Positions 1-64,000 of a stretch of 64,000 nucleotides of DNA are shown here, piece by piece. Positions within the stretch are counted from its first letter, which is position 1, and every line of letters begins with the position of its first letter. The position numbers were made by a program, and so were the translations under genes. Location: assembly GCA_017622555.1 (NCBI GenBank), contig JAGAQV010000027.1, positions 26,779 through 90,778 on the forward strand, read 5' to 3'. Below the pieces are notes generated by a model, which ran no database searches, was not told where the DNA came from, and saw only the letters and a list, made by a program, of their open reading frames with translations. This DNA is from Clostridia bacterium. Lineage in GTDB: Bacteria; Bacillota; Clostridia; Oscillospirales; Acutalibacteraceae.

Positions 1-102
1 AATAAGCAAAGTGTTAACAAGACCAACACTTATAACACGCTTCCAACCGCCTTGTTCAATAAATAGTTCCCAAAACACATCAAATTTTGAAGCAAAATTC
101 AT
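1..102 (-). CDS. amino-acid ABC transporter permease, partial N-terminus
   Basis: The 34 codons visible start at an ATG (complement of 100-102) preceded by an AAGGAA Shine-Dalgarno, and run off the left edge of the window. The residues (MNFASKFDVFWELFIEQGGW, ending VGLVNTLLI) look like the start of a GlnP/HisM-type polar amino-acid permease: a short amphipathic N-terminus leading into the first membrane helix with the usual G-x-x-N-T motif. It lies just downstream of a solute-binding protein gene on the same strand, the normal order binding protein then permease. An ATPase gene would be expected beyond the edge. Family assignment rests on only 34 residues plus context. Confidence 0.75.
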   Translation of the reverse strand, partial: MNFASKFDVFWELFIEQGGWKRVISVGLVNTLLI

Positions 103-190
103 AATATGTTCCTTAAACCTTTCGTAATATAAACCTCAAATAGCCTCTGCGCATTAACGCAGAGGCCTTTGATTAATTTAGTGATTATAA

Positions 191-1033
191 TTATTGACCG
201 TTAAACTTTTCGGTAATTGCTTTTGCAGGACCGTTATCAGCGATAACGTATTTAACCTGACCCTGCTGCATAGCAGTGATAGCCAAAGCAACAAATTTGT
301 AGGTACCAGCTTCAGCCTTAAGACCGTCAAAGCCTAAATCTTCGTCGCCATTTATGTAGAGTTCACCGGTGGTACCCGTCTGGCAACCGATTTTGCTTGT
401 TTTGTCAAGCTTTGCAAGAATTGCGGCAACATCTTCGCCTGTTTTGCATTCATCAAATGTTGTGTCATCTTCCATTGTAATTACAACCTGAGAAGCGTTG
501 TAATAGCTATCAGAGAAGGTTACAACCTCTTGACGCTTAGCAGTAATGGTAAGACCTGCCATAGCAATGTCACTCTTGCCGGACTGAACTGAGTTAACAA
601 CAGCTTCAAAGTCCATATCCTGAATAACAAGTTCAAGATTTAATTCTTTTGCAAGGTAGTAAGCAATTTCAAGGTCAACACCTGAATATTTGCCGTTAGC
701 ATCTACCATTTCGAAAGGTTCGAAGCCTGTGCTTGTAGCAACAACAAGCTGTTCTTTTGTTTCGTCAAGAGCAGCCGATTCAATAGAAAGGGGAGTGCCG
801 TCACCGAAATAGTTGTTGCAAATCTTATCGAATGTGCCGTCTTCTTTAATCTTCTTAAGGAAAGCGTTAACTTTACCAAGGAATTCGGTATCGTTCTGTG
901 CAACAGCGAAGGCATATTCTTCTGAGCTTAATGGAAGGTCAATAACCTTAACCTTTGTGCTTTCAGCTGTGCAGCCTGCAAAACAGCCGATGAGCATAAG
1001 TGCCATAAGGGCAAGTGCAATAAATTTTTTCAT
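191..1033 (-). CDS. amino-acid ABC transporter substrate-binding lipoprotein, apparently circularly permuted
   Basis: The protein has 280 residues. A lipoprotein signal (residues 1-21, Cys17 or Cys21 as lipid anchor) is followed by residues 26-76, which read like the C-terminal end of a family-3 solute-binding protein (VIDLPLSSEEYAFAV then FLKKIKEDGTFDKI and CNNYFG). Only after residue 92 does the usual N-terminal start appear (QLVVATSTGFEPFEM, GVDLEIAYYLAKEL, VQSGKSDIAMAGLTIT, FSDSYYNASQVVI, IGCQTGTTGELY). The protein ends at VIADNGPAKAITEKFNGQ, exactly where a normal member would continue into its C-terminal segment. No part of the fold is missing, so the order looks permuted. Its role is to capture a polar amino acid for the permease encoded next to it. 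The start has a GGAGAA Shine-Dalgarno. Confidence 0.88.
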   Translation of the reverse strand: MKKFIALALMALMLIGCFAGCTAESTKVKVIDLPLSSEEYAFAVAQNDTEFLGKVNAFLKKIKEDGTFDKICNNYFGDGTPLSIESAALDETKEQLVVATSTGFEPFEMVDANGKYSGVDLEIAYYLAKELNLELVIQDMDFEAVVNSVQSGKSDIAMAGLTITAKRQEVVTFSDSYYNASQVVITMEDDTTFDECKTGEDVAAILAKLDKTSKIGCQTGTTGELYINGDEDLGFDGLKAEAGTYKFVALAITAMQQGQVKYVIADNGPAKAITEKFNGQ

Positions 1034-1052
1034 TTTTAAGTTCTCCTTTATA

Positions 1053-1066
1053 GTTGCATACGCAAC
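1053..1066. promoter_or_regulatory. small inverted repeat in the leader of the binding-protein gene
   Basis: GTTGC-ATAC-GCAAC lies between the predicted promoter and the start codon of the solute-binding protein gene. It could be an operator half-site pair or a small 5' hairpin. Function is not known. Confidence 0.35.
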
Positions 1067-1088
1067 TTTTATTTTAAAGTACTTTGAA

Positions 1089-1117
1089 AGTATAACACTC
1101 TAATGTACTAAAGTCAA
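1089..1117 (-). promoter_or_regulatory. sigma-A-type promoter of the amino-acid ABC operon
   Basis: Reading the minus strand, TTGACT (complement of 1112-1117) and TATACT (complement of 1089-1094) are separated by exactly 17 bases. It lies about 55 bases upstream of the binding-protein start codon. Confidence 0.75.
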
Positions 1118-1209
1118 CACCTTTTTGCATAAATATTTTATAATTCCGAAAAAATTTGCAAATATATAGGTAATTATGCAAAATAGAACGCATAATGTGC
1201 ATATTTTAA

Positions 1210-1584
1210 TCAAAAAACAGAGTGCGTTGTTAGTTTTGTGTCCTCCATTATTTGATGCAAAAGAATTTTTACTGTGTCACAAGCCTCAAAAAACATATAA
1301 TTATCCTTATATTTTGAATGAAGCTCTAAATTTGAAATTGAAAGCTCTACCTTATCTATTAATTCGTGATTAACGAAAAATGATAAAATTTTTTCTTTTT
1401 CATCCCAATAATTTCTAAGCCAAGCGCTGTCAGCCCTCGCTGTGCCGTGTTCTTCATATTCTTTTAAACAACTTTCAACTCCGTCATAAGCTGTTTTACA
1501 AACGTCGTTAATATAAAAATAACTTCCAAAAAATGCTGTAAGTATTAAAACTAAGATTATTACAGCCGGAATTATTCGTTTCAT
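1210..1584 (-). CDS. DUF4363 family protein
   Basis: This is a 124-residue protein with one N-terminal membrane helix (residues 4-25) and a mostly helical, charged remainder that probably lies outside the membrane. Size and pattern fit the DUF4363 family, whose genes usually follow a DUF421 gene in clostridia. Here the DUF421 gene ends 3 bases upstream, so the two are almost certainly co-translated. The function of DUF4363 proteins is not known; partnership with the DUF421 membrane protein is inferred from linkage. Confidence 0.7.
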   Translation of the reverse strand: MKRIIPAVIILVLILTAFFGSYFYINDVCKTAYDGVESCLKEYEEHGTARADSAWLRNYWDEKEKILSFFVNHELIDKVELSISNLELHSKYKDNYMFFEACDTVKILLHQIMEDTKLTTHSVF

Positions 1585-1587
1585 AAA

Positions 1588-2259
1588 TTACCTCATTTTA
1601 ATAAGTGTCATATTTTTCTTTCTGTCAAGTGTTAATAGAAATACCTGATTAAGCCTTGTATTGTTGTTTTTTAATATTTTATCAACCTCGGTGGCGGTAA
1701 GCTCAAGTGCCTGTAGACTGTCGTGAATAATTTTACCGTCAGTTATAACGGGAAGCTGTAAGAGAGCGGCTTCGGGCTTCTTTTTATCGAGGTCTTTAAA
1801 GGTTGCGGGTTGGTGTTCGCTTTTAAGCAGTACGCTTAAATCACCGTTAACCTCTAATACAGCAAATGCAACGGTTGAAATATCAAAAACATTTTGTATT
1901 CTTAACAGTTCAATTAAATCAAGCACTGTCATTCTAACCTTTTTCATTGCGTGCTGGTCAATAACACCGTTTTTAATAATAACAACCGATTGTCCATTCA
2001 TAAGTCGGCGCACAAATGCGCTTTTAAGTGTTAAAACTGAGATAGCAATTTCAAGTATTACAAGTACAAATACTGCAATAATACCGTTTATTATTGGTTG
2101 CGACGTATCTTGCAGTGGTATTGCGGCAATTTCGGAAAGCAAAATTGTAACTACAAGCTCGTTGGGTTGCATTTCGCTTATTTGTTTTTTGCCCATTATT
2201 CTAATTGCAATTGTTACAAATATAAATAATATAGCTGTTCTCAAAATTACTGTTATCAT
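1588..2259 (-). CDS. DUF421 (YetF-like) membrane protein
   Basis: A 223-residue protein with three N-terminal membrane helices (about residues 5-20, 35-50, 58-78) and a soluble C-terminal YetF-type domain. Typical family motifs are RIMGKKQISEMQPNELVVTI near the first loop and the segment DLIELLRIQNVFDISTVAFA. B. subtilis homologues such as YetF and YrbG are membrane proteins linked to spores and stress, but no reaction is established. It forms a two-gene unit with the DUF4363 gene. A terminator separates it from the nif3-like gene upstream. Confidence 0.85.
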   Translation of the reverse strand: MITVILRTAILFIFVTIAIRIMGKKQISEMQPNELVVTILLSEIAAIPLQDTSQPIINGIIAVFVLVILEIAISVLTLKSAFVRRLMNGQSVVIIKNGVIDQHAMKKVRMTVLDLIELLRIQNVFDISTVAFAVLEVNGDLSVLLKSEHQPATFKDLDKKKPEAALLQLPVITDGKIIHDSLQALELTATEVDKILKNNNTRLNQVFLLTLDRKKNMTLIKMR

Positions 2260-2293
2260 TAAATCACCGTTGTTATTATGCCCATAAAAAAAT

Positions 2294-2318
2294 AAAAACC
2301 GCTTATTCGGCGGTTTTT
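2294..2318 (-). terminator. Rho-independent terminator after the nif3-like gene
   Basis: AAAAACCGC and GCGGTTTTT form a 9-bp stem around a 7-base loop. The last codons of the nif3-like gene lie inside the stem, and a T-rich run follows on the minus strand. Confidence 0.75.
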
Positions 2319-3049
2319 ATTTGTGAATCGCAGTTTGCGATAAAATCAATATTAATAAATTCGTTTTTAAGCATTTCACAAAGCGGTTTAATTACCACAA
2401 CCTCGGTATTAAAGTGACCGCATTCATAAAGTGCTACACCGCTGTGTGCGGCATCTAAAAAGTTGTTGTGGCGAACATCAGCCGTTACCAACGCATCACA
2501 ACCGTTCGACTTTACAAGCGTATGGTACTGTGCGCCTGAGCCACTGCAAACAAGCACGTTTTTAATTGTGCTGTCGCCTACGTATTTAACAGGGTAGTTT
2601 AAAACGTTTTTTAAATGCTTTGCGAAATCATCAGCCGAAAGGGGAGTAATTTCACCTTTTTTAAGCAAATATTTATCGGGTGCTTCAACAACTTTAATAT
2701 TTTTAAGACCAATTATATTACAAAGCGCATCGTTTACACCGTTTTCACCTTGGTCTAAATTGGTGTGCATTGAAATTACCGAAAGCCCGTTTTTAATAAT
2801 TTCAAAAACAAGGGTATCATCAAGCACCGATTTTAAACCGTTAAAAATAATTGGGTGGTGGGTGATAATCAGCTCACAGCCGTTTTTAACAGCTTCTTTA
2901 ATAACAGGCAGGGTGCAGTCAAGCGCAACCATAGCCTTAGTTACAGTTTTATTGCGGTCACCAACCAATGTACCAACGTTATCAAAACCACATGCAGTAT
3001 CAACAGGGAATTTTTTGTTTAAAAAGTCAAAAATATTTTGTACTGTCAT
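2303..3049 (-). CDS. Nif3-like dinuclear metal center hexameric protein
   Basis: The 248-residue protein carries the hallmarks of the Nif3/YqfO (DUF34) family: an N-terminal DxxGTLVGD segment, LIITHHPIIFNGL near residues 60-73 (metal-binding histidines), ISMHTNLDQGENGVNDAL near residue 95, and a C-terminal GHFNTEVV segment with further metal ligands. Family members form hexameric toroids with a two-metal site and are often annotated GTP cyclohydrolase 1 type 2, though the physiological role is unsettled. It is the last gene of a minus-strand series after glnS (3-base gap). In many Firmicutes the family is linked to the tRNA methyltransferase gene trmK, which is absent here. Confidence 0.9.
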   Translation of the reverse strand: MTVQNIFDFLNKKFPVDTACGFDNVGTLVGDRNKTVTKAMVALDCTLPVIKEAVKNGCELIITHHPIIFNGLKSVLDDTLVFEIIKNGLSVISMHTNLDQGENGVNDALCNIIGLKNIKVVEAPDKYLLKKGEITPLSADDFAKHLKNVLNYPVKYVGDSTIKNVLVCSGSGAQYHTLVKSNGCDALVTADVRHNNFLDAAHSGVALYECGHFNTEVVVIKPLCEMLKNEFINIDFIANCDSQIKTAE

Positions 3050-3052
3050 AAT

Positions 3053-4738
3053 TTATGCCTTCTTAACAAAAGAATCCTTAAGGGCAACTGTACGGTTGAA
3101 AACGAGAGTATCAGCAGTAGAATCCTTATCAACACAGAAGTAACCTTGACGCATAAACTGGAAGGTGTCACCAACCTTAACGTTAGCATAAGCTTTATCA
3201 ATTTTACAGCCGTTAAGAACGGTTAACGATTCGGGGTTAAGGTTATCAGCAAAGGATGAAACGCCTTCTTCGTCACTTGGGTTAGGAACATTGAAAAGGC
3301 GCTCGTAAAGGCGAACCTCACAGTCAACAGCTGAATGACCGCTAACCCAATGTAAAGTGCCCTTAACCTTTCTACCGTCGGGTGTTTCACCGCCGAAGGA
3401 CTCGGGGTCATAGGTGCAGTGAACAACAGTAATGTTGCCTTTTTCGTCGGTTTCGTGGGAAGCATATTTAATGTAATAAGCACTCTTCAAACGAACCTCT
3501 TTTGCGGGACAAAGGCGGAAATATTTACCTGGTGGATCTAACATAAAATCGTCAGCTTCAATGTATATTTCCTTGGAAAATTCTACAGTTGTCTTACCAA
3601 GCTCGGGCTTGTTGGGGTTGATATCAACCTCAATATTTTCAATTTTATCATCAGGGTAGTTATCAATAACTATCTTAAGCGGACGAAGCACTGTCATTGC
3701 ACGGTCAGCGTTTTCGTTAAGATAATCACGAACGCAAGATTCAAGTAAAGCATAGTCAATAACGCTGTAAGCCTTTGAAACACCAATTTTATCAACAAAA
3801 GCACGTACAGCTTCAGCGGGATATCCACGGCGACGCATACCGCAAATGGTTGCCATTCTAGGATCGTCCCAACCGCTGACAAGACCGTCGTTAACAAGCT
3901 TTAAGCACTTACGCTTACTTGTTAAGGTGTAGTTAACGTTCATACGTGCAAATTCAATTTGGCGTGGAGGAGTCGGAATTTCCAAAACTTGTAAAAACCA
4001 ATTGTAAAGCGGTCTGTGGTTTTCAAATTCAAGTGAGCAAAGTGAGTGGGTTACGCCTTCCTTAGCATCACTTAAGGGGTGTGCAAAGTCATACATCGGG
4101 TAAACACACCACTTATCACCTGTACGGTGGTGAGTAGCCTTCATAATACGGTAAATAATAGGGTCACGCATATTAAGGTTAGATGATGCCATATCAATTT
4201 TAGCACGAAGCACCATTGTGCCGTTTTCAAATTCACCTGCGGTCATTCTTGCGAACAAATCTTTGGTTTCTTCAATCGGGCGGTCACGGTAGGGAGAATT
4301 AACACCTGCTTCGGTGAGTGTGCCACGCATTTCTTTAATTTGTTCGGGTGTAGATTCATCAATATATGCAAGGCCTTTATCAATAAGCTTTAAAGCGCAT
4401 TCATAAATATAATCAAAATAGTCACTAGCGTAATAAACATTATCCCAATTAAAGCCAAGCCACTGAATATCTTCCTTAATAGCATCAACGTATTCAACGT
4501 CTTCTTTAGTGGGGTTGGTGTCATCAAGACGCAAGTTACACTTACCGCCGTATTTTTCTGCGGTTGCAAAGTCAATGCAAATTGCCTTTGCGTGACCAAT
4601 GTGAAGATAACCGTTAGGCTCGGGCGGGAAACGGGTTTGTACCTTTTCGTAAACGCCCTCGGCTAAATCCTCATCAATAAAATCGTGTATAAAGTTGGAA
4701 GGCTTAACTTCCGCTGTATTTAAAATGTTTTCTTCCAT
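3053..4738 (-). CDS. glnS: glutamine--tRNA ligase (GlnRS)
   Basis: This 561-residue protein charges tRNA-Gln directly with glutamine in the cytoplasm. The class I signature is clear: FPPEPNGYLHIGHAKAI (HIGH motif) near residue 38, LRLDDTNPTKEDVEYVDAI after it, and LTSKRKCLKLVNDG as the KMSKS equivalent near residue 270. A GlnRS-specific anticodon-binding beta-barrel half follows, including the PPGKYFRLCPAKEVRLK and YDPESFGG-type segments. Length matches bacterial GlnRS. It lies 3 bases downstream of gltX. Many Firmicutes lack GlnRS and make Gln-tRNA by transamidation, so the adjacent GluRS and GlnRS pair is informative about the lineage. Confidence 0.96.
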   Translation of the reverse strand: MEENILNTAEVKPSNFIHDFIDEDLAEGVYEKVQTRFPPEPNGYLHIGHAKAICIDFATAEKYGGKCNLRLDDTNPTKEDVEYVDAIKEDIQWLGFNWDNVYYASDYFDYIYECALKLIDKGLAYIDESTPEQIKEMRGTLTEAGVNSPYRDRPIEETKDLFARMTAGEFENGTMVLRAKIDMASSNLNMRDPIIYRIMKATHHRTGDKWCVYPMYDFAHPLSDAKEGVTHSLCSLEFENHRPLYNWFLQVLEIPTPPRQIEFARMNVNYTLTSKRKCLKLVNDGLVSGWDDPRMATICGMRRRGYPAEAVRAFVDKIGVSKAYSVIDYALLESCVRDYLNENADRAMTVLRPLKIVIDNYPDDKIENIEVDINPNKPELGKTTVEFSKEIYIEADDFMLDPPGKYFRLCPAKEVRLKSAYYIKYASHETDEKGNITVVHCTYDPESFGGETPDGRKVKGTLHWVSGHSAVDCEVRLYERLFNVPNPSDEEGVSSFADNLNPESLTVLNGCKIDKAYANVKVGDTFQFMRQGYFCVDKDSTADTLVFNRTVALKDSFVKKA

Positions 4739-4741
4739 AAC

Positions 4742-6391
4742 TTAACCTCTTAAAGTGTTGTCAATTCGTTTAATAACCTCGTCCTTGCCAAGTACTTGCA
4801 TTATACTGCAAAGGTCAGGTGTGTTGCGGCGACCTGTAATTGCAAGGCGTAATACGGTAGATAAATCACCGGCGCTACCTTTATAAGTATCGGGATTGGC
4901 TTTATATTCCTTAGTTTCAGCCGCAAAATTTAGTGTGGGCGCAACTAATTTAATCTTATTAAACCATTCCTGCTTGTCGTCATTTGCATCATATACAGCT
5001 TTATAAGCTTCTAAAAATGCAAAGGCATCAGCCTTTTGGATATTTTCGGGTAATTCAAAGCAGGGAACATATAACTCGTTAAACATATACGAGAAATATT
5101 CCTTAACCTCGTTCCATTTTGAAATATCCTTACGGGGTTTTGGAACGTCACGGTCAATTGCGAAAACTGACTTTGTATATTCGGGGTTTTTAACCAAAAT
5201 TTCATAAAATTCAGGGTCAAATTCCTTTGCCCACTCAGTTACATAATCATAAACCTGTTGGCTTGATAAAAGACAAATGCGGTTTTTAGAAACGTCAAGC
5301 AATTTAACCTCGTCAAATAATGCGCCCGAAACGCTCATCTTCTTTAAGTTAAACTTAAAGTCCTTATAAGAAGCGGTCGGGTTACAACGGCGCCAGTCTT
5401 CATAATCAGAAGCGGCAATTGTCATTAAATATTCAATAACGTTTTCACTCGGGAAGCCTTGCTCAGCAAAGAAGTGAACGGCAGCCTCGGGGTCCTTACG
5501 CTTTGAAATTTTACGCTTTGCGCCGTTGTCAAGCTTCATAATGGGTGAAATGTGCGCAAATTTTGGCACCTTAAAGCCTAAAAGCTTGAAAAGCTGAATG
5601 TGTTTTGGAACAGATGAAATCCATTCATCGCCACGCATAACGTGTGTGGTGTGCATTAAATGGTCATCAATAGCGTGCGCAAAGTGATAGGTTGGAATAC
5701 CGTCTGATTTTAAAAGAACAAAATCCTCATCATTTTCGGGCATTTCAATTTTACCCTTAATACCATCCTCAAAAACGACCTTGTTTTCTTCATTACCGGG
5801 GGATTTAAGGCGAATAACAAAGGGTTTGCCTTCATCAATTAAAGCCTTAGCCTCTTCAAAAGTAATGTTGCGGTGCTTTGCCCATTCACCGTGGTAGCCT
5901 GTTCTGATTTTTTGTGCTTCTTGCTTTTCACGAACAGCCTCTAATTCCTCAGTGGTGCAAAAACAGGGGTAAGCATAACCTTTTTTAATTAAATCTTTAA
6001 CATATGTCTGGTAAATTTCAGCACGGCGGCTTTGTTGGTAGGGGCCATAATCACCCTTTTCTTGACGGCCGCTGTAAAAGCCTTCGTCAACTGTAATGCC
6101 AAAACGTGCAAAGCCGTCAATAATATTTTCAATACCACCTTCAATTTCACGTTTTTTGTCAGTGTCTTCAATACGGGTGAAAAAAACACCGCCCGAAGAG
6201 GTTGCGGTAATACGGTTAACTAAACCTGCAAAAAGTGTGCCTAAATGCAAATAACCTGTGGGGCTTGGGGCAACGCGAACAACCCTTGCGCCTTCTGGTA
6301 AATTGCGGGCAGGGTAAAGATTTTCGTAATATTCGGGTGTTTTGTCGATATTCGGTAAAAGAAGCTCGGCAAGTGCGTTGTAATCAGTCAT
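4742..6391 (-). CDS. gltX: glutamate--tRNA ligase (GluRS)
   Basis: The 549-residue protein charges tRNA-Glu. It has RVAPSPTGYLHLGTLFAGLV (HIGH variant) near residue 38, FTRIEDTDKKRE after it, HVMRGDEWISSVPKH in the catalytic core, and KLDNGAKRKISKRKDPE as the KMSKS loop. The C-terminal half is the helical anticodon-binding region, ending with GRRNTPDLCSIMQVLGKDEV. It is followed by glnS after 3 bases and preceded by nrdR with a terminator between, so gltX probably has its own or read-through transcription. No T-box leader is visible in the 60-base gap. Confidence 0.95.
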   Translation of the reverse strand: MTDYNALAELLLPNIDKTPEYYENLYPARNLPEGARVVRVAPSPTGYLHLGTLFAGLVNRITATSSGGVFFTRIEDTDKKREIEGGIENIIDGFARFGITVDEGFYSGRQEKGDYGPYQQSRRAEIYQTYVKDLIKKGYAYPCFCTTEELEAVREKQEAQKIRTGYHGEWAKHRNITFEEAKALIDEGKPFVIRLKSPGNEENKVVFEDGIKGKIEMPENDEDFVLLKSDGIPTYHFAHAIDDHLMHTTHVMRGDEWISSVPKHIQLFKLLGFKVPKFAHISPIMKLDNGAKRKISKRKDPEAAVHFFAEQGFPSENVIEYLMTIAASDYEDWRRCNPTASYKDFKFNLKKMSVSGALFDEVKLLDVSKNRICLLSSQQVYDYVTEWAKEFDPEFYEILVKNPEYTKSVFAIDRDVPKPRKDISKWNEVKEYFSYMFNELYVPCFELPENIQKADAFAFLEAYKAVYDANDDKQEWFNKIKLVAPTLNFAAETKEYKANPDTYKGSAGDLSTVLRLAITGRRNTPDLCSIMQVLGKDEVIKRIDNTLRG

Positions 6392-6412
6392 AAATTTCTC
6401 CTAAAGTCAAAA

Positions 6413-6443
6413 ACAAAGGGTATTGTAAAAAAATACCCTTTGT
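6413..6443 (-). terminator. Rho-independent terminator after nrdR
   Basis: An 11-bp perfect stem (ACAAAGGGTAT with ATACCCTTTGT) lies between the end of nrdR and the start of gltX, with a T run following on the minus strand. Confidence 0.75.
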
Positions 6444-6451
6444 GAATTATT

Positions 6452-6907
6452 TTAATTTTTTTCTAAAAGCTTGTTAAGCTCGTTCATAAAGGTATTAATG
6501 TCCTTAAACTGACGATAAACCGAAGCAAAGCGAACGTAAGCAACTTCGTCGATATTCTTAAGCTTGTCCATAACAAGCTCACCAATTTTTTCACTGCTAA
6601 CCTCACGGTCAAGCGAATTTTGGATAATTGTTTCAATTTCATCAATCATATTGTCAAGCTGGTCAATTGATACGGGGCGTTTTTCACAAGCACGTAAAAG
6701 ACCCGTCATAAGCTTGTCACGGTTAAATGATTCACGAGATTTGTCTTTCTTGATAACAATAATTGGAAGGCTTTCTATTATTTCGTAGGTTGTAAAACGC
6801 TTAGCGCACTGAAGACATTCACGTCTTCTGCGAATGCGTTGGCCTTCGTCGGTGGGACGAGAGTCAATTACCTTGCTTTCTTCATAACTGCAAAACGGAC
6901 ATTTCAT
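6452..6907 (-). CDS. nrdR: transcriptional repressor NrdR
   Basis: A 151-residue zinc-ribbon plus ATP-cone repressor that controls ribonucleotide reductase genes in response to ATP/dATP. The N-terminal ribbon has [19 protein letters not shown] and, 20 residues on, [16 protein letters not shown], giving the two CxxC pairs. The ATP-cone follows ([20 protein letters not shown], then [13 protein letters not shown] near the end). The length equals the family norm. The start is supported by an AAGGGG-type Shine-Dalgarno. A sequence matching the NrdR operator lies in its own promoter (6956-6971), so autoregulation is likely. Confidence 0.97.
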
Positions 6908-6948
6908 AAGTTATTACCCCTTATTTTTAAAAATTATCCATAATTTAC

Positions 6949-6981
6949 TTGTATTATACAATATATAGTGGTAAAATACAA
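6949..6981. promoter_or_regulatory. overlapping divergent promoters of nrdR and the cyclophilin gene
   Basis: Minus strand: TTGTAT (complement of 6976-6981), 17 bases, TATAAT (complement of 6953-6958). Plus strand: TTGTAT (6949-6954), 17 bases, TAAAAT (6972-6977). The two promoters occupy the same DNA face to face, so occupancy of one should exclude the other. Confidence 0.6.
6956..6971 (-). promoter_or_regulatory. candidate NrdR box
   Basis: On the minus strand CCACTATATATTGTAT agrees at 14 of 16 positions with the published NrdR operator consensus aCaCwAtATaTwGtgt. It overlaps the nrdR -10 element and spacer. NrdR operators usually come in pairs; only one is evident here. Confidence 0.6.
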
Positions 6982-7010
6982 GTATAAATTTCAAAATAGG
7001 AGGGCTTTTT

Positions 7011-7607
7011 ATGCCTTATTATCAGTTAGAAAAACCCGTTTCAGGTGATACCGTTGCAATTATGCACACCACAATGGGTGATATTAAAATTAAACTGTTT
7101 AAAGAAGAAACACCAAAAACCTTTGAAAACTTTACAACACACGCTAAAAACGGCTATTATAACGGCCTGATTTTTCACCGTGTAATTAAGGATTTTATGA
7201 TTCAGGGCGGCGACCCTATGGGCAGCGGCATTGGCGGTGAATCAATTTGGGGAAGAAAGTTTGAGGATGAATTTACCCCTAATTTACACAACATTCGCGG
7301 TGCGCTTTCAATGGCAAATGCTGGTCCTAACACAAACGGTAGTCAATTCTTTATTGTTCAGGCTGATACTTGCCCTCAAAATATGCTCGAACAAATGGAA
7401 GATTTGCAGGATGCTTTCCCACCCGAATGTGCAAGGGCTTACGCTGAAATGGGTGGCACACCTTGGCTTGATTTCCGTCACACTGTTTTCGGTCAGGTTT
7501 ATGAAGGTATAGACGTTGTTGACAAAATTGCTAATTGCAAGGTTGGTATGAACGACAAGCCCATGTTTGACGTTACAATTGAAAGCATTGAAATTATTGA
7601 AATTTAA
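7011..7607 (+). CDS. cyclophilin-type peptidyl-prolyl cis-trans isomerase
   Basis: A 198-residue cytoplasmic prolyl isomerase (no signal peptide). The cyclophilin core is complete: [22 protein letters not shown], then [15 protein letters not shown] with the catalytic Arg, [19 protein letters not shown], and the late [19 protein letters not shown]. An insertion of about 35 residues ([20 protein letters not shown]) sits before the [10 protein letters not shown] segment, as in many clostridial members. A strong AGGAGGG Shine-Dalgarno supports the start. luxS follows after 9 bases, suggesting one transcript. Confidence 0.95.
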
Positions 7608-7616
7608 AGGTGTAAA

Positions 7617-8081
7617 ATGGAAAAAATTACAAGTTTTACAATTGACCATTTAAAGCTTTTGCCTGGGCTTTACGTTTCCCGTAAGGACATTAAAAACGGG
7701 GTAGTGGTAACAACCTTTGATATGCGCATTACCGCCCCAAACCGCGAGCCTGTAATCGACGTGCCTGCGCTTCATACAATTGAACATCTGGCCGCAACAT
7801 ATCTTCGTAACAGTAGCTTCAAGGATGACGTTGTTTATTTTGGCCCAATGGGCTGTAGAACGGGCTGTTACCTTGTTATGTTTGGCGATTTAACTTCAAA
7901 TGATGTTTATGATAAGATTATTGCTTTGTGTGATTTTATAATTGATTTTGAGGGTGAAATACCTGGCGCAAAGCCTGAAGAATGTGGAAATTTTTCTGAA
8001 CAAAACTTAAATATGGCAAAGTTTTATATCAAAAAATACAAGACTGAGCTTATAGAAAATAAGCGACTAATTTATCCTTAA
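7617..8081 (+). CDS. luxS: S-ribosylhomocysteine lyase LuxS
   Basis: The 154-residue enzyme cleaves S-ribosylhomocysteine to homocysteine and the autoinducer-2 precursor DPD, in the activated-methyl cycle. The metal-binding HTIEHLAATYLRN (HxxEH, near residues 53-57) and GPMGCRTGCY with the catalytic Cys near residue 82 are intact, as is the third metal ligand Cys in KPEECGNFSEQNL. The length equals the family norm. AAAGGTG precedes the ATG. Its stop codon is followed within 6 bases by a terminator-like hairpin that also carries the Shine-Dalgarno of spoVAC. Confidence 0.97.
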   Translation: MEKITSFTIDHLKLLPGLYVSRKDIKNGVVVTTFDMRITAPNREPVIDVPALHTIEHLAATYLRNSSFKDDVVYFGPMGCRTGCYLVMFGDLTSNDVYDKIIALCDFIIDFEGEIPGAKPEECGNFSEQNLNMAKFYIKKYKTELIENKRLIYP

Positions 8082-8086
8082 TGAAT

Positions 8087-8128
8087 AAACACCTCTTTAA
8101 TGCAAAAAATAGCACTAAAGAGGTGTTT
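8087..8128 (+). terminator. terminator-like hairpin between luxS and spoVAC
   Basis: AAACACCTCTTTA (8087-8099) and TAAAGAGGTGTTT (8116-8128) form a 13-bp perfect stem followed by a T/A-rich stretch. The 3' arm contains GAGGTG (8120-8125), the apparent Shine-Dalgarno of spoVAC. Confidence 0.65.
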
Positions 8129-8134
8129 ATTATT

Positions 8135-8581
8135 ATGCAACCCGATAAGAAAACTTATGATAAAATGACTAAAAAAGCATCCCCACCGTCACCAAAGCTT
8201 AAAGACTGTAGTTTAGCATTTCTTGTTGGCGGTTTTATATGCACAATAGGTCAGCTTTTAATGTCACTTTACGGTGATGTTTTCGGCTTAAAAGAGGATG
8301 TTGTAAAAATGCTTGTGCCCGTTACTCTCATAACACTTGCGGCAATTTTAACAGGCTTTGGTGTTTTCGATAAAATTGCAAAATTTGCAGGCGCAGGGAC
8401 ATTGGTGCCAATTACAGGCTTTTCAAACGCTGTCGTTTCACCTGCAATTGAATTTAAAAGCGAGGGTTACGTTTTAGGTGTTGGTGCTAAAATTTTTACT
8501 ATTGCAGGTCCTGTTATTGTTTACGGTACGATTGCGAGTGTGATTTATGGTGTTATTTATTGGGTAACTACATTACTTTAA
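8135..8581 (+). CDS. spoVAC: stage V sporulation protein AC (SpoVAC)
   Basis: The 148-residue inner-membrane protein belongs to the SpoVA channel that moves Ca-dipicolinate into the forespore and out at germination. It has the family pattern: CSLAFLVGGFICTIGQLL (first helix), ILTGFGVFDKIAKFAGAG, TLVPITGFSNAVVSPAIEFK, EGYVLGVGAKIFTIAGPVIV and a final helix. The reading frame is open back to 8081, but the ATG at 8135 begins the family-like N-terminus and has GAGGTG 9 bases upstream. The gene is intact, with A/T-rich codons throughout. spoVAD, normally the next gene, is 21 kb away; spoVAE is not in the window. Its last 120 or so bases recur three times downstream in diverged form. Confidence 0.94.
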   Translation: MQPDKKTYDKMTKKASPPSPKLKDCSLAFLVGGFICTIGQLLMSLYGDVFGLKEDVVKMLVPVTLITLAAILTGFGVFDKIAKFAGAGTLVPITGFSNAVVSPAIEFKSEGYVLGVGAKIFTIAGPVIVYGTIASVIYGVIYWVTTLL

Positions 8582-8620
8582 CTAGTAATATTAAAAGACA
8601 TCATTTTCATAAGGATATTA

Positions 8621-8655
8621 AAAATCAGCAGAAGAATTGTTCTTCTGCTGATTTT
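8621..8655 (+). terminator. Rho-independent terminator after spoVAC
   Basis: A 15-bp stem (AAAATCAGCAGAAGA with TCTTCTGCTGATTTT) with a 5-base loop, 40 bases after the spoVAC stop. Its sequence differs from the terminators after the displaced spoVAC ends. Confidence 0.8.
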
Positions 8656-8825
8656 ATGTTATACTTATTGTAAAGATTTGGAATAACTGATTAAAAAAGA
8701 AAAAATATTTAATAACGGATATAATTTGTAACAGAAAAATAGTGTTTATTTTTCATTAAATAAACCAACGGTGTGTGTATTAAATAGATATTTTTGATAT
8801 AATCTTTTTTAAGGAGTGATTATTT

Positions 8826-9344
8826 ATGGACCAGATAAAAATAGGGAATTTTATTTCCGAAAACAGAAAAAAGCAAAATTTAACACAAGAACAATTAGCG
8901 GAACAATTAAACATTAGTAAAAACGCTGTTTCAAAATGGGAACGAGGCTTGAATCTTCCAGATGTTTCAATTATGCAAGATTTATGCGAAATATTAGGTA
9001 TAACATTAAACGAACTTTTTGTCGGCGAAAAAATAAATGACGACGAATATAAGCAAGTGGCCGATAAAAATCTTTTGAAAGCTTTAGACAATAGTTCTTT
9101 TACATTAAAAGAGAAAATCATGTTCTATAAAAAGAAATGGAGAAAAGAACATATATCTAAGTTTATTATCGGTTTTGTTATTTGGTTTGTGATATGCATA
9201 GCGTTAAAATTACAAAATGTGGAACATTACCTTATCGGTGCAGTTAGTGGAATATTGACAACTTTATTTTATGCTGTTTGTAATAATCAAATGATGATAT
9301 ATGTTGAAAACCATGTTTATAAAAAGACAGAAAAGAAAGATTAG
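8826..9344 (+). CDS. XRE-family helix-turn-helix protein with C-terminal membrane region
   Basis: The 172-residue protein starts with a Cro/C1-type DNA-binding domain (residues 5-62: IGNFISENRKKQNLTQEQLA, then NISKNAVSKWERGLNLPDVS). A charged linker follows, then two membrane helices (about residues 112-127 and 133-149) and a lysine-rich tail (KKTEKKD). It is probably a membrane-tethered regulator, a common clostridial architecture of unknown signal. AAGGAG precedes the ATG. It is the first gene of module A of the spoVAC-end array and stands alone on the plus strand. A second protein of similar design is encoded at 32941-33810. Confidence 0.85.
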   Translation: MDQIKIGNFISENRKKQNLTQEQLAEQLNISKNAVSKWERGLNLPDVSIMQDLCEILGITLNELFVGEKINDDEYKQVADKNLLKALDNSSFTLKEKIMFYKKKWRKEHISKFIIGFVIWFVICIALKLQNVEHYLIGAVSGILTTLFYAVCNNQMMIYVENHVYKKTEKKD

Positions 9345-9438
9345 CTTTTAAATTCAATAGGGGGTCGCGGAAATCAAAAATATTTGTACATACAAATGCG
9401 ATGCTGTTTCTTCTTTTCTTATCCACTAAAACAAAATT

Positions 9439-9467
9439 AAAACCTCGATGATTTTCATCGAGGTTTT
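9439..9467 (+). terminator. Rho-independent terminator after the XRE membrane regulator
   Basis: AAAACCTCGATGA and TCATCGAGGTTTT form a 13-bp stem around a 3-base loop. The DNA from 9468 to 9562 shows nothing else recognisable. Confidence 0.75.
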
Positions 9468-9562
9468 AAACATCTTTATAAAAATTGCTTTTACGGTGTT
9501 TTTTTTATTTGTTTTTAAATGGTGGTTACATACTTCATTGGGCATTTTTCATAAACTTTATA

Positions 9563-10501
9563 TCATAGCATTTTTGCAAGTTTTATTGCACCGTTTGTTA
9601 GAAATTGGATGTTTTCTTCACGATAAACTACATCTTTATTTGTATGTATTCTATCCATATACAGAGTTCCAAATAACTTTGATTTTTTTAACGCAGCAAC
9701 ACCGATTCCACCCTTGAAAGAGGCATTATCAGAAGGATAGAAAGCATTTTTTGTTATATCAACGGCAATTTCAGGTGTAGAAACAAATGCTTTTTTAAAT
9801 AGTTCTGCATATTTTTTAGTTGTTCTTTTTAGTGCAAATAAGATTGTTTCTCCGTCAGAAACGCAATCGAAATTGATAACAAGGGAGTTTTTCTTTATAT
9901 TTTTATGCTTAGAAGCAAATGATAAGGAACCAAAAAGTCCAGCTTCTTCAAGGTCGAAGAAAACAAAGGCTACCTTACTTTTTTGGTCTTCTGGTAGTTC
10001 TCTCATAATATCAAGTAAGGTTGTAACACCTGATGTGTTATCGTTTGCGGTGTGTTTGTTAGCAGGGCCACCTAATAATAAATACAGCAAAACCAAGTAA
10101 AAACTCTGCGATAAGAAATACGCTATTGCGTATGAAACATTTTCATTAATAGGAAGGAACGATACTGTAAAACCAGATAAAAAACCGATCGCAAAGGCAA
10201 GGATAAAGAATAATCCCACAATTAAAAACTGATACAGCAAATAAATCAAAAAGTTTTTGGGTGTTATAAAATTGGGGAAAGGAAGTCGAGCGCATGTATC
10301 GTAATGGGCAGTGTAGAGAACTTTCGCAGTGTCAGGCTCTCCGATAACAATATTTCTGGCGCCGAAGGCTCCTTTTTCAATCTTAAAATCATATCCATAG
10401 CGTTCTGCAACTTCTTTTACATATTCAATAAAAGCGGTTTTTTGCTTTTTTGTTTTTCTGACTTGGTATTTTTCAAATATTACTTTTGTTGTTTCTGTCA
10501 T
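9563..10501 (-). CDS. M28-family metallopeptidase with internal membrane helices
   Basis: The 312-residue protein keeps the two-zinc ligand set of M28 aminopeptidases: His66 (YTAHYD), Asp153 (TANDNTSG), Glu185-Glu186 (FFDLEEAGLFG), Asp212 (FDCVSDG) and His286 (IHTNKD). Between the first and second ligand are two or three hydrophobic segments (about residues 82-112 and 123-144), which would place the enzyme in the membrane. There is no signal peptide, so the catalytic side may face the cytoplasm. AAAGGAA precedes the ATG. It is in module A, on the opposite strand to the first regulator. Substrate unknown; a role in processing or degrading a small peptide is speculative. Confidence 0.85.
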   Translation of the reverse strand: MTETTKVIFEKYQVRKTKKQKTAFIEYVKEVAERYGYDFKIEKGAFGARNIVIGEPDTAKVLYTAHYDTCARLPFPNFITPKNFLIYLLYQFLIVGLFFILAFAIGFLSGFTVSFLPINENVSYAIAYFLSQSFYLVLLYLLLGGPANKHTANDNTSGVTTLLDIMRELPEDQKSKVAFVFFDLEEAGLFGSLSFASKHKNIKKNSLVINFDCVSDGETILFALKRTTKKYAELFKKAFVSTPEIAVDITKNAFYPSDNASFKGGIGVAALKKSKLFGTLYMDRIHTNKDVVYREENIQFLTNGAIKLAKML

Positions 10502-10594
10502 ATTTAAATTCCTTTAATATAGCGGTGCAACCTATGGTTCGCCATAATCATATAATATTTTACACCAAAATTAAAATATATCAACCCTTTTGTC

Positions 10595-10801
10595 TTAAAA
10601 GTAAAACAGTTCTTCAAATTTTTTGTCTAAAGCAGTGCAAATGACTAATGCAAGTTTCGCAGTAGGGCAAAATTGACCAGTTTCAATAGAACTAATTGTA
10701 TTTCGGGATACACCAACCATATCGGCCAACTGTTGTTGAGATAGATTTATTTCAGTTCTGACTTTTTTTAGATTGTTTTTTAAAACAAGTGAATCTTCCA
10801 T
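10595..10801 (-). CDS. small XRE-family transcriptional regulator
   Basis: This is a 68-residue single-domain helix-turn-helix protein (NLKKVRTEINLSQQQLADMV, then GVSRNTISSIETGQFCPTAK, ending ALDKKFEELFYF), typical of the short clostridial regulators such as YgzD/PlcR-N type. The reading frame extends 12 codons upstream, but the ATG at 10799-10801 is directly preceded by GGGGGATAAT, a strong Shine-Dalgarno, and fits the family start. That Shine-Dalgarno overlaps the stop of the preceding small membrane gene, so the two are translationally coupled. It probably regulates its own operon. Confidence 0.88.
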   Translation of the reverse strand: MEDSLVLKNNLKKVRTEINLSQQQLADMVGVSRNTISSIETGQFCPTAKLALVICTALDKKFEELFYF

Positions 10802-10802
10802 A

Positions 10803-11129
10803 TTATCCCCCGATATTGTCCAATATGTAAACCACAACGTGAAATATGCAAACTAGTCCCCAAAGAATTGATAAACCAATATCAGACTTCTTTTTCAGTA
10901 TTACTGCATCGATTATATTTTTGGTGAACGCCATACCGCAGTATATAATCCAAATATGTGTTGTGCTTCTGTCGAATATCGCCCCCTCGACAATCACCAT
11001 CACCATACAAATAAGACCACAAATACCTGAACTCGTAGCGTACGATCGTAAGTTAATCGTTGCTTCTCTTTCGTCTCCTTTTTTTTTGTTTTCCTCGCGG
11101 CTTTTTTGTAAAATATCATCTTTGTTCAT
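10803..11129 (-). CDS. small membrane protein, DUF6442-like (paralogue 1)
   Basis: The 108-residue protein starts MNKDDILQKSREENKKKGDE, a charged N-terminus, and then has three hydrophobic segments (about residues 35-52, 56-75 and 84-104). The start is chosen at 11129 because GGAGATTT lies just upstream; the frame is open 24 codons further. It is a clear paralogue of the product encoded at 11198-11521 (shared MNKD(D/E)IL(Q/A)KSREENK and an (I/L)EKKK-type motif before the last helix). Such genes are typically found with a small XRE regulator, as here, in clostridia. Assignment to DUF6442 is from memory of its length and N-terminal motif. Function unknown. Confidence 0.7.
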   Translation of the reverse strand: MNKDDILQKSREENKKKGDEREATINLRSYATSSGICGLICMVMVIVEGAIFDRSTTHIWIIYCGMAFTKNIIDAVILKKKSDIGLSILWGLVCIFHVVVYILDNIGG

Positions 11130-11197
11130 AATAAATCTCCTTTGTCCGCTCTTCTTTAATGCTGTTTTTAGTGTAAGCTTGTTTTTCATACATAGCC

Positions 11198-11521
11198 TCA
11201 AATCAGTTCAAATAGTAATTTTGTCATAAAGAGAATAAAGAAGATCACATTCACAATTGCACCTAGCCAGCCTAGTTTTTTCTTTTCAAATATGGCGAGC
11301 ACTAGCCCGTTGCTTGCGGTGATGCCCCAGTAAATGCTGAAACAACCGTAAAAAAGAATAACAGAATCTCCAAATATACCTTCCAGAAACGCGACAATGC
11401 AACACAAAGCCATACCGACTGCGCTGGCGATTGTTCCGGCTTTTTGCTGCAAATGCTTTTGCCGTTCATCCGCAGATTTGTTTTCTTCCCGACTCTTTGC
11501 CAATATTTCATCTTTATTCAT
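11198..11521 (-). CDS. small membrane protein, DUF6442-like (paralogue 2)
   Basis: A 107-residue paralogue of the product at 10803-11129: MNKDEILAKSREENKSADER, then three hydrophobic segments (about residues 30-47, 52-75, 84-105). GGAGATCAATC precedes the ATG at the right distance. It is transcribed first in a three-gene minus-strand set (paralogue 2, paralogue 1, XRE regulator). The duplication inside a module bounded by displaced spoVAC ends suggests recent accessory origin. Function unknown. Confidence 0.7.
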   Translation of the reverse strand: MNKDEILAKSREENKSADERQKHLQQKAGTIASAVGMALCCIVAFLEGIFGDSVILFYGCFSIYWGITASNGLVLAIFEKKKLGWLGAIVNVIFFILFMTKLLFELI

Positions 11522-11613
11522 GATTGATCTCCTTTGCCAAGTTTTCTGTGCACAATCACATTATAACAACTCCAAGTAAACTTGTCAAGAACTTTTTGCA
11601 AAGTTTTCTTGGC

Positions 11614-11647
11614 AAATTAATGTGTCCTATATTGACAGCAGCAGAGG
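11614..11647 (+). repeat. conserved arm preceding displaced spoVAC end 2
   Basis: These 34 bases match 14444-14477 with only two differences (by eye) and the arm at about 19147-19172 more loosely. The core TGTGTCCTATATTGACA has no counterpart in intact spoVAC, so it marks a boundary belonging to the modules rather than to the gene. Confidence 0.75.
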
Positions 11648-11763
11648 GTTATGTTTTAGGCGTTGGTGCGAAGATGTTTACAATAGCCGGCCCCGTGATT
11701 GTCTATGGCACAGTTGCAAGTGTAATTTATGGGGTTATTTATTGGATATATAAAATGATTTAA
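11641..11763 (+). pseudogene. displaced spoVAC 3' end, copy 2
   Basis: The frame reads AEGYVLGVGAKMFTIAGPV, IVYGTVASVIYGVIYW, IYKMI, stop: the last 40 residues of SpoVAC without the rest. Compared with intact spoVAC, the 81 bases 11668-11748 differ at 18 positions (hand count), nearly all synonymous, and the codons are richer in G/C at third positions. The same 81 bases match 19194-19274 with one difference. No start codon context or upstream coding sequence is present, so it is not a gene. It ends module A. Confidence 0.9.
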
Positions 11764-11795
11764 AACAAGGCTTGACCAAACGGTCAAGCCTTGTT
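11764..11795. terminator. terminator after displaced spoVAC end 2, shared with the SIS gene
   Basis: A 14-bp perfect stem (AACAAGGCTTGACC with GGTCAAGCCTTGTT, 4-base loop). It serves both strands, as the minus-strand SIS gene ends 2 bases away. Its core GCTTGACCAAA-CGGTCAAGC recurs after displaced end 4. Confidence 0.85.
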
Positions 11796-11797
11796 CG

Positions 11798-12424
11798 TTA
11801 TATATCAAAGAAATATGCTTCCACCGTTGCGCAAAGGTAATGGTAGATCGGCAGATGTAATTCCTGGATTTTATATGTTTCCATTCCCGGGGCGCATATG
11901 CAGATGTCGGCGATTTCCTTTAGTTTTCCACCGGCACTACCGGTCAGTCCGATCACATGAATCCCGGAGGCCTTGGCGATCTCTGCTGCTGCACAAACAT
12001 TTTTTGCATTGCCTGAAGTGCTTATGCAAATGAGAATATCGCCCTTATTACCCAGCCCGAAAACGCTTTGGGCATAAATAAGATCCGGGTCGATATCATT
12101 GCAAACAGCACTATTTAGTGCAGTTAAGGAACATAGAGATAATGCAGGGAGTCCACATTGCAACTTATCAAGAAGTTCTGCATTCAAAGACGGATACTGT
12201 TCCAGTATGCGTTTTTTGAGACTTCCTTTTATAGGGCGTTTTTTTAAAAAGCCCTTCATAAGTTCCCCAACAATATGATCAGCATCTGCACAACTGCCAC
12301 CATTGCCGCAGGCCATAACCTTTTTGCCGTCGGAATAGCAGTGAATCAATGCTTCTGCAGCTTGTTGGATGGTTTCTTTACAAGCAAACAGGGATGGATA
12401 ACGGTTTAATAATTCATTCAACAT
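11798..12424 (-). CDS. SIS-domain phosphosugar isomerase, GmhA-like
   Basis: The 208-residue protein has a SIS fold with the GmhA (sedoheptulose-7-phosphate isomerase) look: GKKVMACGNGGSCADADHIV near residues 33-52, GDILICISTSGNAKNVCAAA near 128-147, HVIGLTGSAGGKLKEIADIC, and C-terminal IQELHLPIYHYLCATVEAYF (HE/HLP segment). An insertion around residues 60-85 (KKRPIKGSLKKRILEQYPSL) is also seen in GmhA-like proteins that are not lipopolysaccharide enzymes. In this Gram-positive setting, beside a ROK kinase (9-base gap) and an AraC regulator, it likely isomerises a phosphorylated sugar in a catabolic route. The substrate cannot be read from sequence. Confidence 0.82.
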   Translation of the reverse strand: MLNELLNRYPSLFACKETIQQAAEALIHCYSDGKKVMACGNGGSCADADHIVGELMKGFLKKRPIKGSLKKRILEQYPSLNAELLDKLQCGLPALSLCSLTALNSAVCNDIDPDLIYAQSVFGLGNKGDILICISTSGNAKNVCAAAEIAKASGIHVIGLTGSAGGKLKEIADICICAPGMETYKIQELHLPIYHYLCATVEAYFFDI

Positions 12425-12433
12425 ATCAATACC

Positions 12434-13381
12434 TCACAGTAGTGCTGTAGCAACAGCGGCATAATCTCCGATACGTTCGCCAAGGGCGGCCGAACGTATC
12501 CGGCAATGGCCAGCAGAGGCAGCGAGTGCTTCTTGTTCAATCACAGCGAGAGCGCTGGGCCAAAGCAAATCGTGGCATCTGCTAAAAATACTTCCAAGTA
12601 CAATAACTTCGGGGTCTAGAAGATCGATGATTATGGATAATCCTTTGCCAAGATATTCGCCACAAACACGATAGACGGCCAGTGCGGTTTCATCTCCTGC
12701 TTTGGCAGCATCTGCTACGGACTTTGCGGTTACATCCTTTGGTGTCATACCCTTTTGGAAATACATAGGGTAAATACCCTTCTGGATCTTTTCCAAAGCC
12801 ATGGTATATCCAAGCTGGGAAAGTCCGTTTCCACTACAAAAACCCTCGAAAGATCCTGCTTTACCATAACCAACCGGCCCAAAACGGTCAAGGCGTATAT
12901 GCCCAACTTCACCTGCGTTATTGCTGGCGCCACAGTATAGCTCTCCATTCAGGATCAAACCGGCGCCAAGCCCTGTGCCGAAAGTCAAAAATACAACGTT
13001 TTGCGCTCCTCGGCCGGCACCGAATTTCCATTCTGCCAAGGCGCAAGCGTTGGCATCATTTTGCAGTTTGACGGGTACACCATAATGATTTGATAAAATC
13101 TTTACGATCTCCACATGATCCCAACCGGGCAGGTTAGGAGGACCTAAGATCACGCCCTTTTGGGAGTCCAGCGGACCGCCACAGGAAATACCAATGGCAT
13201 CGGGTTTACCATCCGCAATACTGTCAGCCAGAAGAATGAGTTTTTGAATCATTTTCTCGGGGGTGATTTGCAAATCTGTAGGAATCGTTTCGGTTCGCAG
13301 CAGTTCAATATGATTCCCATCCCAAAGGGCGGTAGTTACAGCACATTTGGTGCCGCCAATATCAAAAGCTAATATTTTCAT
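12434..13381 (-). CDS. ROK-family sugar kinase
   Basis: This 315-residue protein has the ROK kinase layout: phosphate-binding LAFDIGGTKCAV at residues 3-14, catalytic-region DANACALAEWKFGAGRGAQN near residues 124-143, TFGTGLGAGLILNGELY, and GEVGHIRLDRFGP near 178-190. The usual ROK zinc motif (CxCGxxGCxE) is not present after GHIRL; the segment reads GYGKAGSFEGFCSGNGL, so zinc binding may be lost or altered. No N-terminal HTH is present, so it is a kinase not a repressor. It is transcribed with the SIS isomerase and divergently from an AraC regulator, suggesting kinase plus isomerase in one sugar pathway. Codons are more G/C-rich than the flanking core genes. Confidence 0.86.
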   Translation of the reverse strand: MKILAFDIGGTKCAVTTALWDGNHIELLRTETIPTDLQITPEKMIQKLILLADSIADGKPDAIGISCGGPLDSQKGVILGPPNLPGWDHVEIVKILSNHYGVPVKLQNDANACALAEWKFGAGRGAQNVVFLTFGTGLGAGLILNGELYCGASNNAGEVGHIRLDRFGPVGYGKAGSFEGFCSGNGLSQLGYTMALEKIQKGIYPMYFQKGMTPKDVTAKSVADAAKAGDETALAVYRVCGEYLGKGLSIIIDLLDPEVIVLGSIFSRCHDLLWPSALAVIEQEALAASAGHCRIRSAALGERIGDYAAVATALL

Positions 13382-13651
13382 AGCATTTCTTCTCCATTAA
13401 TCTTTTGGGAATATTCAGTAAACAGCACCTGATCCCAATTAGATGTATTGTCTGCGCCATTGCCACATGGGATCTAAATGAGCATTTCCAACCAAATAAT
13501 AAGTGTCTCTTTTCATTTTAACATAACCCCTTACAGAATACGTTTTTATTTTATTATACCTAAAATAAAAAAGCAGACAATGTCTTTACTTTGATAGGTA
13601 TTGTTTTTTTTTACGATTTTTGGTATACTCATATTAAGGAGATGTGTTAGA

Positions 13652-14443
13652 ATGAAAAAACTATCTAAAAGTACGTTTATCGGTAACAATGACATGGTCG
13701 CCTCTCAAAAACATATTACAGGAAACCATTCTGCCCATTTTCATGAATTTTGCGAGATAGAATACGTATTGAATGGAAGCGGTAGCTGCATACTAAACGG
13801 TCAAACCTTTGAGATGAAAAAGGGGATGTTGTTTTTTATGACACCGTTGGACTGTCATAGTGTAAAATCTAAAGGGGTGGAGGTTATCAATGTAATGTTT
13901 TCGGAGCAACTTGTTGATTTTTCAACACTGAAGCCGTTCTTCCTTTATTCATCACCGAAAGCAATTGCCATTGAGCCGCAAATGCAACCATTTTTTGAAA
14001 TGCTTTTAACCGAAATAACACAGGCAGGTAATCAAAGGCAGTACTGTGCAACTTTGTTGAAATGTCTTTTGCTGAAATTATCTCAGTTATTGCCATCATT
14101 AGGGGCTCAAAATTTAAGCGATTCGGTTTCTAAAATGCATTTTTATGCGTTATATCATTTTCAGAATAATGCAACATTAAGTGCTGCGGCAAAATATGCC
14201 GGGTTAACACCCTCCTATGCTTCTGCGCTTTTCAAAAAGGAAATGCAGGTGAATTATGGGGAGTACATAGATTCACTGAGATTTAATCATGCGAAAAAAA
14301 TGCTGATCTGTTCCACACTCTCTGTTTCGGAAATTTGCGCAGAAAGTGGCTTTGAAGATGTTCCAAATTTTTTAAGAAGATTCAAAATGCGCTTTGGCAT
14401 AACGCCAACCCAGTTCCGAAAGGAACTCGTTACATCCCAATAG
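13652..14443 (+). CDS. AraC-family transcriptional regulator of module B
   Basis: The 263-residue protein has an N-terminal cupin sensor (HSAHFHEFCEIEYVLNGSGS, FEMKKGMLFFMTP) and a C-terminal double helix-turn-helix (SAAAKYAGLTPSYASALFKK, then SVSEICAESGFEDVPNFLRR, FKMRFGITPTQFRKE). The frame opens 17 codons earlier, but the ATG at 13652 has AAGGAG upstream. It is divergent from the ROK/SIS pair across about 270 bases and most likely controls them. The stop codon is immediately followed by the conserved arm of displaced spoVAC end 3. Confidence 0.88.
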   Translation: MKKLSKSTFIGNNDMVASQKHITGNHSAHFHEFCEIEYVLNGSGSCILNGQTFEMKKGMLFFMTPLDCHSVKSKGVEVINVMFSEQLVDFSTLKPFFLYSSPKAIAIEPQMQPFFEMLLTEITQAGNQRQYCATLLKCLLLKLSQLLPSLGAQNLSDSVSKMHFYALYHFQNNATLSAAAKYAGLTPSYASALFKKEMQVNYGEYIDSLRFNHAKKMLICSTLSVSEICAESGFEDVPNFLRRFKMRFGITPTQFRKELVTSQ

Positions 14444-14477
14444 AAATTACTGTGTTCTATATTGACAGCAGCAGAGG
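14444..14477 (+). repeat. conserved arm preceding displaced spoVAC end 3
   Basis: It starts on the base after the AraC stop codon and matches 11614-11647 at 32 of 34 positions. The shared core TGTGT(C/T)CTATATTGACA is outside spoVAC homology. Confidence 0.75.
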
Positions 14478-14596
14478 TCTGGATCTTAGGCCTCGGCGCA
14501 AAGATGTTTACAATAGCAGGACCAGTGATCGTGTACGGTATCTCTGCGTCCGTGGTGTATGGACTGATATATTGGTTATGGACCTTCATTTTATAG
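14471..14596 (+). pseudogene. displaced spoVAC 3' end, copy 3
   Basis: The frame reads AEVWILGLGAKMFTIAGPV, IVYGISASVVYGLIYW, LWTFIL, stop: the last 41 or so residues of SpoVAC. It is the most diverged of the displaced ends and uses G/C-rich codons, so it appears to derive from a different donor spoVAC than copies 2 and 4. No start or upstream coding part is present. It ends module B. Confidence 0.88.
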
Positions 14597-14624
14597 AATT
14601 ATGTCAGGATAAAATACAGAGTAT

Positions 14625-14658
14625 GCATAGGTGCAAGTAACACGTCTTGCACTTATGC
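14625..14658 (+). terminator. terminator after displaced spoVAC end 3
   Basis: GCATAGGTGCAAG (14625-14637) pairs with CTTGCACTTATGC (14646-14658) with one G-T pair, followed by TTTTTTT. Confidence 0.8.
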
Positions 14659-14715
14659 TTTTTTTGTGTTATATTGAATGCATGAAAGGTCGATAGCAAA
14701 AAAAGGGGTGATAGG

Positions 14716-15681
14716 ATGAATAAAGAGATGTTGGCTTATTTACAAGGGATTACTGCTGAGGAAAAAGCAATCCTGGATGGAAAATCCTCCATTGACCGCG
14801 ACATTTATATGCAGGGGCAATCTAACACCGTTAATGCAAAGAAGCTTCTTGCGGCCGGCAAGCTGATCACGATTCGTCCCCATACCCGTTTTATACATTT
14901 TCCGGAGCATACACACGACTATGTGGAAGTGGTATATATGTGTGCCGGACAGACGACCCATATTGTCAATGGCAAGACCATAATTTTGGAACAGGGGGAT
15001 CTTTTGTTTCTCAGTCAGAGTGTGACCCATGAGGTTTGCAAAGCGGAGGAGGAAGATGTAGCGGTTAATTTTATCGTGTTGCCTGATTTCTTTGCCACGA
15101 CTTTGATTGCCATTGGTGAAGAGGAAACACCCCTTAGAAAGTTTCTTGTGGACTGCCTTTGTGGACAGAACACCGGGAGGGGATACCTGCATTTCAATGT
15201 TTCCGGCCTAAAACCGATTCAAAACCTGGTAGAAAATCTTCTTTGGACGCTTCTTGAGGAAACACCCAACAGACGGAAAATAAGCCAGACAACCATGGCA
15301 CTGCTGTTTTTGCAGTTGATGGGATACACGGAAATGCTTGCAAATGAAGATCAAGAAGATGCAGCGGTATTTCAGGTGCTTCGCTATGTGGAAACCAACT
15401 ATGTCCAAGGCAGCTTTGCGGAGATTTCCCAAAGGCTGCACTACGATCCATCCTGGCTCTCCCGTGAGATCAAACGGGAAACCGGAAAGACCTATACCCG
15501 ATTGGTGCAGGAAAAGCGGCTTGCGCAGGCTGCATTTCTGCTGAAAAACACGGATCGGAATGTGGCGGATATTTCTGCTGCGGTGGGATATGAAAATATT
15601 AGTTATTTCCACCGTATCTTTGCGGAGGCTTATGGAATGTCACCTAGGGATTACCGGTTGCAAGAGAGGACACTAATTTAG
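14716..15681 (+). CDS. AraC-family regulator of the rhamnose operon (RhaR/RhaS-like)
   Basis: A 321-residue regulator with an N-terminal cupin (HFPEHTHDYVEVVYMCAGQT, LEQGDLLFLSQSVTHEV, roughly residues 60-110) and a C-terminal AraC DNA-binding domain (GSFAEISQRLHYDPSWLSRE, IKRETGKTYTRLVQEKR, NVADISAAVGYENISYFHRI, FAEAYGMSPRDYR). GGGGTGATAGG precedes the ATG. It is 73 bases upstream of rhaB on the same strand and is very probably the L-rhamnose-responsive activator. It opens module C. Codons are clearly more G/C-rich than in the core genes on either side, pointing to horizontal origin. Confidence 0.9.
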   Translation: MNKEMLAYLQGITAEEKAILDGKSSIDRDIYMQGQSNTVNAKKLLAAGKLITIRPHTRFIHFPEHTHDYVEVVYMCAGQTTHIVNGKTIILEQGDLLFLSQSVTHEVCKAEEEDVAVNFIVLPDFFATTLIAIGEEETPLRKFLVDCLCGQNTGRGYLHFNVSGLKPIQNLVENLLWTLLEETPNRRKISQTTMALLFLQLMGYTEMLANEDQEDAAVFQVLRYVETNYVQGSFAEISQRLHYDPSWLSREIKRETGKTYTRLVQEKRLAQAAFLLKNTDRNVADISAAVGYENISYFHRIFAEAYGMSPRDYRLQERTLI

Positions 15682-15691
15682 AAAACAAAAG

Positions 15692-15754
15692 ACCTCCTGT
15701 TTTTCCTGCTACCATGCTAAAATAGTAGCAGTATGGAAAGTAGGAGGTTTTTTT
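15692..15754 (+). promoter_or_regulatory. hairpin overlapping the rhaB ribosome binding site
   Basis: ACCTCCT (15692-15698) pairs with AGGAGGT (15742-15748), and inside it CTGCTAC (15706-15712) pairs with GTAGCAG (15725-15731), with TTTCC/GGAAA partly extending the stem. The outer 3' arm is the rhaB Shine-Dalgarno and is followed by TTTTTTT just before the GTG start. The structure looks like a terminator for the regulator gene that would also hide the rhaB ribosome binding site. The inner repeat could instead be an AraC-protein binding site. Confidence 0.6.
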
Positions 15755-17056
15755 GTGGAGCATTATCTTGCAATAGATATTGGTGCATCTTCCGGGCGGC
15801 ATATCGTTGGCTGGAAGGAAAACGGCACGATTATCACAAAGGAAGTATACCGTTTTCCCAACGGCGTTAAGGAAGAAGATGGACACCTTGTCTGGGATGT
15901 ACATAAGCTCTTTTCGAATGTTGTGGCAGGTGTAATGGAGGCATTCCAGCAATATTCGGAAATCAAAAGCCTGTCTATCGATACCTGGGGTGTGGATTAT
16001 GTTTTACTGAAGGGAGACAAAGAAGTTTTGCCGGTTTACGCATACCGGGACAGTCGTACTGAGGCGCAGATCCCGCAGGTACATAAAGTTATGCCTTTTG
16101 CAGAGCTCTATCGCCGTACTGGCTGTCAGTTCCAACCCTTTAACACCATCTATCAATTATATGATGACAAGAGGAACGGGCGGTTGGACGGCGTTACCGA
16201 TGTATTGATGATGCCGGAGTACTTGTTGTGGAAGCTCTGCGACATCAAAGCAAGGGAGTATACCAACGCCACAACTATGGGCATGGTCAATGCCCAGTCC
16301 GGCGAGTTTGATGTGGAAATCGTAGATGTGCTGGGTTACCCCCGACATTTGTTCCCCAAGCTGCGTCAGCCGGGAACGGTTCTGGGAATGCTCCGACCTG
16401 AGATTGCGCAAACTGTTGGCGGAAATTGTAAAGTGGTGTTGTGCGCCACCCATGATACCGGTTCTGCGGTGGAGGGGATTCCTATGGAGGGGACCCATCT
16501 TTATATTTCCTCCGGCACATGGTCTTTGTTGGGCGTTAAGACGCCTAAGCCTATTACAGACACAGGGAGCGAAAAAGCCAATTACTCTAACGAGGGCGGA
16601 GTGGGTTACAACCGCTACCAGAAAAATATTATGGGCATGTGGCTGGTAAATGAGTTGCAGCGAGAGCTGTGCCCGGATATGAAATTCCCGGAAATCGTAA
16701 AGCTGGCAGAAGAAAGTGTGTGTGAACATGTGGTGGATGCCAATGCACCGGAGTTTTTTGCACCTAAGAGCATGAGAGCTGCTTTCGACCAGGCAACCGG
16801 GAATGGACTTGCCACCCGTGGCGATTATTTCCGTTGCGCTTACCGCTCGTTGGCAGTCAGTTATAAGCAGGCTATTACGGAATTAGAAGCCAATACGGGG
16901 TGCCGTTATAAGAAGCTTTATATCGTGGGCGGCGGCGCAAAGAATGCTTTTTTGAATCGCCTGACGGAAGAAGCTACCGGCAAAGAAGTAGTTGCATTGC
17001 CTATTGAGGCTACCGCTCTGGGCAATCTTAAAATACAGATGGAGGTAAACTTATGA
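15755..17056 (+). CDS. rhaB: L-rhamnulokinase, C-terminally short
   Basis: This FGGY-family kinase phosphorylates L-rhamnulose to L-rhamnulose-1-phosphate. It has YLAIDIGASSGRHIVGWK at the N-terminus (phosphate loop), IDTWGVDYVLL near residue 72, ATHDTGSAVEGIPMEG near 230, ISSGTWSLLGVKTPKPITD near 250, and IVGGGAKNAFLNRLTEEATG near 392 (adenosine motif). It starts with GTG after TAGGAGG. At 433 residues it is roughly 40-55 shorter than usual RhaB: the protein stops right after PIEATALGNL, where family members continue with VQ and a final helix. The stop overlaps the rhaA start (ATGA). The ATP and sugar motifs are intact, so activity is possible. Confidence 0.93.
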   Translation: MEHYLAIDIGASSGRHIVGWKENGTIITKEVYRFPNGVKEEDGHLVWDVHKLFSNVVAGVMEAFQQYSEIKSLSIDTWGVDYVLLKGDKEVLPVYAYRDSRTEAQIPQVHKVMPFAELYRRTGCQFQPFNTIYQLYDDKRNGRLDGVTDVLMMPEYLLWKLCDIKAREYTNATTMGMVNAQSGEFDVEIVDVLGYPRHLFPKLRQPGTVLGMLRPEIAQTVGGNCKVVLCATHDTGSAVEGIPMEGTHLYISSGTWSLLGVKTPKPITDTGSEKANYSNEGGVGYNRYQKNIMGMWLVNELQRELCPDMKFPEIVKLAEESVCEHVVDANAPEFFAPKSMRAAFDQATGNGLATRGDYFRCAYRSLAVSYKQAITELEANTGCRYKKLYIVGGGAKNAFLNRLTEEATGKEVVALPIEATALGNLKIQMEVNL

Positions 17057-18309
17057 GCTACGCAGAAGCAAAACAAAAGTATTTGAATATAGGCATCGAT
17101 GCGGATGCTGCTATCGAAAAACTGAAAACAGTTCCTGTGGCCCTGCACTGCTGGCAGGGTGACGATGTACGTGGATTTGATACTGACCCCACAAAACCCC
17201 TGACCGGCGGCATTCAGACCACCGGCAACTATCCCGGCCGCGCCCGGACTCCGGAGGAACTGATGGCGGATATCGACAAGGTCATCAGCTTGGTGCCCGG
17301 TCTGGTGAAAATGAACCTGCACGCCAGCTATGCCATCTTTGATGAGGATAACGGTGGCTGGGTAGACCGAGACAAGCTGGAGCCTAAGCATTTTCAAAAA
17401 TGGGTGGATTTCTGCAAGGAACGTGGCTTGGGTTGCGATTTTAACCCCACCTTCTTCAGCCACCCCAAGTGCGATCCGCTGACACTGTCCAGTCCCAGCG
17501 AAGAAACGCGCAGATTCTGGGTAGAGCACGGCAAGGCTTGCGTCCGGATCTCTCAGTATCTGGCTGATGAGCTGGGGCAGCCTTGTGTAATGAATATCTG
17601 GACAGGCGATGGCTTTAAGGATATTCCCGCTGATCGGTTGGGGCCCCGCCTGCGTTACAAGCAGTCCTTTGACGAGATTCTGTCCGAACCCTTTGATCCA
17701 AAAAAGGTCTATCCCTGCGCTGAATCCAAGGTCTTTGACATCGGTGTGGAAAGCTATACCGTTGGCTCTGCAGAGTGGTGCCTGAAATATGCCGATTCCC
17801 GGCCTGATTGCATCAGTTTGATGGATAACGGCCACTATCACCCCACAGAGGTGGTCAGCGATAAGATTTCTGCTATTTTGACCTATGATAAAAAAATGGC
17901 GCTTCATGTGACCCGCGGTGTCCGCTGGGACAGTGACCATGTGGTACTTTTTGATGACGAGACAAAGGAGATCTGCAAAGAGATCGTCCGTTGTGACGGA
18001 TTAGACAAGGTCTTTATTGCGCTGGACTATTTTGATGCATCTATCAATCGGGTATCCGCCTGGGTAACCGGCTTCCGGAATCTGCAGAAATGCCTACTGT
18101 TTGCCCTGCTGCAGCCAAACAATGAACTGAAGAAGCTGCAGGATGAAGGAAACTGGGGAAAGCTTATGGTCCTGCAGGAGGAGCTGAAGACTATGCCCTT
18201 TGGGGATGTTTGGGAGGAATACTGCAGGGTCTGCGGAAAGCCTGCAGACGGCCAATGGCTACCCCAGATCGAGTTATACGAAAAAGAAGTACAGAGCAAG
18301 AGAGGATAA
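17053..18309 (+). CDS. rhaA: L-rhamnose isomerase
   Basis: A 418-residue metal-dependent isomerase converting L-rhamnose to L-rhamnulose. Typical motifs are HCWQGDDVRGFD near residues 32-43, GGIQTTGNYPGRARTPEEL, LVKMNLHASYA, DFNPTFFSHPKCDPLTLSSP (metal ligand and active-site region), MNIWTGDGFKDIPADRLGPR, and SLMDNGHYHPTEVVSDKISA. The length is the family norm. It overlaps rhaB by four bases (ATGA) with GGAGG upstream, so the two are coupled. Codons are G/C-rich relative to the core genome. Confidence 0.97.
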   Translation: MSYAEAKQKYLNIGIDADAAIEKLKTVPVALHCWQGDDVRGFDTDPTKPLTGGIQTTGNYPGRARTPEELMADIDKVISLVPGLVKMNLHASYAIFDEDNGGWVDRDKLEPKHFQKWVDFCKERGLGCDFNPTFFSHPKCDPLTLSSPSEETRRFWVEHGKACVRISQYLADELGQPCVMNIWTGDGFKDIPADRLGPRLRYKQSFDEILSEPFDPKKVYPCAESKVFDIGVESYTVGSAEWCLKYADSRPDCISLMDNGHYHPTEVVSDKISAILTYDKKMALHVTRGVRWDSDHVVLFDDETKEICKEIVRCDGLDKVFIALDYFDASINRVSAWVTGFRNLQKCLLFALLQPNNELKKLQDEGNWGKLMVLQEELKTMPFGDVWEEYCRVCGKPADGQWLPQIELYEKEVQSKRG

Positions 18310-18314
18310 ATAAC

Positions 18315-19130
18315 ATGAAGAATATTATGAATGCACCCTTTGTGGAGGAGATGCGCAAAACCACCGCAAATATGTACCGCCTTGGTTGGGATGAGCGCAA
18401 CGGCGGCAATATCAGTTATATGCTGGACGAAGTCGAAGTAGGGGAGTACCTGGATCTGAATAATATCATTCGTACCATCCCTCTTGGTTTTGATGCCACT
18501 GCAATTACCGGAAAAATATTTATTGTTACCGGCACCGGCAAGTATTTTAAGAATGTGGATGGCGACCCTGAAACCAATCTGGGTATCGTTCGGATCGCTG
18601 ATGATGGTCGGACTGCCGAGCTGTTGTGGGGTTACAAGGACGGCGGCAAATTTACCTCTGAGTTCCCCGCCCACCTGATGAGCCACATGGCACGCTTGTC
18701 TGTAGATCCGGAAAACCGGGTGGTCATGCACTGCCATCCTACCCACACTCTGGCTATGAACTATGTTCACGAGCTGGATGAGAAGAAGTTCACCCATACT
18801 CTGTGGGAGATGTGCACTGAGTGCATCGTTGTATTCCCTGATGGCGTGGGTGTTCTGCCCTGGATGCTCTGCGGAACGAACTCTATCGGTGAAGCTACCG
18901 CTGAGAAGATGAAGGAATTCCGACTGGTGGTATGGGGTATGCACGGTATCTACAGTGCCGGCAAGACAATGGATGAGACCTTTGGCCTGATCGAAACTGT
19001 GGAAAAGGCCGCACAGATCTACATGCTTACTGCCCATCTGCCCAGAATCAATACAATTAAGGACGAGGAAATGGTTGAGCTGGCAGAGTTCTTTGGTGTA
19101 AATTATCGCAAGGACTTTTTGAACTTGTAA
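18315..19130 (+). CDS. rhaD: rhamnulose-1-phosphate aldolase
   Basis: This 271-residue class II aldolase splits L-rhamnulose-1-phosphate to dihydroxyacetone phosphate and L-lactaldehyde. It shows GWDERNGGNISYML near residue 24, TGTGKYFKNV near 75, MHCHPTHTLAMNYVHELDE with the zinc histidines near 139-143, and VWGMHGIYSAGKTMDETFGL with the third ligand near 210. The frame is open 35 codons upstream inside rhaA, but the ATG at 18315 gives the family N-terminus and length, with AGAGGA upstream. It is the last gene of module C; no lactaldehyde reductase or rhamnose transporter is in the module. Confidence 0.96.
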   Translation: MKNIMNAPFVEEMRKTTANMYRLGWDERNGGNISYMLDEVEVGEYLDLNNIIRTIPLGFDATAITGKIFIVTGTGKYFKNVDGDPETNLGIVRIADDGRTAELLWGYKDGGKFTSEFPAHLMSHMARLSVDPENRVVMHCHPTHTLAMNYVHELDEKKFTHTLWEMCTECIVVFPDGVGVLPWMLCGTNSIGEATAEKMKEFRLVVWGMHGIYSAGKTMDETFGLIETVEKAAQIYMLTAHLPRINTIKDEEMVELAEFFGVNYRKDFLNL

Positions 19131-19146
19131 GGACAGCATAAAGCAC

Positions 19147-19172
19147 TGCGTCCTAAGTTGACACAAGCAGAA
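19147..19172 (+). repeat. conserved arm preceding displaced spoVAC end 4
   Basis: The bases CTGCGTCCTAAGTTGACA followed by CAAGCAGA correspond to the arms before copies 2 and 3, with several differences. They start 16 bases after the rhaD stop codon and are outside spoVAC homology. Confidence 0.6.
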
Positions 19173-19289
19173 GGAATGGTCTTAGGCGTCGGCGCGAAGA
19201 TGTTTACAATAGCAGGCCCCGTGATTGTCTATGGCACAGTTGCAAGTGTAATTTATGGGGTTATTTATTGGATAACTACTCTTTTCTAA
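19167..19289 (+). pseudogene. displaced spoVAC 3' end, copy 4
   Basis: The frame reads AEGMVLGVGAKMFTIAGPV, IVYGTVASVIYGVIYW, ITTLF, stop. Bases 19194-19274 match 11668-11748 with a single difference, although the two copies are 7.5 kb apart and enclose unrelated genes. The ending ITTLF resembles VTTLL of the intact gene. It ends module C. Confidence 0.9.
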
Positions 19290-19290
19290 C

Positions 19291-19323
19291 AAAAAAGCTT
19301 GACCAAATCGGTCAAGCTTTTTT
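19291..19323 (+). terminator. terminator after displaced spoVAC end 4
   Basis: AAAAAAGCTTGACC and GGTCAAGCTTTTTT form a 14-bp stem around a 5-base loop. The core is nearly the same as in the terminator at 11764-11795, so the repeated unit extends past the spoVAC stop. Confidence 0.85.
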
Positions 19324-19329
19324 GTGTAT

Positions 19330-19358
19330 TTGCTTTTTATAGTTTAATGTATTATAAT
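19330..19358 (+). promoter_or_regulatory. promoter of the radical SAM gene
   Basis: TTGCTT (19330-19335), 17 bases, TATAAT (19353-19358), about 22 bases before the TTG start codon. Confidence 0.65.
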
Positions 19359-19380
19359 CAGTTTGTAGCGAGGTGATTTT

Positions 19381-20241
19381 TTGTATAAAACGACGAATGA
19401 TTATTATAAAGAAAAGTATGGCTGTAAGGTATATAAGCTTTCTATTGATGGTGGTTTTACTTGCCCTAACCGTGACGGCAGTGTTTCTACGGGTGGTTGT
19501 ATTTTTTGCTCTGCTTTAGGCGGTGGCGAATTTGCTGAAAGTGGTAGTAATATTTTAGAACAGCTAGAACGTGCAAAAAACAGGGTAGAATCAAAGAATA
19601 TAAATGGTAAATATATTGCATATTTTCAGTCCTTCACAAACACCTACGCTCCCGCAAGCCGTTTAAAAAAGCTGTTTTATCAAGCAATAAAGCCCGATTA
19701 TATTGTTGGGCTAAACATTGGTACCAGACCCGACTGTTTACCAAATGATGTAATTGAACTTTTAAAAGAATTAAATAAGATTAAGCCCGTAACGGTTGAA
19801 TTGGGGCTTCAAACCTCAAATGATAATGTTGCCGAATATATAAACCGTGGCTATAAAACTGAAATATATAAAGATGCTGTTTTACGCCTTAAAAATGCAG
19901 GCATTGATGTTATAACACATATAATTATTGGTTTACCTAATGATGACCCCATTCAAACAACCAAATTTGTAGTTAACTGTGGAACTAATGGTGTTAAATT
20001 TCATCTTTTACATATTCTTAAAAATACCCGTTTGGCTAAAGAATTTGAAACCGGCAGGGTAGAGGTATTAACAATTGAACAATATGCCAAAGTGCTAAAA
20101 AATTGCATTGCTGTTTTAACACCTGACATAGTTGTTCATAGAATAACGGGTGACGGTGCTAAAAAGGATTTAATTGCACCGCTTTGGTCAGCCGATAAAA
20201 AGAAAACATTAAATTATTTAAATAAATATTTACAAAAATAA
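19381..20241 (+). CDS. TIGR01212-family radical SAM protein (YhcC-like)
   Basis: This 286-residue protein has the iron-sulfur motif CPNRDGSVSTGGCIFCSALG near residues 24-43, with the wider Cys spacing typical of the YhcC/TIGR01212 group rather than the plain CxxxCxxC. Further family motifs are YFQSFTNTYAPASRLKKLF, NIGTRPDCLPNDVIELL and ELGLQTSNDNVAEYINRGYK. The start is TTG with GAGGTGA 7 bases upstream, and its own promoter lies just after the array. The substrate is not established for this family. It is the first core-type gene to the right of the spoVAC-end array. Confidence 0.92.
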   Translation: MYKTTNDYYKEKYGCKVYKLSIDGGFTCPNRDGSVSTGGCIFCSALGGGEFAESGSNILEQLERAKNRVESKNINGKYIAYFQSFTNTYAPASRLKKLFYQAIKPDYIVGLNIGTRPDCLPNDVIELLKELNKIKPVTVELGLQTSNDNVAEYINRGYKTEIYKDAVLRLKNAGIDVITHIIIGLPNDDPIQTTKFVVNCGTNGVKFHLLHILKNTRLAKEFETGRVEVLTIEQYAKVLKNCIAVLTPDIVVHRITGDGAKKDLIAPLWSADKKKTLNYLNKYLQK

Positions 20242-20268
20242 CCGCCTTGACAGCTTGTCAGGGCGGTT
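20240..20268. terminator. terminator between the radical SAM gene and sdaA
   Basis: A stem of ACCGCC and TTGACA with TGTCA and GGGCGGT between convergent genes; T-rich tails on both strands. Confidence 0.7.
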
Positions 20269-20275
20269 TAAATTT

Positions 20276-21478
20276 TTATTTGTGAATATACAGCTTTGCA
20301 AGACCGCCCTCACTTGTTTCACGGTAAAGGTGAGAAAGGTCTTTACCCGTCTGATACATTGTTTCAACCACAACGTCAAACGAAACCTTACGACTGCCGT
20401 AAAGAAAATTAGCAAGGCTTAAAGCGTTAATTGCTCGCATCGCAGCAACAGCGTTTCTTTCAATGCAGGGAATTTGCACCAAACCGCCAACTGGGTCGCA
20501 GGTGAGTCCCAAATGATGCTCCATTGCGACTTCGGCGGCATATTCGATTTGGTCTATTCCCATTTCAAAAAGTTCGCACAAAGCAGCTGAGGCCATACAG
20601 CAGGCTGTACCAATTTCAGCCTGACAGCCACATTCAGCACCGCTTATTGAAGCGTTTGTTGCAACAATATTACCAATTAGTCCTGCCACGGCTAATGCAC
20701 GGATAATATCGTCATCGCTAAAGTGGTTTTTGTCCTTCATATATTTAAGCACCGCAGGAACGACACCGCACGACCCACAGGTTGGGGCAGTTACAATAAT
20801 GCCACAGTCGGCATTTTGTTCGCTTACAGCAAATGCATAAGAGCAAACGAGTCGGTTTTCACGGGTTTGCGGGCTTTCATCAATGTGCTTTTGGTTATAT
20901 AAAAATTGCGCTTTACGTTCAACGTTTAAGCCGCCCGGTAGAGTGCCGCGCTTTGAAAGCCCTTCTTCAATAGCATTTTGCATTGTGCACCAAACTGAAT
21001 ACAAAAATGGCTTAATGTCGTCACCTTCACGCTGAAAAACATAATCGCTTATTCGAATATTGTGTGATTTGCAGTATTCGGCAATTTCTGTGAAATTTCT
21101 TTCTTTATAAACTTCAATTGGTGAAATTTCTTTACTGTCATCGGTTTTGATTTCACCGCCGCCAACGCTGTAATAACGTTTTTTGCCAATTTCATTATCA
21201 TTTTTAAATGCAATAAAATCGACAGTGTTAGGATGAACGTCGGTTGGGGTTGATGTATTGAAATTAACCTCGTTTTTTATATCAGAAAGTGTGTCAATAA
21301 TTGCGCGGTCAGTTCCGTGACCTTTGCCTGTTTTTGCAAGAGAACCGTAAAGTATAACCTTTATAAAATCAGCTTCGGGGTATTTTGTCATAAAGTCAGC
21401 CGCCGCAAAGGAAGGACCCATTGTGTGTGAGCTGGACGGGCCATAACCAATTTTATATACACTTTTAATTGATTTCAT
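20276..21478 (-). CDS. sdaA: L-serine ammonia-lyase, iron-sulfur dependent (fused beta and alpha parts)
   Basis: The 400-residue enzyme deaminates L-serine to pyruvate. The N-terminal beta-type part has YKIGYGPSSSHTMGPSFAA (residues 6-25) and the C-terminal alpha-type part carries the cluster cysteines in TAPTCGSCGVVPAVLKYM and further Cys in ISGAECGCQAEIGTACCMAS, with GLTCDPVGGLVQIPCIERNA after. Both parts are in one chain, as in E. coli SdaA, although shorter. It stands on the minus strand alone, followed by a terminator shared with the radical SAM gene. Confidence 0.93.
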   Translation of the reverse strand: MKSIKSVYKIGYGPSSSHTMGPSFAAADFMTKYPEADFIKVILYGSLAKTGKGHGTDRAIIDTLSDIKNEVNFNTSTPTDVHPNTVDFIAFKNDNEIGKKRYYSVGGGEIKTDDSKEISPIEVYKERNFTEIAEYCKSHNIRISDYVFQREGDDIKPFLYSVWCTMQNAIEEGLSKRGTLPGGLNVERKAQFLYNQKHIDESPQTRENRLVCSYAFAVSEQNADCGIIVTAPTCGSCGVVPAVLKYMKDKNHFSDDDIIRALAVAGLIGNIVATNASISGAECGCQAEIGTACCMASAALCELFEMGIDQIEYAAEVAMEHHLGLTCDPVGGLVQIPCIERNAVAAMRAINALSLANFLYGSRKVSFDVVVETMYQTGKDLSHLYRETSEGGLAKLYIHK

Positions 21479-21501
21479 AATATCACCGTATTATTAGAAA
21501 A

Positions 21502-22761
21502 TTAAATACCAATTTTTTGACGAATTTCAGCGGCATCAATATCGTTTAAATTTCGATTTTGTAATGCAGAAATTGTCGCAGCGGTACCTGCCGCTTCACC
21601 GATACCAACACAAATTGGCATTACACGATAGTTTGAATGGGCGATATGTGTGCCAGAAATATTACGTCCGCAAAGCAGTAAGTTTTCTTTTACCTCAGGT
21701 AAAAGACAGCGATATGGAATAGTATAACCTTTTTGTTGCGTAAAATGGTGTTGTACGCCGGTTTTATCAAGACCTGCGCCTGTAATATTGTGCACATCAA
21801 AATTAAAATGCGCATCCTTCACAACATAATCATCAAACACTTTAGCTTCTAAAATATCTCGCTCATTTAAAGTATATTTTCCTTTAAAATGGCGGGTTTC
21901 ACGCACACCGATTAGTGAAGCAGATGATAAAATATAGCAGTTTTCATAACCCGGAACAAATTCTCGCAAGTATTTTACAATACTGTTCATTTGTCTGCGG
22001 CAGGTTAAAGTTGCTTTTGTAAGGTCTTCGGCTTTAGTGCCATCAATATCGGTGCAGTTGGTCATATTGCAAGTAACAACTCCAGGAAGTGTTGTACGAT
22101 AGGTTAAAATATGACCTGCGGGGTGGGGAATATGCTGTTTTGCAAGTGCTTGTAATTCACCCTTATCGGTTTGCATTTTTGATTCAAAGGACCCTAAAAA
22201 TGCGGCGCGGCTGTAATCAACTCCCCCAACCTTGAACATAAGTGTTGCGGGTTGCATTTTGTTATCGCTTTCGCGGCCTAAAGTATATTCAGCGCCAGCA
22301 GCGGCGGCAATATCCCCGTCACCAGTTGCATCAATTGTTACTTTTGCAAATATATCGGTCTTGCCCGACTTATTTACAACGGTTGCACCCAAAACCTTGT
22401 CGCCGTCGCAAATAGCGTCACAAGCAAATGTGTAAAGCATAATTTTACAGCCGACTTCACAAAGCATTTCCAGATATAATGTTTTCAGTTTTTCAGGGTC
22501 GATATTTATGGTTATTTTACCTTTTTGTTCACCTTCGTTAAGTTCGGCACTACGTTTAAGAATTTCATGATAAAGTGGACTGCCGCAGGTGCCTGTCCAA
22601 TGGCTCATCATACCGCTTGTTGAAATACCACCAATATCTCCGCCTTGTTCAACCAAAATTACTTTGGCACCGTTTTTTGCGGCTGTATATGCAGCCGCAA
22701 AGCCTGCAGGACCACTTCCCAAAACCAGTACGTCGGTAAAAACTTCATAAGTATTTATCAT
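21502..22761 (-). CDS. FAD-dependent oxidoreductase (FAD_oxidored family)
   Basis: A 419-residue flavoprotein with an N-terminal FAD-binding VLVLGSGPAGFAAAYTAA near residue 12, GGDIGGISTSGMM near 40, a conserved TIDATGDGDIAAAAGAEY near 140, and a C-terminal FAD segment LLLCGRNISGTHIAHSNYRV and GIGEAAGTAATISA. This is the PF12831-type layout often found in enzymes or surface proteins acting on sugars or small organics; substrate unknown. The ATG at 22761 with AAGGTG upstream is preferred over a GTG three codons earlier. It lies 12 bases after the lipase-like gene and is a distant paralogue of the product at 24118-25311. Confidence 0.85.
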   Translation of the reverse strand: MINTYEVFTDVLVLGSGPAGFAAAYTAAKNGAKVILVEQGGDIGGISTSGMMSHWTGTCGSPLYHEILKRSAELNEGEQKGKITINIDPEKLKTLYLEMLCEVGCKIMLYTFACDAICDGDKVLGATVVNKSGKTDIFAKVTIDATGDGDIAAAAGAEYTLGRESDNKMQPATLMFKVGGVDYSRAAFLGSFESKMQTDKGELQALAKQHIPHPAGHILTYRTTLPGVVTCNMTNCTDIDGTKAEDLTKATLTCRRQMNSIVKYLREFVPGYENCYILSSASLIGVRETRHFKGKYTLNERDILEAKVFDDYVVKDAHFNFDVHNITGAGLDKTGVQHHFTQQKGYTIPYRCLLPEVKENLLLCGRNISGTHIAHSNYRVMPICVGIGEAAGTAATISALQNRNLNDIDAAEIRQKIGI

Positions 22762-22773
22762 AATTATCACCTT

Positions 22774-24105
22774 TTAAAGTCCACGTTTTTTAAGGTCATT
22801 AACCATATTAACATAAAATTCCCTAACGTCAAAGCCTTCAATATTCTTTTGGAATAAATCGGTTATATCACAGTGCGAAACACCATAGTTTTTACGGGAA
22901 GAAATAAGGGTAAACTTTTCACCCCAAGGGAAAGAATCCTCACCTACAAGACCGTCATTTGTACCGTCCGATTTTTGTATAAAGCGTGTAGTTATATCAA
23001 ACGTATCACCAAAACGTGCGTTTTTAGGTAAAAGCGAACCGATGCTTTGTGTAAAGAAATAATCGGGTGTGGGATGCTTTTTATTAAATTCAGTGCAAGC
23101 CGAAGCAGTTAAATCCTGCATTGCGGCTAAAAAGTCGGGTTTATGGTCACCAAGCTTTTTAAGGGTGTTATTATAATGTGTGGCAATAAAATTCTTGGTT
23201 TTTTCTGGTATTTTGGTTAATAGATAGTCTGCATATTCACAGCCTTTATGCGGTGTGCTGATTGTTGTAAGGGATGCAACGTACTTACCCATTCCCAAGT
23301 TTTCAATAGCATAACGGCAGTCAAGCCCGCCCTTAGAATGTGCAAGAATATTAAGCTTTTCACAGCCAAAGCTTTCGCAAATTTCTTTTACACGTGCATT
23401 AAGCTCTTCAGCACTTTCTTTAATAGCAATTGCCGATTGCTGATTACCGTAAAATACCCTTGCACCGTTTATAAAAAGTTCATTTGGAATTCGTCCCCAA
23501 TAATTAAGATGTTTTTGATCACGAAAGCATACACCGTGAACCAACAAAATGGGGTACTTAGTTGCGCAAAGCTTCAAATGACGTCGATTTTCGTTAATTT
23601 CTTCCTTAGCGGTTTCAAATTCAATTTCCTTAAAAATTGTTTTAAGTATGTAATATAAAACGATTAAATTTGCACCCGGAACTAGCCATAAAAGAACACC
23701 TAAAACACGAAGCATAATTCCAAGCTGTATTGAGGTTGTATAAACGCAAATAACCGCGCCTAAGAAGAAAAGCGACATAAAGGTATAACAAATTAAAAGA
23801 CTAAAAATTAAATCCCAATAACTATTAGGTATTGTAAAGCAGGCAAGTATGATGTGATAAAAAATTGAAATTATAGCGCTGTACAAAAATATAGAAAGCA
23901 TTGCAGCGCCGTGAAAGCAAATACGCCATCTTATATTCTTAGTTTTAGGAATTCTTATACCCGCAAATAAAAAAACAAAGGTATAAATCGGTAAAAAAGC
24001 GGCAATAAGCCAAGGTGTTACATATTTAATTAGCATAAATGAGTTTACCGCAAGGGATAAAAGTATAACGTATATAACATTAACCTTCGCTAAATTTTGT
24101 TGCAT
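22774..24105 (-). CDS. membrane-anchored lipase-like alpha/beta hydrolase
   Basis: The 443-residue protein has about five membrane helices in residues 8-155 and a C-terminal alpha/beta hydrolase domain. The oxyanion region is YPILLVHGVCFRD (residues 184-196) and the nucleophile elbow LAHSKGGLDC with Ser257, in a triacylglycerol-lipase/esterase type context (STPHKGCEYADYL follows). Later residues include SDGTNDGLVGEDSFPWG and an SHCDITDLF segment that could give the catalytic Asp and His. It sits between two FAD oxidoreductase genes, with 12-base gaps on each side, in one operon. The substrate is unknown; a lipid or ester at the membrane is plausible. Confidence 0.83.
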   Translation of the reverse strand: MQQNLAKVNVIYVILLSLAVNSFMLIKYVTPWLIAAFLPIYTFVFLFAGIRIPKTKNIRWRICFHGAAMLSIFLYSAIISIFYHIILACFTIPNSYWDLIFSLLICYTFMSLFFLGAVICVYTTSIQLGIMLRVLGVLLWLVPGANLIVLYYILKTIFKEIEFETAKEEINENRRHLKLCATKYPILLVHGVCFRDQKHLNYWGRIPNELFINGARVFYGNQQSAIAIKESAEELNARVKEICESFGCEKLNILAHSKGGLDCRYAIENLGMGKYVASLTTISTPHKGCEYADYLLTKIPEKTKNFIATHYNNTLKKLGDHKPDFLAAMQDLTASACTEFNKKHPTPDYFFTQSIGSLLPKNARFGDTFDITTRFIQKSDGTNDGLVGEDSFPWGEKFTLISSRKNYGVSHCDITDLFQKNIEGFDVREFYVNMVNDLKKRGL

Positions 24106-24117
24106 TATTTCACCTGC

Positions 24118-25311
24118 TTATAATTCATTTTCGTGTAATATTACACCGTTTTGCCTTAAAATGTCTTGAAGCATAACAATGTCAGTTTGTGAAAAATCAT
24201 CAGTAATTGAAGCGGCCACACCTGCAGCCTCGCCCGTAACGGCACAGCAGGGAATAACACGCATTATATCCCACATACTGTCAGTCACACTTGTGCATCT
24301 GCCTGCAACAATAAGATTTTTCATTTCACTCGAATATAGTGTTCTAAAAGGCACTTCATATACTGGACCGCGTTTTCGCCAGTCAGACACCATACCAATT
24401 GAATCTTCAAAATACTTATGTTGTTCGGTGTCGTGTAGTGTATATTCACCAACAATTTTTCTTGTCATTCTTATTTGAGGTGTAGTTGCAATTGTGGTTG
24501 GAAATATATTTTCATCAATTTTGCGCTTTTTAATTATATCATTTAAGATTGAAGCGTGGGAAAGCTGTGTCATATCAGATAATTCCTCACCGTCAAGACC
24601 GGTAAAACGGCGGTTAACTAAATGTGTTTGACTATAATTTTCACCCTTTTGGTCGTCGGGTATGTCACAAAAGCCGAGCATATTAAGCTTATATCCGTCT
24701 TCACCGGTTGAATAATACCAAGCGGCAAGAACATTGCCTTGCTTAAAGCATTCGCAAGTCACACCTGAAAAGTTTGCAATATCACAATCACCAGTAGCAT
24801 CAATAACGGTGGTAGCCTTGATCGCTTGCCGACCGCTTTTATTTTCGATTATGACAGCATTTATTCGCTGTTCGTTTATATCAGTTGCGACAGCATAACT
24901 GCCATAAAGAATTTCCACACCTTCACTTAGAAGTAATTGTTCACTTAAAATTGCAAAAAGCTGTGGGTTAAATTGCACTTCAAAACGTTTATCGTTATCA
25001 GTTTTACTTCCAATGTTATCAAGCCAGTTTTCAGGATATTTATCTTCGGCTCCCATTTTAATTGAAAGGTGTAAAAGTTCTTCTGCAATGCCGAATGATA
25101 CCTGTCTGCCGAGACCATCACACAAGGGAAGATATATTGTAACAATACCTGCTGTTGCTAGACCGCCAAGCATAAACATTTTTTCAAGTAAAATAACTTT
25201 TTTACCTTGTCTTGCGGCAGCAAGTGATGCCGAGATTCCTGCAAAGCCACCGCCGCAGACCAAAACATCACATTCTTTTGTAACGGGTGTATTAATCTTT
25301 TCAACAATCAT
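24118..25311 (-). CDS. FAD-dependent oxidoreductase (FAD_oxidored family)
   Basis: A 397-residue flavoprotein with CDVLVCGGGFAGISASLAAA at residues 14-33, FMLGGLATAGIVTIYLPLCD after it, VIDATGDCDIANFSGV near 170, and NLIVAGRCTSVTDSMWDIMR plus CAVTGEAAGVAAS near the end. It belongs to the same PF12831-type group as the product at 21502-22761. It is first in a three-gene operon (oxidoreductase, lipase-like, oxidoreductase) with a clear promoter upstream. Substrate unknown. Confidence 0.85.
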   Translation of the reverse strand: MIVEKINTPVTKECDVLVCGGGFAGISASLAAARQGKKVILLEKMFMLGGLATAGIVTIYLPLCDGLGRQVSFGIAEELLHLSIKMGAEDKYPENWLDNIGSKTDNDKRFEVQFNPQLFAILSEQLLLSEGVEILYGSYAVATDINEQRINAVIIENKSGRQAIKATTVIDATGDCDIANFSGVTCECFKQGNVLAAWYYSTGEDGYKLNMLGFCDIPDDQKGENYSQTHLVNRRFTGLDGEELSDMTQLSHASILNDIIKKRKIDENIFPTTIATTPQIRMTRKIVGEYTLHDTEQHKYFEDSIGMVSDWRKRGPVYEVPFRTLYSSEMKNLIVAGRCTSVTDSMWDIMRVIPCCAVTGEAAGVAASITDDFSQTDIVMLQDILRQNGVILHENEL

Positions 25312-25344
25312 AGGTCACCATTAATTAAATTATTTTTACATAAA

Positions 25345-25373
25345 ATTATAACATTGTATGTTTTAAAATGCAA
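25345..25373 (-). promoter_or_regulatory. promoter of the FAD oxidoreductase/lipase operon
   Basis: On the minus strand TTGCAT (complement of 25368-25373), 17 bases, TATAAT (complement of 25345-25350). It is divergent from the branching-enzyme promoter 24 bases away. Confidence 0.7.
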
Positions 25374-25396
25374 CGCTTTTCGGCAAATTATTCCCG

Positions 25397-25425
25397 TTGC
25401 AAGTATGGTTTATTTGTGTTATAAT
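25397..25425 (+). promoter_or_regulatory. promoter of the branching-enzyme gene
   Basis: TTGCAA (25397-25402), 17 bases, TATAAT (25420-25425), 37 bases before the start codon. Confidence 0.7.
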
Positions 25426-25462
25426 ATTTAAAGAATTCCAAACAGGAAGTGAGAGTGCTTAA

Positions 25463-27433
25463 ATGATACCAAAAATAATTAAAATCGATCCGTATTTAAC
25501 TCCATATAAGGACGATTTGAGTGCCCGTATGAATAATTTTACCCAAAAAAAGCTTGAGCTTTGCGGTAATGGCAGTTTAATGGATTTTGCGAACGGTCAT
25601 CATTATTTTGGCTTTCACAAAACAAATGACGGATGGGTTTATCGCGAATGGGCACCCGCCGCTGACCGTATGTTTTTAACGGGTGATTACAATGGTTGGG
25701 ATATTTTTAAAAACGAAATGACACGTCTTGAAAACGGCGTTTTTGAAATATATTTAGGCAATGAACTTCGTAATGGTATGAAGGTACAGGCTATTGTTGA
25801 AAAAAACGGTCAAATTTTACGTCGTGTGCCATCTTATGCGACAAGGGTTGTACAAGATGAGGTGACGTACCTTTGGTGCGCCGAGGTTTGTGAAATTTCC
25901 AACTTGTATCCTTGGGATGACGATAAGTTTAAAATGCCTAAAACACCGCTTATTTATGAATGTCATATCGGTATGGCACAGGATAAATATGGCATTGGCA
26001 CTTATACTGAATTTGCCGATAACATTTTGCCACGTATTAAAAAACTTGGTTATAACACAATTCAAATAATGGCTGTAATGGAGCACCCGTATTATGGCTC
26101 GTTCGGCTATCAGGTTTCTAACTTTTTTGCACCTTCTTCACGCTTTGGTACAGCAGATGAGCTAAAATATTTAATCAATAAAGCGCATAAAATGGGTATT
26201 GCTGTGCTTTTAGATATTGTTCATTCCCACGCTGTTAAAAACACAAACGAAGGCCTTAACGAATTTGACGGTACTGATTATCAGTATTTTCATGCGGGTG
26301 GCAAGGGTGATCATCCCGCTTGGGGAACGAAGCTATTTAATTACGCAAAGCATGAGGTTTTACACTTTTTGCTTTCAAATGTTAAATATTGGATGGATGA
26401 ATTCCATTTTGACGGCTTCCGTTTTGATGGTGTTACTTCTATGCTTTACCACGATCACGGTTTAGGAAGTGCATTTGTTAATTATGATATGTATTTTTCA
26501 ATGAATACCGATACGGACGCCATCACATATTTAATGCTCGCCAACGACCTTATTAAAGAAATTAATCCAAAAGCAATTACTATTGCTGAAGATATGTCGG
26601 GTATGCCGGGTATGTGCCTTCCCATTAAATATGGCGGAATCGGCTTTGATTATCGACTTTCTATGGGTGTACCTGATTTGTGGATTAAATACCTCAAGGA
26701 TATTTCGGATGATTATTGGAATATGGGTAATTTGTGGTGGGAGCTTAATTCCCGTCGTCCGAAGGAAAAGGTGATAGGTTACTGTGAATCGCACGATCAG
26801 GCGCTAGTAGGTGATAAAACCATAATGTTCCGCTTGTGTGATGCTAATATGTATACCTCTATGAATAAAGGAACGAATGATTCGGTTATTTACCGCGGAA
26901 TTGCCCTTCACAAAATGATTCGTCTTGTTACTTCATCACTTGCAGGTGACGGTTACCTTAATTTTATGGGCAATGAATTTGGTCATCCCGAATGGATTGA
27001 TTTTCCACGTGAGGGCAACGGATGGAGTTATCACTACTGTCGCAGACAATGGAATTTAGTTGACAATCCAGACCTTTTGTATATGGGACTTAATGAATTT
27101 GATAAGGCTATGATTTCTTTTCTTAAAAAGGAAAAAATTCTAAAATCCAAGGCCGACCTTTCATTAATCCATGAAGATGATAAAATTTTAGCATATAAAA
27201 AGGAAGATAAATTATTTGTTTATAATTTCCATCCTTATAAGTCGTTTGAAGGTTATGCTATTCCTGCCCAAAGCGGTGAATATAAAGTGATTTTATCAAC
27301 TGATGACAGTGATTTTGGCGGTCATAACCGCGTTGATAAAGAATATGTTTATAAAACCGAAATAATTGACGGCAGGGAATGTATTAAACTTTATATTCCG
27401 TCACGCTCAGCCTTTGTATTAAAGAAAGTTTAA
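25463..27433 (+). CDS. 1,4-alpha-glucan branching enzyme-like GH13 protein
   Basis: The 656-residue protein has an N-terminal CBM48-type domain (GWVYREWAPAADRMFLTGDY, NGWD) and a GH13 barrel: IAVLLDIVHSHAVKN, FHFDGFRFDGVTSMLYHDHG with the Asp nucleophile, AITIAEDMSGMPG with the Glu acid/base, and VIGYCESHDQALVGDKTIMF. The layout YHDHG, GNEFGHPEWIDFPREGNGWS is that of eukaryote-like GH13_8 branching enzymes found in some clostridia, rather than the longer E. coli GlgB. It has its own promoter, ends at a terminator, and no other glycogen genes are adjacent. Confidence 0.92.
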   Translation: MIPKIIKIDPYLTPYKDDLSARMNNFTQKKLELCGNGSLMDFANGHHYFGFHKTNDGWVYREWAPAADRMFLTGDYNGWDIFKNEMTRLENGVFEIYLGNELRNGMKVQAIVEKNGQILRRVPSYATRVVQDEVTYLWCAEVCEISNLYPWDDDKFKMPKTPLIYECHIGMAQDKYGIGTYTEFADNILPRIKKLGYNTIQIMAVMEHPYYGSFGYQVSNFFAPSSRFGTADELKYLINKAHKMGIAVLLDIVHSHAVKNTNEGLNEFDGTDYQYFHAGGKGDHPAWGTKLFNYAKHEVLHFLLSNVKYWMDEFHFDGFRFDGVTSMLYHDHGLGSAFVNYDMYFSMNTDTDAITYLMLANDLIKEINPKAITIAEDMSGMPGMCLPIKYGGIGFDYRLSMGVPDLWIKYLKDISDDYWNMGNLWWELNSRRPKEKVIGYCESHDQALVGDKTIMFRLCDANMYTSMNKGTNDSVIYRGIALHKMIRLVTSSLAGDGYLNFMGNEFGHPEWIDFPREGNGWSYHYCRRQWNLVDNPDLLYMGLNEFDKAMISFLKKEKILKSKADLSLIHEDDKILAYKKEDKLFVYNFHPYKSFEGYAIPAQSGEYKVILSTDDSDFGGHNRVDKEYVYKTEIIDGRECIKLYIPSRSAFVLKKV

Positions 27434-27437
27434 GTTA

Positions 27438-27465
27438 AACCGACCTGTAATATGGTCGGTTTTCT
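27438..27465 (+). terminator. terminator after the branching-enzyme gene
   Basis: AAACCGACC and GGTCGGTTTT form the stem, followed by TCTT, 5 bases after the stop codon. Confidence 0.75.
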
Positions 27466-27469
27466 TATA

Positions 27470-27497
27470 TTGACAACATATCAATTTATGATACAAT
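27470..27497 (+). promoter_or_regulatory. promoter of the GH35 gene
   Basis: TTGACA (27470-27475), 16 bases, TACAAT (27492-27497), 25 bases before the TTG start. Confidence 0.75.
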
Positions 27498-27522
27498 AAA
27501 CTTAAATTGGGGGGCGATTTTA

Positions 27523-29349
27523 TTGCTTACGTTTAAGGATAAAAAATTTTATTTAGACGGCGAAGAGTTTTTGATTCAAAGCGGTGCTTTTCATTATTTT
27601 AGGGCGCTTCCTGAATACTGGGAAGATATTATGCTTAAAATTAAAGCTTGTGGTCTTAATACGGTTGAAACCTACACTTGTTGGAATTTGCACGAAAAGC
27701 ATAAAGGCGAGTATGATTTTAGCGGTATGCTTGATATTGAACGCTTTTTAAAAACTGCGCAAAAGGTTGGACTTAAAGTTATAGTTAGACCGGGTCCGTT
27801 CATTTGTGCCGAATGGGAAAACGGCGGTTTGCCATCGTGGCTTTTAAAGCGTGAATATAAAATTCGTCCTCGTTGTATGAGCGAGCCATACATCACTTTT
27901 TTGAAAGAATGGTTACATATTTTATTTAAAAAAATAAGACCTTATCTTGATGTAAACGGCGGTCCTATAATTGCAATGGCAGTCGAAAATGAATATGGCT
28001 CTTTTGGTGATGATATTAATTACTTACGAGAGCTTGAAAAGGTCTTTATTGATGAAAAAATGGAATGCCTATACTTTGCGGCTGACGGCGGTAACAATTA
28101 TTATACTTCTACCGGCAGAAGCGGCAAGCACATTGTTCAAGGTATTGACGAAGGCGGAATTTGGTCACTTGGCGATGGTCATTTTAAATTTATGGACACA
28201 CTCGACTGTCCGTATTTTGTTGCTGAATATTGGGCAGGTAATTTTACTGACTGGGGTTATAAGGAATGTACAAACATTCCCGCTGAAGCTTTTCAGAAAA
28301 GCCTTGATATGATCGAAAAATACAAATCCAGCTTTAATATGTATATGATTTTCGGTGGAACAAATTTCGGTTTTACAAACGGTGCACAGGATTATATGAA
28401 TTCAACCGCTCTTAATTTTAATCCTGTAATTACAAGCTATGATTATGATGCTGCAATAACCGAATGGGGCGGCTATACTGAACGATATATGGCTATTAAG
28501 GAAATGATGGAGCGTGACCACGGTCCAGCGCCCATTGAAATGCCGAAATCTCCTGTACTTCAAAATATTGGTAAGGTTTGTCTTACACAGTCTTCTGCTT
28601 TGTTTGATAATTTGAGTATGGGTAAATCTTATAAAAGCGTCACTGTTGAGACAATGGAAGAATTTGGTCAATGGAGCGGTTATATTCTTTACAGCAAAAC
28701 CTTTAAGCATAACACTCATCTTGATTTGGTTAAGCTTATTGGAATTCACGACCGCGCACAAGTTTTTTTAAATGGCGAATATGTCGACGTTGCTTGTCGT
28801 GTTCAAAGCGATGATGCTGTAATTCAGCTTCCTAAACGCATTGAAATAGGTGATAGACTTGACATTTTGGTTGAGAATATGGGTAGAATATGCTACGGTG
28901 AAAAGACCTATATCGGCGATCGAAAGGGAATTGACGGTGCTGTTGTTTTGACTGAGTGTAAAGGTAACGGTATTCGCACACCGGGTAAGGTTACTTTTAA
29001 CTGGGATGTCACTTGTTTGGAACTTGATGATGTTTCTTCGGTTAAATATTCACAAGGTACCGATGTAAAATGTCCTGCATTCTTCAAAGGAACGTTTAAA
29101 GCTGAAAATAAAAATTCATGCTTTGTTCATTTCGATAATTTAACAAAAGGTGTTATTTATATTAACGGTTTTAATATTGGCAGATATTGGGATTTTGGTC
29201 CTTTAAAAGCGCTATATATTCCCGGCGCTTTGTTAAAGGAAGAAAATGAAATTGTTATTTTTGAAACCGATGGTATTAAAGGCGAAGCAAGTGTTATTAT
29301 TAATGATATTTGCGGTATCGAAAATCACAAAAAGGAAATAATTATTTAA
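27523..29349 (+). CDS. GH35 beta-galactosidase
   Basis: A 608-residue glycosidase without a signal peptide, so it acts in the cytoplasm. The GH35 barrel is evident: FLIQSGAFHYFRALPEYWED near residue 16, GLNTVETYTCWNLHE, VRPGPFICAEWENGGLPSWL, AMAVENEYGSFG with Glu157 as acid/base, and CPYFVAEYWAGNFTDWG with Glu235 as nucleophile. Two C-terminal jelly-roll regions follow (VFLNGEYVDVACR; IYINGFNIGRYWDFGPLKAL). The start is TTG after GGGGGG. It has its own promoter and terminator. Substrate likely terminal beta-galactosides imported by transporters elsewhere. Confidence 0.93.
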   Translation: MLTFKDKKFYLDGEEFLIQSGAFHYFRALPEYWEDIMLKIKACGLNTVETYTCWNLHEKHKGEYDFSGMLDIERFLKTAQKVGLKVIVRPGPFICAEWENGGLPSWLLKREYKIRPRCMSEPYITFLKEWLHILFKKIRPYLDVNGGPIIAMAVENEYGSFGDDINYLRELEKVFIDEKMECLYFAADGGNNYYTSTGRSGKHIVQGIDEGGIWSLGDGHFKFMDTLDCPYFVAEYWAGNFTDWGYKECTNIPAEAFQKSLDMIEKYKSSFNMYMIFGGTNFGFTNGAQDYMNSTALNFNPVITSYDYDAAITEWGGYTERYMAIKEMMERDHGPAPIEMPKSPVLQNIGKVCLTQSSALFDNLSMGKSYKSVTVETMEEFGQWSGYILYSKTFKHNTHLDLVKLIGIHDRAQVFLNGEYVDVACRVQSDDAVIQLPKRIEIGDRLDILVENMGRICYGEKTYIGDRKGIDGAVVLTECKGNGIRTPGKVTFNWDVTCLELDDVSSVKYSQGTDVKCPAFFKGTFKAENKNSCFVHFDNLTKGVIYINGFNIGRYWDFGPLKALYIPGALLKEENEIVIFETDGIKGEASVIINDICGIENHKKEIII

Positions 29350-29354
29350 ATTTT

Positions 29355-29380
29355 AAAGCCCACCTTAATCGGTGGGTTTT
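29355..29380 (+). terminator. terminator after the GH35 gene
   Basis: CCCACC and GGTGGG form the core stem extended by A/T pairs, followed by TTTT, a few bases after the stop codon. Confidence 0.65.
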
Positions 29381-29437
29381 GTTATATTTCAAGCTTTTTT
29401 ACTAATAATAATTAAAAACTTTAAAGAGGGTTCAATT

Positions 29438-30442
29438 ATGGTAAAAAAACTTGGAAAAACAGTTATTTTAGAAAACAAACCAACAATTATAGGTTATGGC
29501 TCAATTGTGGGTAAAAAAGAGCATGAAGGGCCTTTATCAAACGAATTTGATACTTATATTGATGACAGTTACTTTGGCGAAGAAAGCTATGAAAAAGCTG
29601 AAAGCAAATTGCAAACAACAGCGGTTGAAATTGCACTTAAAAAATCAAATCTAAAGCCAGAGGATATTGATAAAATTTTTGCAGGTGATTTATTAAATCA
29701 ATGTATTGGCTCATCATTTGGGCTTCGTGATTTCCAAATACCTTTTATTGGTCTTTACGGTGCGTGTTCAACAATGGCGCTGTCCACTGCACTGGCATCA
29801 ATTTTTGTCGACTGCGGTGCGGCTGATAAGGCAATAGCAGTAACTTCTTCACATTTTTGTTCGGCGGAAAGGCAATATCGCTTTCCGCTCAATTACGGAA
29901 ATCAACGTACACCTACTGCACAATGGACTGTTACAGGTTCGGGCGCTCTTGTAATTGGAAAAGGGAAAAATATGCCATATATAAATGCCGTTACGTTCGG
30001 CGCTATTCAAGACCTTGGAATAACGGATGCTAACAATATGGGTGCTGCTATGGCACCTGCTGCAGCCTCAACCATTAGTCAATTTTTTAAGGACACCAAA
30101 ACTTCGCCCGAAGACTATGATATTATCTATACGGGTGATCTCGGTCGGGTTGGAACCGAACTGTTATATGAGCTTATGGATAAAGAAGGGTATGACCTTC
30201 GTTGTAGACACGCTGACTGTGGGAATATAATTTTTAGTGTCGATAATCAGGATGTTCATGCAGGTGGCTCAGGCTGTGGTTGCTCGGCATCAGTTTTAGC
30301 TTCATTTGTAATGCATCGTTTTGAAGAAAATCAGTTTAAAAACATTTTGTTTGTGTCGACGGGGGCATTATTGTCGCCAACCTCCTCATTACAGGGTGAA
30401 ACAATACCCGGTATTGCGCATTTATTGAATATTAAAAAGTAG
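29438..30442 (+). CDS. spoVAD: stage V sporulation protein AD (SpoVAD)
   Basis: This 334-residue thiolase-fold protein binds dipicolinic acid and is part of the spore SpoVA channel. Motifs include GYGSIVGKKEHEGPLSNEFD near residues 20-39, DIDKIFAGDLLNQCIGSSFG, GLYGACSTMALSTALASIFV (the thiolase-like Cys loop), SSHFCSAERQYRFPLNYGNQ, and HAGGSGCGCSASVLAS with a TGALLSPTSSLQGETIPGIA end. The ATG at 29438 (AAAGAGGG upstream) is chosen over an earlier frame opening. In most spore formers it lies between spoVAC and spoVAE; here it is alone, 21 kb from spoVAC. Confidence 0.95.
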   Translation: MVKKLGKTVILENKPTIIGYGSIVGKKEHEGPLSNEFDTYIDDSYFGEESYEKAESKLQTTAVEIALKKSNLKPEDIDKIFAGDLLNQCIGSSFGLRDFQIPFIGLYGACSTMALSTALASIFVDCGAADKAIAVTSSHFCSAERQYRFPLNYGNQRTPTAQWTVTGSGALVIGKGKNMPYINAVTFGAIQDLGITDANNMGAAMAPAAASTISQFFKDTKTSPEDYDIIYTGDLGRVGTELLYELMDKEGYDLRCRHADCGNIIFSVDNQDVHAGGSGCGCSASVLASFVMHRFEENQFKNILFVSTGALLSPTSSLQGETIPGIAHLLNIKK

Positions 30443-30573
30443 TTTTTGCAAAGTTTAAAATAGAAATTAGAGTTGCGTTTTTATTTATTGTTTTTTATAA
30501 TTAATACAGAATATCGAAACAGTATAATTGGCAAATAATTCTTTCAAGGTGTTATTATAAAAAAACAAATAAA

Positions 30574-30899
30574 ATGGAGCTTATAATTCATCCGCATGAG
30601 CTTACTGACCGTTGGATTGCATTAGCCGAGGAATTAAAGCTTGATAGATTAAGTATGCACCCGAAGAAGGCGGCTGGGGCTATGGTAATGGTCCTAAAAC
30701 TCTTGATGAATTTTATGACCGCTTTAAAGGCCTTACCGATGCTTTACTTGATAACTACGAAATGTTTGCTTTGTGTTATACACAGCTTACTGACGTTGAA
30801 CAGGAGCAAAACGGTCTTTACACCTATGACCGTGCGCCCAAATTCGACTGCAAAAAGCTATATGATGTTATGACTCGCAAGGCCGCAATAGAAGACTAA
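30574..30899 (+). pseudogene. chimeric remnant: unknown N-terminus joined to a GH2 glycosidase C-terminus
   Basis: The first 30 codons from the ATG at 30574 read MELIIHPHELTDRWIALAEE, then LKLDRLSMHP, like the start of an unrelated protein. At about 30660 homology shifts to another frame: from 30663 to the TAA at 30897-30899, 78 residues read EEGGWGYGNGPKTLDEFYDR, then ALCYTQLTDVEQEQNGLYTY and DRAPKFDCKKLYDVM, the C-terminal end of a GH2-type beta-galactosidase/glucuronidase. No GH2 body is present upstream. The structure looks like a deletion that fused two broken genes. The continuous 99-codon frame here is not a real gene. Confidence 0.8.
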
Positions 30900-30902
30900 A
30901 TT

Positions 30903-30934
30903 AAAAAAGACATCCGTTAAGGATGTCTTTTTTA
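30903..30934. terminator. terminator between the glycosidase remnant and mgtE
   Basis: AAAAAAGACATCC and GGATGTCTTTTTT form a 13-bp stem usable on both strands between convergent units; the mgtE stop codon is inside it. Confidence 0.8.
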
Positions 30935-32314
30935 TATATTCAATAATAAAACTGCTACATTAAAGTAAACAATAAGTGAAACAGCGTCAACAATGGTTGT
31001 AATAAATGGACTTGCCATAACTGCAGGGTCAGCGCCAAGCTTTTTGGCTATAATCGGTAAAACCGAGCCCACAACCTTTGCAACAATAATAGCAATGAAT
31101 AACGTAATTGAAACAACTAAAATTTCTTCAATTTGACGCCCAGGGTCAAAATTATGAAAGATTAAATAATCAATTAAATACATTTTTGCGAAATTAACAA
31201 TTGATAATGCAACACTGCAAATTAAGGCAACACGAAGTTCCTTCCAAATCACACGGAAAATGTCAGTAAACTGAATGTCGCCAAGCGAAAGTGCACGAAT
31301 AACAGTAACAGAAGACTGACTGCCACCATTACCTGCAGTATTCATAAGCATTGGAATAAACGCTATCAAAGCGGGAACAAATGTGAGTTTTTCTTCAAAG
31401 CTTGAAATTATTGCCCCAGTAAATGTGGCTGATATCATAAGTATCATAAGCCAAATAATACGTGATTTAAAGGTTGAAAACACACCGGTTTTTAAATATG
31501 GCTTATCAGTAGGGGAAATAGCCGCCATTTTTTCAATATCCTCAGTTGCTGCTTCCTGAATAACGTCAATAGCATCATCAACTGTTACAATACCAATAAG
31601 ACGATTTTCTGTATCAACGATTGGTAAAGCCATAAAGTCGTATTTTTCAAACATAGCCGCAACTGATTCCTTGTTGTCAAGGGTGTTTGCAAAAATTACG
31701 TTTTCTTCCATTATATCCTCAATAATGGCGTCATATTCATTTAAAAGTAAATCACGCACAGAAACAATGCCCAATAGATGCCGTCTTGAGTCGGTAACGT
31801 AACAGGTGTATATCATTTCACTGTCAACACCACGACGGCGAATTCTTTCAAATGCTTCCTTAACCGTCATTGTTTTTTTAAGGTCGATATATTCGGTATT
31901 CATAATACTGCCAGCACTGTCATCAGGGTAGGCAAGCAGTTGGTTAATTACCTTGCGTGTACCTGCATTGGTTTGCGTCAAAATTCGCTTTACAACGCTT
32001 GCAGGCATTTCTTCAATGATATCAACTGTATCATCAATAAAAAGCTCATCAAGAACCGATTTAAGCTCTTTATCGTTAAATTTAGAAATTAAAAATTCCT
32101 GACTATCGCTTTCCATATAAGCGAATACCTCAGCCGCGAGCTCTTTTGGTAAAATACGGAAAACAACGGGTAAATCTTTTTCGTCAATTTCATCTAAAAT
32201 AAGGGCAATATCGGCAGGATTAATTTCCGACAAAATTTGTTTTAAATTTTGAAGTTTTTTATTTGCTATTAGTTCCAAAATTTCTTCTTGAAGCTCTTTA
32301 ATTTCTTCGTTCAT
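30932..32314 (-). CDS. mgtE: magnesium transporter MgtE
   Basis: A 460-residue magnesium channel. An N-terminal helical domain (ISEINPADIALILDEIDEKD) with AYPDDSAGSIMNTEYIDLKK, two CBS domains (FERIRRRGVDSEMIYTCYVT; FEKYDFMALPIVDTENRLIG with TVDDAIDVI) that sense magnesium, a plug helix, and five C-terminal membrane helices including FIPMLMNTAGNGGSQSSVTV and KLGADPAVMASPFITTIVDA. The ATG at 32314 has AGGAGGATTA upstream and gives the family N-terminus; the frame is open 32 codons further. The leader carries a strong hairpin (32345-32375). Confidence 0.95.
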   Translation of the reverse strand: MNEEIKELQEEILELIANKKLQNLKQILSEINPADIALILDEIDEKDLPVVFRILPKELAAEVFAYMESDSQEFLISKFNDKELKSVLDELFIDDTVDIIEEMPASVVKRILTQTNAGTRKVINQLLAYPDDSAGSIMNTEYIDLKKTMTVKEAFERIRRRGVDSEMIYTCYVTDSRRHLLGIVSVRDLLLNEYDAIIEDIMEENVIFANTLDNKESVAAMFEKYDFMALPIVDTENRLIGIVTVDDAIDVIQEAATEDIEKMAAISPTDKPYLKTGVFSTFKSRIIWLMILMISATFTGAIISSFEEKLTFVPALIAFIPMLMNTAGNGGSQSSVTVIRALSLGDIQFTDIFRVIWKELRVALICSVALSIVNFAKMYLIDYLIFHNFDPGRQIEEILVVSITLFIAIIVAKVVGSVLPIIAKKLGADPAVMASPFITTIVDAVSLIVYFNVAVLLLNI

Positions 32315-32344
32315 TATAATTAATCCTCCTATAAAAATAATAAT

Positions 32345-32375
32345 CCCCGTTATTGTTGTTTTATAACGGAGATCT
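32345..32375 (-). promoter_or_regulatory. leader hairpin upstream of mgtE
   Basis: On the minus strand ATCTCCGTTAT and ATAACGGGGAT form an 11-bp stem with one G-T pair, followed by TTATTATTTTTAT and then the AGGAGG of mgtE. It may be an attenuator or terminator. The M-box magnesium riboswitch is not recognisable in the short space upstream. Confidence 0.45.
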
Positions 32376-32426
32376 TTTAAAATTTTAACACTTAAAGTAT
32401 TATTTGTCAACCTCTTACAATTTTTA

Positions 32427-32574
32427 GTGAAGTATCGGCTGATGCCGATGTGAAGTTATGCCGTAGGCATAATGAAGTTTTGTGCTGACATACAAAGTGA
32501 AGTTAAGTGCGCCACTCACTTCCGAAGAAACTTCACTGTCCGTAGGACAACTTCACTTGCGAAGCAAACTTCAC
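32427..32574. repeat. array of short hairpins joined by GTGAAGTT boxes
   Basis: GTGAAGT(T) boxes at 32427, 32450, 32472 (ATGAAGTT) and 32497 are followed by inverted boxes AACTTCAC at 32529, 32549 and 32567. Between them lie small self-complementary units: ATCGGC-TGAT-GCCGAT, ATGCC-GTA-GGCAT, TTGTG..TACAA, TGTCC-GTA-GGACA and TTGC-GAA-GCAA. The spacers differ in sequence but all can fold. No reading frame is evident. It lies between mgtE and the tRNA genes. I do not recognise it as a named element. Confidence 0.85.
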
Positions 32575-32598
32575 GCGCTGAAAGGCACACTTAGTTGC

Positions 32599-32632
32599 AA
32601 AAAGAGCTTTGTCTTTCGACAAAGCTCTTTTT
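32599..32632 (-). terminator. terminator after the tRNA-Ser genes
   Basis: AAAAAGAGCTTTGTC and GACAAAGCTCTTTTT form a 15-bp stem around TTTC, 2 bases beyond the 3' end of tRNA-Ser(GCT) on the minus strand. Confidence 0.8.
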
Positions 32633-32634
32633 GC

Positions 32635-32728
32635 TGGCGGAGTAGGAGAGACTTGAACTCTCGCACCGGGGTTTAGCCGGCCTACGCCCTTAGCAGGGGC
32701 GCCTCGTCACCAACTTGAGTACTACTCC
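32635..32728 (-). tRNA. tRNA-Ser(GCT)
   Basis: The minus strand reads GGAGTAG at the 5' end and CTACTCC at the 3' end followed by the discriminator G and encoded CCA. The anticodon stem GCCC/GGGC encloses CTGCTAA, giving anticodon GCT. A long variable arm (GGCCGGCTAAACCCCGG region) and the T arm with TTCAAGT are class II features of serine tRNAs. Confidence 0.95.
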
Positions 32729-32765
32729 AAATTGCTAAACGCTGTATCGCGTATTAAATTAAAAA

Positions 32766-32852
32766 TGGCGGAGAGGAAGGGATTCGAACCCTTGTGGCTT
32801 GCGCCAAACGGTTTTCAAGACCGCCTCGTTATGACCGCTTCGATACCTCTCC
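32766..32852 (-). tRNA. tRNA-Ser(TGA)
   Basis: The minus strand has acceptor GGAGAGG paired with CCTCTCC, discriminator G and encoded CCA. The anticodon loop CTTGAAA within CGGT/ACCG gives TGA. A variable-arm hairpin (TTTGGCGCAAGCCACAA) and GGTTCGAATCC T arm follow. It is 37 bases upstream of tRNA-Ser(GCT), with no terminator between, so the two are co-transcribed. Confidence 0.95.
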
Positions 32853-32906
32853 GTGCGACTAAATTATTTTAACATAACTAATTTTAAAAGTCAACCATTA
32901 AATTTA

Positions 32907-32935
32907 AATAACCCACATATTTTTTGTGGGTTATT
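32907..32935 (-). terminator. terminator after the membrane XRE regulator gene
   Basis: AATAACCCACA and TGTGGGTTATT form an 11-bp stem, just after the stop codon of the gene ending at 32941. Confidence 0.75.
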
Positions 32936-32940
32936 ATTTT

Positions 32941-33810
32941 CTATTCCATATTTGAATGATAATATAATGAAACTTGCTCTTTTATTTCAAGTTCAAGCCT
33001 TTCAACTGTTCCATTTTCATACACTTGATCTAATTCATAAATAATATAAGCAGGAAATATACGCTTTAAATCTTTAGGATAATAGCTTCCGTCACGTGGT
33101 GCTATAACATCTGAAATAGTATAGTTATCATTGCTTCGTTTTACTATAAATTTACACGGTATTGAAAAACCGCTAAAATTTTCAAGCTCGCCGTTTTCGT
33201 TTTTTAACCAGCTTTCACCTTTAATCCATGCGTAAACACCGTATTCGGTTTTTTTAAGTGTTTCATCAATAAGGTAAATATGACTTGCAATAAAATACTT
33301 TTCATTGTGCTTTGGTTTTTCACAGTTTGCCATATAATTTTCAATTGCAATTTCAATTTTTTCAGTGCTCAAATCAATAGGAGCGGTATAATCAAACCCC
33401 CACGTACCAAAAACAACCTGTTCGTTATTATACATTCGGTTTAAATCAATTAAAAACATTGAAATTAATGTTATAATAGGTAATGTAATTATAAGAATTG
33501 ATGCTGTAATTATCTTAATGTAATTTTTTTGCTTTTTCTTTGAATAATCAAGAGTGTTGATTATAATTTCCTCTGCTTTTGCTTTAATTTCGCTTTCCTG
33601 AAGCTTTTCTCCGCTCAAAAGGTCATTAACAGTTATTTTAAGCTCATCACATAACGGCTTAATTAAGGATATATCAGGCAGTCCACGGCCATTTTCCCAC
33701 TTAGAAATTGCACGGTCGGTTATATTTAATTTGTTTGCAAGCTCTAACTGTGTTAATCCTAAATCTTTTCTTCTTTCAGCAATAAAGCTACCGATTTTTT
33801 TGCTGTCCAT
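32941..33810 (-). CDS. XRE-family helix-turn-helix protein with membrane helix and extracytoplasmic domain
   Basis: The 289-residue protein has an N-terminal Cro/C1 domain (IGSFIAERRKDLGLTQLELA, NITDRAISKWENGRGLPDIS, residues 5-62), a linker with LSGEKLQESEIKAKAEEII, a membrane helix (about residues 98-122: ITASILIITLPIITLISMFL) and a C-terminal domain of about 165 residues that would be outside the cell (YTAPIDLSTEKIEIAIENYM onward). This is a one-chain membrane receptor/regulator layout; the outer domain is not recognised. AAAGGAGTG precedes the ATG. It is divergent from a lipoprotein gene, which it may control. Confidence 0.85.
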   Translation of the reverse strand: MDSKKIGSFIAERRKDLGLTQLELANKLNITDRAISKWENGRGLPDISLIKPLCDELKITVNDLLSGEKLQESEIKAKAEEIIINTLDYSKKKQKNYIKIITASILIITLPIITLISMFLIDLNRMYNNEQVVFGTWGFDYTAPIDLSTEKIEIAIENYMANCEKPKHNEKYFIASHIYLIDETLKKTEYGVYAWIKGESWLKNENGELENFSGFSIPCKFIVKRSNDNYTISDVIAPRDGSYYPKDLKRIFPAYIIYELDQVYENGTVERLELEIKEQVSLYYHSNME

Positions 33811-33988
33811 AAATAATCAGCACTCCTTTCAAATAAATTATACCTATATAAACGCTTTAAATAAACAAACTAACCGTAGAGTTGGTTAAAATTTGTAATT
33901 AAATCGTAATTATTTTGTAATTGACTTTAAAATATATTATTTGTACAATTATAACATACTTTTATACGAATATAAAGGAAGTGATTTT

Positions 33989-34654
33989 GTGAAACATTTA
34001 AATAAATTATTAGCATTTTTAATGGCTATGCTTCTTATTGTTTCATTTGTTGCTTGCAATAAAAAGAATAATAACACTAATACACAAGGGGATAATTCAA
34101 AACCGACTGTATCGACCCCTAGCGGTAATAATACTACCGAAAGCAAGCCCAAAGAAGATAAACAAGAAGAAAGTAAGCCTGTTGAAAACAATCAAGAACC
34201 GAGTACACCTTCAAAGCCTGTAGAACCTGATAAGCCTATTGTGACCGTTAAGCCTGCAAATGAGCTAATTTTAGGTAAATGGAAAACAAAGGTTGATGTA
34301 TGCGAAATTCTTGTTCAAAATAACATTGAGCTTGTTGGTCCGATTTATATTGACGTAATAACCAATTTTCAAAATGATTTAAGCTATTCGGCTGATATCA
34401 GTTATACTAATGCCACTAATGTTTTAAAAGCAGCATTACCTGATTATGATGATAACTTTATAGATAATTGTGTAAATATTATTAGTGATGCTTTGTTTGA
34501 ATCCGGCATTTATAAATTTGAAGATGATAAATTATTCATTATGCTTGATATTGACCCTGATTATACAGAAATTGAATATAGTTTTACAAATTCTAACAAT
34601 AGCTTAGTGCTTTCTTTTTCAAGCGATGAGAGAGAATATGAACGTGTAAACTAA
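33989..34654 (+). CDS. lipoprotein of unknown function
   Basis: The 221-residue protein starts with GTG (GGAAGTGATTT upstream), giving MKHLNKLLAFLMAMLLIVSF followed by VAC, a lipoprotein signal with Cys at residue 23. A low-complexity linker rich in N, K, P, S, E (residues 24-85) leads to a folded domain of about 130 residues beginning LILGKWKTKVDVCEILVQNN, reminiscent of lipocalin-like or DUF-type clostridial surface domains, but I do not recognise it. It is divergent from the membrane XRE regulator, which suggests an envelope-sensing pair. Confidence 0.75.
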   Translation: MKHLNKLLAFLMAMLLIVSFVACNKKNNNTNTQGDNSKPTVSTPSGNNTTESKPKEDKQEESKPVENNQEPSTPSKPVEPDKPIVTVKPANELILGKWKTKVDVCEILVQNNIELVGPIYIDVITNFQNDLSYSADISYTNATNVLKAALPDYDDNFIDNCVNIISDALFESGIYKFEDDKLFIMLDIDPDYTEIEYSFTNSNNSLVLSFSSDEREYERVN

Positions 34655-34684
34655 AAAAACCGCAGTCAAACGACTGCGGTTTTT
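34655..34684. terminator. terminator between the lipoprotein gene and kdgK
   Basis: AAAACCGCAGTC and GACTGCGGTTTT form a 12-bp stem between convergent genes with A and T tails on the two sides. Confidence 0.8.
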
Positions 34685-34697
34685 AATTTATCTATAA

Positions 34698-35720
34698 TTA
34701 TCTTTGAACATGGCCGCTTCCGTCGCCGCCTGCAAGCTTTTCAACTTCACTTACTGATACACGGTTGTAGTCGCCTTCAACTGAATGCTTAAGAGCAGAA
34801 GCTGCAACTGCAAATTCAATTGCTTCCTGACTAGATTTGCCTGAAAGAAGTGAATAGATAAGACCGCCGCCAAAGCTATCGCCACCGCCTACGCGGTCAA
34901 CAATGTGGAGATGGTAAGATTTCGAGAAGCAGTAGTTTTCGCCATCGTAAAGCATACCTGCCCAGTCATTATCACTTGCACTAATAGAGGTACGAAGGGT
35001 AATCGCAACCTTTTCGAAGCCAAATTTGTCAGCTAACTGTTTAGCAACACTCTTGTAGCCCTCGTGGTTTAATTTACCGCCGTAAATGTCTGTACCTTCA
35101 GCTTCAATACCGAATACGTCCTTAGCATCCTCTTCGTTAGAAATGCAAACGTCTACATACTTACAAAGCTCGGTCATAGCAGCGCGTGCTTCATCACGGG
35201 TCCAAAGCTTACCACGATAGTTAAGGTCGCAAGAAATTTTAACGCCCTTAGCCTTTGCAGCCTTACAAGCATCCTTACAAATTTCAACAACGTTAGAGCC
35301 TAAAGCGGGGGTGATACCGGTAAAGTGGAACCAGTCAGCGCCTTCAAAAATTTCATCCCAGTTAAAGTCTTCGGGCTTAGCCATTTGAATTGCTGAATAT
35401 GCGCGGTCATAAATACAAACCGAGCCACGCTGTGAAGCACCTTTTTCAAGGTAGTAAATACCAACACGTTCGCAGCCACGTACAATTTTGGTTGTATCTA
35501 CGCCAAAATAACGAAGAGAATCAACTGCAGCCTGACCTATAGCGTGTTTAGGAAGCTTTGTTACATAAACACTATCCATACCGTAATTAGCAAGAGAAAC
35601 CGCAACGTTTGCTTCACCGCCGCCAAAGGTGGCTTGCATTTGGTCGTTTTGGAAGAAACGGTAATATCCGTTGGGTGCAAGGCGAAGCATAATTTCGCCG
35701 AAGGTTACTATTCTTTTCAT
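34698..35720 (-). CDS. kdgK: 2-dehydro-3-deoxygluconokinase (PfkB family)
   Basis: The 340-residue kinase phosphorylates 2-keto-3-deoxygluconate (KDG) to KDPG. Motifs: VTFGEIMLRLAPNGYYRF at the N-terminus, ATFGGGEANVAVSLANYGMD (PfkB signature 1) near residue 28, ISCDLNYRGKLWTRDEAR mid-protein, and VDRVGGGDSFGGGLIYSLLS (signature 2, catalytic Asp) near residue 285. The ATG at 35720 has GGAGGG upstream, inside the last codons of the aldolase gene. It is last in the uxuA-uxuB-kdgA-kdgK operon and completes the step between mannonate dehydratase and aldolase. Confidence 0.94.
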   Translation of the reverse strand: MKRIVTFGEIMLRLAPNGYYRFFQNDQMQATFGGGEANVAVSLANYGMDSVYVTKLPKHAIGQAAVDSLRYFGVDTTKIVRGCERVGIYYLEKGASQRGSVCIYDRAYSAIQMAKPEDFNWDEIFEGADWFHFTGITPALGSNVVEICKDACKAAKAKGVKISCDLNYRGKLWTRDEARAAMTELCKYVDVCISNEEDAKDVFGIEAEGTDIYGGKLNHEGYKSVAKQLADKFGFEKVAITLRTSISASDNDWAGMLYDGENYCFSKSYHLHIVDRVGGGDSFGGGLIYSLLSGKSSQEAIEFAVAASALKHSVEGDYNRVSVSEVEKLAGGDGSGHVQR

Positions 35721-35721
35721 T

Positions 35722-36276
35722 TTATTTGCCCTCCATTTTGTCAAGTGATTCTTTTACAAAAAAGCTACCGCCGATAGCTTCAATTTTATCAAATGCTAAA
35801 AACTCATCAATGTTGCTTCTGTCAACACCGCCTGTAGGAATGAATTTTACCTGCGGGAATGGTGCTGATAAAGCCTTTAATGCCTTAAGACCGCCGTAAA
35901 CATTAGCAGGGAAGAACTTAACGGTAGTAATGCCAAGTTCAAGCGCTTGCATAATTTCGGTAGGGGTTACACAACCGGGGTAGTAAGGGATATTATTTTC
36001 CTTACAAATGTTAGCAACGGCAACAGAAAGACCGGGGGAAACAATAAACTGTGCGCCTGCTTCAAGCGCCGCATTACATTGTTCGGCGTTAATAACGGTG
36101 CCTGCACCTACTGACATATCGGGAAACAATTTACAAGCAAGTGAAATTGCTTCAGCCGCACAAGCAGTACGGAAGGTGATTTCAGCACAGTTAATGCCGT
36201 TATTGCGAAGAGCCGTTAAAATCTTTTCAGTTTCTTCAATTTCTTTAATTACTACAACAGGTACAAATTTTTCCAT
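35722..36276 (-). CDS. KDPG/KHG aldolase
   Basis: A 184-residue class I aldolase cleaving KDPG to pyruvate and glyceraldehyde-3-phosphate. The active-site residues are visible: CAEITFRTACAAEAISLACK with the catalytic Glu near residue 34, GAGTVINAEQC, FIVSPGLSVAV, IPYYPGCVTPTEIMQALELG, and TVKFFPANVYGG with the Schiff-base Lys near residue 117, then PTGGVDRSNIDEFL. Length is typical but short at the C-terminus. It lies between uxuB and kdgK, one base apart from the latter. Confidence 0.93.
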   Translation of the reverse strand: MEKFVPVVVIKEIEETEKILTALRNNGINCAEITFRTACAAEAISLACKLFPDMSVGAGTVINAEQCNAALEAGAQFIVSPGLSVAVANICKENNIPYYPGCVTPTEIMQALELGITTVKFFPANVYGGLKALKALSAPFPQVKFIPTGGVDRSNIDEFLAFDKIEAIGGSFFVKESLDKMEGK

Positions 36277-36290
36277 TTTTTATTTCTCCT

Positions 36291-37133
36291 TTATACACCT
36301 GAATATGCTGCGAAGCCGCAGTCAATTGGTAAAACTACACCGGTTATTGCCGATGCCGAGCGTTCATCACACAAGAAAAGTGTTGCGCCTAATAACTCAT
36401 CCGCATCAACAAACCTGTTCATTGGTGTGCCGTTTAAAATTTTAGCACTTCTAGCGGTGGGTGTGCCATCCTCGTTAAAAAGTAAAGCACGGTTTTGCGC
36501 TGAAACAAGAAAGCCTGGGGCAATTGCATTACATCGAATGCCTGTTCCTGCAAAGTGTGTTGCCAACCATTGTGTAAAGTTGGAAATACCCGCCTTTGCA
36601 GCTGAATATGCAGGGATTTTTGTAAGGGGAGTATAAGCATTCATTGAAGAAATATTTAAAATACAGCCCTTTTTGTTTTTAACCATATCCTTAGCAAAGA
36701 CTTGTGTTGGAATTAGCGTGCCTTGGAAGTTAAGCTTGAAAACAAAATCAACACCCGAGCTGTCAAGGTCGAAGAAAGATTTTCCGCCAACTTTTGCTTC
36801 GTGCTGATACTCATTATCAGTTGTGGCACGAGGATTATTACCGCCTGCTCCGTTTACGAGAATATCGCATTCTCCAAGATCGGCTTTAATAGCTTCGTAA
36901 ACCTTTTCGAGTGCTTCAGCTTCTAAAACATTTGCTTTATAGCCTTCGCAAATATAGCCCTCAGCCTTAAGCTCGTCAGCCAATTTTTTAACAGCCTCTT
37001 CGTTAAGGTCAAGCGCCGCAACCTTGGCGCCTGACTGCGCAAAAGCCTTTGCCATAGCACCGCAAATTAAACCGCCGGCACCTGTTACAATAACAACCTT
37101 ACCCGAATAATCAATATTAATTGGAAGATTCAT
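36291..37133 (-). CDS. uxuB: D-mannonate oxidoreductase, SDR type
   Basis: This 280-residue short-chain dehydrogenase has the cofactor motif VTGAGGLICGAMAKAFAQ near residues 15-32, NVLEAEALEKV, ILVNGAGGNNPRAT near 93, the catalytic ISSMNAYTPLTKIPAYSAAKAG with Ser, Tyr, Lys, and GIRCNAIAPGFLVSAQNRAL, and a late TNR-equivalent region with MNRFVDADELLGA and GVVLPIDCGFAAYSGV. This is the B. subtilis UxuB (YjmF) type, which reduces fructuronate to mannonate, rather than the long-chain enzyme of E. coli. It lies between uxuA and the aldolase gene, supporting the call. Confidence 0.9.
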   Translation of the reverse strand: MNLPINIDYSGKVVIVTGAGGLICGAMAKAFAQSGAKVAALDLNEEAVKKLADELKAEGYICEGYKANVLEAEALEKVYEAIKADLGECDILVNGAGGNNPRATTDNEYQHEAKVGGKSFFDLDSSGVDFVFKLNFQGTLIPTQVFAKDMVKNKKGCILNISSMNAYTPLTKIPAYSAAKAGISNFTQWLATHFAGTGIRCNAIAPGFLVSAQNRALLFNEDGTPTARSAKILNGTPMNRFVDADELLGATLFLCDERSASAITGVVLPIDCGFAAYSGV

Positions 37134-37151
37134 TATATTATAGCCTCCTAT

Positions 37152-38231
37152 TTAATTTTTAAATTTATCAAGACTATCCCAAACACCAAGCATATACATA
37201 ATGCCGAGTGCACGGTCATATAAGCCGTAACCGGGGCGCACATTGCCGGGACCTTCATCCCAAAGATGTCTGCCGTGATCGGGACGAATATAGCCGTCAA
37301 AGCCACAGTCGTGATAAGCCTTTAAAATCTCTAAAATACCTGTGTCACCGTCACAGTCGCGGTGGCTTGCTTCAGAAAAGTCGCCATTTTCAAAATGCTT
37401 AACGTTTCTAATATGTGCAAATGCAATTCTGTCACAATGCTTTCTAACAATTTCAGCCACATTATTGTTGGGGTCAGCATTAAGACTACCCGAGCATAGT
37501 GTTAAGCAGTTGTATTCGTCATCAACCATTTTTAAGAAACGGTCAATGTTGGCTTCGTTAATAAGCAAACGGGGAAGACCGAAAATATCCCATGGCGGAT
37601 CATCCATATGAATTGCCATTTTAATGTCACATTCACGACAGGTTGGCATAATTGCTTCAAGGAAGTATTTAAGGTTTGCCCAAAGCTTTTCGTGATCGAC
37701 ACCCTCATATGCTTTAAACAATTCATCAAGCTTTGCCATACGTTCAGGTTCCCAACCCGGAAAGGACATATTATATTTTTCCGTAAAGTCAAGTATGTAC
37801 TTGGCCATCGCATTATAATCGTCCTGAATCATATTCTTTTCATAAAACAAAGCAGTTGAACCATCACCAACAGGGTGGAAAAGGTCACTTCTTGTCCAGT
37901 CGAAAATTGGCATAAAGTTATAGCAAATAACTTTTACCCCAAACTTTGAAAGGTTGCGAATTGTTGTTTTATAATTTTCAATATAGCCATCACGAGTGGG
38001 AAGACCTATCTTAATATCATCATGAACGTTTACTGATTCAACAACGTCCATATTAAAGCCATATTCATCTAATTGACGTTTAACCTCGGCAATTTCATCA
38101 ATTTCCCACACTTCACCCGGCATTTTGTGGTGAAGAGCCCAAACAATACCGTCAACACCGGGTATTTGTTTGATGTCAGATAATTTGATACGGTCGTTAC
38201 CTTCGCCGTACCAGCGAAATGTCATTTTCAT
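37152..38231 (-). CDS. uxuA: mannonate dehydratase
   Basis: The 359-residue enzyme dehydrates D-mannonate to KDG. Motifs: MTFRWYGEGNDRIKLSDIKQ at the N-terminus, GVDGIVWALHHKMPGEVWEI, VVESVNVHDDIKIGL, CYNFMPIFDWTRSDL, IKMAIHMDDPPWDIFGLPRL (metal and substrate binding), CSGSLNADPNNNVAEIV, and a C-terminal GYIRPDHGRHLWDEGPGNVR. The length is close to E. coli UxuA minus an insertion. It is first in the operon; the ATG at 38231 has GGAGG 12 bases away. uxaC, needed to enter from glucuronate, is not in the window. Confidence 0.96.
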   Translation of the reverse strand: MKMTFRWYGEGNDRIKLSDIKQIPGVDGIVWALHHKMPGEVWEIDEIAEVKRQLDEYGFNMDVVESVNVHDDIKIGLPTRDGYIENYKTTIRNLSKFGVKVICYNFMPIFDWTRSDLFHPVGDGSTALFYEKNMIQDDYNAMAKYILDFTEKYNMSFPGWEPERMAKLDELFKAYEGVDHEKLWANLKYFLEAIMPTCRECDIKMAIHMDDPPWDIFGLPRLLINEANIDRFLKMVDDEYNCLTLCSGSLNADPNNNVAEIVRKHCDRIAFAHIRNVKHFENGDFSEASHRDCDGDTGILEILKAYHDCGFDGYIRPDHGRHLWDEGPGNVRPGYGLYDRALGIMYMLGVWDSLDKFKN

Positions 38232-38390
38232 CTTAAAATAATTCCTCCAATTTATTTAAAGATTGTGGTTAACATCATTAAAATATTATATAACTATCAC
38301 TTGAAAAAAGCAATTGAATATTCAATAAAATAATGACATAAACTACTTAAAATTTATAAAAAAATATAAAATAGTTTTTTCTATTAATTG

Positions 38391-39620
38391 TTAGATCACT
38401 GTTTTGATCTCACGATATTCCTTGGGCGTTTTACCAACATATCGTTTAAATAACTTAGAAAAATAATGCAAATCCAAAATACCGCAAAGCTGTGCAACTG
38501 TTTGAACCTGTAAATTTGTTGTACGAAGAAGATGCTTGGCTTGGTTAATTCTCTGATTATTAACATAATCAGTAAGTGTTTGGCCTGTTTCATTTTTAAA
38601 TAGGGAAGAAAAGTAGCTTGTGCTTACATTATTAAGGCTTGATAATTGTTTTAGGCTCAAATCGGCAGTTAAATCATTCTCAATTTTAATTATTGCACGT
38701 TGAACCAAAGGTGAATATTGCTTAATTGAATGCTTACGCACAAGACGGCAGTAATCATTAAGCATTTGAGCCATAATTTCTTTAATTGAATTAATTGAGC
38801 TTATAAGTTCGATTTTTTTGGCAAATTCGGACGAAACCTTATCTAGATGAATTGGGTGAACACCACCGTCCTGAGCTGCCTTACGTAAAAGTGTATTCAT
38901 AATAATTGAATAGTTTTTGTAATTACGCAAATCGTCGTTAGAACGACTTTCAAATGCAAGACTTGAAAAAGAAGAAAGCATTTGTTCTGCCTTGTGAATT
39001 TGACCTCTTGAAACGGCACGAAGTAGCTGTTCTTCATAAGCATAACGCTTTTCCATAAGGTCAATTTTCCAATTATTTTCAGCTTCAGATACTACAACCT
39101 TGACTTGCTTGTAATTAAATAGGGTAGAGGCGTCATCATGATTAAGGTCAATTGCCGTGTAACTATCCGTACTGCCCCATAACTGTTCACAAAATGTATT
39201 TATAAGTGCAAAAAACTGCCCATCATCTCTTAAAACAGGAACTGAAGCATAAAAATATTCAAGCTGCTTTAAAACAGCAGCATTCAAATGAAGCTGTTCG
39301 CCTTTTTCTAATATTTCGGTACGGTATAATTCCTGCTTTAAAAATGGTCCTACAATTAAAATTCGGTCCTTTTCTGTTTTAGGAAGTTTTATAAAAATGT
39401 AATGACAATTAAGCACATCGCTTACCTTATATAATGTGCGTTCTTTTAAATTTGGAAAAAAATCACATAAACAGTAATTATCATCTACATAATCCAGCAA
39501 GCCTTGGAAGGTGTTTTTTATGTTATTTTTAATTTGAGCATCATAATCAACAACAAAGAGATTAATATTAGTTTTTTCAAGGATTCTTTTCATAAATATA
39601 AGCTCTCTATCAAAAAACAT
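38391..39620 (-). CDS. AraC-family regulator of the uxu operon
   Basis: A 409-residue protein (with the start used here) has a long N-terminal part of unknown fold and a C-terminal AraC domain (LSLKQLSSLNNVSTSYFSSL, FKNETGQTLTDYVNNQRINQ, LQVQTVAQLCGILDLHYFSK, LFKRYVGKTPKEYRE). The start codon is uncertain: ATG at 39620 has GTGAGG upstream, while the next ATG at 39593 lacks a good site. It lies between uxuA (co-directional) and the GPH symporter gene (divergent), a typical place for the regulator of both. Confidence 0.85.
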   Translation of the reverse strand: MFFDRELIFMKRILEKTNINLFVVDYDAQIKNNIKNTFQGLLDYVDDNYCLCDFFPNLKERTLYKVSDVLNCHYIFIKLPKTEKDRILIVGPFLKQELYRTEILEKGEQLHLNAAVLKQLEYFYASVPVLRDDGQFFALINTFCEQLWGSTDSYTAIDLNHDDASTLFNYKQVKVVVSEAENNWKIDLMEKRYAYEEQLLRAVSRGQIHKAEQMLSSFSSLAFESRSNDDLRNYKNYSIIMNTLLRKAAQDGGVHPIHLDKVSSEFAKKIELISSINSIKEIMAQMLNDYCRLVRKHSIKQYSPLVQRAIIKIENDLTADLSLKQLSSLNNVSTSYFSSLFKNETGQTLTDYVNNQRINQAKHLLRTTNLQVQTVAQLCGILDLHYFSKLFKRYVGKTPKEYREIKTVI

Positions 39621-39847
39621 TGTGAAACGCCTCACTTTTTATGCAAAAAAACTAATAATTTTTAACTTATAGAAAAATTATAGTACATTTTACAATACAT
39701 TTCAATAGATTTATATGTTTTTGGTTAAAAATAATACAAAAAAACCAAAAAATTGTGCTAACCAATATTTTGTGGATAGTATATAATGATACTACACCAT
39801 TATGGGTCGGAGTGCCCAAATGAATTTTAAGGAGTTGTATTAAAAAA

Positions 39848-41281
39848 ATGGCTAAAAAATCCCCAAAGCTCGATGCCAACGGTTATCGTAAATTTGGCAT
39901 TCGTGACAGCGTTGCCTATGCTGCTGGTGACTTGGGCTGTAATATGTCCTTCGCCTTAAAGGGTACAATGTCTATTTTCTGGACACAGTTTATGGGCATG
40001 GATTTATGGTATGCATTACTTTTAATTATTGTTCAAGTCTGGGACGCAATTAACGACCCGCTCATTGGCTCAATTATCGACTCTGACAGACATCAGTACA
40101 AACGCAATAAATTCTTGGCTTATATATGGGCTGGCTCTATCGGTCTCATTATTGGCGGCGCTTGTTGCTTCTTACCGTTTCCGAATGCACCAACTTGGGC
40201 TAAGTTTATAATTTTTATTGCCGGTTATGTTGTTTGGGACGCATTTTACACTGTAGCAAACGTTCCTTATGGCTCACTTCTTTCTTTAATTTCAAATGAC
40301 GTTAAGGACCGTGCTTCTCTTTCAGCTTGGCGTTCAGTTGGCTCTATCTTTGGTAATATGCTTCCAATGGTTATTCTTCCTTTTATTATTTATGATAAAG
40401 AAAATAACCTTATTGGTGAACGTGTATTTATCGCAGCACTCATTATGGGTATTTTAGGTTTCATTTGTTTCCAATTTATGATTCGTAATACTACAATTCG
40501 TGTTGAGCAGGATGTTAATCTTGCTGAAGAAGCTCCTAAATTTAATGTTTTTAAGGCTTTTGGTAACTTTTTGAAAAATAGACCTGCTGTTGGTGCAACA
40601 ATTGCCGCAATGGGTATGTTTATCGGTATGCAGGGCGCCGCTACTGCTGTTACCGTTGTATTCCAGTCATATTTTAAGAACGTACAAATTTCCGGTATTG
40701 TTCAGTTATTTGCAATGATTCCAATTGTATTTTTTACACCTCTTGCTCGTCCAATGGTTGCAAAGTTTGGTAAAAAAGAGCTTGCAACATTCGGCTCAAT
40801 TTGTTCTATAATTGCAGCAGCTGGTTTATTTATCATTACACCTAACAACACAAATCTTGACCTTATTCTTTATATCGTATTCCAACTTATTTATTCATTA
40901 GGTCTTGGCATTTATTCTACAGTTTCTTGGGCAATGATGGGTGATGCTATAGATTATAATGAATGGAAAACCGGTGCTCGCGAAGAAGGTACAGTGTATT
41001 CGCTTCATTCCTTCTTCCGTAAACTAGCACAGGGCATTGGCCCCTCCTTAGTGCTTGTAGTAATGGTTGCTTTAGGCTATGTTGGAGCTGACGAAGGTAA
41101 TCAGGCTTGGAATGTTGCGGTTAATATGCGTTATCTTGTAGCGGGAACATATACATTCTCCGCGCTCCTTCAGTTTGTTGGACTTGGTCTTATTTATAAC
41201 CTTGATAAGAAAACCCTCACAAAGATGAACGAGGAGCTTCATCCTGCTAATAATGACTCAATTGAAACAACCGAAAGCTAG
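39848..41281 (+). CDS. GPH-family sugar symporter (UidB-like)
   Basis: A 477-residue major-facilitator protein of the glycoside-pentoside-hexuronide:cation symporter group. Family signs are DSVAYAAGDLGCNMSFALKG at the N-terminus, VQVWDAINDPLIGSIIDSD near residue 60 (the conserved D...NDP motif), and WAMMGDAIDYNEWKTGAREE near residue 360 (DYxEWKTG, used for cation and sugar binding). About twelve membrane helices are evident. With uxuA/uxuB upstream (divergent) and a GH2 glycosidase downstream, it most likely imports a glucuronide or similar glycoside. Confidence 0.93.
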   Translation: MAKKSPKLDANGYRKFGIRDSVAYAAGDLGCNMSFALKGTMSIFWTQFMGMDLWYALLLIIVQVWDAINDPLIGSIIDSDRHQYKRNKFLAYIWAGSIGLIIGGACCFLPFPNAPTWAKFIIFIAGYVVWDAFYTVANVPYGSLLSLISNDVKDRASLSAWRSVGSIFGNMLPMVILPFIIYDKENNLIGERVFIAALIMGILGFICFQFMIRNTTIRVEQDVNLAEEAPKFNVFKAFGNFLKNRPAVGATIAAMGMFIGMQGAATAVTVVFQSYFKNVQISGIVQLFAMIPIVFFTPLARPMVAKFGKKELATFGSICSIIAAAGLFIITPNNTNLDLILYIVFQLIYSLGLGIYSTVSWAMMGDAIDYNEWKTGAREEGTVYSLHSFFRKLAQGIGPSLVLVVMVALGYVGADEGNQAWNVAVNMRYLVAGTYTFSALLQFVGLGLIYNLDKKTLTKMNEELHPANNDSIETTES

Positions 41282-41290
41282 TTTTTAAAT

Positions 41291-41324
41291 AAAAGGTGTC
41301 CGATTTTCTATTCGGACACCTTTT
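41291..41324 (+). terminator. terminator after the GPH symporter gene
   Basis: AAAAGGTGTCCGA and TCGGACACCTTTT form a 13-bp stem; T-rich tail follows. Confidence 0.8.
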
Positions 41325-41395
41325 GTTCAAAATTTATCAACAATTATTTTTAGGTTTATGTTATAATTAGTATAAATCTTTTTTGGAGGAAAAAT

Positions 41396-43645
41396 ATGCG
41401 CAAAATTATTAACTTTAACGCAAAATGGGCGTTTACTAAAATGGCAAACGAAATCCCTACCGAAATGCCTAAATTATGGGATTTTGTAAACCTTCCGCAC
41501 TGCTGGAATGCAATTGACGGCCAAGATGGCGGTAATGATTATTATCGTGGCACAGCATATTATGCAAAGCCTATTATTAAGTCCGAATTACCCGTGGCTG
41601 ATAAATACTTCCTTGAAATTCAGGGTGCAAATTCGTCAGCTGACGTTTATTTAAACGGTAAAAAGCTTGCTCATCACGATGGTGGTTATTCTACCTGGCG
41701 TGTTGATTTAAGTGATGCTCTTGAAGCTATGAATCTTCTTGTTATAGCTGTTGACAACTCGGCTAATGATAGGGTATATCCCCAAATGGCTGACTTTACC
41801 TTCTATGGCGGTATTTACCGTGACGTAAACATTATTTGTGTTAACGATGCACATTTTGATTTAGAATATTATGGTGCACCAGGTATTAAGGTTACACCTG
41901 AAATTATCGGCAATGATGCAAAGGTTACTGTTGAAACCTTTGCTAAAAACCTTAAGGATGGCCAAATTGTTAAGGTAACTGTTTACGACAAGGAAGAAAA
42001 CGAAATTACTTCTGCAGTTTCTCAAAATGGTGTTGCTGTTTTAGATATTAAGGATGTTCATTTATGGCATGGTCGTAAGGACCCATATCTTTACTGCTGT
42101 GAAGCCGAAATATTAGAAGGCGACACTGTAATTGATAACGTATGCACACGTTTCGGTTGCCGCACTTTCAAAATCGACCCTGAAAATGGTTTCATTTTAA
42201 ACGGTGAGGAATATCCGCTTCGTGGTGTATCCCGTCACCAAGACCGTTGGGGCAAGGGTAACGCTCTTTCTAAGGAAGACCACAAAGAAGATATTGAGCT
42301 TATTTACGAGGTTGGCGCTACAACAATTCGTTTAGCACACTATCAGCACGATCAATATTTCTATGATTTATGCGATGAATATGGTCTTGTAATTTGGGCT
42401 GAAATTCCTTATATTTCAAAGCATATGCCTACAGGCCGTGAAAATACAATTTCACAAATGAAAGAGCTTATTTGCCAAAACTATAACCACCCGTCAATTG
42501 TTGTTTGGGGTCTTTCAAACGAAATTGGTATCGGCGGCAGTGATGAAGATTTGCTTGAAAATCACCACATTCTTAACGATATGTGTCACGAAATGGACAA
42601 AACCCGTCTTACTACCATTGCGGCCGTTTCAATGTGCAAAATGGATGACCCATATCTCCTCATTCCTGACGTTGTTTCTTACAACCATTACTTTGGTTGG
42701 TACGGTGGCGACACAAGTATGAACGGCCCTTGGTTTGATAAGTTCCACGAAATGCATCCAAACATTCCCATCGGTTGTTCTGAATATGGTTGTGAAGCAC
42801 TTAATTGGCATACTTCAAACCCAATGCAAGGTGACTATACTGAAGAATATCAGGCATTCTACCACGAAGAGCTTATTAAACAGCTTTTCACCCGTAAATA
42901 TATGTGGGCAACACACGTTTGGAATATGTTTGACTTCGGTGCCGATGCTCGTGCAGAGGGCGGCGAAAACGGTCAAAACCACAAGGGTCTTGTAACAATC
43001 GACCGTAAGTATAAGAAGGATTCGTTCTATGCTTACAAGGCTTGGCTTTCTGATGAAAAGTTTGTTCACCTTTGCGGTAAGCGTTATATTGACCGTGTAG
43101 AAGACGTTACAAAGGTTACTGTATATTCAAATATGCCTGAGGTTGAGCTTTTTGCTAACGGCGTATCGGTTGGTAAGAAGACTGCTGATGATCATTTCTT
43201 CTATTTTGAAGTTGAAAACAAGGGTGAAACCGAATTGGTTGCAGTTGCAGGCGAATATAAGGACTGTGGTAAGCTTCGTAAGGTTGAAACCTTTAATGAG
43301 GAATACAGACTGCAGGAAAAAGGCGCTATTCTTAACTGGTTTGATATTGAAACCCGTGAAGGCTATTTGTCCCTTAACGATAAAATGAGCGACGTTCTTG
43401 CAACAATGCAAGGCAAAATGCTCTTTATGTCACTTGCAGGCAAGCTTCTAGGTGGCGGTAAAGATGGTAAGAAGATGGAAGCTATGGGCTTTGAAATCGG
43501 ACCTGATATGATGGCTATGATGGGCGGCTTTACCGTTATTCGTTTGTTTACACTTATGGGAGGTATGGCTGATATTAAGTTTACTAAGGAACAGCTTTTG
43601 GACCTTAATGCCAAGCTTAACAAAATTAAAGCCCCTAAAAAATAA
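41396..43645 (+). CDS. GH2 glycosidase (beta-galactosidase/beta-glucuronidase type)
   Basis: A 749-residue cytoplasmic GH2 enzyme with the usual sandwich domain (VNLPHCWNAIDGQDGG; GANSSADVYLNGKKL), an immunoglobulin-like domain, and a TIM barrel with YPLRGVSRHQDRWGKGNALS, WAEIPYISKHMP and WGLSNEIGIGG carrying the acid/base Glu. A later SEYGCEALNWH carries the probable nucleophile. The last about 90 residues form an unusual tail (MQGKMLFMSLAGKLLGGGKD, GPDMMAMMGGFTVIRLFTLM) rich in Met and Gly. GGAGG precedes the ATG. The setting next to a GPH symporter and mannonate genes suggests a glucuronidase, but galactosidase activity cannot be excluded from sequence. Confidence 0.9.
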   Translation: MRKIINFNAKWAFTKMANEIPTEMPKLWDFVNLPHCWNAIDGQDGGNDYYRGTAYYAKPIIKSELPVADKYFLEIQGANSSADVYLNGKKLAHHDGGYSTWRVDLSDALEAMNLLVIAVDNSANDRVYPQMADFTFYGGIYRDVNIICVNDAHFDLEYYGAPGIKVTPEIIGNDAKVTVETFAKNLKDGQIVKVTVYDKEENEITSAVSQNGVAVLDIKDVHLWHGRKDPYLYCCEAEILEGDTVIDNVCTRFGCRTFKIDPENGFILNGEEYPLRGVSRHQDRWGKGNALSKEDHKEDIELIYEVGATTIRLAHYQHDQYFYDLCDEYGLVIWAEIPYISKHMPTGRENTISQMKELICQNYNHPSIVVWGLSNEIGIGGSDEDLLENHHILNDMCHEMDKTRLTTIAAVSMCKMDDPYLLIPDVVSYNHYFGWYGGDTSMNGPWFDKFHEMHPNIPIGCSEYGCEALNWHTSNPMQGDYTEEYQAFYHEELIKQLFTRKYMWATHVWNMFDFGADARAEGGENGQNHKGLVTIDRKYKKDSFYAYKAWLSDEKFVHLCGKRYIDRVEDVTKVTVYSNMPEVELFANGVSVGKKTADDHFFYFEVENKGETELVAVAGEYKDCGKLRKVETFNEEYRLQEKGAILNWFDIETREGYLSLNDKMSDVLATMQGKMLFMSLAGKLLGGGKDGKKMEAMGFEIGPDMMAMMGGFTVIRLFTLMGGMADIKFTKEQLLDLNAKLNKIKAPKK

Positions 43646-43654
43646 TTTATAACG

Positions 43655-43683
43655 AAAAAGCGGCAAATTTTTGCCGCTTTTCT
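43655..43683 (+). terminator. terminator after the GH2 gene
   Basis: AAAAGCGGCAAA and TTTGCCGCTTTT stem followed by CTTTT. Confidence 0.75.
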
Positions 43684-43740
43684 TTTATTTATTGTGTACT
43701 TTTTTGCTTTTTGTGGTATTATATTATAGGTGAATTATTT

Positions 43741-44658
43741 ATGTGGATATATATTACTTTAATTTTATTTTTTGTTCTGTTTATTGCACTTTTGTTTGTG
43801 TTTTTCGATATGGCGTTTGTTCGCAAAAATGATGCAACACTTGGCGATATTGAAACTTCTAATTATTTAAAACCATATTTGGAACAATTGCGCCCTGGTA
43901 TTGATTTTATTGATAATCATCCTTTTGAAGAAGTATCAATACTATCTTTTGACGGACTTAAACTTTACGGAAGATATTATAATCACCACAGTGAAAATAC
44001 AGTTATTTTAGTACACGGCTATCGTTCAAACGGTAAGCATGACTTCAGTGGTGCGCTAAAATTTTATTATGACTATGGCTTTAACGTGTTATTAATAGAC
44101 CAACGCAGTCACGGTAATAGTGAGGGAAGACTTATAACCTTTGGTGTTAAAGAATCGTTTGATGTTCGTGACTGGGCCGAATTTTTAAATAAAAAATATT
44201 CCCCAAAATCAATTGTTTTAAGCGGTGTTTCAATGGGTGGCGGTACGGTTGTATTCGCATTAAAACGCAATTTGCCGCAAAACGTAAAGTGTGTAATTGC
44301 TGACTGCGGTTTTACCTCTCCCGAAGCGATTATTCGTAAAGTAGGGAAGGATCGCTTTAAAATTAACGCTAAATTTTATATGCCCTTTTTAAATGCAATG
44401 ACACGTATTTTTGGTGGTTTTTCTATTTATGAGTCAACAATTGATGTTTTAAAAGATAATAAAATACCTGTAATGTTTATTCACGGTGAAAATGATACCT
44501 TTGTACCTGTTGAAATGAGCCGTGAAGCCTTAAAGGCTGCCGGCAAATACGGTAGTTCAATTTTTGTAAAAGACGCCGACCACGGCCTAAGCTATCTTGT
44601 AGAAACAGAAAGAGTAGTAAACGAAACAACTAAATTTTTGTCAAAGAATTTAGTTTAA
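43741..44658 (+). CDS. alpha/beta hydrolase with N-terminal membrane anchor
   Basis: The 305-residue protein begins with one membrane helix (residues 2-23) and carries an alpha/beta hydrolase domain: TVILVHGYRSNGKHDFSGAL, NVLLIDQRSHGNSEGRLITF, the nucleophile elbow VLSGVSMGGGTV (Ser near residue 166), and late VMFIHGENDTFVPV and ADHGLSYLVE with the Asp and His of the triad. This is the YqkD-like or serine aminopeptidase S33 (BAAT) type. The ATG at 43741 with AGGTGA upstream is preferred to a TTG 10 codons earlier. Substrate unknown. Confidence 0.87.
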   Translation: MWIYITLILFFVLFIALLFVFFDMAFVRKNDATLGDIETSNYLKPYLEQLRPGIDFIDNHPFEEVSILSFDGLKLYGRYYNHHSENTVILVHGYRSNGKHDFSGALKFYYDYGFNVLLIDQRSHGNSEGRLITFGVKESFDVRDWAEFLNKKYSPKSIVLSGVSMGGGTVVFALKRNLPQNVKCVIADCGFTSPEAIIRKVGKDRFKINAKFYMPFLNAMTRIFGGFSIYESTIDVLKDNKIPVMFIHGENDTFVPVEMSREALKAAGKYGSSIFVKDADHGLSYLVETERVVNETTKFLSKNLV

Positions 44659-44673
44659 AAATCTATTACACAG

Positions 44674-44702
44674 TTGACATTTTTGCTTTAGTCTAATAAA
44701 AT
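44674..44702 (+). promoter_or_regulatory. promoter of the lipoprotein gene at 44733
   Basis: TTGACA (44674-44679), 17 bases, TAAAAT (44697-44702), about 30 bases before the start codon. Confidence 0.75.
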
Positions 44703-44732
44703 ATAAATATAATTTATTTTTGGAGTATTTAA

Positions 44733-45452
44733 ATGAAATTTAAAAAATTATTATCTTTATTTTTGGCAGTTGCTTTAGTTGCCTCATTGGCTGCTTGTGG
44801 TGTTATGCCACAGGAAAATACTGATTTAACTCAGTCAGACAAAGCCGAGAATACAGGTTCGTATAACGAGCTGCCTGACATTGTTTCTCTTGATAAAAGA
44901 ATGGCAAATTATTTTGATATAAGCCTTTTTGATGAAGAGAATTATTCGAACGTTTATCTCGGTAAAAAATTTAAGTTTGATATTACCTATAACGATAAAA
45001 AGCTAACCGTTCCGACAACACTTGATAAGCTTGCTGAAAGTGAATTTGTAATTCAACAGGGAAGCGAGTATGACAAAAATTCTTACATTTTTGCCAAAGA
45101 AACTGTTACGCTTAAATTTAATGATGCAAATTCATCCTTTACCGCTTTGTTTTATAATTCTTCAAACTCCTCTATCCGTTTAAACAAATGTAACATTACA
45201 AAAATTCGTTTGGATAATAATCTTAACACTAAAATTATTGTTCACTTTAATGTAAACGGTATTGACAATAATTCAACAGTTACCGATGTTATTACAACGC
45301 TTGGCACACCATCACATTTTTATGCCATAACCGAAGATACTTATTATTTTGATTACTTTTTGCATAAATCAGACCGCCGCAATAAGATTCGTGTTTTTGT
45401 TGATTTAACAAACGATTATGTAACCGCTGTCGAAGTTTCTTACTATAAATAA
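44733..45452 (+). CDS. lipoprotein of unknown function
   Basis: The 239-residue protein has a lipoprotein signal MKFKKLLSLFLAVALVASLA with Cys22 (LAAC) as anchor, a short linker, then a domain of about 180 residues with alternating beta-rich segments (NVYLGKKFKFDITYNDKKLT; KIRLDNNLNTKIIVHFNVNG) and a terminal part with TDVITTLGTPSHFYAITEDT, a SmpA/OmlA-like 'tau' phrase often seen in small envelope lipoproteins. I do not recognise the family. A strong promoter and a GGAG site precede it. It may be co-transcribed with the DUF1015 gene 47 bases downstream. Confidence 0.75.
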   Translation: MKFKKLLSLFLAVALVASLAACGVMPQENTDLTQSDKAENTGSYNELPDIVSLDKRMANYFDISLFDEENYSNVYLGKKFKFDITYNDKKLTVPTTLDKLAESEFVIQQGSEYDKNSYIFAKETVTLKFNDANSSFTALFYNSSNSSIRLNKCNITKIRLDNNLNTKIIVHFNVNGIDNNSTVTDVITTLGTPSHFYAITEDTYYFDYFLHKSDRRNKIRVFVDLTNDYVTAVEVSYYK

Positions 45453-45499
45453 ACCTTTGCTGTCACTTTGTGGCAGCAAAATTTTTGAGGTGTCTTAAA

Positions 45500-46684
45500 A
45501 TGAAAAAACACTTTTTTCCTGCAAAGGTACTTTTACCAAAGGATAATTTTGAAAAATGGTCTGTAGTTGCCTGTGACCAGTATACTTCCGAGCCTGAATA
45601 TTGGGAGAAGGTTAAAGAAATCGTAGGTGATACTCCCTCGGCACTCAATCTAATACTACCTGAAGTTTATCTTTCAAAGGATAATACTGATAAGGTAAAA
45701 AGTATTAACGAAAATATGCGCAAATATTTGGCTAATAGCGTTTTTAATGAAGTTGAGGATACTTTTGTGTATGTTGAAAGAACACTTCAAAATGGACAAA
45801 TAAGGCGTGGAATAGTTGGTCTAATTGATTTGGAGGATTATTCTTACATAAAAGGTGAAAGGGCTTTAATTCGCGCAACTGAAGCAACCGTATTAGAAAG
45901 AATACCTCCCAGAGTAGAAATTCGCCGTGATGCTCCTCTTGAAATGCCTCATATTATGCTTTTAATTGACGATAAAAATGAAACCGTTATTGAGCCGCTT
46001 ATAGATAAAGCAAATGATTTTGAAAAGCTTTATGATTTTAAATTAATGCAAAACAGTGGCAACATTAAAGGCTATGCGGTTAACGGAAAAGATGCCGAAG
46101 CCATTCAAAATGCACTTGAAGGTTTGACCGACGACAGTGAAGACAAAATGCTTTTTGCTGTAGGAGACGGTAACCATTCGCTTGCAACCGCTAAGGAATG
46201 TTATGCGCTTAACAAAACAGAAGCATCAAAATATGCATTGGTTGAGGTTGTAAATATTCATGACAAATCTTTACAGTTTGAGCCCATTTACCGTGTAGTA
46301 TTTGGTGTCAACCCAGAAAAGCTTGTTAATGATTTTATTGAAAAAACAGGCGGGGAATATTACGGTGAAGATGCGCAAAAATTTACCTGTATTTATGGTA
46401 ATACCGTTCGTGAAATATCGGTTAAACCAACAGGAAAGCTTTCGGTTGCAACACTTCAAAAATATTTAGACGAAAACCCACAGGGTGAGACTGATTATAT
46501 TCACGGTGAGGACGTGGTTTATTCACTTGCTAAAGCTGAAAACACTGTTGGTTTTATATTTGACGGTATGCAAAAGGATGAGCTTTTTGACGCTATCAAA
46601 CAGGACGGCGCACTGCCGCGTAAAACCTTTTCAATGGGTCATGCAGCTGATAAACGTTTTTATATTGAAGCAAGAAAAATATAA
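45500..46684 (+). CDS. DUF1015 family protein
   Basis: A 394-residue protein of the DUF1015 family, shown by WSVVACDQYTSEPEYWEKVK near the N-terminus, RGIVGLIDLEDY, the core MLFAVGDGNHSLATAKECY near residue 220, ALVEVVNIHDKSLQFEPIYR and the C-terminal KTFSMGHAADKRFYIEARKI. Archaeal members include the free-serine kinase SerK; the bacterial role is not established. The ATG at 45500 has GAGGTG upstream; the frame is open 10 codons earlier. A terminator follows. Confidence 0.88.
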   Translation: MKKHFFPAKVLLPKDNFEKWSVVACDQYTSEPEYWEKVKEIVGDTPSALNLILPEVYLSKDNTDKVKSINENMRKYLANSVFNEVEDTFVYVERTLQNGQIRRGIVGLIDLEDYSYIKGERALIRATEATVLERIPPRVEIRRDAPLEMPHIMLLIDDKNETVIEPLIDKANDFEKLYDFKLMQNSGNIKGYAVNGKDAEAIQNALEGLTDDSEDKMLFAVGDGNHSLATAKECYALNKTEASKYALVEVVNIHDKSLQFEPIYRVVFGVNPEKLVNDFIEKTGGEYYGEDAQKFTCIYGNTVREISVKPTGKLSVATLQKYLDENPQGETDYIHGEDVVYSLAKAENTVGFIFDGMQKDELFDAIKQDGALPRKTFSMGHAADKRFYIEARKI

Positions 46685-46718
46685 AATTAAGGAGTATGCA
46701 ATTTGCATACTCCTTTTA
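46685..46718. terminator. terminator between the DUF1015 and DUF4353 genes
   Basis: AAGGAGTATGCAA and TTGCATACTCCTT form a 13-bp stem between convergent genes, with T-rich ends on both sides. Confidence 0.75.
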
Positions 46719-46721
46719 ATT

Positions 46722-48470
46722 TTACCAAGGTCTTTGCGGTTTGCCGCCACCCATACCACCGGGTCTACCCATACCGCCGCCCATTCCACCTTGTGAACCG
46801 CCGTTAGAATAAACCGTTGAGGTTAGTGTAATTTCATATTTATCCGTTCCAACTTTTAAAATGTAATCATTTCCAACCTGTAATTTATCACAGCTAATAA
46901 CAACGCTGTTAAACTGTTTTGTTGCTGTAAAGCCAAACAATTCCTTACCGTTTTTATCACAAATATAAACCTTAGTATCTCCTTGATACACATTTGTGAG
47001 ATTATAGAAAATTGATGGTTGTGTTGAGGATTGCAAAAAGCCCTGTGACATTCCCGAAGCACCAACCAACACAATGTTTCCACCGCTTATTGTTGCACCT
47101 GAACCATAGTCGAATGCACCGTTACCGTTGTTTGTGGGTCCGTTTACGTATGTTGTGCCGCCGCTAATATTAACGCTTCCGTTAGAGTCTATACCGTCGC
47201 CCGAAGCATCAATTATAATTGTGCCGCCCGTTATATTTATTGAAGCCGATGAATCACTATTAAACGGGCTTTGACCTGGTCGGCCGCCAATAGAAGATGC
47301 ATCATTACCCCCTGCGGCATTAAAGCCATCATCACTGGCAATTAAATTAATTTCGCCGCCGTTAACCGTTATAACAGTTGCTTCAATTCCTTCGTATGAT
47401 TTTGTAATTTCAAAGCTTCCGTCGTTTATTATAAGTGAATCATCAGCATGTATTCCATCGTCACCTGAAGCTATATTAAAGCTACCGCCATTAATTTCAA
47501 TATCACTGTTTGAATGAATAGCATCATCGGATGAATTAATTGTAAAAGCTCCTTTTGTAACCTTAATAAGCTTAGTAGCCTTTAAAGCCTTTGCGGAGGC
47601 AGTTGTCGTACTGCTTTCATTAAATCCACCCCAGTGACCCCAGTTACCATCCTGTTTATCACTTGAATTTTGTGCACCACCGCCTGTTGTAATTTTAAAA
47701 TTACCATCATCAATCAGCAGGGAAGAAGCGGCCTGAAAACCGTCCTTTGTGGTATTAAGATTAAAATTACCTGACTTTATATAAACATACCCGAGGTTTT
47801 CACTTTCTTCATTTGTGGCCTTAATACCGTCTGTTTCAGCAGTAGCAGTAATATTAGCGTTGCAAATTTTTATAAAGTCTTTGCCTTCAATTGCCGCACC
47901 TTTAGCATTAACTGTTATGTTTGCATCGCATATAACCAAATCATCCTTGGATGCAATACCGCATTTGTAATTACCGTTGATAAGAAGCTGTCCTTTACCA
48001 TTAATTGTAAGGTCATCCTTGCTAAAAATTGCAGCGTCGGCATTATCATAGCTTGTGGAATAATTCGTTGTGTCGCTTAAAGTGTTTTTCGTACCCTCTA
48101 CGACCGTTATAAACACTTTATCGGCATTTTTAACATAAATTGCGGGACCTTCACTCGAAGCAATTGTAGTACCATTTAAAACAATTTTTGGCTTATCATT
48201 TGACCCGCTGTCAATTACAATTTGCTTATATTCGCCGTTTAAAATATAGGTTTTACCGTCTTTAATTGTGTAGGTGTTTTGAGGTTTTACCTTTATCGCA
48301 TTTTCATAGGTTGCATCAATGTCTTTATCGGTGAAATCTAAATCCAAACTGTCAGTATTTATATCACTTTTTTCTTGTGCTTCATCTGTAAAACCGTTTT
48401 GTTTTTTACTACAAGCTGTAAAGGTTAATAAAAAAACGAAACATAAAATTATTGTTATTATTTTTTTCAT
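46722..48470 (-). CDS. DUF4353 carbohydrate-binding-domain lipoprotein
   Basis: This 582-residue protein has a lipoprotein signal (MKKIITIILCFVFLLTFTAC, Cys20). The body is a long run of beta-helix-like repeats of about 20 residues (DDLTINGKGQLLINGNYKCG; TVNGGEINLIASDDGFNAAG; IDASGDGIDSNGSVNISGGT) as in the DUF4353 carbohydrate-binding family. The C-terminus is a Gly/Met/Arg/Pro-rich tail (GGMGGGMGRPGGMGGGKPQ). It lies 4 bases after a DUF4956 gene that follows a VTC polyphosphate polymerase gene, a linkage repeated in many clostridia. Precise role unknown. Confidence 0.85.
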   Translation of the reverse strand: MKKIITIILCFVFLLTFTACSKKQNGFTDEAQEKSDINTDSLDLDFTDKDIDATYENAIKVKPQNTYTIKDGKTYILNGEYKQIVIDSGSNDKPKIVLNGTTIASSEGPAIYVKNADKVFITVVEGTKNTLSDTTNYSTSYDNADAAIFSKDDLTINGKGQLLINGNYKCGIASKDDLVICDANITVNAKGAAIEGKDFIKICNANITATAETDGIKATNEESENLGYVYIKSGNFNLNTTKDGFQAASSLLIDDGNFKITTGGGAQNSSDKQDGNWGHWGGFNESSTTTASAKALKATKLIKVTKGAFTINSSDDAIHSNSDIEINGGSFNIASGDDGIHADDSLIINDGSFEITKSYEGIEATVITVNGGEINLIASDDGFNAAGGNDASSIGGRPGQSPFNSDSSASINITGGTIIIDASGDGIDSNGSVNISGGTTYVNGPTNNGNGAFDYGSGATISGGNIVLVGASGMSQGFLQSSTQPSIFYNLTNVYQGDTKVYICDKNGKELFGFTATKQFNSVVISCDKLQVGNDYILKVGTDKYEITLTSTVYSNGGSQGGMGGGMGRPGGMGGGKPQRPW

Positions 48471-48474
48471 AAAA

Positions 48475-49158
48475 TTACAACTCCTGTGCGGCGGTTGGGC
48501 AAAAATTTAACATTATTTCTAAATTTCCGTTTCGTGTACGAAGCTCGTCAATAAAATCACGCTCGTTAACACCGTTTATAAATTCGATTTCATAATTAAG
48601 CTTATAAAGTGAGCCCATATTTGTTGTTTTAACATTTTTTAATGCTGTTTTAACAGTGTATTTTTCAAAAATATCGTCAAAAGCATTCGTATAATTCAAG
48701 CTTTCGGGAATGGTTATTTTCATTTCCTTATATCTTTTTTGCAAATTGCCAAACTGAAGCTTTTCGTAAATTAATGACATAATTATTGCTGCAATAGTAA
48801 AAATAGCCGCTATTCCAACGTAACCAACACCTGTTGCAAGCCCTGCAGTCATTGCCATAAAAATTGATAAAATTTCTTTGGCAGAGCCGGGAACCGAACG
48901 AAAACGAACAAGAGAAAAAGCACCTGCAACCGCAATTCCTGTACCCAAATTACCATTTACAAGCATTATTATTGTTTGAACAATAATTGGAATTAATGCA
49001 ACCGTTACTGAAAAGCTTGTTGTTGTTCGACCTTTATAGCTGTGAGCAAGTGCTAAAAGGCACCCGAGCACAAGTGAAACGGCCGAACAAATTAAAAATG
49101 TTTTTGGGGTTGTTGCACCGTTGATAATTGAATTAAACAAGAAGTCCATATTTTTCAT
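48475..49158 (-). CDS. DUF4956 membrane protein
   Basis: The 227-residue protein has four membrane helices in the N-terminal half (including FLICSAVSLVLGCLLALAHS and VALIPIIVQTIIMLVNGNLG, then GTGIAVAGAFSLVRFRSVPG and GLATGVGYVGIAAIFTIAAI) and a soluble C-terminal domain of about 90 residues with KLNYEIEFINGVNERDFIDE. This matches DUF4956. It sits between the VTC polymerase gene (5-base gap) and the DUF4353 gene. Function unknown, but linkage with polyphosphate polymerase is recurrent. Confidence 0.87.
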   Translation of the reverse strand: MKNMDFLFNSIINGATTPKTFLICSAVSLVLGCLLALAHSYKGRTTTSFSVTVALIPIIVQTIIMLVNGNLGTGIAVAGAFSLVRFRSVPGSAKEILSIFMAMTAGLATGVGYVGIAAIFTIAAIIMSLIYEKLQFGNLQKRYKEMKITIPESLNYTNAFDDIFEKYTVKTALKNVKTTNMGSLYKLNYEIEFINGVNERDFIDELRTRNGNLEIMLNFCPTAAQEL

Positions 49159-49163
49159 TCTCC

Positions 49164-49853
49164 TTAAAAATTTAATGTTTTTAAATAAGCGTTTCCATAC
49201 TTCGAAAATGAAGTAGGGTAGATGCCATTTTCATCTAAAATTTTACAAAGCCAAAGCGGCATGGCACCAAGTGTTTTAATTTCCATTATGTAAAAGCCGT
49301 CAGGTAATATTCTATTACCGTAGGCACCTTTAGTAAGGTCTAAATCATAATCTCTATACAAAATATTTGTGTCAAAGGTAATGCGAACGTTCATATCGTT
49401 CTTATCATAAAAAGCCAAGCGGTCATAAAAAATACACATAGAAGGCTCAAGTCCTTCATAACGCTTTTTGAAATAGTCGATTTCGTTTTTTATCTGTGAC
49501 GGGGAAATAACGTCCTTTTTGTTTGTTAAGTAATTATATGCATCACAATAATTTGAAATTATTCGCCGCTTGTAAACAACACCCTTAAATTTCTTTTTAA
49601 TTTCAGTAAAGGTATAACCGTTTTCACTGCATTTGTTATAGCACCGAAGCCTAAGCTTTTCTTTATAAACGGGTTTTTCAATTGACGTTCTTATAAGTAT
49701 TTTTTGAGGTGTGTCAAAATACAAGCTGTTAACAGTTGTTTTGCCGTATTTGTCGGCAACAGTAAACGGTTTAATTTCACCTAATAGTTTATTAAACTGT
49801 TTATTATTTAGTTTATATTTCTTTTCATATCGCTTAAAAACATATTGAAACAT
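49164..49853 (-). CDS. VTC-domain polyphosphate polymerase
   Basis: This 229-residue soluble protein has the VTC catalytic tunnel motifs: FKRYEKKYKLNNKQFNKLLG at the N-terminus, TVNSLYFDTPQKILIRTSIE, EKLRLRCYNKCSENGYTFTE, IKKKFKGVVYKRRI, and a late DYDLDLTKGAYG plus GFYIMEIKTLGAMPLWLCKI. Alternating basic and acidic residues fit phosphate and metal binding in a triphosphate-tunnel fold. It is a single-domain bacterial relative of the yeast VTC4 catalytic domain and would make polyphosphate from ATP. It is first in the three-gene unit VTC-DUF4956-DUF4353. Confidence 0.87.
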   Translation of the reverse strand: MFQYVFKRYEKKYKLNNKQFNKLLGEIKPFTVADKYGKTTVNSLYFDTPQKILIRTSIEKPVYKEKLRLRCYNKCSENGYTFTEIKKKFKGVVYKRRIISNYCDAYNYLTNKKDVISPSQIKNEIDYFKKRYEGLEPSMCIFYDRLAFYDKNDMNVRITFDTNILYRDYDLDLTKGAYGNRILPDGFYIMEIKTLGAMPLWLCKILDENGIYPTSFSKYGNAYLKTLNF

Positions 49854-49953
49854 AGCATCACCAAGTATATTTTAAGTTGAAAAATTTAACATAAATTTAC
49901 CATTTTTTAAACAAATTGTAAATATGAAAATTATGTAAAACTTTTGTAAAGCG

Positions 49954-49982
49954 TTGACAACATTCCCGTTTTAATATATAAT
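49954..49982 (+). promoter_or_regulatory. promoter of the dockerin/cohesin operon
   Basis: TTGACA (49954-49959), 17 bases, TATAAT (49977-49982), an ideal sigma-A promoter 38 bases before the TTG start. Confidence 0.85.
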
Positions 49983-50020
49983 GTATTTGTGATAATTTTG
50001 TTTGTGGAGGTGAGGTATAA

Positions 50021-51979
50021 TTGTTTAAAAAACTGCTTTCAGTTTGCCTTGTTTTGTTAGTTTTGCTTTCAGTTTTTACTTGCGCTTTAACCGTTACAGC
50101 AGAAGAAGAAAATAATAATACCGGCACCACTACAATAATGACCGGTGTAATTACACTTGAAAACAGTAATCAAGCAAATTTACGTGCTGATGCCGGTACT
50201 GGTGATGTTCAAATTGTTGCAAGCTTGAGTAACGGCAGTTTCTTATCCGTTTTGGGCACTAAGAATGATATTAATAATAACATCAACCCTAAAACTCAAA
50301 GCGTTTTTATATGGTACAACGTTCAATATTTTGGTGACAAAACATATACAGGCTATATCCGTGAGGATTTGATTACTGTAACCACCCACACAATTACACC
50401 GCCTGACCAAAACATAAAACCTTTTGAAGAACAATTGGCGGAATTTCCCGAAAGCTACCATCCGTATTTGAGAGAACTTCATAAGTTATATCCCAATTGG
50501 ATATTTACCGCCGATAACATTGACCTTACATATCAAAAAGCCATTGCGTTAGAAAATGTTTTTCCGCAAAAGCTTGTTGATAATAATTATTTTTCTTGGC
50601 GTTCTATGGAATTCGGTGCATTTGACTGGAACACAGGCTCTTATGTTGTAACTGACGGTCGCTGGTTTGGTGCTTCTCGTGAGGTTATTGCTTATTATAT
50701 GGATCCGCGAAATTTCTTAAATCCTAACGATGCATATATTTTTATGAAGCAAAGCTATGACCCCAATTCACAAAACGTTGAAGGTGTTCGCGAGCTTTTA
50801 AAGGGTCGTTTTATGGAAACAAATTATAACGACCCCAATGATACTGCTTATGGTGGGGACTATGCCGTTGTAATTATGGCAGCAGCACAGCAGTCGGGTG
50901 TAAATCCTTATATTTTAGCTTCAACAATTATTCAAGAGCAGGGAACAAACGGTTCCATTTTTTCTAACGGTAATTTAAGCTATGAAGGTGTTCCTGTTTA
51001 TAATTTTTTTAATTTTGGTGTAAACGGCACCACCGAAGACGATAAACGTAACAACGGTTCTAAATATGCTTATAATGCGGGATGGACCACACGTTCAGCT
51101 TCAATTATTGGCGGTGCAAAAAAATATGCCGACGGTTACGTCAACTCTAGTCCGGAAAATCCGTATTACAATCAAGATACCTATTTCTATAAAAACTACA
51201 ACATTTTAAATCCCAATAAAATTTACCATCAATATGCACAAAATGTTGCCGATCAAGTATCATCAGCAGCCATTTTACGTAAGCTTTACGCAAGTAATGT
51301 AACAACATATTTAACCTTCCGAATACCTGTTTATAAGGATAATTCTTTACCCGAAACACCTTTCGTTAAACCCGAAAAGAATAACAACAAAAATAACTAT
51401 TACTTTAATGCAATTGAGGTTGAAGGTCTAACACCTTCTTTTTCACGCTACACGTATACCTATGGTTTACAGGTTGATAAAGACACAAGCGTCTATTTTG
51501 CCGTTCCTGCAAACGTATATCTGTTAACGCCAATGACATATAATTTAACCACGGGCGATAATCGGATAGTATTAACCGTCAGATCAGAAACGGGTTACAC
51601 GAATGATTATGTTATTAACGTTAATGCTTTAACTGACTGTGTGCTAACACTTACCTCTACCAAAACTCCAACAGCTCCACCTGAACAGGAAGGCGGAGGC
51701 ACCACAACGGATCCCGACAACCCAGGTGGTGAAAACGGAGGAGAAGGAGTAAACCCTGAAGACACACCTCCCGCTCCTACAATTAAAAGGGGTGACGTTA
51801 ACGGTGACGGTAATATTACCGTAAGTGATTTAGCCGCAATTCGATTACATATGTTGGAACTTGCAATTTTAACTGAAGATAAGCTTTTAGCAGCTGATAC
51901 AAATGGTGATAGCAAGATTTCAGTTAGTGATTTAGCCGCAATTCGATTACATATGTTAGGTCTTGTTGAACTTAAATAA
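50021..51979 (+). CDS. secreted glucosaminidase-type peptidoglycan hydrolase with dockerin
   Basis: A 652-residue exported protein. Parts in order: signal peptide (1-28), an SH3-like domain (about 45-115: ANLRADAGTGDVQIVASLSN, KTYTGYIREDLI), a glucosaminidase/GH73-type catalytic domain (about 140-430, with VIMAAAQQSGVNPYILASTI, IQEQGTNGS and VYNFFNFGVNGTTEDDKRNN), a cadherin-like beta-sandwich (about 455-545), a Pro/Gly/Glu linker, and a C-terminal type I dockerin (about 588-650: GDVNGDGNITVSDLAAIRLH and ADTNGDSKISVSDLAAIRLH). The start is TTG after GGAGGTGAGG. It is followed in 11 bases by a gene for a membrane cohesin protein, its likely partner. This is a cell-wall enzyme, not a plant-fibre cellulosome enzyme. 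Confidence 0.9.
   Translation: MFKKLLSVCLVLLVLLSVFTCALTVTAEEENNNTGTTTIMTGVITLENSNQANLRADAGTGDVQIVASLSNGSFLSVLGTKNDINNNINPKTQSVFIWYNVQYFGDKTYTGYIREDLITVTTHTITPPDQNIKPFEEQLAEFPESYHPYLRELHKLYPNWIFTADNIDLTYQKAIALENVFPQKLVDNNYFSWRSMEFGAFDWNTGSYVVTDGRWFGASREVIAYYMDPRNFLNPNDAYIFMKQSYDPNSQNVEGVRELLKGRFMETNYNDPNDTAYGGDYAVVIMAAAQQSGVNPYILASTIIQEQGTNGSIFSNGNLSYEGVPVYNFFNFGVNGTTEDDKRNNGSKYAYNAGWTTRSASIIGGAKKYADGYVNSSPENPYYNQDTYFYKNYNILNPNKIYHQYAQNVADQVSSAAILRKLYASNVTTYLTFRIPVYKDNSLPETPFVKPEKNNNKNNYYFNAIEVEGLTPSFSRYTYTYGLQVDKDTSVYFAVPANVYLLTPMTYNLTTGDNRIVLTVRSETGYTNDYVINVNALTDCVLTLTSTKTPTAPPEQEGGGTTTDPDNPGGENGGEGVNPEDTPPAPTIKRGDVNGDGNITVSDLAAIRLHMLELAILTEDKLLAADTNGDSKISVSDLAAIRLHMLGLVELK
51821..51957 (+). 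repeat. near-identical tandem dockerin DNA repeats
   Basis: Bases 51821-51855 and 51923-51957 (35 bases each, encoding VSDLAAIRLHML) differ at one position. Their starts are 102 bases (34 codons) apart, in phase. Dockerin halves are always similar in protein, but identity at synonymous positions suggests recent duplication or gene conversion. Confidence 0.85.
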
Positions 51980-51990
51980 AGGATGTTTTT

Positions 51991-53445
51991 ATGAAAAAAA
52001 TTATTTCACTTTTAGTTACTCTATTAATTATTTGTTCGCTATTTGTTTTTTCAGCATCAGCTGCCAATTCGGCAATAATATCGCTTAGTGCTGAAAACGT
52101 AGTAATTGGTGATAAGGTTAATGTTACTGTTAAATTGATTAGCGACCAGCCTATGTATGCTCTTGACTTCAAGCTTGGTTATGATGCTACAAAATTTGCT
52201 CACGAAGGAACGGCAGGCATTATACACACCATTGATCCAGCATTATCAGGTGAAACTGTTAAAACCTATACCTTTACACTCACATCAATTGCTACTGGCG
52301 GGGGTTATATTAAGGTTTATGATGATTTTTATTCACCTGACGGCATAAACGACGTATCCTTTGGCGGTTCAAGTGTAAACGTTACAGTTAAGGATGTCGA
52401 ATTGTCCGGTAATGCTAACCTTTCTTCTTTAACCTTAAGCGCAGGTACATTATCACCAAACTTCACTGCAGGAAGAACCAATTATACTGTTAGTGTGCCA
52501 TACGAAACAGACAAAATTACTCTTTATACAAAACTAAGTGATGCGAAGGCAAAGGTTGCGCTTTCTTCTAACCCAACTAACCTTAACGTTGGGGCAAATA
52601 CAATTAAAGTAACTGTTACTGCGCAAAACGGCAGTCAAAAGATTTATACTGTTGTTGTTACAAGAAGGGAACAGGGCGCTACCGATACGCAACCTGATAA
52701 TCCCACGCCTGAAAACCCATACCAAACTGTTATTTCAGGTAAGAATTATGAAATTGTAACCACTATACCTGAAGCATCCTATTTACAAGGCTTTACACTT
52801 TCTTCGGCTGAATGGAACGGTAATCAAGTACCAGTTCTTCGTGATAACGACAGCATTTTAACCGTATATTATTTACGCGAAAAGGATGCTACCGAAATTG
52901 CGCCTTATATCTATAATGCCGAGCTTGAAACCTTTGAATCGCTTAAGCACCAAACCTTTAATAATAAGCTTTACATTTTTACAGATTTTCCTGAAGACGT
53001 AAAATTACCTAATGATTATTATTCCACATACACCCAAATCGGTAATTATTCAGTAAAGGTTTATATGGATTCAAATACTCAAATGGCCGATTTTGCTTAT
53101 GCTTATTGCTATTCAAACGGTGACTTTGGTCTTTACCGTTATGACAGCAAGGAAGGTACCATTCAGCGTTTTCCTGATATACATTTAGTTGCTGCACAAA
53201 ACGGTGTTACACCCGAAAGAGATAACTTTGCAACACGCTTTGCGGCCCTTTCAACTAACGGAAAGATTCTTTTAATTGCAATGCTTATTGCTGCGCTTTG
53301 TGTTGTAGCTTTAATTGTTTTCATTATTGTAATGGCTATTCAAAAGTTTTATAATAAACAGGAAATTTCTACCGAATCACAAGATTTTTCATTTGATGAT
53401 GTTACTATAGTTGGTGAAAACGATATTTCTTCAAGCAGTAAATAA
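51991..53445 (+). CDS. membrane-anchored cohesin-domain surface protein
   Basis: This 484-residue protein has a signal peptide (1-24), a cohesin-like domain (about 25-132: IISLSAENVVIGDKVNVTVK, MYALDFKLGYDATKFAHEG, GGGYIKVYDDFYSPDGI), a cadherin-like beta-sandwich (about 138-225: NANLSSLTLSAGTLSPNFTA, GRTNYTVSVPYETDKITLYT), a linker and an unrecognised domain of about 170 residues, and a C-terminal membrane helix (about 428-455: ILLIAMLIAALCVVALIVFI) with a short acidic cytoplasmic tail. It follows the dockerin hydrolase gene by 11 bases with AAAGGATG upstream, in one operon. Anchoring of the hydrolase by cohesin-dockerin binding is inferred. Confidence 0.85.
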   Translation: MKKIISLLVTLLIICSLFVFSASAANSAIISLSAENVVIGDKVNVTVKLISDQPMYALDFKLGYDATKFAHEGTAGIIHTIDPALSGETVKTYTFTLTSIATGGGYIKVYDDFYSPDGINDVSFGGSSVNVTVKDVELSGNANLSSLTLSAGTLSPNFTAGRTNYTVSVPYETDKITLYTKLSDAKAKVALSSNPTNLNVGANTIKVTVTAQNGSQKIYTVVVTRREQGATDTQPDNPTPENPYQTVISGKNYEIVTTIPEASYLQGFTLSSAEWNGNQVPVLRDNDSILTVYYLREKDATEIAPYIYNAELETFESLKHQTFNNKLYIFTDFPEDVKLPNDYYSTYTQIGNYSVKVYMDSNTQMADFAYAYCYSNGDFGLYRYDSKEGTIQRFPDIHLVAAQNGVTPERDNFATRFAALSTNGKILLIAMLIAALCVVALIVFIIVMAIQKFYNKQEISTESQDFSFDDVTIVGENDISSSSK

Positions 53446-53451
53446 ATTTAA

Positions 53452-53475
53452 GCCGCCCCAAAATTAAGGGGCGGC
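53452..53475 (+). terminator. terminator after the cohesin gene
   Basis: GCCGCCCC and GGGGCGGC form an 8-bp G/C stem around 8 bases, followed by ATTTT. Confidence 0.8.
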
Positions 53476-53535
53476 ATTTTCAAATTAAGCACATTATTTT
53501 GTCAAAAATCAACTACAATTATATTGGGTGATTTT

Positions 53536-53802
53536 ATGACAATTTTTAAATATTTCTTATTGACAATTTTTATTATATCAATTCTATCAATTTTAATTTA
53601 TTCAATTAAAAGCCGTAAACCAATTAAATTTTTATTATTTAATGCATTTATAGGTGTTACTACACTTTTAATTTTATATTTCACACGAAAATTAACCGGA
53701 TTAAATATTGCATTAAATCCTTACACAGTGATTATATCATCCACTTTAGGTGTACCAGCAGTAATTCTAACTATATTATTAAATTTTTTAATTATTATGT
53801 GA
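53536..53802 (+). CDS. bofA: pro-sigma-K processing inhibitor BofA family protein
   Basis: The 88-residue protein has an N-terminal membrane helix (residues 4-22), the conserved basic stretch SRKPIKFLLFNAFIGVTTLL with the second helix, a short linker ending LNIALNPYTVIISSTLGVPA (the BofA signature with NPxT and GVPG/A), and a final helix. In Bacillus BofA holds the SpoIVFB protease inactive. The ATG at 53536 has GGGTGATTTT upstream; a TTG 4 codons earlier is a weaker start. It lies alone between the cohesin gene and addB. No sigK is in the window. Confidence 0.85.
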   Translation: MTIFKYFLLTIFIISILSILIYSIKSRKPIKFLLFNAFIGVTTLLILYFTRKLTGLNIALNPYTVIISSTLGVPAVILTILLNFLIIM

Positions 53803-53853
53803 CGGTTTTGGTACAAATCATTTGTTAACATTGGAATGAAAGGGGATAGAGTC

Positions 53854-56800
53854 TTGCTTAAATTTATTTTCGGCCTTCCATCAAGCGGTAAAACAACTAC
53901 CGTGTTAAATTTAATAAAAGAAAAAACCGACCTTTCAAAAAAGGTTGTTTTAATTGTGCCTGAACAATTTTCATTCCAAACCGAAAGGTCAATACTTAAG
54001 CTATTGGGCGACAGTAATGCCCATAAAGTTGAAGTTTTAAGCTTTACAAGGCTTTATGATGAGATTTCAAATTCAAGTGGTGGAATTTGCGGTAAATTGT
54101 TAAGCGACAGTGATAAAATAATTTTAATGAATAGAACGCTTTCTTCCTTACAGGCTGAGCTAACTGTATGGGGAAAGTATGCCCATTCAATTAATTTTTC
54201 TAAAACTATCCTTGATATTATCGGCGAATTTAAAGTTAATGCTATTTCACCAAAAGAAATTAGAAATGCTGCCGATAAATCTAATAAAAGAACACTTAAA
54301 AACAAGCTTTATGATATTGCCTTAATTTACGAAAATTTTGATGCAATTTTAGGTGAAAAATATATTGACCCTGTGGACAAGCTTACAAAGGTATACCGCG
54401 ACCTTGAAAATAACGAATATTTTAAAGGTAAAATCGTCTTTTTTGATTCATTCAAAGCCTTTACAGGTCAACAGTTTAAAATTATTGACCGTATTATGAA
54501 GCAAACCGATGAAATTTTTGTTGCAATTAATAACGATATGGTAAACCAACAGGAATTTGACGTGTTTTCAAATTTGCGCAAAAATATTCAGCGTATAAAT
54601 GTTATGGCTAAAAATAACGGATTAACTGTTGACGAGCCGATAATTCTTTCACAAAACCATTATACAAATCAAAACCTCTGCAGTCTTGAACGACTTATGG
54701 CAGGTCAAAAAGAAAAATGTGATTTAGCTGATACAATTACCGTTTGTAAAGCTGATAATATTTTTGATGAGGCCGAATTTGTTGCCCGTAACATTCGTCG
54801 TTTAGTGCGTGAAAAAGGCTATAGATTTAAGGATTTCGTAATTATTGCCCGTGATACTGACCGTTATCAGCAAGCGGTTGAATATGCCCTTAAAAAGAAT
54901 GATATTGCTTGCTTTTTTGATAAAAGGGTAGGCCTTAATTCGTTGCCCTTTACCTTTGCGGTTGATGCGGCAATTTCTGCTTTAGACCTTTCAACTGAAA
55001 ATATTTTAAGATTTCATAAGTGCGGTTTTTCAAATCTTTCTACCGATGAGATTTCATCCCTTGAAAATTATGCTTATTTATGGAATGTTAACGGTAGTCT
55101 TTGGCTTGACGAATGGGAAATGGACCCCCGTGGCTTTGAAACCAGCGAAATGAAGCAAACTGAACAGGCCAATTTAAAAGAAATTAATCGTTTACGTTTA
55201 GCCGCCTTAGACCCAATTTTAAGCTTTAAAAATGATTTTTATGGTAATGCGGCAAAAATGGCATCTGCAATTGTAAGATTGCTTGAAAGTTGTGATGCTA
55301 AAAACACGCTTATAAACCTCTCAAAGCGCTTTGAAGCAATAAGCTGTGATATTTCGCCCGATGTATTAAAACAAGGCTACGAGCGATTTATGGCTGTATT
55401 AGACGGCATTGTGGCTTGCTTCGGTGAGAAATCGATTACTAAGGACGAATTTTACGAAGCCTTGACACTTGCCTTATCAATTGAAACTGTGGGTGTTATA
55501 CCACAATTTCTTGATGAAGTTTCTTTTGGCAGCGCTGACCGTATTCAGCCTGCAAGACCAAAGGTTGCTTTTATATTAGGCGCAAACCAAGGTGTATTTC
55601 CTCAAACAGTTTCTTCGCAGGGCTTACTTTCTGCGCATGAACGAAAACTACTTAACGATTACGATATTAAAATTTCCGATAATGCTGTTAGCGCATCCAT
55701 CGATGAAGATTATCTTGTTTATTCTAACGTTACTTGTCCCAGTGAAATGCTGTTTATTTCTTATGCCTTAAAAAACTTAAAAGGGGACGAGCTTCAACCT
55801 TCACCATTTGTTAATGCAATTATTGATAACCTTAACCCTAAATGTGTTAACGAACCGCTTGATGCAATATGTGAAGAGAATTTACCCGAAACAAAAGCAT
55901 CTGCATTTTCCGACTATTGCCGTAGGTTTAATAATGAACGAGATAAACAAACCTTACTTTCGGCTTTTAAAAGTGATGAAAAATTTACTAGTCTTACGGA
56001 TTATACAGACCTTTTATCTTCAACAATCAAACCTGAAAACGCCGAAAGGCTTTACGGTAAAACAATTAATCTTTCGGCAACAAAAATCGATACGGTTAAC
56101 CGTTGTAAATTTTCTTATTTTTGTAAATACGGTCTTAAGGCCGAAAGGTTACAACCTGCTGAATTTAACGTCCTTCAACGTGGTAATATTGCTCACTATG
56201 TTTTAGAATCTATTATTGAAAAATATAAAGAAAAGGTCAAAGATCTAAATGAAAGTGAGCTTTGTAGCCTTACCGACTTTTATATTGAAGATTATCTTTC
56301 AAAAATTAACGGTTTTGAAAAGGTTAGAGATGCTAAGGCAGAATTTATTATTAAACGAATTTCACGTTCCTTAAAAGAGGTTGTTTGCCATATTGCAAAT
56401 GATTTCAGACAGAGCAATTTTAAACCCGTTGCTTGTGAGTTTAAAATTGGATTTGACGATGGTATTAAGGTTAATTTCCCTTATGATAAAGGTGAAATAA
56501 AAATTAACGGCAGTATTGACCGCGTAGATGAATATAAGGGTTATATCCGCATTGTTGACTATAAAACAGGTACAAAAACCTTTAAATTACCCGACGTATT
56601 ATATGGTCTAAATATGCAAATGCTTATTTATTTATACGCTATTACACGTGGTCAAGGTAAGGATGATGAGCAAGCTGCCGCAATTTTATATATGCCTGCA
56701 AAACGTGACGTTAATAATAACGGACTTGCAATGAACGGCCTTATTAAAGCCGATATTGATATTCACAATGCGATGGAAAAGGACAACAACGGTGAATTTG

Positions 56801-57102
56801 TTCCGCCAATTTCTTTGACAGCTTCCGGCTCAGTTAGCAAACGTTCAGCATCTTTTATTGATAAAGAAGATTTTACTTTAATTTTTAACCATATTGAATC
56901 GGTTATGCGCAAAACAGGAAATTCAATTATTGGCGGCGACATATCTATTGCACCACTTGACGGACGTGAATCAAATGCCTGCAAATATTGTGATTTTAAA
57001 GATGTTTGTAACATTGAAAACCGTATTGTCCAAAGGGTACCGTCACTTAAAAATGCTGAAGTATTTGAAAGAATGAAGGAGGCGGAAGAAAATGGCATTT
57101 AA
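53854..57102 (+). CDS. addB: ATP-dependent helicase/nuclease subunit B (AddB)
   Basis: This large subunit of the AddAB recombination enzyme begins KFIFGLPSSGKTTTVLNLIK (Walker A) and has a C-terminal RecB-like nuclease domain: INGSIDRVDEYKGYIRIVDY followed by KTG, with its Asp and Lys catalytic residues, and iron-sulfur cysteines in VNRCKFSYFCKYG and SNACKYCDFKDVCNI. With the TTG start at 53854 (AAGGGGAT upstream) it has 1082 residues; an ATG six codons earlier lacks a Shine-Dalgarno. It overlaps addA by 11 bases. AddAB trims DNA double-strand breaks to recombinogenic ends at Chi-like sites. Confidence 0.94.
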   Translation: MLKFIFGLPSSGKTTTVLNLIKEKTDLSKKVVLIVPEQFSFQTERSILKLLGDSNAHKVEVLSFTRLYDEISNSSGGICGKLLSDSDKIILMNRTLSSLQAELTVWGKYAHSINFSKTILDIIGEFKVNAISPKEIRNAADKSNKRTLKNKLYDIALIYENFDAILGEKYIDPVDKLTKVYRDLENNEYFKGKIVFFDSFKAFTGQQFKIIDRIMKQTDEIFVAINNDMVNQQEFDVFSNLRKNIQRINVMAKNNGLTVDEPIILSQNHYTNQNLCSLERLMAGQKEKCDLADTITVCKADNIFDEAEFVARNIRRLVREKGYRFKDFVIIARDTDRYQQAVEYALKKNDIACFFDKRVGLNSLPFTFAVDAAISALDLSTENILRFHKCGFSNLSTDEISSLENYAYLWNVNGSLWLDEWEMDPRGFETSEMKQTEQANLKEINRLRLAALDPILSFKNDFYGNAAKMASAIVRLLESCDAKNTLINLSKRFEAISCDISPDVLKQGYERFMAVLDGIVACFGEKSITKDEFYEALTLALSIETVGVIPQFLDEVSFGSADRIQPARPKVAFILGANQGVFPQTVSSQGLLSAHERKLLNDYDIKISDNAVSASIDEDYLVYSNVTCPSEMLFISYALKNLKGDELQPSPFVNAIIDNLNPKCVNEPLDAICEENLPETKASAFSDYCRRFNNERDKQTLLSAFKSDEKFTSLTDYTDLLSSTIKPENAERLYGKTINLSATKIDTVNRCKFSYFCKYGLKAERLQPAEFNVLQRGNIAHYVLESIIEKYKEKVKDLNESELCSLTDFYIEDYLSKINGFEKVRDAKAEFIIKRISRSLKEVVCHIANDFRQSNFKPVACEFKIGFDDGIKVNFPYDKGEIKINGSIDRVDEYKGYIRIVDYKTGTKTFKLPDVLYGLNMQMLIYLYAITRGQGKDDEQAAAILYMPAKRDVNNNGLAMNGLIKADIDIHNAMEKDNNGEFVPPISLTASGSVSKRSASFIDKEDFTLIFNHIESVMRKTGNSIIGGDISIAPLDGRESNACKYCDFKDVCNIENRIVQRVPSLKNAEVFERMKEAEENGI

Positions 57103-60100
57103 ACCAACAAAGCAACAAGAACTTGCCATAAACGCTAAGGGCAATATCCTTGTTTCCGCCGCCGCAGGCTCAGGCAAAACTGCCGTTTTGGTTGAACGCG
57201 TTATTAACCTTTTAACAGATAAAGAAAGTCATGTCAGAGCTGACGAGCTTTTAATTGTTACCTTTACAAATGCCGCTGCGGCTGAAATGCGTTCACGTAT
57301 TGAAAAAAGAATTAACGAGGTTTGCCTTGATAATCCAAACGACCCAGCACTTATGGAGCAAAAGCATTTACTTGGCAATGCAAAAATTTGCACAATTGAC
57401 TCGTTTTGTATTGATTTAGTACGAGAAAACTTTGATAAGCTTGACATTTTGCCTGACTTCAAAATTAGCGATAACGTTTCACTTGATGAAATTAATCAAA
57501 AGGTTGTTTACAGTGTTTTAAATCGATATATTAACGATGGTGACGAAACTATATCACAGCTTGCCGACTTAGTTGGCGGCGAATATGACGAAGGCAACCT
57601 TGCAAAAACAATTTTAGACTTATATGCAACATCAAGACAGCTTCCTTATCCTGAAGTGTGGTATGACGATTTATTAAAGGATTATAATAACGGTGTTTTT
57701 GATGCTAATTGTGTTTGGTATAAGTATGCAATGAATACAGCTTTAGATACTGTTAAATCTATGCAAGAAATGCTTGTGAATATCATTGACCTTATAACCC
57801 AAAACATTACATTGGCTGATCATTATTTGCCAACCCTTACTGATGTGTCATATCAACTGAACGGTTTATATGATGCCGCCGTAGAAAATGATTGGGATAA
57901 ATTTTACAATTATCTTTATTCATTTGAAATTATTGGTCTTCCAACAGCAAAAAAGGGGACCGCACAGTCTAATGACGTTTTAGCCCTTAAGGACGTTTTT
58001 GAATTTTATAAGGAAAAAGCCATTCCAAAGCTTAAAAAGTTTTTCTACGGCGATTTAAACTACATTTCAGCACAGTTTAACCGTATTTATAAACCTATTG
58101 AGCTTTTAATTAAGCTTTTGCGTGAATTTGAAGCTGAAGTTTATGGGGAATATAAGCGACAAAATATTTTTACTTTTCATAATATTGAACATTTAGCGCT
58201 TAAGCTTTTGTGTGACCGCGATGAAAACGGTAATATTATTCCAAGTGATTACGCAAGGGAAATTACCGAACAGTATGCTGAGGTTATGGTCGACGAGTAT
58301 CAAGACACTAACGATTTACAGGACAGTCTTTTTTATGCGCTTTCAAATTGCGGTGAAAAATTATTTATTGTAGGGGACGTAAAGCAAAGTATTTACGGCT
58401 TTCGTGGCGCTAATCCAAATAACTTTTTAAATAAGAAAAATATTTATAAGCTTATACGCAAAGCAAATGAAAATGACCCTAAAAAGATTATTTTGGCACA
58501 AAACTTTAGAACAAAGGACAGCGTATGCGATTTTGTAAACTATTTTTTTGAAATGTTTATGACCGAAAAAACAGGTAAGCTTGTTTATAACGATGAAGAA
58601 CGCCTTGACCCAAAGGCTGAATACCCCGAAGTTAATGAAATACCTGTTGAATATGCTGTTATTGACTGTAAAAACGCCGATGATAAAAGCTGGGTTTTAG
58701 AAGCTCGTTATATTGGCGAATATATTCGCAAAACAATGTCAAGCGGTGAAGTAATTCGTATTGATAAAGATAATCTTCGTCCCGCAAAATATGGCGATTT
58801 CACCATTTTAATGCGAAGCCTTACAAATGCAAACGTTATTATAAACGAGCTAACCTCGCAGGGAATTCCTGTTGATATCTCACTTGATGCTTTTGCTGAA
58901 AACCGTGAAATTTCAACAATTTTATCCTTGCTTAAAGTAATTGATAATCCTGATTCAGACGTTGAATTGCTGACAGTTTTGCTTTCACCGATTTTTGCAT
59001 TTACACCTGATGACCTTGCTGTAATGAGAGCCGATAAAAAAGATGGAACAATATATTCCACTTTAATTTATGCGTCAAATAACGGCAATAAGAAAGCACA
59101 AACATTTTTAAGTAAAATTGAACATTTTAGAACATTATCGGTTTCTTTAACCTTACCTGAGCTTATTTCAAATTTGCTTATACAAACCGAATTCCTTAAT
59201 ATTATTACAGCGTTTGAAAACGGCGAAAAGCGTAAAAACAACCTATTGTTGCTTGTTGATTATGCTCAGCAGTTTGTTTCATCAAATTCAAACAGTTTGA
59301 GTCGTTTTGTTGATTATATTTATAATCTATCAGCGGCCGGACTTAAAACTGCAACAGGTAATTCAGCCAATAACGCTGTTAAAATTATGACTATTCATGG
59401 CTCAAAAGGTCTTCAGTTTCCCGTTTGTATTATTGCCGGTACTGCATCACCATTTAATGACGCCGAATCAAAGCAACAAACAAACTACAATATTGACTAT
59501 GGCATTGGCTTTAAATATTATGACGAGATTGAAAAAATGCCGCTTTCAACAATTTCGCGTGAAGTTATACTTGATTCGGTTTATGCAAAATCACTTGAGG
59601 AAGAATTACGCCTTTTTTACGTTGCCATGACGCGTACACAGGATAAAATGCTAATTCTTTCGGCCTTCAGTAACCTTCAAACTGCTGTTCAGAAGTATAA
59701 AAACCGTTTAGTTGTTTACGACGGTAAAATTACCGCTTCGCACTTTAATCGAACACATTCTTATGCTGACTGGCTTATGCCAGCGGTTTTACTGCACAAA
59801 GACGGAAAAATACTTCGTAATTCAACCGATTCTTTTACAGTAAACGATAATGATTCAAGAGTTGTTGTTAACGTAATTGATGGCTCACAGCTTTTAGAAA
59901 ATCCATTTAATGCTGCGTTTTCAGAATGTAAACCCGATAATTTATTGGCTGAAAAAATACTTGATAATTCAAGATTTGTTTATCCCTATAAAGATATATT
60001 AAGTATTTGCTCAAAAACGTCGGTTTCATCACTTGCCAATAAGGCCGAAAGCGACAAATTTGCCTTTACTCAAAAGCCTTCGTTTATGAATAAGGACGGT

Positions 60101-60613
60101 ATGTCCGCAACTGATAAAGGCAGTGCAATGCACAAGGTTATGCAGTACTTTGATTTTAGCAAATGCGATAGCATAGAGCAAGAAATCGAAAGACTTTACG
60201 AATGGCAGTACATTAGCGAAAATGAATATAATTCGCTCAACCGTGAAGCTTTATTGAAGTTCTTCCAAAGCGATATATTTACTCGAATTAAAAATGCCGA
60301 ACTTGTTAAACGCGAAATGCGCTTTTTAACTGAAGTTCCCGCTACAGTAATTGACAATACATTGGACAAGCGTTTCAGTGATGAACAAATTATTATTCAA
60401 GGCGCTATTGACGTTTGTATTATTGAAAAAGACGGTATTGTTATTTTGGATTTCAAAACCGATAGGGTAGACGAGCCCTCTGCTTTAGCAGAAGCTTACG
60501 GTATGCAGCTTTCAATTTATGCTTTGGCGGCACAAAAAATATTTAATTTACCCGTTAAGGAAAAAGTAATATATTCATTTAATCTTGGAAAAACGGTTAA
60601 AATAGGTGATTAA
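57092..60613 (+). CDS. addA: ATP-dependent helicase/nuclease subunit A (AddA)
   Basis: The 1173-residue protein is a UvrD-type helicase with a C-terminal nuclease. Motifs: ILVSAAAGSGKTAVLVERVI (Walker A), TFTNAAAAEMRSRIEKR (Ia), EVMVDEYQDTNDLQDSLFYA (DExx box), FIVGDVKQSIYGFRGANP, LAQNFRTKDSVC, VKIMTIHGSKGLQFPVCIIA, EEELRLFYVAMTRTQDKMLI, and the nuclease QGAIDVCIIEKDGIVILDFK followed by TDR. The length equals the family norm. It overlaps addB and is followed by a NUDIX gene whose start is 1 base after the addA stop. Confidence 0.96.
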   Translation: MAFKPTKQQELAINAKGNILVSAAAGSGKTAVLVERVINLLTDKESHVRADELLIVTFTNAAAAEMRSRIEKRINEVCLDNPNDPALMEQKHLLGNAKICTIDSFCIDLVRENFDKLDILPDFKISDNVSLDEINQKVVYSVLNRYINDGDETISQLADLVGGEYDEGNLAKTILDLYATSRQLPYPEVWYDDLLKDYNNGVFDANCVWYKYAMNTALDTVKSMQEMLVNIIDLITQNITLADHYLPTLTDVSYQLNGLYDAAVENDWDKFYNYLYSFEIIGLPTAKKGTAQSNDVLALKDVFEFYKEKAIPKLKKFFYGDLNYISAQFNRIYKPIELLIKLLREFEAEVYGEYKRQNIFTFHNIEHLALKLLCDRDENGNIIPSDYAREITEQYAEVMVDEYQDTNDLQDSLFYALSNCGEKLFIVGDVKQSIYGFRGANPNNFLNKKNIYKLIRKANENDPKKIILAQNFRTKDSVCDFVNYFFEMFMTEKTGKLVYNDEERLDPKAEYPEVNEIPVEYAVIDCKNADDKSWVLEARYIGEYIRKTMSSGEVIRIDKDNLRPAKYGDFTILMRSLTNANVIINELTSQGIPVDISLDAFAENREISTILSLLKVIDNPDSDVELLTVLLSPIFAFTPDDLAVMRADKKDGTIYSTLIYASNNGNKKAQTFLSKIEHFRTLSVSLTLPELISNLLIQTEFLNIITAFENGEKRKNNLLLLVDYAQQFVSSNSNSLSRFVDYIYNLSAAGLKTATGNSANNAVKIMTIHGSKGLQFPVCIIAGTASPFNDAESKQQTNYNIDYGIGFKYYDEIEKMPLSTISREVILDSVYAKSLEEELRLFYVAMTRTQDKMLILSAFSNLQTAVQKYKNRLVVYDGKITASHFNRTHSYADWLMPAVLLHKDGKILRNSTDSFTVNDNDSRVVVNVIDGSQLLENPFNAAFSECKPDNLLAEKILDNSRFVYPYKDILSICSKTSVSSLANKAESDKFAFTQKPSFMNKDGMSATDKGSAMHKVMQYFDFSKCDSIEQEIERLYEWQYISENEYNSLNREALLKFFQSDIFTRIKNAELVKREMRFLTEVPATVIDNTLDKRFSDEQIIIQGAIDVCIIEKDGIVILDFKTDRVDEPSALAEAYGMQLSIYALAAQKIFNLPVKEKVIYSFNLGKTVKIGD

Positions 60614-60614
60614 T

Positions 60615-61022
60615 ATGAAATATGAAAAATCCTGTGGTATTATCGTTTTCACACGCATTAACGGTGAAATTAAATACGTAATTGAACAGTCAATTAATGG
60701 TTTTTACGGCTTTCCTAAAGGTCACGTTGAGCAGGGCGAAACCGAAATTCAAACAGCGATTCGTGAGGTTTATGAGGAAGTAGGTTTAACACCAACTGTA
60801 ATTAATGGCTTTAGGGAAACGGTTGAATATTATATTCCGTCAGTTGACGTTCAAAAAACAGTTGTTTACTTTTTGGGTGAATATAATAATCAAGAAATTA
60901 CACCTCAAAAAGAAGAACTATTAAACGCCGATATTTACACTTTTGAAGAGGCAAAATGCCTTTTTACACACCAAAATAACGTTGATTTACTTATAAAAGC
61001 AAATGAATTTTTAAGTAAATAG
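60615..61022 (+). CDS. NUDIX hydrolase (Ap4A hydrolase-like)
   Basis: A 135-residue NUDIX protein with an intact box GHVEQGETEIQTAIREVYEE followed by VGL (GX5EX7REVXEEVGL). The FPKGHVE lead-in and tyrosine-rich end of the fold (VEYYIPS.. VYFLGEY) are typical of bis(5'-nucleosyl)-tetraphosphatase-like members. ATG at 60615 has AGGTGA upstream; it follows addA by one base and is co-transcribed. Its role with AddAB, perhaps nucleotide clean-up, is only suggested by position. Confidence 0.92.
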   Translation: MKYEKSCGIIVFTRINGEIKYVIEQSINGFYGFPKGHVEQGETEIQTAIREVYEEVGLTPTVINGFRETVEYYIPSVDVQKTVVYFLGEYNNQEITPQKEELLNADIYTFEEAKCLFTHQNNVDLLIKANEFLSK

Positions 61023-61023
61023 A

Positions 61024-61056
61024 AAAGACCAACTGATTACGAATCAGTTGGTCTTT
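61024..61056. terminator. terminator between the NUDIX gene and rsmA
   Basis: AAAGACCAACTGATT and AATCAGTTGGTCTTT form a 15-bp stem around ACG between convergent genes. Confidence 0.85.
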
Positions 61057-61059
61057 AAT

Positions 61060-61911
61060 TTATGTGTTTAATTTATTAGAAAGTGCTGCTAACTGTTCAA
61101 GAGTTAACTGTTCACTGCGAACAGTAGGGGAAATGCCTATTTCTTCAAGGGCGTTGCGTAAATCGTCCTTTGAAATGCCCGTTGTATTTGAAACGGTATT
61201 AACTAATGTTTTTCTTCTTTGCGCAAACGCAGCTTTTATTAGCGAAAAAAATGCTTTTTCGTTATTCAGCTTAATTGGTGGTTCTTGCCTAACGTTTAAT
61301 TTAATAACTGAAGAATCAACCTTTGGTGGCGGCATAAAACTAAAACGGTCAACTTCAAATAAAATTTCAGGCTTTGAATAATAATTAACTGCAACAGTTA
61401 TTGCACCCGATTCACGTGAACCAACCTTGGCACAAAGTCGTTCAGCCGCTTCTTTTTGCACCATAACAGTAACGTTATCAATTGGTAACTTGCTTTCAAG
61501 CAGCATCATAATAATGGGAGAAGTAATATAGTAGGGAAGATTAGCGCATACGCAAACACGCTGACAGTCACCAAATTTTTCAGCAATAATTGCACTTAAA
61601 TCAAGCTTCATTGCATCACCGAAAATTACCTCAACGTTATTGCAGTCGGCCAAAGTGATAGGTAAAATTTTACGAAGTCGGTCATCAAGCTCGATTGCAA
61701 CAACACGCTTTGCCACCTTCGAAAGCTCAACCGTTAAAACGCCAACACCTGGGCCAATCTCTAAAACGCCGGTATTTTCGTCACAAGCGGCTTTTGCCAT
61801 GGCAGGACAAACATCCTCATTTATTAAAAAGTTTTGCCCTAAGGACTTTTTAAAGTCAAATCCCGCAGGTTTAAGTAATGATTCTAATGTTTTAACATCA
61901 GCAAGATTCAT
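61060..61911 (-). CDS. rsmA: 16S rRNA dimethyladenosine transferase RsmA
   Basis: The 283-residue enzyme dimethylates two adjacent adenosines near the 3' end of 16S rRNA. Motifs: KKSLGQNFLINEDVCPAMA (residues 20-38), VLEIGPGVGVLTVELSKVAK with VVAIELDDRL (SAM binding), VCANLPYYITSPIIMMLLES with the catalytic NLPYY, and FMPPPKVDSSVIKL and FAQRRKTLVNTVS toward the end. Length and order are typical. AGGAGC is upstream of the ATG. It is convergent with the NUDIX gene. Confidence 0.97.
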   Translation of the reverse strand: MNLADVKTLESLLKPAGFDFKKSLGQNFLINEDVCPAMAKAACDENTGVLEIGPGVGVLTVELSKVAKRVVAIELDDRLRKILPITLADCNNVEVIFGDAMKLDLSAIIAEKFGDCQRVCVCANLPYYITSPIIMMLLESKLPIDNVTVMVQKEAAERLCAKVGSRESGAITVAVNYYSKPEILFEVDRFSFMPPPKVDSSVIKLNVRQEPPIKLNNEKAFFSLIKAAFAQRRKTLVNTVSNTTGISKDDLRNALEEIGISPTVRSEQLTLEQLAALSNKLNT

Positions 61912-62040
61912 AAAACAGCTCCTAAATTTATTAAGATATATTATACAATAACATTTTTATATTTACAATAAATTTTTGGTGACAAAAGGTAAAATATGTT
62001 GTATAATAAAATAAATATAAATTTTTGGAAGTGAATTTCT

Positions 62041-62793
62041 TTGGAAAACAAATATTTAGAACAAATAATTGACGAAATGAAAGGTATTATTAAGGATGCC
62101 GACCTTAAGGTAGAGGATAATATCCTTAAAAACGATACAAAATCAATTAAAATTGAACGTAGCGAAGAAACTAAGCTTTATACAATCGCTATTGCTGACG
62201 TTGATGGTGAAAATATTGGTGAATATAAGCAAATCAGCGCTTGGCTTTTTGATGATAACCAAACCGCTAAGGATGCTGTCGCCGTTGGTATAGACTTTTC
62301 TGATGCATTGAGAAAAGAGCTTAACATTGCTGAACAAAAGCCTGTTGTTAACAGTCTTATTGATTTACCAACTGCTAAAAAGGGAAGTGACAGTGGCATT
62401 AACGCTTTAACTAAAAAAATGCTTGATATTTTCCCGGCGCTTAAAGAGGAATATAAAGCGCACGTTGCACATTACGGTAATTTCTTATATCTTAATTTCT
62501 TTGGTGAACATTTAGTTCCTCGTTTAGTACGTCTATTTGAAGAGGGAACAAGCAAGCAAATCAAAAAGTTTTATAACACTATTCTTGATTTTTACGTTGA
62601 AGGCGATAACGACACAATTAATACCGTTGTTGCACTTTTAGCAGCAGCAGCTTATAATAATGATGCTGTAACCCAAAAAATTAGAGATATGCTTGCCGAT
62701 AATAACCATTTCTTAAATTCATTTAATAACTTTTTACCGGCCTTTGCTAAAAACAAAAAGTTGGTTGCTGCTTTAATTAAAAAGGAGATGTAA
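62041..62793 (+). CDS. conserved hypothetical cytoplasmic protein
   Basis: A 250-residue soluble protein I do not recognise. The N-terminal half (residues 1-115) is alpha/beta-like with ADLKVEDNILKNDTKSIKIE and a WLFDDNQTAKDAVAVGIDFS segment; a short linker (TAKKGSDSGINALTKKMLDI) leads to a helical C-terminal domain (FPALKEEYKAHVAHYGNFLY, TINTVVALLAAAAYNNDAVT). No signal peptide or membrane helix. The start is TTG with GGAAGTG upstream. The gene is followed by the SPFH gene after 3 bases, so the products may act together. Confidence 0.75.
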   Translation: MENKYLEQIIDEMKGIIKDADLKVEDNILKNDTKSIKIERSEETKLYTIAIADVDGENIGEYKQISAWLFDDNQTAKDAVAVGIDFSDALRKELNIAEQKPVVNSLIDLPTAKKGSDSGINALTKKMLDIFPALKEEYKAHVAHYGNFLYLNFFGEHLVPRLVRLFEEGTSKQIKKFYNTILDFYVEGDNDTINTVVALLAAAAYNNDAVTQKIRDMLADNNHFLNSFNNFLPAFAKNKKLVAALIKKEM

Positions 62794-62796
62794 TTT

Positions 62797-63744
62797 ATGC
62801 CGTTTATAATTGGTTTTATTGTTCTTTTAATTATATTTTTATTATCCTGTCTTAAAATTGTTCCACAGGCAACACAATATGTCATTGAATTTTTAGGTAG
62901 ATATCAGACAACATGGGATGCAGGCTTACACTTTAAAATTCCGATTTTACAGCGCATTTCACGTCGTGTTACTTTAAAGGAGCAGGTGCTTGACTCAGCA
63001 CCACAACCTGTTATCACTAAAGATAACGTAACAATGCGAATCGACACTGTTGTATATTACCGCATTTTCGATGCAAAGCTTTACACTTACGGTGTAGTTG
63101 ACCCTATAAACGCACTAGAAAACCTTACCGCAACCACTCTTAGAAACTTGGTTGGTGAATTAGAGCTTGACGGTACATTAACCTCACGCGATACAATTAA
63201 CGGTAAAATGACCGCTATTTTAGACGATGCAACTGACCAGTGGGGTATGAAGGTTAACCGCGTTGAGCTTAAAAACATTATTCCGCCTGAAGAAATTCAA
63301 AATGCAATGGAAAAGCAAATGAAGGCTGAACGTGACCGTCGTGAAACCTTACTCCAAGCTGAAGGTCACAAGGCTGCGGCCATTACACGCGCCGAAGGTG
63401 ACAAACAAGCTATGATTTTGGCTGCTGAAGGTGAACGTGATGCTCGAATAGCTCGTGCAGAAGGTGAGGCAAGGGCAATTTACCTTGCTAAAAAAGCAGA
63501 GGCTGACGGTTTATTGGCTTTAAAAGAAGCAGGTGCTGATGCCGCCGTATTAGAGCTTAAGAAATATGAAGCACTTGTTAAGATGTCAAACGGTACAGCC
63601 GCAAAGCTAATTATTCCTACTGATGCTGTGAATGCTGTTACAAGTAATACAATATTTTCTGAAACAACGGGCTTGGGAGATTCAACAAAATCAGCCGAAA
63701 AACCGAGAAAAGCAGTTAAAGAAGACCCTTGCTGTGATAAATAA
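62797..63744 (+). CDS. SPFH/band 7 domain membrane protein
   Basis: The 315-residue protein has one N-terminal membrane helix (residues 2-20), then an SPFH domain (ATQYVIEFLGRYQTTWDAGL; RVTLKEQVLDSAPQPVITKD; DTVVYYRIFDAKLYTYGV; TTLRNLVGELELDGTLTSRD) followed by a long helical coiled-coil (MEKQMKAERDRRETLLQAEG, then KAAAITRAEGDKQAM) and a short flexible tail. This is the QmcA/stomatin type. Such proteins form membrane cages that organise proteases or lipids. AAAAAGGAGATG precedes the ATG. A terminator follows. Confidence 0.93.
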   Translation: MPFIIGFIVLLIIFLLSCLKIVPQATQYVIEFLGRYQTTWDAGLHFKIPILQRISRRVTLKEQVLDSAPQPVITKDNVTMRIDTVVYYRIFDAKLYTYGVVDPINALENLTATTLRNLVGELELDGTLTSRDTINGKMTAILDDATDQWGMKVNRVELKNIIPPEEIQNAMEKQMKAERDRRETLLQAEGHKAAAITRAEGDKQAMILAAEGERDARIARAEGEARAIYLAKKAEADGLLALKEAGADAAVLELKKYEALVKMSNGTAAKLIIPTDAVNAVTSNTIFSETTGLGDSTKSAEKPRKAVKEDPCCDK

Positions 63745-63755
63745 TTTTACAAATT

Positions 63756-63790
63756 AAAAACACTATCCTGAAATATTGGATAGTGTTTTT
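63756..63790 (+). terminator. terminator after the SPFH gene
   Basis: AAAAACACTATCC and GGATAGTGTTTTT form a 13-bp stem around a 9-base loop. Confidence 0.85.
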
Positions 63791-63891
63791 AAAATATACT
63801 ACAAAACATATTATATATAATCGGGAATAGGTTAAAAATTGGTCTAAAAATTTAATTGCGAATTATACAAAATGAATAGTGTAGTTCTAAT

Positions 63892-63926
63892 TGGTAGGGA
63901 CTTATTTGTCCTTACCATTTTTTTTA
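63892..63926 (+). terminator. orphan terminator-like hairpin near the right end
   Basis: TGGTAGGGAC (63892-63901) pairs with GTCCTTACCA (63908-63917) with one G-T pair, followed by TTTTTTTTA. No reading frame precedes it after the SPFH terminator, so it may end a short untranslated transcript. The remaining bases to 64000 show nothing recognisable. Confidence 0.6.
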
Positions 63927-64000
63927 TTTTATTTTTAATTTTATGCCCCTCTCTAGCTGTTTCGGGGGCGAATGGGGAGCCGTGTATACTAAACCCTTGC

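What the first reader, a model, noticed from the sequence alone, without database searches (positions are those of the whole stretch)
8135..19323. Array of gene modules each closed by a displaced spoVAC 3' end
Intact spoVAC (8135-8581) is followed by three modules (about 8.6-11.8, 11.8-14.66 and 14.66-19.32 kb) with unrelated cargo, and each ends with the last 40 or so codons of a spoVAC gene in frame and orientation, plus a terminator. Copies 2 and 4 agree at 80 of 81 positions though 7.5 kb apart; copy 3 is more distant; differences from the intact gene are mostly synonymous. So the ends come from functional spoVAC genes of other strains. The layout [cargo + gene end] repeated behind one intact copy resembles an integron cassette array or tandem islands at a gene-end attachment site, but with a spore-germination gene as the site. 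No recombinase is in the window. Mechanism is inference.
Basis: partly seen in the sequence, partly recalled or inferred. Interest (0 to 1): 0.88.

Follow-up and report, generated by a model that had tools for sequence, protein, structure and literature searches.

The report
Gene cassettes stacked behind spore gene
In related gut bacteria, small genes are stacked one after another behind the spore gene spoVAC, each closed by a copy of that gene's end and a short tag that resembles the end of elements carrying serine recombinases, so the site looks like an integron-style gene store built by a different enzyme.

Summary
Behind intact spoVAC lie three modules, each closed by a spoVAC 3' end starting at one fixed codon (Glu110). 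A ~22-nt tag not found in spoVAC precedes each copy and occurs nowhere else in the 64 kb. Of 56 readable spoVAC loci in the genus, 18 carry at least one extra end or tag; 15 of 27 tag loci in other genera continue directly into a spoVAC tail. Cassette number and cargo vary at the same flanks. In 42 of 43 single-gene cassettes the gene is reversed, and a promoter-like block is common beside the tag. Elements with three tandem large serine recombinases stop at the same junction in one IMG/VR contig and two genomes; in the genomes spoVAD (one by eye) follows directly. I conclude that spoVAC codon 110 is a serine-recombinase attachment site where recombinase-less cassettes pile up: SCC/CIME-like accretion reduced to integron-like cassettes. 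Movement is inferred, not observed. Two results complicate it: near-identical cargo sits between unrelated tails, so homologous exchange must also act; and the commoner tag type differs from the recombinase elements' tag at 4 of 22 positions. I found no description of this in the papers searched.

The parts
8135..8581 (+). intact spoVAC, the target gene
   Evidence: PF03862 E 6.7e-43; coordinates
8440..8485 (+). inferred attachment site (attB-like) inside spoVAC; exchange point near GAG of Glu110 (8462-8464)
   Evidence: 58 of 62 tails begin at residue 108-112 of the SpoVAC query; window and sister gene 92% identical before and 74% after this point
8621..8655 (.). hairpin terminator behind intact spoVAC
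   Evidence: fold of 8582-8680, z -4.0
8582..11643 (.). module 1: XRE regulator 8826-9344(+), M28 peptidase 9563-10501(-), small XRE 10595-10837(-), two DUF6442 proteins 10803-11132(-) and 11198-11521(-)
   Evidence: Pfam; ORFs
11624..11645 (+). tag 1 (type-1, inferred P half-site) ending in the GA core
   Evidence: exact match
11644..11763 (+). spoVAC tail, copy 2 (39 codons + stop)
11764..11795 (.). bidirectional-looking terminator
   Evidence: fold of 11764-11800, z -8.2
11796..14473 (.). module 2: SIS sugar-phosphate isomerase-like 11798-12424(-), ROK sugar kinase-like 12434-13381(-), AraC regulator 13601-14443(+); a version with one more gene sits behind spoVAC in another genus (L237, G378)
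   Evidence: NCBIfam (below curated cut-offs); Pfam; 86.9% over 1638 nt
14454..14475 (+). tag 2 (type 1, one mismatch)
14474..14596 (+). spoVAC tail, copy 3 (40 codons + stop)
14597..14660 (.). terminator region of copy 3
   Evidence: fold of 14597-14680, z -6.4
14661..19169 (+). module 3: RhaS-like AraC regulator 14716-15681, rhamnulokinase 15755-17056, L-rhamnose isomerase 17053-18309, rhamnulose-1-phosphate aldolase 18315-19130
   Evidence: NCBIfam (isomerase PRK01076 and aldolase above their cut-offs, kinase and RhaS below)
19150..19171 (+). tag 3 (type 2; one mismatch in 22 to the tag at the end of the recombinase-trio contig L256)
19170..19289 (+). spoVAC tail, copy 4, last of the array
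19289..19325 (.). terminator behind copy 4
   Evidence: fold of 19289-19335, z -7.5
19381..20241 (+). right flank: TIGR01212 radical SAM gene, found in relatives at 0.84 to 10.8 kb from spoVAC
   Evidence: TIGR01212 E 1e-92; distances
29438..30442 (+). spoVAD, separated from spoVAC by 20.9 kb
   Evidence: PF07451 E 1.1e-146; start read

Best explanation
The Glu110 codon of spoVAC is the chromosomal attachment site of a family of elements that carry three tandem large serine recombinases. The tag is one half (P arm) of that family's attachment site, with GA as the likely exchange dinucleotide. The modules are non-autonomous derivatives: each has lost, or never had, the recombinases, ends in the P arm, and is separated from its neighbour by a working-type spoVAC 3' end plus terminator, so the gene in front stays whole however many modules are added. 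Recombinases supplied by an incoming full element would insert and remove modules at these repeated junctions, giving arrays. Most modules in the collected arrays hold a single reversed gene, commonly with a promoter-like block of its own. SHOWN: precise shared junctions; tag-like ends on three recombinase-trio elements at the same codon; variable number and cargo at the same flanks; near-identical cargo in different species and genera. INFERRED: that the trio acts on the cassettes, the exchange dinucleotide, circular intermediates, and that homologous recombination between terminators or tails afterwards reshuffles tails and cargo.
For: Tails start at residue 108-112 of the SpoVAC query in 58 of 62 cases; 69 of 72 junctions carry a recognisable tag. 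Three trios end at tag-like sequence + spoVAC tail: IMG/VR contig L256, G205 (63/58/55% identity to L256; followed by spoVAD) and G558 of another family (62/60/53%; followed by a SpoVAD-like frame, by eye). The inner 16 nt ACTTGACACAAGCAGA are identical in all three. The G205 tail and spoVAD align to an uninterrupted spoVAC-spoVAD in congener G071. In G021 spoVAC is broken after ...AAAAACGA. L256's arm and G021's opposite arm form an inverted repeat (13 of 22, shuffle p 0.0006). Window versus sister spoVAC: 92% before and 74% after the site. The flank TIGR01212 lies 0.84-10.8 kb from spoVAC with different modules between. Tails dN/dS 0.11, like orthologues at 0.09. No integrase was among the 25 Pfam families shown (of 87) for 82 of the 105 cargo ORFs; one TnpV was.
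Against: In 6 pairs of complete cassettes with cargo 88-99.6% identical, the left tails (0.70-0.77) and right tails (0.33-0.78) are both unrelated, although a site-specific circle should carry its tail. The left break lies near the stop codon or terminator, not at the GA core. Type-1 tags, 54 of 69, differ from L256's at 4 of 22 positions and no trio with a type-1 end was found (no type-1 tag in viral contigs). Across the genus, intact-gene tails are not less congruent with the rest of the gene in array-bearing genomes. No genome of the genus carries a close relative of the trio (best by E-value 33-36%). The inverted repeat combines arms from two different elements. Of 24 order-level genomes with LSR1 relatives I checked the site in only two (G558 yes, G100 no). 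No circle or empty/occupied strain pair of one species was seen.
Confidence: 0.7

Rival explanations
1. Homologous recombination alone keeps the arrays moving: the tag + tail + terminator blocks are inherited repeats, and strains exchange cargo by RecA-type crossovers in conserved promoter, tag and terminator stretches, with a single ancient site-specific founding event.
For: Cargo travels without either tail; L125 has an imperfectly matched terminator whose right arm equals that of L114; tails inside one genome share patches, such as identical first 57 nt with diverged rest in L153 and the 81-nt patch between window copies 2 and 4.
Against: Conserved stretches are only about 25-80 nt while the tails are about 75% identical, poor RecA substrates (general knowledge); arrays in many genera with a sharp start at one codon need repeated precise insertion; trios at the same site exist; window/sister break at codon 110.
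Confidence: 0.18
2. A tyrosine-recombinase system (integron-like or Xer) moves the cassettes, and the serine-trio elements merely share the site.
For: Integron-like look; many genomes list a tyrosine recombinase of about 300 aa and one of about 336 aa (capped list; 69 of 70 genomes have a PF00589 match); the 99%-complete array-bearing genome G016 has only two PF00589 and two PF00239 matches and no match to the trio query.
Against: Such proteins occur in array-free genomes too, consistent with housekeeping Xer proteins; no XerD-like match in the window; tag-like ends were found on serine-trio elements.
Confidence: 0.07
3. Tails are products of local duplication or transposition (unequal crossover, insertion sequences with long target duplications) without exogenous ends.
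For: Within-genome tails resemble the host gene more than tails of other genomes do (0.84 vs 0.71 in the first 57 nt).
Against: dN/dS of tails equals that of working orthologues, not of neutral duplicates; a shared non-spoVAC tag at junctions in many genera.
Confidence: 0.05

Closest known systems
ICEs with triplets of serine integrases (Streptococcus mutT/traG/hsdM elements; PMC4701971, passages read)
   Same: Three tandem large serine recombinases at one element end, in the orientation of the target gene, tiny direct repeats, protein-coding target.
   Different: Target here is spoVAC; the passages read describe no arrays of recombinase-less single-gene cassettes and no repeated gene ends.
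SCC/SCCmec and ccr-less SCC-like elements at orfX/rlmH (PMC3637587, passages read)
   Same: Serine recombinases, a core-gene end as site, tandem elements including ones without recombinase; the L256 recombinases match CcrA/B/C models far below cut-off.
   Different: Trio rather than CcrAB/CcrC; a 120-nt coding gene end separates modules; many cassettes are 0.6-1.5 kb single genes; other bacteria and target.
CIMEs and tandem accretion of ICE/IME (PMC5704250, passages read)
   Same: Elements that lost integration genes but kept attachment sites accumulate in tandem at a gene end and can be mobilised with an incoming element.
   Different: Here many units are far smaller, spread across a bacterial family, with a conserved promoter-like block next to the end.
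Integron gene cassette arrays (recalled features; listings seen)
   Same: Linear arrays of mostly single, often unfamiliar genes (15 of 20 tested have no Pfam family above cut-off) separated by a shared block.
   Different: No IntI found, promoter-like blocks of their own, genes reversed, serine-recombinase-like half-site, site inside a sporulation gene; attC/attI not tested.
Phage 21/e14 at icd in E. coli (recalled, no call)
   Same: Element restores the 3' end of the gene it enters and displaces the old end.
   Different: Single tyrosine-integrase prophages, no arrays.

Membership tests
Integron | IntI-type tyrosine recombinase beside the array | tested here: not met
   XerD-like query finds nothing in the window; the PF00589 matches listed for G000 (2 of 6 shown) lie on other contigs
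Integron | promoterless cassettes read from one common promoter | tested here: not met
   51 of 69 typed junctions have a promoter-like block (up to 7 mismatches in 23) beside the tag, and 42 of 43 single genes are reversed relative to spoVAC; sequence inference, no expression data
Integron | attC hairpin sites and attI platform | not tested
   no attC model or fold test was run
Serine-recombinase trio ICE/element | three tandem large serine recombinases next to the attachment junction | tested here: met
   met for L256, G205 and G558 at spoVAC; not met for the window array itself
Serine-recombinase trio ICE/element | conjugation module | not tested
   G205 element has actin-like, DUF3854 and DUF6870 genes; relaxase/T4SS not searched
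SCC / CIME-type accretion | units without recombinase bounded by attachment half-sites, in tandem at one gene end | tested here: met
   that the tag is an attachment half-site is inferred
SCC / CIME-type accretion | excision or mobilisation by a recombinase supplied in trans or cis | not testable with these tools
   needs circle detection or an assay
SCC | CcrA/CcrB/CcrC recombinase and rlmH target | tested here: not met
   trio proteins score 39-119 bits where matched, against Ccr cut-offs of 700-900; XisF model 75-133 bits against 375; target is spoVAC

The most novel reading that the evidence does not exclude
A serine-recombinase counterpart of the integron: a family-wide, open-ended store of small self-expressed genes at a sporulation gene, in which every cassette junction carries a working copy of the target gene's end, so that adding or losing a cassette never breaks the gene, with recombinase trios of passing elements as the shared motor.
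Probability: 0.4. Interest if true: 0.93.

Novelty: new variant of a known kind. Interest (0 to 1): 0.82.

Why it matters
Gene capture as arrays of small single-gene cassettes is known mainly from integrons (recalled). Here similar arrays appear in anaerobic gut bacteria that keep spore genes, with a different class of enzyme implicated and a core sporulation gene as the dock. If true, it gives a way to follow gene traffic in uncultured gut bacteria, yields a set of mobile genes many of which match no Pfam family (one of 82 scanned is a retron-type reverse transcriptase), and offers a new serine-recombinase/attachment-site set. It also raises a testable link between sporulation and gene gain, since insertions at the first site pass through spoVAC.

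Tried and rejected
Promoter hypothesis for the conserved block upstream of the tag: kept (on the minus strand TTTACA-N17-TATAAT reads into the reversed cargo), but it is not the recombination signal, because 18 of 69 typed junctions, the window's three included, lack it and still have the tag.

Resemblance of the tag to dif/Xer sites: looked at by eye, no convincing match, dropped without a formal test.

Idea that type-2 tags mark the distal, oldest end of arrays: rejected (6 of 12 type-2 and 28 of 49 type-1 are last; Fisher p 0.75).

Idea that intact-gene tails in array genomes are generally foreign: genus-wide rank-correlation test not supportive (18 array vs 38 array-free loci; across-site correlation 0.36 in array loci vs 0.23 in the others, the opposite of the prediction); only the window/L114 pair and, weakly, L140/L145 show a clear drop.

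Terminator as a genome-wide repeat: rejected; of 10 genomes searched GGCTTGACC-N3-8-GGTCAAGCC occurs in 5, at 1-3 places each, on the array contigs.

Cargo as defence island: one retron-type RT in 82 proteins and weak matches to viperin models in two; not a general pattern.

Related trios in G238, G100 and G055: no SpoVAC tail in the fetched stretches, so the wider clade has other targets.

Tag-like hits at L207, L208, L210, L216, L222 and L230 lie in unrelated sequence and were treated as chance. L211, L212, L214, L215, L223 and L229 carry the tag with a decayed or missing tail; these six were still used as tag sites.
Full report
WHAT IS IN THE WINDOW. The window is contig C21, 26779-90778, of an unnamed 1.6 Mb genome. 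Its closest relative in the search (G008, 91% SpoVAC identity) has a contig of the same length, 25,226 bases, as the named record 'MAG: Oscillospiraceae bacterium isolate SIG584'. Intact spoVAC lies at 8135-8581. Three more copies of its last 39-40 codons follow at 11644-11763, 14474-14596 and 19170-19289, each in frame, with a stop and a hairpin behind. The cargo between them is unrelated: a peptidase with regulators and DUF6442 proteins, a sugar isomerase-like/kinase-like pair with an AraC regulator, and a rhamnose pathway. G+C content is 0.33, 0.42 and 0.49 against 0.38 for the window.

THE JUNCTION. Directly before each copy stands a tag that is not part of spoVAC: GTCCTATATTGACAGCAGCAGA (type 1) or GTCCTAACTTGACACAAGCAGA-like (type 2). 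With up to 5 mismatches it occurs three times in 64 kb, at the three junctions only. In the genus, tblastn of SpoVAC finds extra 3' ends behind spoVAC in many genomes (69 of 70 genomes have some SpoVAC match), and the type-1 tag with up to 3 mismatches has 31 places in 18 of 70 genomes, against 8 for the reversed control pattern. After fetching the loci, 56 genus loci had enough sequence for the comparison; 18 of them, from 17 genomes, have at least one extra end or tag. Absence in the other 38 is not always firm, because some contigs end soon after spoVAC. A family-level search found the type-1 tag (up to 2 mismatches) in 31 of 398 genomes and 23 of 135 genera, with 6 reversed-pattern control hits. 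Of 27 other-genus tag loci, 15 continue directly into a SpoVAC tail, 6 carry a tag with a decayed or missing tail, and 6 look like chance. Over all loci collected, 58 of 62 tails begin at residue 108-112 of the query. In two of the four others (L127, L139) the tag stands at the same codon and the alignment merely ran on; L128 is a real exception without the tag, and one weak L153 copy is unclear. 72 junctions were aligned; 69 carry a tag within 7 mismatches, 54 of type 1 and 15 of type 2.

THE CASSETTES. Between neighbouring sites there are 60 complete units, 421-8386 bp. By a simple longest-ORF rule, 43 have a single ORF of 75 aa or more, and in 42 of these 43 the gene is on the strand opposite to spoVAC. 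A conserved block next to the tag reads, on the minus strand, as TTTACA-N17-TATAAT followed by a ribosome-binding-like stretch, that is, a promoter into the reversed gene (my reading, no expression data). 51 of 69 typed junctions have it; units with it have a median length of 794 bp, units without it 3006 bp (41 and 16 units). The window's three modules are of the longer kind without the block. Cargo is mostly unfamiliar: 15 of 20 proteins, 19 of the 20 being from single-gene cassettes, match no Pfam family above its cut-off. In 82 of the 105 cargo ORFs scanned together (the window's own and 12 others were left out), no integrase is among the 25 most frequent of 87 Pfam families, though one TnpV is; one retron-type reverse transcriptase was seen.

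VARIABLE ARRAYS AT A FIXED PLACE. The TIGR01212 gene that flanks the window array lies 0.84 kb from spoVAC in L122 and L126 (no module detected, one reversed gene between), 2.7 kb in L116 (3 tails), 5.4 kb in L115 (2 tails) and 10.8 kb in the window (3 tails). Sister G008 keeps the same flanks but has other modules; its array is split over two contigs. Cargo is shared between species and genera: 99.6% over 462 nt between L114 and L125, 98.4% over 320 nt between L120 and L244 (another genus), and 86.9% over 1638 nt between window module 2 and L237 (another genus).

THE RECOMBINASE. A scan of viral contigs for the type-2 tag gave one contig, L256; the type-1 tag gave none. L256 carries three tandem large serine recombinases (549, 567, 535 aa), the last ending about 120 bp before a tag that runs straight into a spoVAC tail, terminator and a reversed NERD-domain gene. 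In genome G205 (another genus) a trio with 63/58/55% identity to L256 ends at the same junction, and the tail is followed directly by spoVAD; congener G071 has the uninterrupted spoVAC-spoVAD there. The 5' part of spoVAC was not found in G205, so its left junction is unread. In G558, of another family, a trio with 62/60/53% identity (the first truncated at the contig edge) ends at tag + tail + a SpoVAD-like frame recognised by eye. The part of the tag identical in all three is ACTTGACACAAGCAGA; the outer part varies. A fourth trio (L290, human faecal record, about 52%) runs off its contig inside the third gene. More distant trios in G238, G100 and G055 are not at spoVAC in the stretches fetched. 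Of 24 order-level genomes with LSR1 relatives, only G558 and G100 were checked for their site. In G021 spoVAC is broken after AAAAACGA by DNA whose proteins look mobile-element-like to the eye (not scanned). Putting L256's arm and G021's arm together gives GGGTCCTAACTTGACACAAGCA-GA-TGAGCGTGATATAATAGGACTC, an imperfect inverted repeat (13 of 22; shuffle p 0.0006), as expected of a serine-integrase attP with GA core. The two arms come from different elements, so this is suggestive only. Triplets of serine integrases with 2-8 bp repeats are known from streptococcal ICEs (PMC4701971, passages).

HISTORY OF THE TAILS. Tails differ from the intact gene of the same genome with dN/dS 0.11 (44 pairs), from each other with 0.12 (27 pairs), and intact genes of different genomes differ with 0.09 (1459 pairs in the identity range 0.68-0.90); 2 of 54 tails have a premature stop. 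So the tails spent nearly all their divergence as working gene ends, as expected if each was the end of a functional spoVAC before being displaced. In the window/G008 pair the intact genes are 92% identical over 291 nt before codon 110 and 74% over 108 nt after it, whereas pairs such as L117/L118 and L119/L120 show no drop. That is a direct sign of end replacement at this codon, in one pair.

RESULTS THAT DO NOT FIT THE SIMPLE MODEL. A circle excised at GA should carry its left tail, yet in 6 pairs of complete cassettes with cargo 88-99.6% identical neither the left (0.70-0.77) nor the right tail (0.33-0.78) is shared. Where I looked, the right break is at or near the GA core and the left break near the stop codon or terminator. 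Within genomes, tails are more alike than between genomes (intact vs tail: first 57 nt 0.84 vs 0.71; last 54 nt 0.75 vs 0.66; 44 and 2103 pairs), with patchy identity. A genus-wide test for foreign intact-gene tails was not supportive. Type-1 tags differ from L256's at 4 of 22 positions, and no trio with a type-1 end was found. Close relatives of the trio are absent from the 70 genus genomes (best by E-value 33-36%). I read these as homologous recombination acting on top of site-specific insertion, with crossovers in the shared terminators and gene conversion among tails, but this is inference; a purely homologous traffic after one founding event remains possible.

CLASSIFICATION. It works like an integron array in layout, but fails integron membership on two tested points (no IntI found; promoter-like blocks and reversed genes). 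It fits tandem accretion of recombinase-less elements (CIME concept, PMC5704250 passages; ccr-less SCC, PMC3637587 passages), with a recombinase trio in place of Ccr proteins (Ccr model scores far below cut-off) and a new target. Searches for a published description found none: spoVAC or cassette array (top 15 of 751 listed), spoVAC with integrative and conjugative (the one paper, PMC6907783, mentions spoVA genes as cargo of islands, passages), serine recombinase with gene cassettes, three serine recombinases, integron with serine recombinase in Firmicutes, cis-mobilizable accretion (top 8 listed), gene cassette in Oscillospiraceae. Apart from the four papers named, only listings were seen. 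The library is open-access PMC only.

ASSEMBLY CAUTION. But the same architecture recurs in independent assemblies, including G016 (99% complete, about 10 contigs), and the right flank is reached in several.

On rereading the calls I added the type-1/type-2 difference and the unchecked order-level trios as evidence against, and lowered confidence in the best explanation from 0.72 to 0.70.

Noticed in passing
window 8582-29437: spoVAD is 20.9 kb downstream of spoVAC on the same strand; the whole interval, not only the array, separates a pair that is adjacent in G071 and, by eye, in array-free genus members such as L146.
   Followed up: partly
L151:5245-6132: In an array-free relative a XerD-like tyrosine recombinase lies about 1.8 kb downstream of spoVAC; G013, G040, G041, G044 and G058 show a similar spacing.
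   Followed up: no
L119 and L135 (G012:C36 and G012:C5): One genome bin holds two intact spoVAC genes, each with its own array; either two loci or a mixed bin.
   Followed up: no
L244 (first tail) and L119 (last tail): A hairpin-rich repeat of roughly 100-150 nt (GGCCCCCT...GGGAGG type) sits between the spoVAC stop and the terminator, like a miniature insertion element.
   Followed up: no
L293:7214-7471 and L256:196-459: A small protein (DUF6870 in G205; the L256 one similar by eye) is conserved directly upstream of the recombinase trio; possibly a directionality factor.
   Followed up: partly
one of 82 cargo proteins: A retron-type reverse transcriptase (RT_Ec107-like, E 1.5e-125) is carried as cassette cargo; which cassette was not resolved.
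   Followed up: no
window 8084-8131: A near-perfect 20-nt inverted repeat (95%) lies between the end of luxS and the spoVAC start, so spoVAC may have its own upstream terminator or attenuator.
   Followed up: no
L125 terminator at the first cassette: The two arms of the terminator are not fully complementary while the right arm equals that of L114, as if taken from two different terminators; a possible sign of a crossover in the hairpin.
   Followed up: partly
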